36,025 nucleotides of DNA from Actinomycetota bacterium (GTDB taxonomy: Bacteria; Actinomycetota; Thermoleophilia; Gaiellales; F1-60-MAGs149). Both the position numbers and the translations under genes were made by a program. Each line of letters starts with the position of its first letter. The stretch's first letter is position 1. This document shows, one piece after another, positions 1 through 36,025 of the stretch. The stretch is from NCBI GenBank assembly GCA_009885805.1, contig VFJZ01000097.1, positions 1 to 36,025 on the forward strand, in the 5' to 3' direction. Under the pieces are notes generated by a model, which ran no database searches, had not been told where the DNA came from, and worked only from the letters and a program-made list of their open reading frames with translations.

Positions 1-357
1 GAGCCAAGTGAGCTCGGTGCCGTGCTCGAGGGCGATGCGCGCGTAGGTGTGGCGGAGGGAGTGGAACGTCCGCAGGGCGCCGGTGGGGCCCTCGCGTGGA
101 ACGCCGGCTCGGCGCATTGCGGGATAGAGCTCGCGTTTCAGAATCGTCGACGACACCAGGAACCCGTCCCGAACGTCGGCGGGGAAGACGAGCTCGCTGT
201 CGGCGGATGTGTCGCTTTCGCCCCACCAGCCGCCCAGCAGGTCGACCAGGTCGTGGGTGATGTCGGCGTCGCGGCGTTCGTGGTTCTTCGGGCTGCCGAG
301 GTGGACGTCGGTGATCGACCGTCGGACGCGGATGACGGCGTCGGCGAGTTCGACGTC
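1..357 (-). pseudogene. Tyrosine recombinase (phage-type integrase) C-terminal remnant, runs off left edge
   Basis: Read on the minus strand from 357 to 1 the frame encodes the catalytic half of a tyrosine recombinase. A short beta-strand region with a TPK-like segment (GSPKNHERRDADI) is followed by LVFPADVRDG and then the box FHSLRHTYARIALEHGTEL near the window edge, which holds the HxLRH active-site motif of the family. The frame is closed upstream by TGA at 358-360 and again by TAG at 370-372. The N-terminal SAM-like DNA-binding domain and the first catalytic arginine (expected in an LRxSE-type motif) are therefore missing. I see no continuation in the other frames upstream of 357. It is best read as a decayed integrase and a possible scar of an integrated element. 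The remaining C-terminal GH/Tyr motifs lie outside the window, so the 3' state is unknown. Confidence 0.75.
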
Positions 358-372
358 TCAGAATCCGGGCTA

Positions 373-1383
373 ATGCGCGCGCGTGGCCGTGCCGATACCG
401 CAGGCGTGGCCGGCATCCCGCACCTGCCCATCGGCCCCTTGCCGGACTTCGAGCGCGCATCGAAGGCGGCGCTCGCGTTTCTGCACGAGCATCTCGGCAT
501 GGGACTGTGGATGGTCACCCGCGTCGCCAGCGAAGACTGGATCGTCCTCACCAGCGAGGATCACGGCTACGACGTCGCGCCGGGCACCGTCTTCCCGTGG
601 GCAGACTCATTCTGCTCGCGGATGGTGCAGGGAGAAGGGCCGCGGATTGCGCCGAACTCGGCGGACATCCCGGCGTACCGCGACGCGCCGATCGCGGGCT
701 ACACGCCGATCGGCGCGTACATCGGAGTACCGCTGCAGGCTTCGGACGGCGAGCTGTTCGGCACGTTGTGCGCGATCGACCCCGCCCCGCAGGCCGCGGC
801 GATCGCCGACGCGCTACAAATGGTCGAGCTGATCGGTGACCTCCTGAGCGGCATCCTCGCGCTGGAGCTGCGCGTTGCCGAGGCGGAGCGGTCGTCCGAG
901 CGGGCCCGTCGCGACGCTACACTCGACTCGCTCACCGGCCTTGCGAATCGCCGCGGGTGGGATGATCTGCTCGTCGCGGAGGAGGGTCGCTGCCGCCGGC
1001 ACGGCCACCCCGCGATCGTGGTCTCGATCGACCTCGACCGACTGAAGTGGACGAACGACACGCTCGGACACGAGGCCGGCGACGAGCTCCTTCGAACCGC
1101 CGGCCGGGCGATCGCAGCAGCGCTGCGCCAGCATGACGTCGCGGCGCGAATCGGTGGCGACGAGTTCGCCGTTCTGGCAGTGCAGGCGGACGCCGCGAGC
1201 GGCGCCGTCCTCGTCGATCGCCTGCAGCGCGCCTTCGCCGGCACCGGCGTCGGCGCGTCCATCGGCGTCGGTGCGCGGGATCCGGCTCGCGGCCTGAGCG
1301 CGGCGATGGCCGAGGCCGACATCGCCATGTACGAGGTGAAGAAGAACCGGCGCGGCCTGATGCCGATGGACGAAGTCGCCTGA
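373..1383 (+). CDS. GAF-GGDEF diguanylate cyclase
   Basis: The 336-residue protein has an N-terminal GAF-type sensory domain (about residues 24-165; DWIVLTSEDHGYDV, GVPL, FGTLCAID). A short helical linker leads to a GGDEF domain (about 183-336). The catalytic motif GGDEF is intact at 261-265, LTGLANRR starts the domain, and an RxxD inhibitory site (RQHD, 252-255) lies five residues before GGDEF. It should thus make c-di-GMP from two GTP with product inhibition. The ORF stays open to position 22, but that extension only mirrors the integrase remnant on the other strand, so I start at ATG 373; GTG 406 is an alternative and neither has a clear Shine-Dalgarno. It converges on the exopolysaccharide operon, so its product may act on that system (inference). 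Confidence 0.88.
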   Translation: MRARGRADTAGVAGIPHLPIGPLPDFERASKAALAFLHEHLGMGLWMVTRVASEDWIVLTSEDHGYDVAPGTVFPWADSFCSRMVQGEGPRIAPNSADIPAYRDAPIAGYTPIGAYIGVPLQASDGELFGTLCAIDPAPQAAAIADALQMVELIGDLLSGILALELRVAEAERSSERARRDATLDSLTGLANRRGWDDLLVAEEGRCRRHGHPAIVVSIDLDRLKWTNDTLGHEAGDELLRTAGRAIAAALRQHDVAARIGGDEFAVLAVQADAASGAVLVDRLQRAFAGTGVGASIGVGARDPARGLSAAMAEADIAMYEVKKNRRGLMPMDEVA

Positions 1384-1394
1384 TCCGGTCGGCG

Positions 1395-1427
1395 TCGGCG
1401 GGCGTGCCGCCTGCGTCGTCCCGCCGA
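1395..1427 (+). terminator. Possible terminator hairpin after the GGDEF gene
   Basis: Twelve bases after the GGDEF stop codon, TCGGCGGG (1395-1402) pairs perfectly with CCCGCCGA (1420-1427) across a 17-nt loop. There is no T-tract. The position fits a stem-loop ending the cyclase transcript, but in DNA this GC-rich such stems also arise by chance. Confidence 0.35.
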
Positions 1428-1499
1428 GCGTCTCCCGTGCCCTCTGGCACGCACGCCGCGTGCCCTCCGAGCTGCGGGGAATCTCATCCAGGGCGAATG

Positions 1500-1622
1500 C
1501 GGGTCGAGTTGGGTTCGAGCGGCTCGGCGCAGTTCACGCAGCGCGCTCGGCCGTGATCGCGCGCCGGCGTACACGCGGTCGGTGGTCATCGCGCTGTACA
1601 CGTCCGCGGCCGCGGATAGCAT
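1500..1622 (-). pseudogene. HD-GYP phosphodiesterase C-terminal fragment
   Basis: On the minus strand, from an ATG at 1622 down to about 1500, the translation AADVYSAMTTDRVYAGARS followed by ALRELRRAARTQLDP matches the end of an HD-GYP domain. In intact proteins this follows the GYP motif as A-D-x-(Y/F)-x-A-M-T-x-x-R-x-Y and then A-x-x-E-L-x-x-x-x-x-x-Q-x-D-P. Nothing upstream of 1622 on this strand continues the domain; the upstream half appears on the opposite strand starting at 1628. It is a broken gene piece and not a functional protein. The domain boundary is abrupt, which points to rearrangement more than to gradual decay. Confidence 0.6.
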
Positions 1623-1627
1623 CCTTC

Positions 1628-1795
1628 GGCGCCGCCATCGTCGGCGGTCTGCCCTCCCTGAGCGACGCCGCTCCGGGCGTCCGCCATCATCACGAACGCT
1701 ATGACGGGTCGGGCTATCCGGATGCCCTGACCGGCGAGCGGAACCGGGCGAGGAGGGCGACCGCCGTCGCTCAGCTGGCCGAGAACCAGAGGTAG
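1628..1795 (+). pseudogene. HD-GYP phosphodiesterase middle fragment with intact HHE-GYP motif
   Basis: On the plus strand the frame starting at 1628 reads GAAIVGGLPSLSDAAPGV and then RHHHERYDGSGYPDALTGER, which is the core HD-GYP signature (HHExxDGxGYP). Similarity fades after about 1735 and the frame ends at TAG 1793-1795, inside the 3' end of pelG on the other strand. The N-terminal HD motif is missing upstream; the sequence before 1628 instead encodes the C-terminal HD-GYP fragment in the opposite orientation. The two pieces abut within about 6 nt at 1622-1628. With a cyclase on one side and a c-di-GMP-type operon on the other, a lost phosphodiesterase partner is plausible. Confidence 0.62.
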
Positions 1796-3345
1796 TCCAG
1801 CCGACGGCGCTGGTGGCGCCAGACGGCGCACATGCCAACGGCGAAGACGACGCCGCCGGCCAGTAGCCCGAACGCGGCGTTCTCGGGGGCACTGCCGGAG
1901 CGGGCGGCGATCCCGACGACGAGATCGCACGCTACGGCCACGACTCCTACCGCTACGAGCGGCCACGGTCGCGCCAGCAACTGATAGGCACTGCCGACGC
2001 CGAGCGCGACGACGAAGCAGCCGTAGGCGATGAGGGCGATGCCGAGGGCGTCATGGGCGCGGCCGTCCTCGACGAGGTGTCCGGCTCCGAGTGGGAGCCA
2101 ACCGGGCCAGCGGGCGACCGTCAGCCACAGGCCGAGCGCGATCACGGCGTAGATGACGGCGACGCCGAAGACGTATCGGGACATGACGCGTGCGGCGCGG
2201 TGTCGTTCCTCCCTCGCCTCGTCGGGGTCCCGCCGCCGCGATGCAGCCTCGAGAAGCTCGCCGAAGCGAACGAGCACATGCTCGAGCGCCGGTAGCGCCA
2301 GTACGAGTGGTACGAGGGCGATCTGCAGCGCCGCCTCGTAGGCCGGGTGAAACGCGACCGGGTCGCCGCCGAGCCACGCCACGAGGCGGTCGGTGAAGAT
2401 GAGCGCGAAGTACACGAGCCCCCAGGCCGCGTACCCGCCGACCGACAGCGGCAGTAGCGCGAGTGGCAGCGCGCGACGGGCAGGAGACGCGTTGCGCGTC
2501 CGCCGGCGGAGCACGATGACGACGACGCCGACCAGCACGCAATCGGCGGCGAAGAGCCCGCCGGCGTGGACGAGCAATGGCGACAGCCCCGCGCGGAGGC
2601 CGCCGGCGACCACGAGCGTCGGCAGCAGAATCGCCAGTGCTGCGAACGTCGAGCGGCGGACGGCATAGAGCGCGGCGTTCGCGATCCACATCGTCGGCTG
2701 CAGCGCAAGATAGATGCAGAAGGCGGCCGTGGCCGGTCCTGCGTGGCCGACGGCGGCGGCGGCGATCGCCACTGCGGTTGCGAGCATCGCGCTGGAAACG
2801 GCGGCCAGGCCCAGGGAGCGCAGCGTCGCTCTCCGCAGCGCTCGCAGATCCTTCTGGTACCGGTAGTAGTAGAGCCGATGTGTGAGCGCCTGGCTGGCCG
2901 GCCCGGTCGCTATCAGGCTGACGACGAGCGCGAGCCCGATCGCCGTCTGCTCGTCGATCGTCAGGCCCCGCGAGCCCCACAGCGAGACGTGCAGCAGGGC
3001 GAGCGCGAGCCCCTGCACGAGCATCGGCAGCGAGTAGGCAAGCCCTCGGCCGTAGCGCCGGGCGAGCTTCTTCCAGCCGGGTGTACCGACTCGCGCGGGC
3101 CGGGACGCCGCGGGATCCGGCGATGCGTCGTGCAGTTGGAGGCAGCGCGCATGCACCAGCCGGCCGAGCTGGAAGACGTCGGTACAGCCGGGCGCGATGC
3201 GACCGGCGTCGACGTCGCGGATGCCGTCCGTCTCGAGCGCGGCGACCGTCGCGCGCTCGTGGAGAGGTCGTCCGAGCGTCGCCAGTACCCGCTCGGCCGC
3301 TCCGTCGACGTCGTCGACGGCGGCGTATGACTCCGCCGTGGTCAT
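1771..3345 (-). CDS. pelG: PelG-like exopolysaccharide membrane transporter subunit
   Basis: The 524-residue polytopic membrane protein has about 12 hydrophobic segments. It is recognisable as PelG by the first TM region (RGLAYSLPMLVQGLALALLH), the segment GPASQALTHRLYYYRYQKDL, and its position straight after pelF. PelG belongs to the MOP flippase-like superfamily and works with the PelF glycosyltransferase at the cytoplasmic membrane in Pel polysaccharide synthesis and export. At 524 aa it is longer than the roughly 456 aa of the Pseudomonas protein; an N-terminal cytosolic stretch of about 100 residues accounts for much of this. ATG 3345-3343 overlaps the pelF TGA by the usual ATGA, so the two are translationally coupled. 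It is the last gene of the operon and its 3' end overlaps an HD-GYP remnant on the opposite strand. Confidence 0.8.
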   Translation of the reverse strand: MTTAESYAAVDDVDGAAERVLATLGRPLHERATVAALETDGIRDVDAGRIAPGCTDVFQLGRLVHARCLQLHDASPDPAASRPARVGTPGWKKLARRYGRGLAYSLPMLVQGLALALLHVSLWGSRGLTIDEQTAIGLALVVSLIATGPASQALTHRLYYYRYQKDLRALRRATLRSLGLAAVSSAMLATAVAIAAAAVGHAGPATAAFCIYLALQPTMWIANAALYAVRRSTFAALAILLPTLVVAGGLRAGLSPLLVHAGGLFAADCVLVGVVVIVLRRRTRNASPARRALPLALLPLSVGGYAAWGLVYFALIFTDRLVAWLGGDPVAFHPAYEAALQIALVPLVLALPALEHVLVRFGELLEAASRRRDPDEAREERHRAARVMSRYVFGVAVIYAVIALGLWLTVARWPGWLPLGAGHLVEDGRAHDALGIALIAYGCFVVALGVGSAYQLLARPWPLVAVGVVAVACDLVVGIAARSGSAPENAAFGLLAGGVVFAVGMCAVWRHQRRRLDYLWFSAS

Positions 3346-4847
3346 GCCGCCAGGGGCTCTGAGACGGTTGCGAGCAACGGTGTCGGCACGGCGGTCGTGA
3401 GCCGGTCGTACAGGGCGTCGTAGCGTTCGACCACCAACGAGGAGCGGAACCGGGCGAGCACGCGCTCCCGGCCGCGGCGGCCGAGCTGCGCCCGGTTCTG
3501 CGGGTCGGCAAGCAGCGTGACGCAGCTACGGCCGAGTGCTACGGCGTCTCGTGGCGGCACCAGGATCCCCCAGCCGTCGAGCATCTCCGACACGCCGCCG
3601 ACATCGGTTGCGGCGACCGGCCGGGCACACGCCAGAGCTTCGAGGACGGTGTACGGGAACGCCTCGGACACGCTTGACAGGATCCCGATGTCGCCCTGGT
3701 TGAAGATCTCGGTCGGCTCCGGCGCGAGGCCTGCGAACACGAAGCTGTGCTCGAGTTGGAGTTCGGCGACGAGCGCGCGACACCGCTCCACGTAGGGCGG
3801 GTCGGCGGTCAGTGACCCGTACAGCAGGAACAGCACATCGGGAATGGTCTCCCGGGTCACGGCGGCCGCGCGGATCATCGTCTCGATGTCCTTGAGCGGG
3901 AACACGCGGGCCGCTGCGACGACGGTCGGACGGTTGTAGCCGGGGCTCGTCCTGGGCTTGTCGCGCGGCACGAACGCGTCGACATCGACGCCGTTGACGA
4001 TCGGCAGGAGCTTGTCGTCGCTAGCCCCGAGGCGGCGCTCCCAGCGGGTGTTCCACGCACAGACCGGGGAGATCACGTCGGCGTGTGCGTAGGTCAGCGC
4101 TGCCGTCAGCTCCGCCAGCGCGAGGAGGAAGCGACGCTGGGTCGCCGGCAACCGCGTCGTGGAGACGGCGATGTAGCGCTCGCGAAGATAGACGCCGTGC
4201 TCGGTGACGAGCAGCGGCGTTCCCCGCTCGACGCGCGCGACGATGCCGGGGAGGGCGGCGAGCCCCGCGAGCGTCGCGTGGCACAGGTCGACCTCCGGAA
4301 TCGGAACGGCGATCGGCATCAGCAGCGCCCGCAGCCAGCGAAGGCAGACGACGAGATCCTTGGCCCGGGCCCCGCGGGCCCACGGTGCGACCGCCGCCTG
4401 CTGGCGGAACGCGTCCCACGCCGCCCTGCTGGTCAGCGCGGCGACGAAATCGTGCTCGAGAAAGAATCGATGGAGCTCGACCAGCCGCCGTCCTGCGCGG
4501 AGCGGGTCAGCCTCGGGCGCTGCGAGGTCGTCGAGCAGGGCGGCGAAGAGCCGGCCGAACGTCGCCTCGACGTCGCCTCGTACGCTCGAGCGCCGGCGCA
4601 TCAGGTCGCGGGCGCCGTCTGCCGGCAGTCCCCACTCGAACGGATGCTCGACGCCCCAGAGCGGCAGCTGCCGCACCGTGACGTTGGGCGGAAGGTCGTA
4701 GAGTTGACGCGCCGAGACGTCGCCGGTGACGGCGAGCACCGTGAAGCGCACGTCTGGCAGGCCGCGGACGATCTGGTTGCACCAGGTGCTGACGCCGCCG
4801 TCGACGAAAGGATACGTGCCCTCCGTCAGCAGCAGGACGTGCCGCAC
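3342..4847 (-). CDS. pelF: PelF-family GT4 glycosyltransferase
   Basis: The 501-residue glycosyltransferase carries the N-terminal PelF signature (DUF3492): HVLLLTEGTYPFVDGGVSTW at residues 3-22, then the mid-domain box TEHGVYLRERYIAVS. The C-terminal GT4 domain has the E-x7-E nucleotide-sugar motif at E395-E403 (EAFPYTVLE). In the known Pel system PelF is the cytoplasmic UDP-sugar-dependent polymerising enzyme that works with PelG. Length matches the family (about 507 aa in Pseudomonas). The reading frame is open much further upstream, but homology begins exactly at GTG 4847, which I take as the start. It overlaps the preceding glycosyltransferase by 22 nt and pelG by 4 nt. No pelA, pelB, pelD or pelE is present in the window. 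Confidence 0.88.
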   Translation of the reverse strand: MRHVLLLTEGTYPFVDGGVSTWCNQIVRGLPDVRFTVLAVTGDVSARQLYDLPPNVTVRQLPLWGVEHPFEWGLPADGARDLMRRRSSVRGDVEATFGRLFAALLDDLAAPEADPLRAGRRLVELHRFFLEHDFVAALTSRAAWDAFRQQAAVAPWARGARAKDLVVCLRWLRALLMPIAVPIPEVDLCHATLAGLAALPGIVARVERGTPLLVTEHGVYLRERYIAVSTTRLPATQRRFLLALAELTAALTYAHADVISPVCAWNTRWERRLGASDDKLLPIVNGVDVDAFVPRDKPRTSPGYNRPTVVAAARVFPLKDIETMIRAAAVTRETIPDVLFLLYGSLTADPPYVERCRALVAELQLEHSFVFAGLAPEPTEIFNQGDIGILSSVSEAFPYTVLEALACARPVAATDVGGVSEMLDGWGILVPPRDAVALGRSCVTLLADPQNRAQLGRRGRERVLARFRSSLVVERYDALYDRLTTAVPTPLLATVSEPLAA

Positions 4848-5971
4848 GAGACTCCGAGCTGCGAGTAGAGAGCTGCATACGCCGCGGCCGTGTCGGCCGC
4901 CGTCCACCGGGCAGCACGGGTGCGGCCCGCGGCTGCCAGTGCGTCGGCATGCGTCGCGTCGTCGAGGATCGCGATGATGCCCGCGGCGAGAGCTTCGACA
5001 TCCCGGGGGGCGACGATCACGCCGGCATCTCCGAGCGTGTCGCGAACGCCGCCGACGTCGGGCGCCACGCACGGCACGCCGTGCGCCATCGCCTCGAGCA
5101 GGACCAGCGGCATCCCCTCGGTCTCGGACGCCATCGCGAGGCACGCCAGCCTCGGATACCAGAGCTCCGGACGGCTCGCCCCGACAAACCGAACGGCGCC
5201 GCGCAGGCCAGGCTCGGCGGCGAGCCGCCGGAGGCGGCGCAGGTAGGCGGTCGAGGCCTCGGCCGGTCCGATCACGACCAGTCGTGCGTCCGGCCTGGAG
5301 GAGCGGACGACGCGCATCGCGCGAAGGAGACGGGGCAGGCCCTTGACGGGCGCGATCCGTCCGACGAAGCCGACCAGCGGCTCGGCGGCCGCCGCGACCG
5401 TCGCGGTCTGCGGGGCGCCGTTCGGGATCACGACCATCCGTCCCGCCGGCGCTCCGGCTGCGACGTGGCTTCTGGCGACGGTGTCGCTGACGGCACCGAT
5501 CAGATCGGCCGCCGCGTAGCCGCGCCGTTCGCGCGCGGCAAAGCCCGTGGGTTTGTCGTTCCCCTTGCCCTGGTCGTGGTCGTCGTCGTCTTCCCAGTCG
5601 TCGTCCCCCTTGTCGCTGTGATCATCGTCATCGCCCTTCCCCCCGCCGCCGCCGCCATGTGACGAATCGAGGCCGAACGCCGCGACACCCTCCGGGCGCC
5701 AGGCGTCGCTCATGGCGTGGCACGTCAGCAGCAGCGGGCGGCCCGTGGCCCGGACGGCGCGGCCCGCCCGCGCCGCATCGGCGGCGGTCAGCGCGTGATA
5801 GACGCGAGCCGCCGGCAGGTCGCCGCCCGACGGCGCGGTGGCGAACCTGAGGGCCGGAAGCTGGACGGCAAGGTCGGTCGCCCACCGGCTGACACCGCCG
5901 ATCGTCGTGGCATCGATGCCGTTCGCCAGCAGGCACACGTCAAGGTCACGCGGCAAGCGCTGCAAGGCCAT
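4826..5971 (-). CDS. GT4 glycosyltransferase, PelF paralogue with a Gly/Asp-rich insertion
   Basis: The 381-residue GT-B fold enzyme begins much like PelF (DVCLLANGIDATTIGGVSRW, residues 11-30). Its GT4 domain has GFVGRIAPVKGLPRLLRA and an E-x7-E motif at E285-E293 (EGMPLVLLE). It probably transfers a sugar in the same exopolysaccharide pathway; donor and acceptor cannot be read from sequence. Between about residues 103 and 140 sits a low-complexity insertion: a run of six glycines, then mainly Asp with His, Lys and one Trp. ATG 5971 immediately follows GGGAGG, while TTG 5965 is better spaced from it, so the start is uncertain by two codons. The gene overlaps the STAS gene upstream by 26 nt and pelF downstream by 22 nt. 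Confidence 0.82.
   Translation of the reverse strand: MALQRLPRDLDVCLLANGIDATTIGGVSRWATDLAVQLPALRFATAPSGGDLPAARVYHALTAADAARAGRAVRATGRPLLLTCHAMSDAWRPEGVAAFGLDSSHGGGGGGKGDDDDHSDKGDDDWEDDDDHDQGKGNDKPTGFAARERRGYAAADLIGAVSDTVARSHVAAGAPAGRMVVIPNGAPQTATVAAAAEPLVGFVGRIAPVKGLPRLLRAMRVVRSSRPDARLVVIGPAEASTAYLRRLRRLAAEPGLRGAVRFVGASRPELWYPRLACLAMASETEGMPLVLLEAMAHGVPCVAPDVGGVRDTLGDAGVIVAPRDVEALAAGIIAILDDATHADALAAAGRTRAARWTAADTAAAYAALYSQLGVSCGTSCC
5552..5665 (-). other. Low-complexity acidic insertion coding segment
   Basis: This part of the glycosyltransferase gene encodes roughly 38 residues of poly-Gly followed by Asp-rich sequence (motifs GDDDDHSD, GDDDWEDDDDHD). On the plus strand it appears as repeated GTC/GTCGTC triplets around 5565-5640. 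It keeps the reading frame, and conserved GT4 sequence resumes directly afterwards (GFAARERRGYAAADLIGAVS). Confidence 0.85.
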
Positions 5972-6284
5972 CCTCCCGGTCCGCGACGAGCGTGAAGAAG
6001 CTCTCGGTGCGAGTGAGCGCGAAGATCTGCTGGGCACTTCCGCGCGGTGACACGATCGCGAGACGTCCGCTCATCCGATCCGACTCGCGCTGCAGGCCGA
6101 TCAGCACGCCGAGGCCCGAGGAGTCGATGAACTCGACGTCGCTCATGTCGAGCACGAGCGTGCCGCCGCTTGCGGCGAGGGCCGCGGCCCCCTGATCCTT
6201 CAGGTCCGGGGCCGAGCGCAGATCGATCCGGCCGCTGATCACCGCGACGTGAGCCCCGTCAAGCGTGCGCAGGTCGATGTTCAA
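5946..6284 (-). CDS. STAS-domain anti-anti-sigma factor (RsbV/SpoIIAA type)
   Basis: The 112-residue single STAS domain protein starts NIDLRTLDGAHVAVISGRID and carries the conserved phospho-site loop EFIDSSGLGVLIGL with Ser55/Ser56. Unphosphorylated proteins of this family bind RsbW-type kinases and release the kinase's partner, usually a sigma factor. The start is TTG 6284: it overlaps the TGA of the HD-GYP gene as TTGA and has GAGGAGG (6289-6295, read on the minus strand) 4 nt upstream. An ATG-only reading would place the start inside the glycosyltransferase region or far upstream without homology. With the RsbW-like protein and the PP2C phosphatase in the same operon it completes a partner-switching module. 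No sigma factor gene lies in the window. Confidence 0.87.
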   Translation of the reverse strand: MNIDLRTLDGAHVAVISGRIDLRSAPDLKDQGAAALAASGGTLVLDMSDVEFIDSSGLGVLIGLQRESDRMSGRLAIVSPRGSAQQIFALTRTESFFTLVADREDGLAALAA

Positions 6285-7807
6285 AGGTCCTCCTCGAGAA
6301 GGGCAACTAACGTATCGGCACAGGCCGGGTCGAGTTGAGTTCCGCGCCGCGCGCGCACCTCTCCGAGCACCTGCTGGGGCGTCATGCCCCCGGCCGGATC
6401 GAGCATCTCGGCGTAGAACTCGGCCGCGGCGAGAATGCGGGCGCCGAGAGGGATCGCCTCGCCCACCAGGCCGCTCGGAAATCCGAAGCCGTCCCACCAC
6501 TCGTGGTGCGCGCGAATCAACGGCGCAACGTCGGCCGCCCCGGGGACGAGTGAGGCCATCTCCGCGCCCAGCGCTGGATGCGCGAACTCGGCCGCGAGCG
6601 GCTCCTCGGCGGTGGCTGCCAGCAGGCCGGCGTCGTGCACCAGCGCCGCGCTCGCGACGAGGTCGCAGAACTGCTCGTCCGCACCCAGATCGGCCGCGAT
6701 CGCGCGAGCGGTGCCCGCCACCAGCCGGTGATGCCCCTGCGACGCCGGTGAGCGCGCGTCGAGAGCCTGACAGAGCCCGCGCAACGCGTCGATGTGACGA
6801 TCAGCGGTCGCGCGCGCGGCGTGGGAGCTCTCGAGCACGAGAGCCGCCTGTTCGATGAGCGTTTCGAGCAGCCTGGTGCAGTCGGCGGCGAGCTCCCCGT
6901 CGTCGGTGGCGATCAGGCCGAAGATGAACACGGGCTCCTCGGCCCCGGCGGGGCCGCTGACGGCGAGCAGGCCGCCGACGCCGATGTCGTTGAGGCGCCG
7001 TGCGTCCTCGATCACCAGCAGGCCGGGCAGGCCGGGGACCGAGGCCAGAATGCCACGGCCGGGCGTGACGTCCAGCTCGCCGAACCCCTCTGGCAGGTCG
7101 CGCGACGCGACGATTTCGAACGTCGAGTCATTCCGAACGGCGACGAATCCGCCGCGACTACGGCTGCTCGTGGTCGCCAGGTCGATCAGCAGCTGCAGGG
7201 ACCGGCCGGCGTCGATCGTGCTCCCGATTGCGCGACGGCCGCGGTCGACCTCGCCTCGCAGGGCATCGAGTTCCGACTCGAGTGAGGCGGTTCGCAGCGC
7301 TTCGCGGAAGGCGCCATCGAGGAGCGCGGAGAGGCCGACGAGTCGCGCCCGTTCCCGCGTTCCGAGGCGGTCTCGACGGAGCGGTCCGACCGCCACCATG
7401 CCGTCCGACAGCGGTAGCGAGGCGAACGGGCGTCCGAACAGGCGCATGACGCCGACCACCGGCTCGACCGTCAGTTCCAGCGGCAGGCCGGAGACCGGGC
7501 TGCCGTCGTCGCTCTCGTCCACGAGCGACCGGCCCTCGCCGGACGGGGCGGCGAGGTACTCGTCGCCGTACTTTCGAGCCAGTAGGAGCCGCCCGCGGTC
7601 GTCTCGACGCCAGATCGCCGCCGTCGAGCACTCGACGAGGCCGGCGAGTTCGGCAAGCAGGGCGCTCAGGATGTCGCCCTCGCGCGCCATCGCGCCGAAC
7701 AGCCGGGTCGCGACGTTACCGGGGTCGATGCGAGGGATCCGTCTGACGCCGGGGACGACGTTCCCGGCGTCGGAGATCGTGATCGCCTCGGGCAGTACCG
7801 TACTCAT
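6281..7807 (-). CDS. GAF-GAF-HD-GYP signalling protein with altered catalytic motifs
   Basis: The 508-residue protein has two GAF-like regions (about residues 30-170 and 200-330) and a C-terminal HD-GYP domain (about 335-508). HD-GYP enzymes hydrolyse c-di-GMP with a bi- or trinuclear metal centre. Metal residues are recognisable (GHHRLVA, VHDAGLL, HHEWWDG). However, the usual HDxGK is HDAGL, losing the lysine, and GYP is replaced by GFP. Activity is therefore uncertain; it may bind c-di-GMP without fast turnover. ATG 7807 overlaps the RsbW gene stop (ATGA), and its own stop overlaps the STAS start (TTGA), placing it in the middle of the partner-switching module. The two GAF domains may sense a small ligand or redox state (inference). 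Confidence 0.85.
   Translation of the reverse strand: MSTVLPEAITISDAGNVVPGVRRIPRIDPGNVATRLFGAMAREGDILSALLAELAGLVECSTAAIWRRDDRGRLLLARKYGDEYLAAPSGEGRSLVDESDDGSPVSGLPLELTVEPVVGVMRLFGRPFASLPLSDGMVAVGPLRRDRLGTRERARLVGLSALLDGAFREALRTASLESELDALRGEVDRGRRAIGSTIDAGRSLQLLIDLATTSSRSRGGFVAVRNDSTFEIVASRDLPEGFGELDVTPGRGILASVPGLPGLLVIEDARRLNDIGVGGLLAVSGPAGAEEPVFIFGLIATDDGELAADCTRLLETLIEQAALVLESSHAARATADRHIDALRGLCQALDARSPASQGHHRLVAGTARAIAADLGADEQFCDLVASAALVHDAGLLAATAEEPLAAEFAHPALGAEMASLVPGAADVAPLIRAHHEWWDGFGFPSGLVGEAIPLGARILAAAEFYAEMLDPAGGMTPQQVLGEVRARRGTQLDPACADTLVALLEEDL
6289..6295 (-). promoter_or_regulatory. Shine-Dalgarno deciding the TTG start of the STAS gene
   Basis: The minus-strand sequence GAGGAGG lies 4 nt before TTG 6284-6282. 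It supports TTG as the true start of the anti-anti-sigma factor gene and lies within the 3' end of the HD-GYP coding sequence. Confidence 0.7.
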
Positions 7808-8208
7808 GGGGCCGCCGACAGTGATCGGGTCATCAGCAGCCGGTTCTCCCCCTCGACGCGTCGCCATTCGAGGCGGTCCATGCACCGATCGATCAGGGCC
7901 AGGCCACGGCCGCCCACCGCTGTCGCGTCTGGCATCGCGTACGACACCGCAGATACATCGACTGGCTGCCCGGCGTCGCACACGGCCGCGCTGAAGCGCG
8001 CCCGGCCGAGCCGGAGGACGAGACGGAACGACCCGCCAGGCTGCTCGTAGGCGTGCTCCACGACGTTCGCGCAGGCCTCCATGACCGCGATCTCGCAGGC
8101 ACCGGCCACCGCCGGGTCGACGAGGGCCAGCAGGTCGCGCACGGCGAGAGCTGCGTCGCGGGCACCGTCGGGATCGGCCGGGAGCGTCAGTTCGCGCTCC
8201 GTCCTCAC
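7804..8208 (-). CDS. RsbW-like serine kinase / anti-sigma regulatory factor
   Basis: The 134-residue GHKL (HATPase_c) protein has the N box around E44-N48 with HAYE after it (EACANVVEHAYE), the G1 box DAGQPVD (78-84) and the G2 box GGRGLALID (99-107). Family members phosphorylate a STAS partner and bind a sigma factor or other target when the STAS protein is phosphorylated. The STAS partner is two genes downstream and the opposing phosphatase directly upstream. ATG 8208 overlaps the phosphatase stop by ATGA. As no sigma factor is encoded here, its released partner is unknown; it could be a sigma factor elsewhere or a protein of this operon. Confidence 0.87.
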   Translation of the reverse strand: MRTERELTLPADPDGARDAALAVRDLLALVDPAVAGACEIAVMEACANVVEHAYEQPGGSFRLVLRLGRARFSAAVCDAGQPVDVSAVSYAMPDATAVGGRGLALIDRCMDRLEWRRVEGENRLLMTRSLSAAP

Positions 8209-9284
8209 TGCAGGCGCTCCAGGAGTACCATGGTGCGGTCGTCCGTGTCGGGTGCCGCGGCGACCAGAGTGGCTGGAGACACGCGGCGATTGATCGCGGC
8301 AACGAGCGCGGCGCGGCAGTCCGCCGGCTCACCGTCGCCCTCCACCAGCCCGTCGCTGAACAGAGCCAGGCGATCGCCGCGCTCGAGGCGAACCGTGCCA
8401 AGCGGGTAGTCGGCAACGGGAAGGAGGCCAAGCGGCTGGCCGCCACCCGGGACCGGCCGCTCGACGTTCTCGGCCGACAGCAGCGCGCAGTGGCCGTGAC
8501 CCGCATCGGCGTAGAGAAGATCGCCCGTCTCGACGTCGAGGCGGGCGAGGAACGCCGTCAGGAACCGGCCGGCGCGGCCGAGCGGATCGAACAGCACCTC
8601 ATTGGTCGCGCGCAGTGCCGCCGCCGGGTCATCACCACGCAACGACGCAGCGCGCACCGCCGTCTGCGCCATCGCCGCCAGCAGTGCCGCCCCCACACCC
8701 TTGCCGGACACATCGGCGAGCAGCACGAGCAGGGAGCGGCCGCCGTCCAGCGCGAGCAGATCGAAGCAGTCGCCACCGACCTGGCTGGCCGGCAGAAACC
8801 CCGTCTCGATCCGCCAACCGGGGAGCGAGGGCGTGTCGGGAACGAGCGCGGACTGAATCGCTGCCGCCGCGCGCACCTCGCTGTCCAGGTGGTGTTCGCG
8901 GTCATGGCGGGCGCGGCGCTCATGGCCGCGCCGGTGTGCGTCGACGACGGCTGCGGCGATTCCCTCCGCGCCGCACGGGCGGCGCAGGACATCGTCGACC
9001 CCGGATCGCAGCGCCTCGCGCTCGTCCTCGTCGCTGTCGCTGTCCGTCAGCATCACCACGCCGGAGCACACGCCGCTCGTGCGGAGGACTTCTACGAGTC
9101 GCCGGCCGGACAGGCCGGGCAGGTCGTCCTCGACGACCAGGACGTCCGGCTCCGAGCGGCGGATGTGCTCCACGGCCGACGAACCGTCGGCCGTCGCGTC
9201 GACGCTGTAGCCTTTCTCCAGGAGGATGCGCATCACCCACGCTCGGCTCAGGGTCGAATCGTCAACCACGAGGACGTTGGCCAT
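8205..9284 (-). CDS. Receiver-PP2C phosphatase (RsbU/SpoIIE type) with atypical receiver
   Basis: In this 359-residue protein, residues 1-115 form a response-regulator receiver domain (VLVVDDS with acidic pair D8-D9; T80). Residues about 150-359 form a PP2C-type Ser/Thr phosphatase: GGDCFDLLALDGG, LADVSGKGVGAALLAAM, DRLALFSDGLVEGDG and TDDRTMVLLE hold the metal-binding aspartates. Such enzymes dephosphorylate the STAS anti-anti-sigma factor. The normal phosphoacceptor Asp is Glu here (E52 in VVEDDLPG) and the conserved Lys is Arg (R102 in LRRP), so regulation by ordinary phosphorylation is doubtful. The frame continues upstream, but homology starts at ATG 9284; GTG 9293 is the nearest alternative. 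It is the first gene of the operon, 102 bp from the divergent pilT-like gene. Confidence 0.88.
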   Translation of the reverse strand: MANVLVVDDSTLSRAWVMRILLEKGYSVDATADGSSAVEHIRRSEPDVLVVEDDLPGLSGRRLVEVLRTSGVCSGVVMLTDSDSDEDEREALRSGVDDVLRRPCGAEGIAAAVVDAHRRGHERRARHDREHHLDSEVRAAAAIQSALVPDTPSLPGWRIETGFLPASQVGGDCFDLLALDGGRSLLVLLADVSGKGVGAALLAAMAQTAVRAASLRGDDPAAALRATNEVLFDPLGRAGRFLTAFLARLDVETGDLLYADAGHGHCALLSAENVERPVPGGGQPLGLLPVADYPLGTVRLERGDRLALFSDGLVEGDGEPADCRAALVAAINRRVSPATLVAAAPDTDDRTMVLLERLQ

Positions 9285-9386
9285 GGTAGGCACACGGGCC
9301 TTATCGGCGATCCCGCCGTCGCGCTTGACATCAGGGCTCGCCGACCCATCCGGTGGCCGGGGTCGCGGCGTTCTGTGAGCGGCGCC

Positions 9387-10469
9387 ATGTTCCTGGAGGA
9401 GATCCTTCGCGCTGCTGTCATGCGCGGCGGCAGCGACATCCATCTGAAGGTGCCAGCGCCGCCAGCGCTGCGTATCGATGGTCGGCTCGAGCGTCTCGAC
9501 GAGTTTGCGACGATGAAGCCTGCCGTGGCGGAGTCTGTTCTCGCCGTGATGCTGGCGTCGCTCCCGCACTCGTCGAAGCAGAACGAGTTCGACCGGACGG
9601 GCGATGTGGACTTCGCCTATGCGCATCCGGGCCTCGGACGATTTCGCGTGAATGCGTTCCGGCAGCGCGGCTCCGTCTCGATGGTCATCCGCGTGGTGCC
9701 GTTCGGCGTTCCGCGTGCCGACGAACTCGGGATCCCGGCTGGCGTCCTCTCGCTTCTCGACCAGCAAGACGGTCTCATCGTCCTGACCGGCGGCGCCGGA
9801 TCCGGTGTCACGACGACGCTCGCGGCACTCGTCGATCATCTCAACGGCAGCGTGGTCCAGAACATCCTCACCTTCGAGGATCCGATCGAGGTCCTGCACG
9901 CCGACCGCCTCTCCACCGTCTGCCAGCGGGAGATCGGCCTCGACACACCGTCGTTTGCGCAGGGCCTCGATCGCGCCCTCCGCCACGACTCCGACGTGAT
10001 CGCGGTCGGTGCCCTTCCCGACCTCGCAAGCGTTGAGGCCACCCTCGCGCTCGCACAGAGCGGCGCTCTGGTCCTGGTCGCGCAACGGAGTCCCGACGCT
10101 GCCGGTGCGATCCGGCGCCTGACCGAGATCTACCCCGACGATCGGCAGCGGCAGGCACGTTCCGAACTTGCCCGCGCGATTCGCGGCGTGGTCGTGCAGA
10201 AGCTGGTTCCGCGAGCCGACGGCGCCGGCCGATGTCTCGCGTCGGAGGTACTGCCGGCCACGCCCGCCGTCTGCCAGGCCATCGAAGACGGCGTCCCGGC
10301 CGCGGCGATCGAGGCCCACATCGATTCGCAGGCGAACCCGGGAGCGGTGTCGTTGAACGAGTCGCTCGCAGAGCTCGTCGTTCGCGGAACCGTGACGCTC
10401 GAGTCGGCGCTCGCTGCTGCTCGCGACCCCGGCGGACTCGAGCGCCTCATCGGGCCGTCCTCGTCGTAG
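9387..10469 (+). CDS. PilT-family protein with degenerate ATPase motifs
   Basis: The 360-residue protein is collinear with type IV pilus retraction ATPases: N-terminal GGSDIHLKVPAPPALRIDGRL, RFRVNAFRQRGSVSMVIR, the Asp box TFEDPIEVLH (162-171), and REIGLDTPSFAQGLDRALR. The nucleotide site is altered. Walker A reads GGAGSGVTT (V141 instead of Lys), Walker B DSDVIAVGALPD (A209 instead of Glu), and the His box ends AQRSPDA (R234 instead of His). ATP hydrolysis is thus unlikely, while the fold and hexamer interface may persist. It could be a regulatory or structural partner of an active PilT/PilB elsewhere. The start is ATG 9387 (GTG 9375 also in frame) with no clear ribosome site. It is divergent from the partner-switching/exopolysaccharide operon and may share its promoter region. 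Confidence 0.85.
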   Translation: MFLEEILRAAVMRGGSDIHLKVPAPPALRIDGRLERLDEFATMKPAVAESVLAVMLASLPHSSKQNEFDRTGDVDFAYAHPGLGRFRVNAFRQRGSVSMVIRVVPFGVPRADELGIPAGVLSLLDQQDGLIVLTGGAGSGVTTTLAALVDHLNGSVVQNILTFEDPIEVLHADRLSTVCQREIGLDTPSFAQGLDRALRHDSDVIAVGALPDLASVEATLALAQSGALVLVAQRSPDAAGAIRRLTEIYPDDRQRQARSELARAIRGVVVQKLVPRADGAGRCLASEVLPATPAVCQAIEDGVPAAAIEAHIDSQANPGAVSLNESLAELVVRGTVTLESALAAARDPGGLERLIGPSSS

Positions 10470-10522
10470 GTGAGCCGAGAGTCGTCGTTCGTCGCGCGCT
10501 GGCCGTAGCGGCGACGGCGAGC

Positions 10523-10567
10523 TAGGATCACCGGGTAGTCGAGTCCGGGTGTCTGCACGAAGGAGGG
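10523..10567 (+). promoter_or_regulatory. Candidate -10 element and ribosome binding site of the E1 operon
   Basis: TAGGAT at 10523-10528 resembles a -10 hexamer; I see no convincing -35. AAGGAGGG at 10560-10567 is a strong Shine-Dalgarno 5 nt before ATG 10573 and rules out the in-frame GTG 10549 as start. Confidence 0.5.
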
Positions 10568-10572
10568 TCCCG

Positions 10573-11571
10573 ATGGTGGTGACGGAACGGCGTGCCGTTG
10601 AGTTGACCGGCGAGACGCTGCTCGGGATGTACGAGCGGATGGTGCTGATCCGCGTCTTCGAGGAGACGACCATGCGCCAGTTCGCCGACGGTCAGATCCC
10701 GGGCTTCGTCCACCTGTATGCCGGTGAGGAGGCGGTCGCGGTCGGCGTCTGCACGCACCTCGCCGACTCGGACTTCATCACCAGCACCCATCGTGGCCAC
10801 GGGCACTGCATCGCCAAGGGGGTCGACATCGCCGGGATGGCGGCCGAGCTGATGGGCCGGCGGACGGGGATCTGCAAGGGGAAGGGCGGCTCGATGCACG
10901 TCGCCGACGTCGAGAAGGGCATGCTCGGCGCGAACGGCATCGTCGGCGGCGGCTTTCCGCTCGCCTGCGGCGCCGCCCTGACGGCGAAGGTCCACGGCAC
11001 CGATGCGGTCACGATCTGCTTCTTCGGCGACGGCGCGTCGAACCAGGGCACGTTTCACGAGAGCATCAACCTGGCTGCGATCTGGAAGCTGCCCGTCGTG
11101 TTCGTCTGCGAGAACAACGGCTATGCGGAGGCGACGACGTTCGCGTACCACTGCTCGGTCGCTGACGTCGCGACGCGGGCGGCCGGGTACGGCATCCCCG
11201 GCGTGATCGTCGACGGTCTCGACCCGCTCGCGATGTTCTCGGCCGCCGGCGACGCGATCGCGCGGGCGCGACGCGGCGATGGGCCGACCCTGATCGAGGC
11301 GAAGACCTACCGGTTCTACGGGCACGAGGAGGGCGACGCCGCCACCTATCGCACCGCCGAGGAGGTCGAGGCCCATCGCCGCCGCGATCCGCTGATCACG
11401 TTCGGCGCGCATCTGACCGGCACGGGGATCGCGACGGAGGCCGACCTCGACGGGATGCGGGCGCGGGCGCAGACAACGGTCGACGCCGCCTACGCCGCGG
11501 GTGCGGCGGCGCCGTGGCCGGATCCGGCCGAGACCCTCGACGACGTCTACGTCAGCTACCGGGGGCGATGA
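10573..11571 (+). CDS. acoA: Acetoin/pyruvate dehydrogenase E1 component, alpha subunit
   Basis: The 332-residue thiamine-diphosphate enzyme subunit has the ThDP motif GDGASNQGTFHESINLAAIW ending in ENN, plus the entry STHRGHGHCIAKG and KGGSMHVAD typical of AcoA/PdhA. With the beta subunit it decarboxylates a 2-oxo acid or cleaves acetoin and passes the acyl group to lipoyl-E2. ATG 10573 is set by a strong Shine-Dalgarno. Its stop overlaps the start of the E1 beta gene. Because the third gene is an AcoC-like lipoyl/hydrolase fusion, the acetoin dehydrogenase assignment is favoured over pyruvate dehydrogenase, but substrate specificity cannot be settled from the sequence. No E3 or acoX/acoR gene is nearby. 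Confidence 0.85.
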   Translation: MVVTERRAVELTGETLLGMYERMVLIRVFEETTMRQFADGQIPGFVHLYAGEEAVAVGVCTHLADSDFITSTHRGHGHCIAKGVDIAGMAAELMGRRTGICKGKGGSMHVADVEKGMLGANGIVGGGFPLACGAALTAKVHGTDAVTICFFGDGASNQGTFHESINLAAIWKLPVVFVCENNGYAEATTFAYHCSVADVATRAAGYGIPGVIVDGLDPLAMFSAAGDAIARARRGDGPTLIEAKTYRFYGHEEGDAATYRTAEEVEAHRRRDPLITFGAHLTGTGIATEADLDGMRARAQTTVDAAYAAGAAAPWPDPAETLDDVYVSYRGR

Positions 11572-12596
11572 GGATGGCAACCGTCGCGACCCGCACGCTG
11601 ACCTACGCCGAGGCGGTCAACGAGGCGATCAGGATCTCGATGCGTCAGGACCCGAACGTGATCCTGCTCGGCGAGGACATCGCCGGCGGCGCGGACGTCG
11701 ACCATCTCGTCGACGACGAGGCCTGGGGCGGCGCGCTCGGCGTCACGAAGGGGCTCGTCCAGGAGTTCGGCCGCGGGCGCGTCCTCGACACGCCGATCAC
11801 CGAGTCGGCCTTCATCGGTGCGGCGGTCGGTGCCGCAGCGACGGGTTTGCGTCCCATCGCCGAGCTGATGTTCGTCGACTTCTTCGGCGTCTGCATGGAT
11901 CAGATCTTCGACCAGGGCGCCAAGCTGCGGTACATGTTCGGCGGCAAGGCGCGCTGCCCGCTCGTGATCCGCACGACGATCGGCGCCGGGCTGAACGCGG
12001 CCGCGCACCACTCCGGCTGCCACTACTCCGTCTTCACGCACATGCCGGGCATCAAGTGCGTCGCGCCGTCGACGCCGGCCGACGCGAAGGGCCTGCTCCT
12101 CGCCGCGATCCGCGACGACGACCTCGTCCTGTTCTTCGAGCACAAGCTGCTGTACGGGCTGTCGGGCGAGGTGCCCGAGGGCGACGAGTCGATCCCGCTC
12201 GGCACGGCCGACGTCAAGCGCGTCGGCAACGACGTCACGATCGTCGCGATCTCGCGGATGGTCCACCAGGCGCTGGAAGCCGCCGAGCAGCTTGCGGCGG
12301 AGGGCATCGAGGCAGAGGTGGTCGATCCCCGCTCGCTGTCGCCGCTCGACAGCGACTCGATCCTCGCGTCGGTTGCGAAGACGCACCGGCTCGTGATCGT
12401 GGACGAGGACAACCCGCTCTGCAGCGTCGCGCACACGATTGCCGCGATCGTCGCCGACGAGGGCTTCGACAGCCTCGACGCGCCGATCAGGTGCGTCACC
12501 GCGCCGCACACGCCGGTGCCGTTCAGCCCTCCGCTCGAACAGGCGTACATCCCGAGCCCCGAGCAGATCGCCGCTGCCGTCCGGGCGATCCTCTAG
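11568..12596 (+). CDS. acoB: Acetoin/pyruvate dehydrogenase E1 component, beta subunit
   Basis: The 342-residue transketolase-type beta subunit begins LTYAEAVNEAIRISMRQDPN, followed by LLGEDIAGG, DTPITESAFIGAAVGAAATG and FVDFFGVCMDQIFDQGAKLRY, all hallmark segments of PdhB/AcoB. The C-terminal transketolase domain has VVDPRSLSPLD. It completes the alpha2beta2 E1 active site. The start is ATG 11568 (ATGA overlap with the alpha subunit stop); ATG 11574 two codons on is an equally possible start. The gap to the E2 gene is 22 nt. Confidence 0.87.
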   Translation: MRMATVATRTLTYAEAVNEAIRISMRQDPNVILLGEDIAGGADVDHLVDDEAWGGALGVTKGLVQEFGRGRVLDTPITESAFIGAAVGAAATGLRPIAELMFVDFFGVCMDQIFDQGAKLRYMFGGKARCPLVIRTTIGAGLNAAAHHSGCHYSVFTHMPGIKCVAPSTPADAKGLLLAAIRDDDLVLFFEHKLLYGLSGEVPEGDESIPLGTADVKRVGNDVTIVAISRMVHQALEAAEQLAAEGIEAEVVDPRSLSPLDSDSILASVAKTHRLVIVDEDNPLCSVAHTIAAIVADEGFDSLDAPIRCVTAPHTPVPFSPPLEQAYIPSPEQIAAAVRAIL

Positions 12597-12618
12597 CCGT
12601 CGCGGAAGGTCCTGTCGG

Positions 12619-13953
12619 ATGCCGGTACTCGTGAAGATGCCGAAGTGGGGCCTGATGATGAAGACCGGCACCGTGACCGGGTGGCTGTTGGCCGAGGGTG
12701 ACGCGGTGGCGGCGGGCCAGCCGCTGTTCGTGGTCGAAACCGACAAGGCGGTCGACGATGTCGAGGCGCCGGCTGCTGGCGTGCTTCGTCGCATCGTCGC
12801 CGCGCCGGGCACGGTGGTCGCCGTCCGCGGGGCCGTCGGCGTGATCAGCATCGACGGCGAGACACTGAGCGAGGACGCGGTCGACGCCTTCGTCCTCGCC
12901 CACACGGCCGCCTTGATGCCCGCCGTCACGGCGACCGGCTCCGTCGTGCGGCCGGTACGGGCTCCGCGCGCTGCCGACCACGACGCCGAAGGTCGCGTCA
13001 CGGCCTCCCCCGCTGCCCGCAAGCGCGCCCGCGAACTCGGTCTCGACCTCGCCGCGGTGACGGCGACCGGCCCGGGCGGCCGCATCACGAGCGAGGACGT
13101 CGAGCGAGCGGCGTCCGACGATCGCACGGCCGAGGCCCGTGAAGACTGGCTGCCGATCGATCACGACCTCCGTCTCTACGCGCTGTCGGCCGGCTCGCCG
13201 CGCGATCCGGCGGTCGTGTTCGTCCACGGCATCGGCGGCTCCTCGGCGTCCTGGCAGGCCGTCGTCGGGCCGCTCGCCGACAGGCATCACGTGATCGCGA
13301 TCGACCTTCCGGGCCATGGCCGGAGCGACATCCCCGACCCGGCCCACGCCGACTACAGCGTCGACGGCCTGGCGCGGGCGGTCACGACGGCGATCGCGCA
13401 GCTTGGCCGCGAGCGCGTCACGCTGGTCGGGCACTCGCTCGGCGGTGCCGTCGCGATCAGCGCGGCGCTCGCCGCGCCGAGCATCGTCACGCGGCTCGTG
13501 CTGGTCGACAGCGTCGGTCTCGGCGACGACATCAGCACCGACCTGCTCACGCTGCTCGAAGCGGCCCCGAGCGAGTCCGCGTCACGCGCCCTGCTCGAGT
13601 TGTTCTTCCACGACCAGCGGCTCGTCCTCGCCGCCGGCGTCGCCGAGCATCATGCGGCGCTCGCCCGGCCTGGCGCGCACGCGGCCATCCGCGCGATCGC
13701 CGATCGCGCGTTCGCGGGAACCGGGCAGCAGGCGGTGGCTGGCTGCCGGCTCGCCGACATCACCCAGCCCGTCCTCGTCGTCTGGGGTGCACGGGATCGC
13801 GTCGTCCCCGTTGCGCACGCCGAGCGCGCCCGCGCCTCGATCGCGGGCGCCGAGGTCGCGATCATCCCGGACGCCGGGCACGCCCCCCAGGTCGAGGCGC
13901 CGGCGGCGTTCGCGGACGTCCTGATGCGGTTCCTCGCCGGCACCGGGAGCTGA
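12619..13953 (+). CDS. acoC: AcoC-like E2: lipoyl domain, peripheral-subunit-binding domain and alpha/beta-hydrolase
   Basis: The 444-residue protein starts with a biotinyl/lipoyl domain (1-80) whose lipoylated lysine is K43 in VVETDKAVDD. An E1/E3-binding domain (about 126-163, VTASPAARKRARELG and GPGGRITSEDV) follows. From about 180 to the end lies an alpha/beta-hydrolase in place of the usual acyltransferase domain: VFVHGIGGSS oxyanion region, nucleophile GHSLGG (S273), acid in WGARDRVVP and histidine in DAGHAPQVE. The HxxxDG motif of normal E2 catalytic domains is absent. This is the architecture of acetoin dehydrogenase AcoC, thought to release acetyl groups from the lipoyl arm. GGAAGG-like GGAAGG at 12603-12608 precedes ATG 12619. 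It is last in the operon, before a hairpin. Confidence 0.85.
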   Translation: MPVLVKMPKWGLMMKTGTVTGWLLAEGDAVAAGQPLFVVETDKAVDDVEAPAAGVLRRIVAAPGTVVAVRGAVGVISIDGETLSEDAVDAFVLAHTAALMPAVTATGSVVRPVRAPRAADHDAEGRVTASPAARKRARELGLDLAAVTATGPGGRITSEDVERAASDDRTAEAREDWLPIDHDLRLYALSAGSPRDPAVVFVHGIGGSSASWQAVVGPLADRHHVIAIDLPGHGRSDIPDPAHADYSVDGLARAVTTAIAQLGRERVTLVGHSLGGAVAISAALAAPSIVTRLVLVDSVGLGDDISTDLLTLLEAAPSESASRALLELFFHDQRLVLAAGVAEHHAALARPGAHAAIRAIADRAFAGTGQQAVAGCRLADITQPVLVVWGARDRVVPVAHAERARASIAGAEVAIIPDAGHAPQVEAPAAFADVLMRFLAGTGS

Positions 13954-13958
13954 CCTGC

Positions 13959-13978
13959 CAGGCCGGGAAGCCGGCCTG
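13959..13978. terminator. Hairpin between convergent acoC and isochorismatase-family genes
   Basis: CAGGCCGG (13959-13966) pairs perfectly with CCGGCCTG (13971-13978) around the tetraloop GAAG. It lies 6 nt after the acoC stop and 10 nt from the stop of the opposing gene, so it can serve both. There is no T-tract. Confidence 0.6.
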
Positions 13979-13988
13979 ACCGCGGCCG

Positions 13989-14540
13989 CTACGAGCCGTC
14001 GTCGAGCAACTCGTCGACGGACGCGACCCTCGCGTACCCGTCGGCGAGCGCCGCGAGAAACGCGGCCTGGACGTGCTCTGCCGGAACCTCGACGTCGCCG
14101 AACGTCAGCGGCATCGTGGCGCAGGCGTCGTGCGCGACACTGACCTCGTAGCCGAGGTCGGCGGCCGCGCGGACGGTGGCGTCGACGCACATGCTCGTCA
14201 TCATTCCGCAGACGACGACCGCCTCGGCTCCGGCCGCCTCGAGTTCGTCCGCGAGCGTCGTCGAGTGGAACCCGTTGGCGAACGCCTTCCGGACGACGGG
14301 CTCGCCCTCGGCGGGCGCGACCGACACGTGGATGTCGATCCCGTCCGTCTCGGGCCGCATGTACGTCGCCGACGGATCGTCCCAGACGTGCTGCAGGTGG
14401 ATCACCGGTTCCTCCGAGGCGCGGAACGCGGCGAGCAGGCGCCCGGCGTTCCAGGCGGCGGCGTCGGGTTCGTCGAGTGGGTTCGCGCCGCCCGGGAAGT
14501 AGTCGTTCTGGATATCGACGAGCACGAGGACGCGGGCCAT
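13989..14540 (-). CDS. Isochorismatase-family cysteine hydrolase
   Basis: The 183-residue hydrolase has the family's catalytic triad: D9 in VLVDIQNDYF, K85 in VVRKAFANGF and C118 in GMMTSMCVDATVRAA. The cis-peptide region VVVCGMM precedes the cysteine. Members cleave amide or ester bonds of small molecules (nicotinamide, isochorismate, ureidoacrylate and others); the substrate here cannot be assigned. The adjacent divergent arginase-family gene might suggest nitrogen-compound breakdown, which is only context. ATG 14540 follows TACGAT by exactly 6 nt, so the transcript is probably leaderless. Confidence 0.88.
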   Translation of the reverse strand: MARVLVLVDIQNDYFPGGANPLDEPDAAAWNAGRLLAAFRASEEPVIHLQHVWDDPSATYMRPETDGIDIHVSVAPAEGEPVVRKAFANGFHSTTLADELEAAGAEAVVVCGMMTSMCVDATVRAAADLGYEVSVAHDACATMPLTFGDVEVPAEHVQAAFLAALADGYARVASVDELLDDGS

Positions 14541-14546
14541 CCGCGG

Positions 14547-14552
14547 ATCGTA
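14547..14552 (-). promoter_or_regulatory. -10-like hexamer for a leaderless transcript
   Basis: The minus-strand hexamer TACGAT ends 6 nt before ATG 14540, which would put the transcription start at or next to the A of the start codon. No Shine-Dalgarno is present. Confidence 0.55.
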
Positions 14553-14611
14553 CCGGCGTTCCGAGCCGGTACGCTGTGGCGCCTGTCGACGACCCGACCC
14601 GAGGTGCTGCC

Positions 14612-15631
14612 GTGACCGAGATCCCCGCCGCGATCCGCGACCTGTTGCTGGCCCCGCCGGCCCTCACACCGGCCGTGCGAGACGTCTACGAGGCGCCCGC
14701 CGCGGACGTCGTCCGGCCGGCGAGCGAGGTCGAGCACGCGCTCGCGAACCTGCTCGGGATTCCCTTCGACGTCACGATCCTCGGTCGCCGCGGCGCGAAG
14801 GACGGGCCGGCCGGGGTGCGGCGCGGGTTCCTGACGTGTCTCAGCTACGAGCCCGGGCTCGGGGTCGATCTCTCCGGCGACCGGATCGCTGACTTCGGCG
14901 ACGTCGACGTCTTCCACACCGATGTCGAGCGGACCTGGGATCGCGTCTCCGACGTCGTCGCCAGTCTCGTCGGCACCGGCACGCCACTCGTCTGCATCGG
15001 CGGCGACCACGGCCTCGCCTTCCCGGTCCTGCGTGGCGCCGCGCGTGGCATCGGCGGGCGCCGGGTCGGCGTGATCCAGGTCGACGCGCACTTCGACGTG
15101 CGCATCACGCACCACGGCGAGCCGTCGAGCGGTGTGCCGTTCCGGTGGATCCTCGACCGCCACCCGGAGTCCTTCGCCGGCCGGAACCTGGTCGAGTTCG
15201 GGATCGGCGGCTGGCTCAACACGAAGACCTACCACGACTGGCTGACCGAGCAGGGCGCGCGCATCGTCACGCTGCGCGAGATCCGCCGCGGCGACTGGGA
15301 TGCCCTCGTCGCCGAGGCGCTCGAGATCGCCGCCGACGGCACCGACGCGATCTGGATGAGCTTCGACATCGATGCGATCGAGGGTGCGACGGCCGGCGCT
15401 ACCAACGTCCCGGCGATCGGTGGCCTATCGCCGTTTCAGGCGCAGGAACTGGTCTACGCGTTCGCGTGCCATCCGAAGGCGATCGGCCTCGACATCATGG
15501 AGGTCTCGCCGCCCCTCAACCCGTCCGGGATGACGGAGCGGCAGGCGGCCTCCCTCGTCCTCGACTTCGCGGCGGGCTGCAAGTGGCGCCAAAGGTGCCC
15601 GGCACCTTTGGCGCCAACGCGATCGCCATGA
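14612..15631 (+). CDS. Arginase/agmatinase-family ureohydrolase
   Basis: The 339-residue metalloenzyme has the three Mn-binding signatures of ureohydrolases: GGDHG, DAHFDVR and SFDIDAIEG, plus the loop THHGEPSSGVPFRWILD, reminiscent of formimidoylglutamase (HutG) or agmatinase. It should hydrolyse a guanidino or formimino compound; the exact substrate is open. GTG 14612 has GAGG 7 nt upstream; an in-frame GTG at 14576 is an alternative. The last 16 or so codons (CKWRQRCPAPLAPTRSP) are encoded by a perfect palindrome and do not look like a family C-terminus, so the natural end may have been replaced by an inserted repeat. Its stop overlaps the next gene's ATG (ATGA). Confidence 0.85.
   Translation: MTEIPAAIRDLLLAPPALTPAVRDVYEAPAADVVRPASEVEHALANLLGIPFDVTILGRRGAKDGPAGVRRGFLTCLSYEPGLGVDLSGDRIADFGDVDVFHTDVERTWDRVSDVVASLVGTGTPLVCIGGDHGLAFPVLRGAARGIGGRRVGVIQVDAHFDVRITHHGEPSSGVPFRWILDRHPESFAGRNLVEFGIGGWLNTKTYHDWLTEQGARIVTLREIRRGDWDALVAEALEIAADGTDAIWMSFDIDAIEGATAGATNVPAIGGLSPFQAQELVYAFACHPKAIGLDIMEVSPPLNPSGMTERQAASLVLDFAAGCKWRQRCPAPLAPTRSP
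15584..15616. repeat. Perfect 33-nt palindrome (16-bp arms, 1-nt centre)
   Basis: TGGCGCCAAAGGTGCC (15584-15599) is followed by one C and its exact reverse complement GGCACCTTTGGCGCCA (15601-15616). It lies inside the 3' end of the arginase-family gene, 11 nt before the ATG of the kinase gene. The sequence reads through in the arginase frame. It looks like a REP-type palindromic element, and the RNA could form a strong intra-operon hairpin. Confidence 0.9.
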
Positions 15632-16161
15632 CACCGGTGAAGCGCGTCTGCCTGCTCGGTGCGGAATCGACCGGCAAGACGACGCTCGCAGGCGATCTCG
15701 CCACCGCGTTCGGCAGCCTCGTCAACCCGGAGTACGGCCGCCCCTACACCGCGATCGGTCGCGTGCCTGGCGCACCGTGGACGAGCGAGGAGTTCACCCA
15801 CATCGCACGCGTCCAGTGCTGGTACGAGGACTTCCTCGCCGACTACGCGCATGGCGTCCTCTTCTGCGACACCGACGCCTTCACGACGGCCGTCTTCCAC
15901 GAGGTCTACCTCGGTCGCCCGGCAGAGAAGTTCGGCGACCTCATTACCCGGCCGTACGACCTCTTCGTCGTCTGCGGGCTCGACGTTCCCTGGCGTGGCG
16001 ACGGCATCCGCCAGTTCGAGGATCAGCGCCGCTGGATGCACGAACGCTATCTCGAGCGGGCCCGCGCCAGCGGCCGGCCGTGGCTGGAAGTGACCGGGGC
16101 CCGTGAGCCCCGTCTCGCCGCCGCCGAGGCCGCCGTGCGCGAGCTTCTCACCGTCGGCTGA
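15628..16161 (+). CDS. NadR-like AAA ATPase / ribosylnicotinamide-kinase-type protein
   Basis: The 177-residue P-loop protein begins VKRVCLLGAESTGKTTLAGD, the Walker A form (GxxSTGKTTLA) typical of the C-terminal kinase domain of NadR. Downstream are EYGRPY, VLFCDTDAFTT (Walker B-like) and YDLFVVCGLDVPWRGDGIRQ, also NadR-like. Stand-alone versions phosphorylate nicotinamide riboside or related nucleosides; there is no adenylyltransferase or HTH domain here. ATG 15628 overlaps the arginase-family stop, so the pair is probably co-transcribed. Its 3' end overlaps the convergent S4 gene by 14 bp. Confidence 0.82.
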   Translation: MTPVKRVCLLGAESTGKTTLAGDLATAFGSLVNPEYGRPYTAIGRVPGAPWTSEEFTHIARVQCWYEDFLADYAHGVLFCDTDAFTTAVFHEVYLGRPAEKFGDLITRPYDLFVVCGLDVPWRGDGIRQFEDQRRWMHERYLERARASGRPWLEVTGAREPRLAAAEAAVRELLTVG

Positions 16162-16360
16162 CGAGGTAGCCGGCGCCGCCGACGTCGACGACATCGCCCT
16201 CGACGAGCTTGCGTCCCCGGCGCTGCTCGACGCTGCCGTTCACGGAGACCTCGCCGCGGGCGAGGATCGTCCGCGCCTCGCCGCCGGTCTCCGCGATCCC
16301 GGCCAGCTTCAGGAGTTGGCCGAGGAGGATCTGTCCGTCACGGACCGCGACCGTCTTCAT
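16148..16360 (-). CDS. Small S4-domain RNA-binding protein (YaaA/YbcJ type)
   Basis: The 70-residue protein is a single S4 domain: ILLGQLLKLAGIAETGGEAR, then LARGEVSVNGSVEQRRGRKL and GDVVDVGG. This is the pattern of stand-alone S4 proteins such as YaaA and YbcJ, which bind structured RNA; the precise role is not known. The frame is open to 16399, but ATG 16360 starts the homology and follows CACGAT by 6 nt, as expected of a leaderless message. Confidence 0.85.
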   Translation of the reverse strand: MKTVAVRDGQILLGQLLKLAGIAETGGEARTILARGEVSVNGSVEQRRGRKLVEGDVVDVGGAGYLVSRR

Positions 16361-16366
16361 CGGCGG

Positions 16367-16372
16367 ATCGTG
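16367..16372 (-). promoter_or_regulatory. -10-like hexamer for a leaderless transcript
   Basis: The minus-strand hexamer CACGAT ends 6 nt before ATG 16360. The whole stretch CACGATCCGCCG-ATG closely parallels TACGATCCGCGG-ATG at the isochorismatase-family gene. Confidence 0.5.
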
Positions 16373-16432
16373 CCGCACGCGCCGCCCGTCGCACCGCACT
16401 CCTCGGGGGAATCAGTCACAATCCGCACCAGC

Positions 16433-16930
16433 GTGATTCACCTGCCGCCCACCCTGCGGGACCGCGCGGCCGAGCGGGACTACCGATTCACACGGATGGC
16501 GAGCGCGCTTGCCGGTCTGCGCATCCTCGTCGGCCTGATCTGGCTCTACAACCTGTCGTGGAAGCTCCCTCCCGACTTCGGCAAGGACGATGCTGAGGGG
16601 CTGCCGTACTACCTGTCGCTCGGCGCCGAGCATGGCCTACCTGGCTTCTCGTTCTTCGCGAGCGAGGTCGCGGTTCCGCACGTCGGCGTCGTCGGGTGGG
16701 CGATCTTCGGCGCCGAGCTGACCGCGGGCCTGCTGCTGGTGCTGGGTCTGCAGACGACGTTCGGCGCCCTTCTGGGGACCGTGAACGCGATCACGATCGC
16801 GGCGCTCGTCGCGCCCGCTCCCGGCGAGTGGCGGATCGGCTATCTGATGCTCGTGGCACTGAACGTCGTCCCGCTCGTCGCGCCGGCGAACCTGCGCTAC
16901 AGCGCCGACTCCGCGCTCGGCCGCGTCTGA
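16433..16930 (+). CDS. DoxX-like integral membrane protein
   Basis: The 165-residue protein has four predicted membrane spans: LAGLRILVGLIWLYNLSW, VVGWAIFGAELTAGLLLVLG, LLGTVNAITIAALVAPAP and GYLMLVALNVVPLVAP. The arrangement and the segment WLYNLSWKLPPDFG resemble the DoxX/DoxD family of small quinone-linked or redox-associated membrane proteins; the function is not established. I use GTG 16433 because it gives a short charged N-terminus before the first span; ATG 16496 is the main alternative. It is divergent from the S4 gene, with 72 bp between them. Confidence 0.65.
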   Translation: MIHLPPTLRDRAAERDYRFTRMASALAGLRILVGLIWLYNLSWKLPPDFGKDDAEGLPYYLSLGAEHGLPGFSFFASEVAVPHVGVVGWAIFGAELTAGLLLVLGLQTTFGALLGTVNAITIAALVAPAPGEWRIGYLMLVALNVVPLVAPANLRYSADSALGRV

Positions 16931-16939
16931 CCCCGTTGG

Positions 16940-16945
16940 TAGCCT
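16940..16945 (+). promoter_or_regulatory. -10-like hexamer for a leaderless transcript
   Basis: TAGCCT ends 6 nt before ATG 16952 of the flavoprotein gene, matching the spacing seen at two other genes in the window. No Shine-Dalgarno lies in the 22-nt gap after the DoxX-like gene. Confidence 0.5.
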
Positions 16946-16951
16946 GCGCCG

Positions 16952-18046
16952 ATGCGTGTCTGCGTCGTCGGGCTGGGCGCGATGGGGATCGCCGCCGCTC
17001 GCTCGCTCGCCGCCCGTGGTCATCGGGTGATCGGTCTCGATCGCCACGGTGTCGCGAACGGGATCGGCTCCTCAGCGTATGACTGGCGCATCTTCCGCCT
17101 CGCCCACGAGCGTCCGGAGTACGTGCGGCTGGCGCGGAAGGCGCTGATGCACTGGCGAGAGCTCGAGCGCCGGGACGGCGTCGCCCTGCTCCGGGCGACG
17201 GGTCTCCTCGAGATCGGGGGGCCGCACGCGGCGATCGTCACCGCACTGCGGTCGGAGTCGGTGACCGTGACGGAACTCGACGGCGCCGACGTCGCCGATC
17301 TCTGCCCGGGTCTCGCTCCGCGTCACGGCCGTCCCGCCCGGTGGCAGCCGGCGGCCGGCGTGCTCTCGGCTCGTGACTGCCTCCTTGTCCAGGCCGACGC
17401 TGCGGCGTGTGACGGCGCCGAGATCGCCGTGGAGGGCGTCATCGGCATCGACCGGCACACCGACCGGGTCACGATCCGGACGACCGACCGACAGCTCGAA
17501 GCGGACGTCGTGGTGATCGCCGCCGGTCCGTGGACGAACGATCTGGTGCGACCGCTAGGGCTCGACCTGCCGCTGGCGCCGGCCCTCGGTCAGACGTCGC
17601 TCTTCCGCGGTCAGGGCTGGGGCCGTCAGCCGTGCCTGATCGAGTGGCTCGAGGGTCAGGACGTCGCCTATGGCCTTCCCGTCGAAGGCGTCGGGTTCCA
17701 GCTCGGCATCAGTCCCGGTGCCCCGTTCGTCCCCGACGATGAAGACCGGCGGCCGGACCACGCGGAGGCGATGACGCTGTCGCGCCACGTCGCCGCCGGC
17801 TTCGCCGGTCTCGACGCTCATCCGCTGCGCTCGGCCCGCTGCCCCTGGACGATGACGGCGGACGGCGACTTCATCATCGACCGCGACGGACCGCTGGTGA
17901 TCGCCGCGGGTTGCTCCGGCCAGGCGTTCAAGTTCTCACCGGCCATCGGCGAGCTGATCGCCGACCTCTGCGAGGGCGGCGAAGCTGATCCGATGTTCCG
18001 GCTGGGTCGCCCCGCCCTCAGGGCTGTACCACAGATCATCTCCTGA
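16952..18046 (+). CDS. FAD-dependent amine oxidase, monomeric sarcosine oxidase-like
   Basis: The 364-residue protein of the DAO superfamily starts with the dinucleotide-binding motif VCVVGLGAMGIAAARSLAAR (GxGxxG) and SSAYDWRIFRLAH, as in monomeric sarcosine oxidase. Near the C-terminus, RCPWTMTADGDFIID is followed by GCSGQAFKFSPAIGELIADL. The cysteine in the first box aligns with the residue that binds FAD covalently in sarcosine oxidase. It probably oxidises an N-methyl amino acid or related secondary amine to an imine with release of hydrogen peroxide; the substrate is unknown. ATG 16952 is preceded by TAGCCT at leaderless spacing, and a hairpin begins at its stop codon. Confidence 0.87.
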   Translation: MRVCVVGLGAMGIAAARSLAARGHRVIGLDRHGVANGIGSSAYDWRIFRLAHERPEYVRLARKALMHWRELERRDGVALLRATGLLEIGGPHAAIVTALRSESVTVTELDGADVADLCPGLAPRHGRPARWQPAAGVLSARDCLLVQADAAACDGAEIAVEGVIGIDRHTDRVTIRTTDRQLEADVVVIAAGPWTNDLVRPLGLDLPLAPALGQTSLFRGQGWGRQPCLIEWLEGQDVAYGLPVEGVGFQLGISPGAPFVPDDEDRRPDHAEAMTLSRHVAAGFAGLDAHPLRSARCPWTMTADGDFIIDRDGPLVIAAGCSGQAFKFSPAIGELIADLCEGGEADPMFRLGRPALRAVPQIIS

Positions 18047-18072
18047 AACCTCCGCAAAGCCGCGGCGTTTCA
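18044..18072 (+). terminator. Terminator-like stem-loop after the flavoprotein gene
   Basis: TGAAAC (18044-18049) pairs with GTTTCA (18067-18072), and inside it CCGC (18052-18055) pairs with GCGG (18062-18065). The stem starts at the stop codon itself. Confidence 0.5.
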
Positions 18073-18120
18073 TCCGTCGGGGTGATGAAGGTCAGGTGCC
18101 GCCCGGCCGATGGTAGCGTC

Positions 18121-21100
18121 GTGCCTCGACAATCGCGTGTCCGCCGTCGCCTGCTCGCAGCCGGGCTGCTGGCGATGTCCCTGCTCGCGCCCGCGACTGC
18201 AGCCGCCGACGATCTGGTGCTGCTGGAGAACGATCCGGCGGTCGCCCTCCAGGGCACGCTGACCTTCCAGCGCGTCTACATCAACTCGACGGTCCGACTG
18301 ACCGGCGACCTGGTGTTGAACGCGGACTCCGTCTACATCGGTCCGCGCGCGGCGATCCAGCCGTGCTTCGTGCCCGATCCGATGAACCCGGTCGACGGCG
18401 GTGATCCCAACGGCTGCACCGACGGCCGCTCGCTGACGATCCGCACCACCGGCGAGGTCCTGATCTCGCCCGCGGTCGACCTCCGCGGCGGCACCGGTCC
18501 GGCGCGGCGTGGCGGCGCACTGACGATCACGGGATCCTCGATCACGCTGTCCGCGGCCGTCACGACGAGCGGGTTCGGCGGGATGCCGTCCGGGATCGTG
18601 AACCTCGTCACCACCGGCCTGCTGCGGACGAGCACGATCGTCGCGCCCGGCACGACGGTGAACCTGAACGGCGGCCGCGGCGTCACGATGGCCGGCGACC
18701 TCGACGTGCGCCCGAGCGGCGCGGCCACGGCCTCCTCGGCGTCTGGGGCGGTGTCGCTGCGCGGGTTTGCACTCGCCGATGGGGCCGCGGGAGCCCCCGG
18801 TATCCCCGGCGGGCCGGGCGGTACGGTGAACGTCAGCGGCGGTGACGTCCGCGTCGCCGGTGCCAGCGCCAACGGCGGCGGCGCTCAGGACCTGACGGGC
18901 GGCAACGGCGGCACGGTCCGCGTCACGGCGCGCGGCCGCGGCGCGGTCGGGTCGCTGAGCGCCAACGGCGGTTCGAGCGCCCAGGGAGCCGGCGGCAACG
19001 CCGGCGTTGTCGAGCTTCTCGGCACGCGTCGGGCGACCGCCACCGGGCTGTCGGCGTCCGGCGCACAGGCCCCCGCCGGTGGCGGTAACGGCGGCACGGT
19101 CCGCGCCCGTGGGTCGTCGATCACCCTGTCGAGCCTCGGTGCAGGTGGCGGTGGCGGAACGAACGCGGCCCTGAATCCATCGGGTGGCGCCGGCGGCATC
19201 GTCGACATCGTGAGCGCCGGTCGCGTCCACCTCTCCGGCTTCGGCGTGGCCGGCGGCAACGGCAGTGGTGGCGGCAACGGTGGCGGCGGCGGGTCGGCGT
19301 CGGTGAGCGGCGGCCGCCTTGTCGTCTCCGGCACGGTCGACGTCTCCGGCGGCACCGCGAACGCCGGTAGCGGCGGACCGGCGGGCACGGCGACGCTCCG
19401 CAGCGCAACCACGCTCCGCATCAGTGGCGGCGTCGACGCTGCAGGTTCCGCGGGCGGCGCCCTGGCGGGGAAGGGTGGCACGATCCTGCTCGACGCGAAG
19501 GGTCTGAGCTACGCCGGCGGGACGCTCACCGTGTCAGGGGCCCAGGGCGGGCTGGCCGGCTCGAACGCCGGCACCGTCACCGTGCGGAGTCCTGCGATCG
19601 ACCTCGCATCCGCGCCCGCCGCGGCCGGTGGCAGCGGCGGCTCGCCGGGAGCGCCCGGTGGCGCCGGCGGCACGGTCGACATCGTCACGAGCGGCGACCT
19701 GACGCTCGGAGGGTTCGCGGTCGCCGGCGGTAACGGCAACGCGGCCGGCAGCGGCGGCAGCGGCGGCGTCGCGAGGATCGCCGCCGCCGCGCTGCGACTC
19801 TGGGGCGGCATCGACGCCACGGGCGGCTCGACCGGGAACGGCGGCAACGGCGGCGCGAGCGGTTCGATCGCCGTCACGACCGTCGGCGCGATGACGATCG
19901 GCGGGACGCTGGACGCCAGCGGCAGCGGCGCCGCGCAGGGCGGCGCCTCGGCCGGCGGCCCCGTCACGGTGACAGCCGGAGGCGACGCCTGGCTCGGCGG
20001 CATCAGCACGGCGGGTGCCAGTGGGGCGGGCGGCGGTTCGGCTGCCGGCGCGATCACGGTCCGCGCCGCCGCACTCGACATCGGCGGCGTAACGTCCAAC
20101 GGCGGGTCCGGTCAGGGAGGATCCGACTCGAACGGCGGCGCCGGCGCGAACGTCGTGATCATCGTCACCGGCGAGTTGACCTCGCCCAACGGGTTCGCGC
20201 CTGCCGGCGGCAACGGCGCGGGCAGCGGATCCGGCGGCCCCGGGGGTATCGTCGCGGTGACGGCCGGGGACATCCTGGTCGGCGCGATCGACGTCACTGG
20301 TGGCAGCGCCGGTCAGGGCAACGGCGGCGGCGCCGGCCGCGCGACGTTGATCTCCTTCGGCGACCTCCACGTGCTGAACGGCGTTGATGCCTCCGGCACC
20401 GGCGGAGGGGCGAATGGCGCCGCGTCGGACGGTGGTGCGCTGACGCTCCGGGCGTCGCAGTCGCTCGTCGCCGGCTCGATCACGCTGGGGGGCGGCTCAT
20501 CGCCCGTCCGCGGGGGGCACGGCGCACGCCTCGACCTGATCGCCGACGACGCCGTCGTGGGCACCGTCACGGCCAGCGGCGGCAACGCTACGCAGGCGCT
20601 GGCGAACGGCCCCGGCGGCAACGGCGGGACGATCGTCGGTCGTCTCACGGGCCCGCTCGATGTCACCTCGTTGACGACGGCGGGTGGCAGCGGCGCAGGA
20701 GCCGGTCGCGGCGGTAGCGGCGGCCCGATCGACATCACCGCAGCCGCGATCGACGCCGGCTCGGTCATCGCGACCGCCGGCGCCGGCGGCGGCGCCGGTG
20801 CGCAGGGCGGAGCCGTGAAACTCGCCGCGACTGCCGATCTCAATGTCTCGTCCGCCGTCGCGACGAATGGCGCCGGTGGTGGCGACGGCGCAGCCGGCCA
20901 GCCCGGGTTCGCCGGTGGCTCCGCGGGGGCGATCCTGCTGCGGGCGACCGACGGGGTCCTGACCCTGCCGGGGCCTGTGACCGCGCTCGGCGCCGTGGGC
21001 GGCGATCCCGGCGCCGGGTTCCCGACCGGTGCCCCGGGTGGCACCGGCGGACGGGTCGACATCGTCGCCCGCCGTGTCGGCGCGCTCCAGTCGATCGCGA

Positions 21101-21855
21101 CGACGGGTGGCGACGGCTCGGGCCCCGAAGACACGGCCGGGGCCGGCGGCGATGGCGGACCCGTGTTCGTCTGGTCGGACGACGGTGTCCTCGACGGCTC
21201 CCGCTTCGTCACGAGCGGCGGCGGCGTCGGCATCCCCGGCGGGCTCGAGGGCCCGCAGACCCAGCAGTCGTCTCCGACCGATGTCGTGGCGAAGAAGAAG
21301 ACCGTCGCGTTCGCGCTCCGCAGCCCGGATGCCGCCCGCGTCGGCCTGCTCGCCGTCAACGGTCCGCAGGCCGGTCGCGTGACGACGACCGCCGCCGTCG
21401 CCGGTCCCATCAAGCTGCCGAAGCGCCTCATGTGTGTCGGCGTCCGCTACGCGGTCGTGGCGCTCCAGCCCGCGCTCGGTTGGGTCTCGAACGGGGCGGG
21501 CGTCGTCAAGACTGCCGCTGGCAAGGGCAAGGGTTGCAAGAAGCCGCCGGTGTTGAAGGCCGGGAAGAAGAAGGTCGCCGTCTCGCTCGCCGCAGTCGCC
21601 AGCGGCGGGTTTCACGTCGTCATTCCGGCCAGTGCCAGGGGGCTCGGTATCGCCACTGCCCAGATCGTCGCCGGCAAGACCGTCCTCGCGGCCGGCGAGC
21701 CGCTTGCCGTGCTGCGCTCGGGGAAGTTCAAGCTTGATCTGGTGCTGCCGCCCGCCCTTCGCCGGCCCGGCACCTACAACGTTCGTGTCGTCGGGAAGGC
21801 CATCGTGGGGAAGAAGACGCGGATGGTCACGCTGACGCTCGAGCTGCGCGCGTGA
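18121..21855 (+). CDS. Giant exported Gly-rich repeat protein, beta-helix-like
   Basis: The protein of about 1244 residues starts with a signal peptide (RRRLLAAGLLAMSLLAPATA, then AADD). A non-repetitive head (about 30-130; LTGDLVLNADSVYIGPRAAI) follows, then about 900 residues of imperfect units roughly 40-55 residues long. Each unit has a Gly/Asn/Ser-rich turn (for example GGNGGT) and two or three short beta strands such as VDIVTSGDLTLGGFAVAGGN. Such periodicity suggests a long parallel beta-solenoid. The last 180 residues lose the repeats and become Lys-rich beta sequence (AGKKKVAVSLAAVASGGF). It is probably a secreted or surface structural protein; no sortase or TM anchor is visible. GTG 18121 fits the signal peptide; GTG 18082 or ATG 18085 are in frame. 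I do not recognise a named family. Confidence 0.85.
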   Translation: MPRQSRVRRRLLAAGLLAMSLLAPATAAADDLVLLENDPAVALQGTLTFQRVYINSTVRLTGDLVLNADSVYIGPRAAIQPCFVPDPMNPVDGGDPNGCTDGRSLTIRTTGEVLISPAVDLRGGTGPARRGGALTITGSSITLSAAVTTSGFGGMPSGIVNLVTTGLLRTSTIVAPGTTVNLNGGRGVTMAGDLDVRPSGAATASSASGAVSLRGFALADGAAGAPGIPGGPGGTVNVSGGDVRVAGASANGGGAQDLTGGNGGTVRVTARGRGAVGSLSANGGSSAQGAGGNAGVVELLGTRRATATGLSASGAQAPAGGGNGGTVRARGSSITLSSLGAGGGGGTNAALNPSGGAGGIVDIVSAGRVHLSGFGVAGGNGSGGGNGGGGGSASVSGGRLVVSGTVDVSGGTANAGSGGPAGTATLRSATTLRISGGVDAAGSAGGALAGKGGTILLDAKGLSYAGGTLTVSGAQGGLAGSNAGTVTVRSPAIDLASAPAAAGGSGGSPGAPGGAGGTVDIVTSGDLTLGGFAVAGGNGNAAGSGGSGGVARIAAAALRLWGGIDATGGSTGNGGNGGASGSIAVTTVGAMTIGGTLDASGSGAAQGGASAGGPVTVTAGGDAWLGGISTAGASGAGGGSAAGAITVRAAALDIGGVTSNGGSGQGGSDSNGGAGANVVIIVTGELTSPNGFAPAGGNGAGSGSGGPGGIVAVTAGDILVGAIDVTGGSAGQGNGGGAGRATLISFGDLHVLNGVDASGTGGGANGAASDGGALTLRASQSLVAGSITLGGGSSPVRGGHGARLDLIADDAVVGTVTASGGNATQALANGPGGNGGTIVGRLTGPLDVTSLTTAGGSGAGAGRGGSGGPIDITAAAIDAGSVIATAGAGGGAGAQGGAVKLAATADLNVSSAVATNGAGGGDGAAGQPGFAGGSAGAILLRATDGVLTLPGPVTALGAVGGDPGAGFPTGAPGGTGGRVDIVARRVGALQSIATTGGDGSGPEDTAGAGGDGGPVFVWSDDGVLDGSRFVTSGGGVGIPGGLEGPQTQQSSPTDVVAKKKTVAFALRSPDAARVGLLAVNGPQAGRVTTTAAVAGPIKLPKRLMCVGVRYAVVALQPALGWVSNGAGVVKTAAGKGKGCKKPPVLKAGKKKVAVSLAAVASGGFHVVIPASARGLGIATAQIVAGKTVLAAGEPLAVLRSGKFKLDLVLPPALRRPGTYNVRVVGKAIVGKKTRMVTLTLELRA

Positions 21856-21865
21856 ACAGCGCGCA
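21845..21865 (+). terminator. Possible hairpin spanning the stop codon of the Gly-rich protein gene
   Basis: TGCGCGC (21845-21851) pairs with GCGCGCA (21859-21865) around a 7-nt loop containing the TGA. It may end or attenuate the transcript before the DUF1800 operon. Confidence 0.3.
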
Positions 21866-21907
21866 TCGGTACCAGCAACCGACCAGGAGTGACAAGGGGG
21901 GATCTCC

Positions 21908-23371
21908 GTGAGTGAGGTGCATGCACCGAGAAGGAAGAAGAAGCGCAAGAAGCAACCGCGGCTGACCGAGGCCATGGTTGACCGGCTCTTCTGGCGAGCT
22001 GGATTCGGGCCGACGAGCGCTGACCGCGCGAGATGGCGAGGTAAGACCGTTCTGTCGCTTGTCGACTGGTTCCTCTCCGCGCGGCCGACGCTGAAGGGCG
22101 CCGCACCGACCAGGGATGGCAACCCGCTCGACCCGACGGCCGAGGACGTCGACCTGGTGCTCGAGTGGGTCGACCGCATGATCCGTTCGACGAATCCGTT
22201 CCCCGAGCGCATGGCGTTCTTCTGGCATCGCCACTTCGCGAACGGTCGAGACGGCGGTCCGTCCCAGCAGATGATGCGGAAGCAGATCGCCCTGTTCGGG
22301 CAGTTCTCCGACTTCGGTCGTAATCCGAACGCGAGCTTCCGCGCACTGGCGAACGAGGTCACAATCGATCCGTCGATGCTCCGCTACCTGACGGGCGAGG
22401 ACAACGTCCGGGGCAGTTCGAACGAGAACTACGCGCGGGAGATCATGGAGCTGTTCGTGCTCGGCACGCGCGACGACAAGGGCAGGTTGATCTACAGCGA
22501 GGGCGACGTCAAGCACCTCGCCAAGGCCTTCACCGGCTGGTCGATCGACGAGGTCGACCCCGACAACCCGCGTGGTGTCTTCGGGTCGAATCGCTGGTCG
22601 AACGGGCTCAAGAGTCCGTTTGGAATCAACGGCAACTTCAAGGCGTTCAAGCCGGGCGACCCGATGTACCGGGCCGCCGACGACGTCGTGGAACTGGTGC
22701 TGCGGCGCCCGGCGCGCGTCGGCGATGCCGGTGACGCCGGACGCAAGCCGTACGAGACCCACGCCCGCTTCCTGATCCGCAAGCTGTGGCACGAGTTCAT
22801 CGTGACGCCGCCGGACAGGGCGACGCTGGACGGGTTGGTCAAGACGTACCTGACGCCGCGTGGTGGCAGGCCCGGACTCCTGCTCCGCCCGGTGCTGCGC
22901 AAGATCCTGTCGCACAAGCGGATGTTCGAGTCGCTTGCAGAGCCGAACATGGTGAAGCCGCCAGTGGTCTACCTCGTCGGTGTCTATCGGGCACTGGATG
23001 CGAGGATCAGCGACCAGGTCGCGTACGACTTCCTCGAGCAGATGGGGCAGCTGCCCTACAACCCGCCGAACGTATCGGGCTGGGAGGGCGGCCTGTCATG
23101 GCTCAACACGAACACGGTGCTCAGTCGCTTTGCGCTCGCCGGTGAGCTGATGGACCAGACGGCGCCGAAGGACAGGTCCGGTGAGACCGCCCCGCAGGCC
23201 TTCGACCGCGCGTTGCGCGAGGTCGGTCGACCGTGGCTCGCAAAGGGTTCCCGTGCGGCCGTGAAGGACTACGCGGCGCGTGCCCCCTCCGGACGCTCCG
23301 ACCTCAGAATCGAGCGGCAGCGGATGATCCGCGCGCTCATCCTTGCTGGCCCCGACGCTCAGGTGATGTGA
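21908..23371 (+). CDS. DUF1800 family protein
   Basis: The 487-residue protein matches the DUF1800 family: LFWRAGFGPTSADRARW, MAFFWHRHFAN, NENYAREIMELFVLGT, KHLAKAFTGWS and PYNPPNVSGWEGG are its usual boxes. Its role is not established, but it is nearly always encoded next to a DUF1501 protein, as here. The N-terminus is strongly basic (PRRKKKRKKQPR) with no signal peptide. GTG 21908 has a good Shine-Dalgarno (AAGGGGGG ending about 6 nt upstream). Its TGA shares one base with the ATG of the DUF1501 gene. Confidence 0.9.
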   Translation: MSEVHAPRRKKKRKKQPRLTEAMVDRLFWRAGFGPTSADRARWRGKTVLSLVDWFLSARPTLKGAAPTRDGNPLDPTAEDVDLVLEWVDRMIRSTNPFPERMAFFWHRHFANGRDGGPSQQMMRKQIALFGQFSDFGRNPNASFRALANEVTIDPSMLRYLTGEDNVRGSSNENYAREIMELFVLGTRDDKGRLIYSEGDVKHLAKAFTGWSIDEVDPDNPRGVFGSNRWSNGLKSPFGINGNFKAFKPGDPMYRAADDVVELVLRRPARVGDAGDAGRKPYETHARFLIRKLWHEFIVTPPDRATLDGLVKTYLTPRGGRPGLLLRPVLRKILSHKRMFESLAEPNMVKPPVVYLVGVYRALDARISDQVAYDFLEQMGQLPYNPPNVSGWEGGLSWLNTNTVLSRFALAGELMDQTAPKDRSGETAPQAFDRALREVGRPWLAKGSRAAVKDYAARAPSGRSDLRIERQRMIRALILAGPDAQVM

Positions 23372-24900
23372 TGGCGACGACTGATGGATACGAGGCGCTC
23401 AAGTGCGCCGACTGCGCGCGTTCCGACTCCGCTGTGACCGACCTGCGGCCGAGCCAACAACTGGCGATCCCGGTCGAGGCGATCGAGTCCGGGGCCGGTG
23501 AGGTTGCCGGTTCGCGTCGGCTGACCCGACGGCGGGCACTGCAGAGCGGCATCGCGGGGATGGCGGCGATCTACGCCTCCACGCAGCTCGACTGGAACGT
23601 GATCTGGCGGGCGGCGGAGGCCGAGGCGGCCGAGAACCCCGGTGCCCGCAAGCTGGTGCTGATCTACCTGCAGGGTGGGGCCGACAGTCTCAACATGTTC
23701 GTGCCGCAACTCGACCCCCACTACAACGTCTACACGGGGCAACGGCCGACGATCGCCCGGCTCCGGGGGCCGTCGGTCAACCTGCAGCAGGTCGGCTCGA
23801 CACCGTTCAGCGGCGGCGCCGGGGCCCAGATCGGCTTTGCGAACCCACTGCTGTCAGGGGTGAACGGCAACCAGTTGTACGGGATGAACGGGATGATCCC
23901 GGCCGGTGCCGGTGGTCTCGACACGCTGTTCGGTGATGGCTCCGGCGGCGTCGGCTCGGATCTTGCGGTCTTCCCGGCGGCCGACTACAACCCGGCGAAC
24001 CGGTCGCACTTCGACTCGCGGGACTACTGGTTCCAGGGGGCGCTGAAGAAGCAGACGACCGGTTGGATCGGTCGGTGGCTCGATGCCGAGGGCTCGCAGG
24101 AGAACCCGTTGCAGGCGATCTCTCTGGACTCCTCGCTGTCGAAGCAGATCCGCACGTCCCGTGCTCCGGTCTGTGCGCTCGACGGGTTGCAGGGAATCCA
24201 GTTCGACGTCCGAAACGTGACGACCGCCGCGAACAACGCGAACCTGCAGATCGAGAAGCTCGCGGCCGTCGCGGCCGCGAAGTCCAACGTCGCGCTGGCC
24301 CGTAGCCGGCAGTCGTTCGGTCTGACGACGTCGGTGTCGCGCAAGGTGAAGACGCTCGTGGCGCAGCCGTCCACGGCGCTCTACCCGAACTCGTTCCTCT
24401 CGAATCGGCTGCGTCTCGCGGCGCAGTTGCTCGCGGCGCCGCTCGGCACGCGGGTCGTGACGGTCGACTGGGGCAGTTTCGACAATCACGGTGACCAGGT
24501 GTCCTCGATGGATCCGCAGCTCGCCGTGCTCGGCTCCGCTCTCGCCGCCTTCCAGGCCGACCTCGCCGCTCGCGGTGTGGCGGATCAGGTGCTGACCGTG
24601 GTGTTCTCCGAGTTCGGCCGTCGCGTCGGGCAGAACGATTCCGACGGCACCGACCACGGTGCCGGCGGCCCGATGATGCTGATGGGTCCGCGCGTCAAGG
24701 GCGGGCTGGCGAGCCAGCCGTCAGATCTCGCCGCCCCGGACGACAACGGCGACCTGGTCGTCTCGACGGACTTCCGTCACGTCTACAAGGCGATCTTCCA
24801 GGAGTGGTTCGCGGCCGATCCGAGCCGCTACCTGCCCGACCTCCCCGCCGGCGCGATCAACCGCTTCGACGGGACGTCGACCATCCTCAAGGCGGCATGA
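23371..24900 (+). CDS. DUF1501 family protein with internal twin-arginine signal
   Basis: The 509-residue protein belongs to DUF1501, distantly related to sulfatase/alkaline phosphatase folds: KLVLIYLQGGADSLNMFVP, SRDYWFQGAL, VTVDWGSFDNHGDQ, VFSEFGRRVGQNDSDGTDHG and GGPMMLMGP. A twin-arginine motif (TRRRALQSG, about residues 51-59) followed by a short hydrophobic stretch suggests Tat export. Unusually, the motif is preceded by some 50 residues including a CxxC pair (KCADC). It pairs with the DUF1800 gene and overlaps the cupredoxin gene (ATGA). ATG 23371 is the start because the upstream open frame only shadows the DUF1800 gene. Confidence 0.9.
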   Translation: MATTDGYEALKCADCARSDSAVTDLRPSQQLAIPVEAIESGAGEVAGSRRLTRRRALQSGIAGMAAIYASTQLDWNVIWRAAEAEAAENPGARKLVLIYLQGGADSLNMFVPQLDPHYNVYTGQRPTIARLRGPSVNLQQVGSTPFSGGAGAQIGFANPLLSGVNGNQLYGMNGMIPAGAGGLDTLFGDGSGGVGSDLAVFPAADYNPANRSHFDSRDYWFQGALKKQTTGWIGRWLDAEGSQENPLQAISLDSSLSKQIRTSRAPVCALDGLQGIQFDVRNVTTAANNANLQIEKLAAVAAAKSNVALARSRQSFGLTTSVSRKVKTLVAQPSTALYPNSFLSNRLRLAAQLLAAPLGTRVVTVDWGSFDNHGDQVSSMDPQLAVLGSALAAFQADLAARGVADQVLTVVFSEFGRRVGQNDSDGTDHGAGGPMMLMGPRVKGGLASQPSDLAAPDDNGDLVVSTDFRHVYKAIFQEWFAADPSRYLPDLPAGAINRFDGTSTILKAA

Positions 24901-25343
24901 CCTCGCGCCGTCTCCGTCTCGGCCTTGGTATCGCGGGCGTCGCCGTTCTGGCGGCGCCCGCATTCGTTCCTGCCGTCGATGACGCCGACGCACGCAAGCG
25001 GCGCACGGTGCTCCCGCTCCCGCACGTGAAGCTGTGGAGCTCGATGGCGGTGAACCTCGCGGAGTGGTCCGTGAAGCCCGGGCACCTGCACTTCAAGACG
25101 GGTGACATCCGGCTGCACGTCTACAACGCCGGCATGGACGACCACGATCTGACGATCGCGGATGCGTCCGGTCGCATCGTGGCGTCGCGGGGCGTCGTCG
25201 CCAAGATGGGCTCCAAGCCGGGCGAGGTCGTGTTCACGGCGCGCCTGGCGCGCGGCCGCTGGAAGCTCTACTGCTCGCTGTTTGCCGGTACGACGGACGA
25301 CCACGAGAAGCTCGGCATGGTCTCGTACGTCCGCGTGTACTAA
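24897..25343 (+). CDS. Secreted cupredoxin-like copper protein
   Basis: The 148-residue protein has a signal peptide (RLRLGLGIAGVAVLAAPAFV) and a plastocyanin-like domain. Probable type 1 copper ligands are H83 (MDDHDLTIAD), C126 (WKLYCSLFAG), H136 (DDHEKL) and M141, in the usual order and spacing. It should be an extracytoplasmic electron carrier or copper-binding protein. It is translationally coupled to the DUF1501 gene and is the third gene of the operon. The copper protein might serve the exported DUF1501 protein, which is inference from position only. Confidence 0.8.
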   Translation: MTSRRLRLGLGIAGVAVLAAPAFVPAVDDADARKRRTVLPLPHVKLWSSMAVNLAEWSVKPGHLHFKTGDIRLHVYNAGMDDHDLTIADASGRIVASRGVVAKMGSKPGEVVFTARLARGRWKLYCSLFAGTTDDHEKLGMVSYVRVY

Positions 25344-25348
25344 CGTGA

Positions 25349-25606
25349 CTGACGCGATCGTGCCGCGCGCCCATGCGCCAGGCGAGTGACGCATTCGTGC
25401 CGCACGCCTTTGCGACAGGGCCTGTCGTAGACGCATTCGCGGAGGGCCGTCGCCTATCGCATTGCGCCCGCACGGCTCTTCGCGACGTGATCTTTCGCCT
25501 GTAGCCATCGGGGATTGCCGTCGCGTGTCGCAAAGGCGTGCGGCACGAATGCGACAGCGGCACGCCGTCGCGTGTCGCAAAGGCGTGCGGCACGAATGCG
25601 ACAGCG
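25349..25606. repeat. REP-like repeat array between convergent genes
   Basis: The 274-bp gap between the cupredoxin and Fn3-repeat genes is filled by copies of a roughly 30-nt imperfect palindrome of the form CGCA-tt-CGTGC-c-GCACG-cctt-TGCG. Units in one orientation lie near 25351 (diverged), 25390-25417, and 25457 (diverged). Two identical 43-nt copies in the opposite orientation lie at 25517-25559 and 25564-25606, 47 nt apart. A 28-nt core at 25390-25417 is an exact inverted copy of part of these. Open frames crossing the region are artefacts. It probably folds as a bidirectional terminator-like structure. Confidence 0.88.
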
Positions 25607-25617
25607 ACGGTGCGGAC

Positions 25618-28551
25618 TCAGCGCACGTTGATCACGATGACGGCAACGCGATAGCCCTTCTTCGTCACCGTGATCGTCAGCTTGCCCGGCCGCAGCGGCC
25701 GCACCTTGACGAGCGCCTTGCCGTTCGTTTTCGTGAGGCCCTTGCGACGCACGCCGGCGCCCGTGATGCTGATCTGCGCGCCGCGGATGGCGTTGCGACT
25801 CGCATCGGTGATGGCGATCGTCAGCGTGCTCGACTTACCGCGCCGCGGGAGGCCGGACACGGTCACCTTCAGCTGGGGCGGCAGCCGGAACGCCAGCGCC
25901 TTCGTCATCTCGCCGATGTTGCCGCTCTCGTCGATCGCGGCCACGCGCCAGTACAGCGTTCCGCCCCTCTTGTACGCGGTCTGCTTCAGCACCGGTGCGT
26001 ACGTCGGGTTTTCGACGGTCACGAACTCGACCTTGGCGCCGGAGAAGTCCTGGCGCTGGGAGACCTCGACCTTGTAGCTGGCAGCCGCGAGCTTCGGGCT
26101 CCAGCGGAACATCGCGCCGGACCCGTTCGACGGTGTCTCGAGCCCCGTCGGCGCGGCCATCTCATTGCGGAACTCCGCGATCGCACCCCACGGGCCCTGC
26201 ACGACCTGCGTCGGGCTGGCCGTCGGGAAGTTCGCGCGCACCTTCCAGTGCCATATGCCCGTCCCGTCGAGCTTCGCGAAGGTGACGGCCGCGGCGCGGT
26301 AGCCCTTGAACAGCTTCTTCGTTCCGTCCGGCTGCTGCAGTTCGAAGTCGTAGGTGATGGCTCCCTGCACGGGCGACCACGTCCAGGTCGGGATCAGCTC
26401 GGACGACGCGACGTTGCCCGGCGATGGTGTCGGCGCGGGCAGCGTCACCTGGAAGGTGTCGCTCGCCGACCAGGTCAGCCCGATCTCGTTCCAGTCGTTG
26501 GCCCGAACGCGCCAGTAGAGGTCACGGTCGGCGGGGTAGCTCGACTCCGGCGTGTAGGACGTCGAGGCCGTCTCGACCTCCTCGACGACGTCCGAGAACA
26601 GCGAGTCGGTCGACACCTGCAGCGTGTACGTCCGCGCCCAGTGGGCGAGTGTCCAGCGGAACGTCGGCCGGTTCGTGAACACCTGGCCGTGCGTCGGCGT
26701 CAGCTTCTGCGGCGCGGCCGACTCCTTCTCGAACGAGCGCGCCGCGGCGAGCAGCGGGTTGATGACGGGGTTCTCGCCGGTCCAAACCGCGGCCGGCAGC
26801 ACCAGCCAGTAGTAGGCGGTCGTCTCGTCGGCGTAGGAGACGGCGTTGTTCGAGAGCCGTGGCGCGTACGCCGGCCCGCGCACCCAGGCGTAGTCGACCA
26901 CGGTCGTGAAATTCGAGTCGCGCGAGACGAGTACGAAGTACCCCTGGGCGCGCACGGTCGGGTGCCAGGTGAAGTACGGCGTCTGATCGGTCGTCGACCC
27001 GTGACTGGGAGCGATGTAGTCGGCGGCGACCGGGTACTCCGCGGAGCACGTCAGCGGCGGCTGCGAACCCGTGCACGACGTGTCGTCCGGGTGGCCGACG
27101 AACTGGAACGCCGACTTGTCCGCGCCGGGACTGAAGCCGTCGTCGATGTAGGTCCAGTCGCCGGTGACGTCGTGGAGGATGCCGTTCTGGTCGTAGCCCT
27201 TGTCGGTCAACGCCCGCACCCGTACGCAGTAGCGGTTACCGGCGACCAGGTTCTTCGAGCCGTCATGCCCGAGCGCACGGCCGTGGTTCGGCCACGGCTC
27301 GTCGTCCGGGTTCGGCCCGAGCGGAGTCCAGGCGTTTGTGGCGACGATGTTGTTCCAGTACTGCGAAGTCACTGACGCCGAGCAGGCGCCACCCGTGTAC
27401 CGGCGCACCTCGACCTCGTAGGCAGTGGCGCCCAGAACGGGGTCCCAAGTCACGATCGGTACCTGTGTCTGGTAGCCGGTCCCCGGGTCGCCATCCCAGT
27501 CGGTCCCGGCGACGTCGGACAGGTTGTCGACGAAGCGCAGGTTCTGGATCGATGGATTCGGATCGCCCGGATCGCGGGTGTCGAACGTCTTCCGGAACCA
27601 GTCGTCGCTGCTGCTCGGGTTGTTCCAGAAGTTCCAGGCGCCGAAGTTCCCGGTCGGGTCGATCGCCCTGACGCGCCAGTAGTAACGGTTGTTGAGCAGG
27701 ACGGTGCGCGGCGAGAAGACGGTGGAGACGGTCGGGTCGTCGCAGCAGAACTTCGAGCCGGCGGCGAACTGCGCGTCGGCGTTGATCTCGACCTCGTAGC
27801 GTGCCGCGCCGGGGACCGGGCTCCAGGAGAAGCGCGGGTCGACGACGTCGTCCGCCGGCGCCAGGTCCTCGTACGCCAGCGTCGTCTGCGACGGCCACAG
27901 CCATGTGAACGCCCACACATCGGAACCGGTGCCGCGGTTGCCGGCACCGTCGATCGGCACGACCGACCAGTAGTAGCTCGTGCCCGTCGTCAGCCCGCTC
28001 GTGACCGAGTACGCGGAGGCGTCCGTCTCCACGACCCTGGCCGGTCCGCCGTCGAGGTTCGAGAGATCGGGGGAGGACGCGAAGGTCACCTCGTACTTCG
28101 CGGCCCCTTCGATCGGCTGCCACCTCAGCGTCGCCGCCGTCGGGTAGGCGAGGGTCGCCCCGTCCGCCGGCGCGAGCGGCACCGTCTGGCCGATCCACGC
28201 ACGCCGGAACGACCGCGGCGTCGACCAGGGGCCGACCTTGCCGTTGACGTCGACCGCCCGTGCTCGCCACCAGTACCGCCCGTTCGGCAGCGCCGACTTG
28301 ACGGACGCCCACGTGTTCCACGTCTCGAGCGCCGTCGAGCCGCCGAGTTCGACCGGCGCGTCGAAGCCGGCGTCCGCAGCGACCTGAACGGCGTAGTGGT
28401 CTGCGCCCGCCACGGCCCGCCAGCCGAACGACGGGATGTACTGGAAGGTCGCGCCCTCGGCGGGTGCTATTGGCGCCGGCGCCGCCAGCGCACCGAGCGC
28501 CGTGGCGGGGAGTGCAAGCACGAGCGCGAGGATCGCGAGGACGCGGTACAT
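25618..28551 (-). CDS. Secreted protein with eight Fn3-like repeats
   Basis: The 977-residue protein has a signal peptide (YRVLAILALVLALPATALGA). Eight domains of about 90-130 residues follow, each with the fibronectin-III-like core W-x-P-x-x-G-A-x-x-Y-x-V, for example SFGWRAVAGADHYAVQVAAD, TLRWQPIEGAAKYEVTFASS and FSWSPVPGAARYEVEINAD. Two cysteine-containing insertions (KFCCDD and DTSCTGSQPPLTCS) occur mid-protein. The C-terminal about 90 residues (LKVTVSGLPRRGKSSTLTIA onward) form a separate Ig-like or carboxypeptidase-regulatory-like beta domain. It is likely an extracellular adhesive or carbohydrate-associated protein with no catalytic domain visible. It diverges from moaC, 69 bp away, and converges on the DUF1800/DUF1501 operon. 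Confidence 0.85.
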   Translation of the reverse strand: MYRVLAILALVLALPATALGALAAPAPIAPAEGATFQYIPSFGWRAVAGADHYAVQVAADAGFDAPVELGGSTALETWNTWASVKSALPNGRYWWRARAVDVNGKVGPWSTPRSFRRAWIGQTVPLAPADGATLAYPTAATLRWQPIEGAAKYEVTFASSPDLSNLDGGPARVVETDASAYSVTSGLTTGTSYYWSVVPIDGAGNRGTGSDVWAFTWLWPSQTTLAYEDLAPADDVVDPRFSWSPVPGAARYEVEINADAQFAAGSKFCCDDPTVSTVFSPRTVLLNNRYYWRVRAIDPTGNFGAWNFWNNPSSSDDWFRKTFDTRDPGDPNPSIQNLRFVDNLSDVAGTDWDGDPGTGYQTQVPIVTWDPVLGATAYEVEVRRYTGGACSASVTSQYWNNIVATNAWTPLGPNPDDEPWPNHGRALGHDGSKNLVAGNRYCVRVRALTDKGYDQNGILHDVTGDWTYIDDGFSPGADKSAFQFVGHPDDTSCTGSQPPLTCSAEYPVAADYIAPSHGSTTDQTPYFTWHPTVRAQGYFVLVSRDSNFTTVVDYAWVRGPAYAPRLSNNAVSYADETTAYYWLVLPAAVWTGENPVINPLLAAARSFEKESAAPQKLTPTHGQVFTNRPTFRWTLAHWARTYTLQVSTDSLFSDVVEEVETASTSYTPESSYPADRDLYWRVRANDWNEIGLTWSASDTFQVTLPAPTPSPGNVASSELIPTWTWSPVQGAITYDFELQQPDGTKKLFKGYRAAAVTFAKLDGTGIWHWKVRANFPTASPTQVVQGPWGAIAEFRNEMAAPTGLETPSNGSGAMFRWSPKLAAASYKVEVSQRQDFSGAKVEFVTVENPTYAPVLKQTAYKRGGTLYWRVAAIDESGNIGEMTKALAFRLPPQLKVTVSGLPRRGKSSTLTIAITDASRNAIRGAQISITGAGVRRKGLTKTNGKALVKVRPLRPGKLTITVTKKGYRVAVIVINVR

Positions 28552-28620
28552 GGAGTTCGCATCGGCCCATCCGGACCGATCCGCCTACCGCGAACGGGGG
28601 ATTCGGCACACTACGACGCG

Positions 28621-29070
28621 ATGGCCGACGTACGCATGATCGACGTGGGCGACAAGGCGGTGACCCGGCGTCGTGCCGAGGCGCGCGCCGTCGTCCGCAC
28701 GACCGACGAGGTGCTGCGTCGGCTCGGCGAGGGCACGGTGCCGAAGGGCGACGTGCTTGCCACGGCGCGCGTGGCCGGCATCATGGCCGCGAAGGCGACG
28801 CCGCAGATCCTGCCGCTCTGCCATCCGCTGCTGCTGACGCACGTCTCGGTCGACCTCGAGATCGACCGCGCCGCCGGCTGCGTGACCATCGCGACCGCCG
28901 CCGAGACCACCCATCAGACCGGGGTGGAGATGGAGGCCCTCTGCGCGGCCGCCGCGGCCGCGCTGTGCGTCCATGACATGTGCAAGGCACTCGACCCGGC
29001 GATGACGATCGACGGTATCTGCCTGGTCGCGAAGTCCGGCGGCAAGTCCGGCGAGTGGAGACGGCCCTGA
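28621..29070 (+). CDS. moaC: Cyclic pyranopterin monophosphate synthase MoaC
   Basis: The 149-residue enzyme of molybdenum cofactor synthesis converts the MoaA product to cyclic pyranopterin monophosphate. The family boxes are RMIDVGDKAVTRRRAEARA, KGDVLATARVAGIMAAKATP, ILPLCHPLLLTHV, GVEMEALCAAAAAAL and MCKALDPAMTIDGICLVAKS, ending in GGKSGEW. ATG 28621 starts the homology; CACACT eight bases upstream may be its -10. First gene of the long plus-strand run, it overlaps mogA by 16 nt. Confidence 0.95.
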   Translation: MADVRMIDVGDKAVTRRRAEARAVVRTTDEVLRRLGEGTVPKGDVLATARVAGIMAAKATPQILPLCHPLLLTHVSVDLEIDRAAGCVTIATAAETTHQTGVEMEALCAAAAAALCVHDMCKALDPAMTIDGICLVAKSGGKSGEWRRP

Positions 29071-29546
29071 GGGCGGCCGTCGTCACCGTCTCCGACGGCG
29101 TCCACGGCGGCACGCGCGCGGACGGCTCCGGTGATGTGCTCACCGAGGCGGCCGAGGCCGCGGGCTTCGCGCTCGGCGCCCGGCTCGTCGTCCCCGACGA
29201 GCATGACCGCATCGCCGCGGCCGTGGTGGGGCTCTGCGACGACGATATCGCGCTCGTCCTCGTCACCGGCGGCACCGGCTTCGCGCCGCGCGACGTCACA
29301 CCGGAGGCGCTGGCGTCGGTCTACGAGCGTCGAGCGCCGGGCATCGACGAGGCGATGCGCGCCGCCTCGATGGCCGTCAAGCCGCACGGGATGCTGACCC
29401 GCGGTATCTCGGGCATCCGCGGGCGCACGCTCGTCGTGTCGTTTCCCGGTAGCCCGCGGGCGTGCGCGGAGAACTTCGCGGTCGTCGCACCGGTCCTCGA
29501 CCACGCCCTGCGCCTCCTGCGCGAGTCGCCGACGGAGCACCCGTGA
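29055..29546 (+). CDS. mogA: Molybdopterin adenylyltransferase, MogA/MoaB type
   Basis: The 163-residue protein of the MoCF-biosynthesis fold has AAVVTVSDGVHGGTRADGSG, VLVTGGTGFAPRDVTPEA and VVSFPGSPRACAENF, the nucleotide- and pterin-binding boxes of MogA/MoaB. It should adenylylate molybdopterin before metal insertion. GTG 29055 lies within moaC and gives a start directly before the first strand; an ATG-only reading would start 75 nt earlier in shadow sequence. The stop overlaps the next start as GTGA. Confidence 0.9.
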   Translation: METALRAAVVTVSDGVHGGTRADGSGDVLTEAAEAAGFALGARLVVPDEHDRIAAAVVGLCDDDIALVLVTGGTGFAPRDVTPEALASVYERRAPGIDEAMRAASMAVKPHGMLTRGISGIRGRTLVVSFPGSPRACAENFAVVAPVLDHALRLLRESPTEHP

Positions 29547-30397
29547 CGGCGGTCGCCGCGCGGCTCTCCGCGCTCGTCAAGTTCGAGCACACGCTGTTCG
29601 CCCTCCCGTACGCGTACGTGGGCGCAGTGTTGGCCGTCGACGGCGCCCCAGAGCTCGCCGACCTTGTCTGGATCACGGTCGCCATGGCCGGCGCCCGCTC
29701 GCTCGCGATGGCGCTGAACCGGCTGATCGACGCCGAGATCGACGCTCGCAACCCGCGGACGGTGCGGCGTGAGCTCCCCGCCGGGCTGCTGTCCCGCGCC
29801 CAGGTGATCGCTTTCTGTCTCGGCTCCGTGGTCGTCTTCGCCGTCGCCGTCTCGCAGCTCGCGCCGATCACCCGCTGGCTGGCGCCGATCCCGGTCGTCG
29901 CCTTCGTCATCTACCCGTACCTGAAGCGCTGGACGCCGCTCTGCCACCTCTGGCTCGGCGCGGTCGACGGCCTCGCTCCGGTCGGCGCCTGGATCGCGAT
30001 CACCGGCACGGTCGACGCCGAGGCCTTCCTGCTCGGTGGCGTCGTCTGCTTCTGGATCGCGGGGTTCGACGTCATCTACGCGACGCTCGACCACGATCAC
30101 GACCGCGCCGAGGGCCTGCACTCGATCCCCGCCGACCTCGGGCTCGCCGCCGGCCTGGCGGTCGCCCGGCTGCTGCACGGCCTCGCCGTCGCCTGCATGG
30201 TCGCGGCGGGGATGGCGCTCGACCTCGGCTCCGTGTACTGGGTCGGCGTCGCCGTCTGTGCCGCCCTCCTCGCGTACGAGAACGCGATCGTCAAGCCGGA
30301 CGACCTCTCGCGCGTCAACGCCGCCTTCTTCAACGTCAACGCCCTGCTCGCGGCGATCTACCTGGCGGCGGTCATCGGCGACGTCGCCACTCGTTGA
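29543..30397 (+). CDS. mqnP: UbiA-family prenyltransferase, probably MqnP of futalosine menaquinone synthesis
   Basis: The 284-residue polytopic membrane enzyme begins ALVKFEHTLFALPYAYVGAV. It carries two Asp-rich prenyl-diphosphate motifs: MALNRLIDAEIDARNPRT and DVIYATLDHDHDRAEGLHSI. These forms are those of the UbiA-like prenyltransferase that goes with the futalosine pathway (MqnP), more than of MenA or UbiA proper. It would attach the isoprenoid tail to the quinone precursor. GTG 29543 overlaps the mogA stop (GTGA). No other mqn genes are in the window, so the pathway assignment rests on subfamily resemblance. Confidence 0.8.
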   Translation: MTAVAARLSALVKFEHTLFALPYAYVGAVLAVDGAPELADLVWITVAMAGARSLAMALNRLIDAEIDARNPRTVRRELPAGLLSRAQVIAFCLGSVVVFAVAVSQLAPITRWLAPIPVVAFVIYPYLKRWTPLCHLWLGAVDGLAPVGAWIAITGTVDAEAFLLGGVVCFWIAGFDVIYATLDHDHDRAEGLHSIPADLGLAAGLAVARLLHGLAVACMVAAGMALDLGSVYWVGVAVCAALLAYENAIVKPDDLSRVNAAFFNVNALLAAIYLAAVIGDVATR

Positions 30398-30399
30398 GC

Positions 30400-31029
30400 A
30401 TGCCGACGGTCGCGCTCGAGGAGTGCTCGAAGCGCTTCGGTGAGCGCATCGCGCTGCGCCGTGTCTCGCTGGCTGCCGCGTCCGGCGAGGCGGTTGCCCT
30501 GATGGGCGCGAACGGGTCCGGCAAGTCGACGTTGCTCCGCGTCGTCGCCGGCCTCGTGCGGCCTTCGGCCGGTGCCTGCCGCGTGGATGGGGTGCCGAGC
30601 ACCGGGCTGAATCGCGCCGGCCGCGGGCAGATCGGCTATCTGTCGCACCGCTCGCTCGCCTACCGTGGGCTGACGGCGGCGGAGAACCTCCGGCTCGTCG
30701 CGCGTCTGCATCGTCGCCCGGCCTCGGTCGTCGAGTCCGCTCTCGTCGAGGTCGGTCTCGAGGACCGCTCGGCCGATCGCATCGAGACCTTCTCGCGCGG
30801 CATGCTCCAGCGCCTCGCTCTCGCCCGGCTCGTCCTTGCCGAACCGACGCTGCTGCTGCTGGACGAACCGGCGACCGGGCTGGATGCCGAAGGCGTTGCT
30901 CTGCTCGAGCGCCTGCTGACGCGCTGGCGGGGATCCGCGACCGTACTCGTCGCGACCCACGACGAGCAGTTCGCCGATCGTCACGGCGATCGCACCGTGC
31001 GCCTCGCGAGAGGCGAGGTCGTCACGTGA
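30400..31029 (+). CDS. ccmA: Cytochrome c biogenesis ABC transporter ATPase CcmA
   Basis: The 209-residue ABC ATPase has Walker A GANGSGKST (37-45), signature FSRGMLQRLALARLVL, Walker B LLLLDEPATGLD and the switch histidine in VATHDE. Its short length and the following ccmB and ccmC genes identify CcmA, which drives haem/CcmE handling in System I cytochrome c maturation. I start at ATG 30400; TTG 30394 two codons earlier overlaps the mqnP stop as TTGA and could be the coupled start. Confidence 0.9.
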   Translation: MPTVALEECSKRFGERIALRRVSLAAASGEAVALMGANGSGKSTLLRVVAGLVRPSAGACRVDGVPSTGLNRAGRGQIGYLSHRSLAYRGLTAAENLRLVARLHRRPASVVESALVEVGLEDRSADRIETFSRGMLQRLALARLVLAEPTLLLLDEPATGLDAEGVALLERLLTRWRGSATVLVATHDEQFADRHGDRTVRLARGEVVT

Positions 31030-31688
31030 TCGCCGACGCGTTCGTGTTGGCGCGCAAGGACCTCCTGCTCGAGTTCCGCCGGCGCGAGGTCGTGCTCGGG
31101 ATGATTCAGTACGTCGTCTCCACGCTCGTGATCGTGCACTTCGCGATCCTCGGCGCTGATGGCTCCGAGCGGGCGGCGGCCGGCATGTTGTGGGCGGCGA
31201 TTCTGTTCACGGCGATCCTCTCGCTGAACCGTTGCTTCGCCGCCGACCAGGAGGAGGGCGCGCTCGAGACCCTGCAGCTCGCGCCCGTCGATCGGGCGGC
31301 GATCTGGCTCGGCAAGGTGCTCGCGCAGATGGCCTACCTCATCGCGATGGAACTGGTCGCCCTGCCCGCGTTCTGGCTGTTCTTCTTCGGCGACGAGGGC
31401 CCGGCGCCGCTGCCGGTGATCGCGGCCGTCCTGCTGGCCGATCTCGGCCTGGCCACCGTCGGCGTCCTCGTCGCGGCGCTCACGCAGGGGGCCCGCGCCG
31501 GCGACGTGCTGCTACCGGTGCTCTTCCTACCGATTTCGATCCCGCTCGTGATCGGCGCTGTCACCGCCACCCTGGAGTCCTTTCCAGACGGTGACGGAAC
31601 GCTGCGAGCGCTCGGGTTCCTGGGCCTCTTCGATACACTGTTTGCGCTCCTTGCCTGGGGCACGTTCGAGCATCTCACCGGAGAGTGA
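31026..31688 (+). CDS. ccmB: Haem exporter membrane subunit CcmB
   Basis: The 220-residue membrane protein has six hydrophobic spans. Its N-terminus (ADAFVLARKDLLLEFRRREV) is the CcmB signature, and the coupling segment FAADQEEGALETLQLAPVDR follows the second span. It is the membrane partner of CcmA. GTG 31026 overlaps the ccmA stop as GTGA. Confidence 0.92.
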   Translation: MIADAFVLARKDLLLEFRRREVVLGMIQYVVSTLVIVHFAILGADGSERAAAGMLWAAILFTAILSLNRCFAADQEEGALETLQLAPVDRAAIWLGKVLAQMAYLIAMELVALPAFWLFFFGDEGPAPLPVIAAVLLADLGLATVGVLVAALTQGARAGDVLLPVLFLPISIPLVIGAVTATLESFPDGDGTLRALGFLGLFDTLFALLAWGTFEHLTGE

Positions 31689-31695
31689 AAAGGTC

Positions 31696-32388
31696 GTGAC
31701 CCGTATCGGTGGTGGTGCACCCTGGGTCGTCGCGAGTGGGCTCCTCGTCCCCCTCGCCATCGCTCTCGCGGCCTGGTGGGTGCCGGACGACGCTGACCAG
31801 GGCTACTCCCAGCGGATCTTCTACTTCCACGTGCCGATTGCGCTGACGACCTACGCGGCTTTCGGGTATGGCGCCGTCTGTGCTGCGATGTACCTGCGCA
31901 CGCGCGACGAGCGCTGGGATCTCCGCTCCTATGTCGGCATCCACGTCGGGTCGATCTTCGGCTGCCTCGTCCTCATCACCGGCGCGCTCTGGGCGAAGGT
32001 CTCGTGGGGTGTCTGGTGGGACTGGTCCGATCGCCAGCTCAACGTCTTTCTGGTTCTGTTCCTCTTCTACTGCGCCTACTTCATGCTCCGGTTCTCGCTG
32101 GACGAGGGCGAGCGGCGGTTCGCGTACTCGGCCGTCTACACCCTGCTCGGGGTCGGGCTGATTCCGCTGTCGATCCTCGCCGTCCGCGTCGCCGAGTCGC
32201 TGCTGCACCCAACCGTGTTCACGGCCGACGGCGCTGCGATGACATCCGAGATGTTCACCACGTTCCTCGTCGCGTTGGCCGGCATGCTCTGCCTCGGCGC
32301 CGCGATGATCACGTTGGAACTGCGCGGGAAGCGCCTTGCACTGCGAATCCGCGAGGTCCGGCGCCGGCTGGAAGGGACGAACCTGTGA
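31696..32388 (+). CDS. ccmC: Haem-handling membrane protein CcmC
   Basis: The 230-residue membrane protein with six spans carries RIFYFHVPIAL (first external-haem histidine region), the tryptophan-rich box KVSWGVWWDWSDRQ, and HPTVF (second histidine). CcmC presents haem to CcmE. The canonical box is WGxxWxWD; here the Asp position is Ser with an Asp one residue later, a small deviation. GTG 31696, 7 nt after the ccmB stop, is the first start giving a proper N-terminus; AAAAGG lies just upstream. Confidence 0.9.
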   Translation: MTRIGGGAPWVVASGLLVPLAIALAAWWVPDDADQGYSQRIFYFHVPIALTTYAAFGYGAVCAAMYLRTRDERWDLRSYVGIHVGSIFGCLVLITGALWAKVSWGVWWDWSDRQLNVFLVLFLFYCAYFMLRFSLDEGERRFAYSAVYTLLGVGLIPLSILAVRVAESLLHPTVFTADGAAMTSEMFTTFLVALAGMLCLGAAMITLELRGKRLALRIREVRRRLEGTNL

Positions 32389-32534
32389 ATCTGCGCACCG
32401 CCGTCGAGTACGTCGCCGCCGTCTACCTCTTGTCTTGGGCCGTGATCTATGCCTATATGGTCATCATGTTTCAGAAGATTTCGCGGCTTGAGAAGGAGCT
32501 GAAGCGGCTCGCAGGTACGGAGCCCGACGCGTGA
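32385..32534 (+). CDS. ccmD: CcmD-like small membrane protein
   Basis: The 49-residue protein has one membrane span (YVAAVYLLSWAVIYAYMVIM) followed by a charged cytoplasmic helix (QKISRLEKELKRL), the standard CcmD layout. CcmD stabilises the CcmABC-CcmE complex. GTG 32385 overlaps the ccmC stop (GTGA) and its own stop overlaps hemA (GTGA), so position as well as sequence supports it. It is too short for a length-based gene finder. Confidence 0.85.
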   Translation: MNLRTAVEYVAAVYLLSWAVIYAYMVIMFQKISRLEKELKRLAGTEPDA

Positions 32535-33772
32535 CGGCCCTGGTCGTCATCGGTGCGTCGTTCCGCACCGCCCCGGTCGGCGTCCGCGAGCGGCTTGCGC
32601 TCACCGCCGAGCGCAATCGCTGCCTCGTCGCGGGCATCGTCGGCAACGGGGATGCGGCCGAGGCCGTCGCGATCTCGACCTGCAACCGCACCGAGCTGTA
32701 CCTGACCGGCGACGACGCGGTCGCCCTCGCCCGCACGGCCCTCGCCGAGCTGCGCGCGGTCGCGGGCGAGCACGATCTGCTCCCCGCCGAGGTCTTCTAC
32801 GATCACCGCGGCGATCCCGCGGCGCTGCACCTCTACCGGGTCGCCGCCGGCCTCGACTCGCTCGTCCCGGGCGAGGCGGAAGTGCTCGGACAGGTGCGCG
32901 AGGCGATCGCGCTCGCCCGGGCGGCCCGCGGCGCCGGCCCGGTGTTGTCCCGCCTGTTCGACGGCGCGATCGACAGCGCCCGCCGTGTCCGTGGCCAGAC
33001 CGCGATCGGTGAGAACGCCGCCTCGATCGGCAGCGTCGCCGCCGGCGTCGCGGCCGCCGCCGCGTCCGGACTCGAAGGTGCGGCTGTGCTTGTGATCGGC
33101 GCCGGCCAGACCGCCGAACTCGTCGTCACGAGCCTCGCTGCGCGTGGTGCCGGCACGATTCGTGTGACGAACCGGACGCTCGAACGAGCCGTCGTGCTGG
33201 CGACGCGTTTCGGTGGCGAGGCGGTGCCGATGAGTCGGCTCGCCAGCGAGGTGGCGCGGGCCGACATCGTCGTCTCCGCGACCCACGCGCCACACGCCAT
33301 CCTCACGCCGGCGGAGGTCGGTGATCGGACGGCTCGCCCATTGCTCGTGATCGACCTCGCCGTTCCGCGCGACGCCGATCCCGCCCTGCGGCTCGTGCCT
33401 GGCGTCGTCGTCCACGATGTCGACGCGCTCGAGACGACCGTGTCGCGCAACCTGGCCCTCAGGGAGTCCGAGGCGGTTGCCGGCGAGGCGATCGTCGCGC
33501 GAGAGGTCGAGGCCTTCCGTCGCTGGCTCGTCGCCCTCGACGTCGTGCCGGCGATCACCGGACTGAGGGCGCTGGCCGAGGCCATTCGCCGCGACGAACT
33601 CGACCGGGTCGCCGGCCGCTTCGAGGCGATGACGCCGCGCGACCGCGAGCTGATCGAGCAGGTCACCCGCACGATCGTCAACAAGCTCCTCCACGAGCCG
33701 ACCGTGCGGATGAAGGACGGCCCCGAACTCGCCCGCACCGTCCAGCGGCTCTTCGATCTGCCCGTCCGTTGA
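32531..33772 (+). CDS. hemA: Glutamyl-tRNA reductase
   Basis: The 413-residue enzyme makes glutamate-1-semialdehyde from glutamyl-tRNA, the first committed step of C5-pathway tetrapyrrole synthesis. Catalytic C51 sits in AISTCNRTELY. SLVPGEAEVLGQVREA and the NADPH-binding region VLVIGAGQTAELV are present, and the C-terminal dimerisation domain ends VRMKDGPELARTVQRLFDL. GTG 32531 overlaps ccmD (GTGA). Confidence 0.96.
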   Translation: MTALVVIGASFRTAPVGVRERLALTAERNRCLVAGIVGNGDAAEAVAISTCNRTELYLTGDDAVALARTALAELRAVAGEHDLLPAEVFYDHRGDPAALHLYRVAAGLDSLVPGEAEVLGQVREAIALARAARGAGPVLSRLFDGAIDSARRVRGQTAIGENAASIGSVAAGVAAAAASGLEGAAVLVIGAGQTAELVVTSLAARGAGTIRVTNRTLERAVVLATRFGGEAVPMSRLASEVARADIVVSATHAPHAILTPAEVGDRTARPLLVIDLAVPRDADPALRLVPGVVVHDVDALETTVSRNLALRESEAVAGEAIVAREVEAFRRWLVALDVVPAITGLRALAEAIRRDELDRVAGRFEAMTPRDRELIEQVTRTIVNKLLHEPTVRMKDGPELARTVQRLFDLPVR

Positions 33773-34623
33773 CGCCGATCCGTCTCGGCACGCGCACGTC
33801 ACGGCTCGCGATGGCGCAGGCCGACCGCGCCGCTGAGGAGCTGCGCGGCCGCGGTGAGGCGGTCGCCATCGTGCCGCTGTCGACGGCTGGCGACCGCGAC
33901 GCGCGCCGTACCTTCGCCGAGATCGGCGAACGCGGCATCTTCGCCGCCGAGATCGAGCAGGCGCTGCGCGACGGGCGCATCGACGTCGCCGTCCACTCCG
34001 CCAAGGACCTGACCGCCGAGGACTCCCCCGACCTCGCCGTCGGCGCCTGCCTTGCGCGCAACGATCCCCGCGACGCCTGGGCTGGGCCGGCGCGTGGCTG
34101 GGCCGAGGTGCGACAGGGCGCGCGGGTCGCGACGTCGTCCGCGCGGAGGACGTCGCAGCTCGCGCGGCTGCGGCCGGATATCGTCATCGAACCTGTGCGT
34201 GGCAACGTCGAGACGCGGCTGCGCAAGCGCTCCGAACGCGGTCTCGATGCGGTCCTCCTCGCCGGCTGCGGTCTCGATCGCCTCGGCCTGACGGCGGAGA
34301 TCGGCTTTCGGATCGATCCGGACGAGATGATCCCGGAGGCCGGGCAGGGCGTGATCGCACTCCAGGTCCGACGCGACGAGGAGGCCCTGGTCGCGTCGCT
34401 TGACGATTCGGCGACGAGTGCGGCACTGCACGCTGAACGCGCCGTGACGCGCGCGCTCGGCGGTGGCTGCACGACGCCCGTCGCGGCCCACGCGGCACCG
34501 CTCGCCGCTGGCGGCTGGCGGCTCAGTGGCTACGTCGACCGGGACGGCACGATCGCGATCCGCGAGGTCGAGGGCGACGACCTCGCGCTGCTGCCGGCGC
34601 GACTGCTGGAGGCGCTTCGCTGA
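33769..34623 (+). CDS. hemC: Porphobilinogen deaminase (hydroxymethylbilane synthase)
   Basis: The 284-residue enzyme begins PIRLGTRTSRLAMAQADRA. It holds VHSAKDLTAEDSPDLAVGAC, the arginine segments of the active site (RRTSQLARLRPD, RGNVETRLRK) and the cofactor-attachment loop LGGGCTTPVAAHA, whose Cys carries dipyrromethane. It polymerises four porphobilinogens. TTG 33769 overlaps the hemA stop as TTGA and is directly before the conserved start; no ATG or GTG is better placed. Confidence 0.95.
   Translation: MTPIRLGTRTSRLAMAQADRAAEELRGRGEAVAIVPLSTAGDRDARRTFAEIGERGIFAAEIEQALRDGRIDVAVHSAKDLTAEDSPDLAVGACLARNDPRDAWAGPARGWAEVRQGARVATSSARRTSQLARLRPDIVIEPVRGNVETRLRKRSERGLDAVLLAGCGLDRLGLTAEIGFRIDPDEMIPEAGQGVIALQVRRDEEALVASLDDSATSAALHAERAVTRALGGGCTTPVAAHAAPLAAGGWRLSGYVDRDGTIAIREVEGDDLALLPARLLEALR
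34608..34612 (+). promoter_or_regulatory. Shine-Dalgarno supporting a CTG start for hemD
   Basis: GGAGG lies 7 nt before CTG 34620, inside the 3' end of hemC. No ATG, GTG or TTG occurs in the hemD frame between the hemC stop and GTG 34746. Confidence 0.6.
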
Positions 34624-35339
34624 CCATACTCGCCGGCTGCACGGTCGCAGTCACCCGTGCGAGCGACCAGGCCGCGCCACTCGTCGCGCGTCTGCGCGAG
34701 CTCGGCGCCGAGGTCGTCGAGGCGCCGGCGATCCGGATCGAGCCGGTGGCGGGAGAGCCGATCGTCCCGTCGCGGTACGACCTGATCTGCGTGACCAGCC
34801 CGAACGCCGTGCCCTTCCTCGTCGAGCGCAGCGGCGGGGCCGCCGCGTTTGCCGGCATCGCCATCGCGGCGATCGGCCCGGGAACGGCGGCCGCGTTACG
34901 CTCGGTCGGGCTGGAGCCGAGTGTCGTCGCGGCCCGGTCGGTTGGCGAGGGGCTGCTCGCTGCGCTCGGCGGGATGGTGGCGGGGCGTCGCGTGCTGATC
35001 GCGCGCGCGGCCGATGCTCGCGAGATCGTTCCCCGCGGCCTGGCCGAGGCGGGCGCCGCCAGCGTGGAGATCGCCGTCCTGTACCGGACGATCCCGCTGT
35101 CCGTCAGCCCCGCGGCGCTCCGTGGCGCCGATCTCGTCACGTTCGCCTCGTCGTCGGCCGTCCGCTCCGTCGTGTCGTCGCTGCCCGCTACCGACCTGCC
35201 CGCGATCCGTGGCGTCTCGATCGGCCCGGTGACGTCCGCGACGATGCGCGAACTCGGCATCGAGGTCGTCGGCGAGGCCGCCCGGCATGACCTCGACGGA
35301 CTCGTCGCCGCGGTCGTCGAGGTTGCCGGGAACCGGTAG
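34620..35339 (+). CDS. hemD: Uroporphyrinogen-III synthase, apparent CTG start
   Basis: The protein of about 239 residues has the two-lobed HemD pattern: LAGCTVAVTRASDQAAPLVA at the N-terminus, YDLICVTSPNAVPFLVE, AIGPGTAAALRSVGLEPSVV, YRTIPLS, ADLVTFASSSAVRSVV and a final SIGPVTSATMRELGIEVVGE. It cyclises hydroxymethylbilane to uroporphyrinogen III. The conserved N-terminus lies upstream of the first ATG/GTG/TTG (GTG 34746). The only well-placed start is CTG 34620, which overlaps the hemC stop as CTGA and has GGAGG 7 nt upstream; ATA 34626 is a poorer option. A start at 34746 would delete 42 residues of the fold. Confidence 0.85.
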   Translation: MTILAGCTVAVTRASDQAAPLVARLRELGAEVVEAPAIRIEPVAGEPIVPSRYDLICVTSPNAVPFLVERSGGAAAFAGIAIAAIGPGTAAALRSVGLEPSVVAARSVGEGLLAALGGMVAGRRVLIARAADAREIVPRGLAEAGAASVEIAVLYRTIPLSVSPAALRGADLVTFASSSAVRSVVSSLPATDLPAIRGVSIGPVTSATMRELGIEVVGEAARHDLDGLVAAVVEVAGNR

Positions 35340-35398
35340 TCCTCCCCTCCCGTCACAGTGGACGTATCGCCAACGCGACGCCTTCAGGAGGCACCACG

Positions 35399-36025
35399 AT
35401 GCGTACGTCCTACCGGATTCCGATCGCCGTCCTCGGCGGCGCCGCTCTGATAGCGGCCGTCCTCGCCCTCAAGCCGTCGGCGGAGACGCCCGGCGCGCCA
35501 GCGGCGGCACAGGCCGCGAATGCGGCGACCGACCCGGGTGCGCTGATCCCGTACCTGCGCTTCACCGGGTTCGGCAGCGTGACGGTGCAGCCCGACACCG
35601 CCGGCATTTACGTGTCCGCGGTCGGAACGTCGAAGACGTCGGAGGATGCCCTCGCGAAGGCGTCGGCGAAGATGGAGAAGGTGCAGGCGAAGCTGCTTGA
35701 ACTCGGCATCGCCGCCGAGGACATGGCGACCGGCAGCGCCTCGACGTACCAGGACTTCGAGTCGAAGGACTGGCGCGCCGAGATCTCGCTGAACGTGAAG
35801 GTGCGTGAGATCGGCCGCGCCGGCGAGTTGCTGGCGGAGGCGAACGCGGCCGGCGCCGACGCAGTCTCCGGACCGTCGTTCTCGGTGGAGGACTCGCGCG
35901 TCGCGTACGCATCGGCGCTGCGCAAGGCGATCGAGGATGCGCGGGCGAAGGCCGAGGCCGCGGCGGCGCAGATGGGCGTGAAGGTGGCCGGCGTCGTCTC
36001 CGTCGACGACCAGTCTGGCGGTGGC
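35399..36025 (+). CDS. SIMPL-domain (DUF541) exported protein, partial at right edge
   Basis: The first 209 residues are present. A signal peptide or N-terminal anchor (RIPIAVLGGAALIAAVLAL) leads to LRFTGFGSVTVQPDTAGIYV, KASAKMEKVQAKLLELGI and DAVSGPSFSVEDSRVAYASA, then LRKAIEDARAKAEAAAAQMG, the pattern of the periplasmic/extracytoplasmic SIMPL domain. Family function is poorly known (oxidative-stress and kinase-interaction roles are reported for members). ATG 35399 has AGGAGG 7 nt upstream. It lies 59 bp after hemD and has its own ribosome site, so it may or may not belong to the hem operon. Confidence 0.85.
   Translation, partial: MRTSYRIPIAVLGGAALIAAVLALKPSAETPGAPAAAQAANAATDPGALIPYLRFTGFGSVTVQPDTAGIYVSAVGTSKTSEDALAKASAKMEKVQAKLLELGIAAEDMATGSASTYQDFESKDWRAEISLNVKVREIGRAGELLAEANAAGADAVSGPSFSVEDSRVAYASALRKAIEDARAKAEAAAAQMGVKVAGVVSVDDQSGGG

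Follow-up and report, generated by a model that had tools for sequence, protein, structure and literature searches.

A partner-switching cassette conserved as a unit with PelF/PelG-type genes suggests control of polysaccharide synthesis

What does a partner switch control when it is encoded, with no sigma factor gene at its side, in the same operon as the enzymes for making an exopolysaccharide? The question is raised by a 36,025-nucleotide stretch of DNA (hereafter the window; G+C content 71%), which is one entire contig (G000:C93) from a 3.56 Mb draft genome that is 95% complete. Seven minus-strand genes run from position 9284 to position 1771, and they overlap at every junction, by 4, 4, 4, 26, 22 and 4 nucleotides. 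In order, they encode a receiver-PP2C phosphatase, an RsbW-like kinase, a GAF-HD-GYP protein, a STAS protein, a GT4 glycosyltransferase, PelF and PelG, and these coordinates and this order agree with an earlier interpretation made from the letters of the DNA (the sequence-only reading). Scans of the region for promoters and terminators were empty or at chance level.

The signalling half carries the families and the key residues of a complete switch. The first gene (8205 to 9284, minus strand) encodes a SpoIIE-type serine phosphatase with an attached receiver domain (Pfam Response_reg, 65 bits; SpoIIE, 119 bits), and the PP2C acids in GGDxxD, ADVSGKG, SDG and DDRT are all present. When aligned with 3eq2, the receiver has glutamate in place of the phospho-acceptor aspartate and arginine in place of the switch lysine. 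The receiver at L037, a locus of identical gene order in another genome, likewise has glutamate at the acceptor position and is without the switch lysine, and the stand-alone receivers at loci L010 and L039 retain both the aspartate and the lysine. The second gene (7804 to 8208, minus strand) encodes an RsbW/SpoIIAB-type serine kinase (HATPase_c_2, 77 bits in Pfam/NCBIfam searches), whose N-box, EACANVVEHAY, is intact on alignment with RsbW (6m36). The fourth gene (5946 to 6284, minus strand, TTG start) encodes a single-domain STAS protein resembling RsbV and SpoIIAA (STAS, 60 bits; ant_ant_sig, 64 bits), which carries a phosphorylatable serine in FIDSSG and has SpoIIAA and RsbV structures among its best solved relatives. 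Both by family and by residue, this is the combination that defines an Rsb/SpoIIA system, namely a STAS phospho-serine, a HATPase serine kinase and a PP2C phosphatase. The STAS serine and the PP2C acids, like the N-box of the kinase, are also conserved among the related loci compared, and a sigma factor gene was seen beside none of the seven loci of this type, which bears out the claim of a complete partner switch without a sigma gene.

The polysaccharide half is best described as two PelF-like transferases and a transporter. The PelF gene (3342 to 4847, minus strand, GTG start) encodes a protein with DUF3492 (156 bits) and GT4 regions that scores 190 bits against the NCBIfam PelF model, for which the cut-off is 100, as is required of the PelF of a Pel system. 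The gene preceding it (4826 to 5971, minus strand; Glycos_transf_1, 107 bits) had been called simply GT4. Given that its product scores 129 bits against the same PelF equivalog and that its N-terminus is of PelF type, albeit with a shortened N-terminal half, we regard it as a second, shorter PelF-like transferase. Both proteins have an E-x7-E motif, and the shorter one contains a low-complexity insert rich in glycine and aspartate (5549 to 5656, minus strand, read off the sequence), with a glycine-rich insert at the matching place in its L037 counterpart. The last gene (1771 to 3345, minus strand) matches PelG weakly, at 31 bits where the cut-off is 29, and its AlphaFold2 model (pLDDT 88.7) has the MOP/MATE/MurJ/Wzx fold, in the manner of MATE, MurJ and WzxE, that is expected of the PelG of a Pel system. 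The model also has an extra N-terminal helical domain (helices 13-74). We considered this domain as a docking site specific to the module and dropped the idea because the domain is also found in PelG proteins outside it. Pfam and NCBIfam profiles found none of pelA, pelB, pelD and pelE among the seven operon genes, as the sequence-only reading had noted. A search of the whole genome for PelD likewise gave no match, but its controls were silent as well.

Between the kinase and the STAS protein lies the gene (6281 to 7807, minus strand; HD_5, 76 bits) for the protein that departs furthest from its first description. Fold comparison supports an HD-GYP domain (Z 15-21) and a GAF domain (Z about 13). 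The second GAF is well supported, by Pfam at L009 and L010 and by fold, and the first is weak. When residues were mapped onto the phosphodiesterase PmGH, six of the eight HD-GYP metal ligands proved to be kept (H189, H221, D222, H250, H276 and H277 in PmGH numbering), with glutamate replacing D305 and with E185 not conserved. The equivalents of D183, K225 and D308 are replaced in the module members (K225, for example, by leucine or methionine), and the R314/K317 pair is lost as well. In PmGH itself, alanine at D183, K225 or D308 abolishes activity, with an impact equal to loss of a metal ligand, whereas alanine at D305 and E185 lowers activity and alanine at R314 and K317 has a small effect (PMC4159591). 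With these catalytic residues lost, hydrolysis of c-di-GMP by the module proteins is doubtful, and with it the active c-di-GMP branch that the sequence-only reading had implied; we demoted an active phosphodiesterase as a candidate once the residues were mapped. Binding of c-di-GMP by the degenerate domain may nonetheless occur. The original domain assignments therefore hold for PP2C, RsbW, STAS, PelF and PelG, and give way to a short PelF paralogue for ‘GT4’, a weak first GAF and a degenerate HD-GYP.

Whether the two halves belong together can be judged from other genomes. The sequence-only reading would have lost its footing had the arrangement been confined to this genome, and we find the set kept as a unit in six others, such that the seven genomes span three orders of the class. 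At L037 the gene order is identical to that of the window, including the PilT-family ATPase gene (9387 to 10469, plus strand; pilT_fam, 317 bits) that diverges from the operon across a gap of 102 bp. This neighbour is common only to the window and L037 (48% by tblastn in the latter). The other five loci (L009, L010, L038, L039 and L063) have the order HD-GYP, STAS, RsbW, GT4, PelF, PelG; a PP2C gene lies upstream at L009, L010, L039 and L063, with the receiver fused or separate in some, and none is adjacent at L038. At every locus the HD-GYP gene immediately precedes the STAS gene and the GT4-PelF-PelG order is constant.

The module is rare. PelG relatives occur in five of 151 related genomes, counting the window's own, and close PelF relatives (E <= 1e-105) in 1/42 and 3/232 genomes from two further orders; among 396 sampled across the phylum, a close PelF turned up in the window's own genome only. 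The signalling genes are present wherever a close PelF sits on a sufficiently long contig (two further loci with close PelF copies, L008 and L011, were counted neither way, as in each the contig stops at or within PelF). At 13 more distant PelF loci in the class, by comparison, none has a PP2C, RsbW, STAS or HD-GYP gene nearby, and none has a second PelF-like transferase, which is thus confined to the module loci. Furthermore, each of the seven genes shows one and the same division, with the window and L037 on one side and the remaining five loci on the other, and for each gene identity is higher within these clades than between them. This split opposes taxonomy, given that the window shares its order with L009 and L010, whereas L037 comes from a different one. 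The distance matrices of the module genes correlate at 0.75-0.95. A common division against taxonomy indicates that the set has been inherited as a unit, and its simplest reading, as judged from these sequences, would be transfer or ancient duplication of the whole set. Within the five-locus clade the gene distances correlate poorly, and so co-inheritance is clear and tight co-evolution is not. The proposal that the signalling genes and the polysaccharide genes form a single set is borne out, and the recurrence of that set in at least six further genomes suggests control by the switch over the making of a slime-like polysaccharide.

We tentatively propose, at somewhat less than an even chance of being right, that the operon is a self-contained exopolysaccharide synthase gated post-translationally, with an output of the switch other than a SigB-type sigma factor. 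In this scheme the RsbW-type kinase would place a phosphate on the serine of the STAS protein, and the PP2C phosphatase, under the influence of receiver or GAF input, would strip it off again. STAS in its unphosphorylated form, or the kinase that it frees or holds, would then bind a protein from its own operon, most likely the adjacent degenerate GAF-HD-GYP protein or the complex of GT4, PelF and PelG, and this binding would start synthesis of the polymer. A sensor or receptor role, in the place of PelD in known Pel systems, might fall to the degenerate HD-GYP protein. A more specific version is that PelD and PelE have given way to the switch and an HD-GYP protein without catalytic activity, with STAS acting as the allosteric on/off subunit of a sigma-independent PelF/PelG synthase with two glycosyltransferases; we consider this bolder proposal possible but rather unlikely.

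The least certain step is the product, which would probably be a Pel-like polymer of the galactosamine type; the polymer of a Pel system is alpha-1,4 GalNAc in partly deacetylated form. Such a polymer is plausible in view of the genes of alpha-galactosaminidase type that sit beside the module in two relatives (a GH114 gene at L037 and two Spherulin4 genes at L039). Several of the 13 distant PelF loci also adjoin GH114, Spherulin4 or Agd3-type genes. In the window's 95% complete genome we found no GH114 gene, and sequence searches of the genome found no protein like Spherulin4, Agd3 or GH114. By these searches the genome has no recognisable genes for polymer hydrolases or deacetylases, which leaves a Pel product uncertain.

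The alternative that survives best is the classical one, in which a sigma factor whose gene lies elsewhere in the genome, such as an RpoD-type paralogue, is sequestered by the kinase, and the operon is among the targets of that factor and so feeds back on itself. Canonical sets of RsbW, STAS and PP2C proteins do act on sigma factors (PMC8256260), and the genome offers seven sigma matches. Six of them show an RpoD-type region 2, and the three that were typed are of the RpoD family. The presence of several RpoD-type sigma genes provides possible targets and counts against a non-sigma output, given that an Rsb network is reported to act on the primary sigma factor in Chlamydia trachomatis (a reference cited in PMC8256260). 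In Streptomyces a phosphodiesterase acts as an anti-sigma antagonist (PMC13232838), so that c-di-GMP proteins can also connect with sigma circuits, and this keeps the sigma alternative alive. However, all seven matches span the SigB/F/G model TIGR02980 and fall below its cut-off, so that the genome has no sigma factor of this type by that measure, and we demoted a SigB-type factor as the target of the switch. Moreover, no STAS, RsbW or PP2C motifs lie 1.5 kb or less from the sigma genes, just as no sigma gene adjoins the seven module loci. The only strong HATPase_c_2 match in the genome is the operon kinase itself; the others reach 27-30 bits and lie inside longer frames. A single strong RsbW-type kinase, together with the lack of a SigB/F/G-type sigma factor above the cut-off, argues against a classical sigma output. 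The remote sigma factor that the sequence-only reading had offered as one possible output is weakened accordingly, and we judge it an unlikely although still serious contender.

A second alternative is a circuit like SiaABCD, in which STAS would control c-di-GMP through an active HD-GYP protein or through the convergent GAF-GGDEF diguanylate cyclase (22 to 1383, plus strand; GGDEF, 111 bits), with c-di-GMP acting in turn on synthesis. The related STAS-fold proteins SiaC, HsbA and BgrV do regulate diguanylate cyclases (PMC8457831), the neighbouring cyclase has an intact GGDEF motif and RQHD I-site, and the HD-GYP protein keeps most of its metal ligands. We nevertheless consider this circuit improbable, because the residues lost from the HD-GYP domain are those whose alanine mutants are inactive (PMC4159591), the cyclase gene lies outside the operon and the conserved set and is absent beside the module at L010, L037 and L039, and the operon encodes neither PelD nor another known c-di-GMP receptor. 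Least probable of all is that the halves are merely co-transcribed, with signalling serving unrelated functions of the cell and the glycosyltransferases producing some polymer or glycan constitutively: the overlaps suggest co-transcription at most, but the genes stay together across orders even where their internal order is rearranged, and the switch is absent from all 13 other PelF loci.

Direct output inside the module is favoured by known STAS proteins that bind enzymes (SiaC, HsbA and BgrV) and by the syp and hmp precedents. The systems SiaABCD, HsbA-HsbD and BgrV-BgrR resemble the module in uniting a phosphatase, a kinase and a STAS-fold protein, and the target of unphosphorylated SiaC is a c-di-GMP enzyme from its own operon (PMC8457831). 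In those systems the partner is an active diguanylate cyclase, whereas the module has a degenerate HD-GYP protein and polymer enzymes. In Vibrio fischeri, the syp polysaccharide locus encodes both a STAS protein, SypA, and a serine kinase/phosphatase, SypE, with no established STAS target (PMC8256260). They differ in that SypE fuses kinase and phosphatase in one protein (PMC8256260) and in that the syp locus serves another polysaccharide pathway with 18 genes (PMC4517449). Nostoc HmpUVW ties a partner switch to polysaccharide and motility (PMC8256260), which recalls the divergent PilT-family neighbour of the module, although only the window and L037 have that neighbour. For the proposed receptor role, DvhD provides a precedent as an inactive HD-GYP protein that acts as a c-di-GMP receptor, with the fold retained and catalytic residues lost. 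It differs from the module protein in being a membrane receptor for an adhesin protease and in having lost the metal ligands that the module protein mostly keeps (PMC13090378).

Both operons with only pelF and pelG (PMC7112194) and partner switches in polysaccharide loci (PMC8256260) are already known. Our literature searches on this gene set found no description of it, and what appears new relative to the papers searched is the conserved union of the two, together with an additional PelF-like transferase and a degenerate HD-GYP protein. SypA and HmpV belong to partner switches in polysaccharide loci that are without a known sigma target. Here, operon structure and inheritance tie a switch to a few candidate targets (the HD-GYP protein, GT4, PelF and PelG), and the action of STAS on a polysaccharide machine thereby becomes testable. 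Among Pel systems, the closest comparisons are the Gram-positive operon pelDEA(DA)FG of Bacillus cereus (PMC7112168), which shares neighbouring PelF and PelG and a monoderm-type set without PelB and PelC, and the operons with only pelF and pelG, in which PelF adjoins PelG (PMC7112194). In contrast to these Gram-positive Pel operons, the module is without PelD, PelE and PelA, has a partner switch and a degenerate HD-GYP protein instead, and adds a second PelF-like transferase and the N-terminal helical domain on PelG. If our proposal is true, this would be a PelF/PelG machine that runs without the c-di-GMP receptor PelD.

Between pelG and the convergent GAF-GGDEF diguanylate cyclase gene, positions 1500-1744 carry fragments of a canonical HD-GYP C-terminus, one on each strand: HHERYDGSGYP (1688-1744, plus strand) and ADVYSAMTTDRVY (1610-1500, minus strand). 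Together they are a remnant that has been broken and partly inverted. At the other end of the seven-gene operon, 102 bp upstream of it, a PilT-family ATPase gene (9387-10469) runs divergently; this neighbour is present in L037, the other clade 1 locus, and absent from the clade 2 loci. Farther along, the stretch 18175-24900 comprises a gene for an apparently exported protein of 1226 amino acids that has no Pfam match and, after it, genes of the DUF1800 and DUF1501 families.

Elsewhere in the window's own genome, seven sigma-70 family genes (L055-L061, on contigs C91, C24, C31, C21, C54 and C78) match the SigB/F/G model, all below its cut-off. At least three of the seven are typed as RpoD family, and such RpoD-type paralogues are numerous for a 3.6 Mb genome.

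Within the module, the GT4 protein carries a low-complexity insert rich in Gly and Asp (5549-5656), and the L037 GT4 has a Gly-rich run at the matching position. PelG proteins of the class (L008-L011, L037-L052 and L063) share a conserved N-terminal helical domain with a motif like AATLESxGxRDxDA, for which the window's PelG protein gave no Pfam match. Across the class, PelF and PelG are also found clustered with an Agd3-like deacetylase, GH114 or Spherulin4 (L046, L050, L041, L039 and similar loci), and these bacterial clusters are related to the galactosaminogalactan pathway of fungi.
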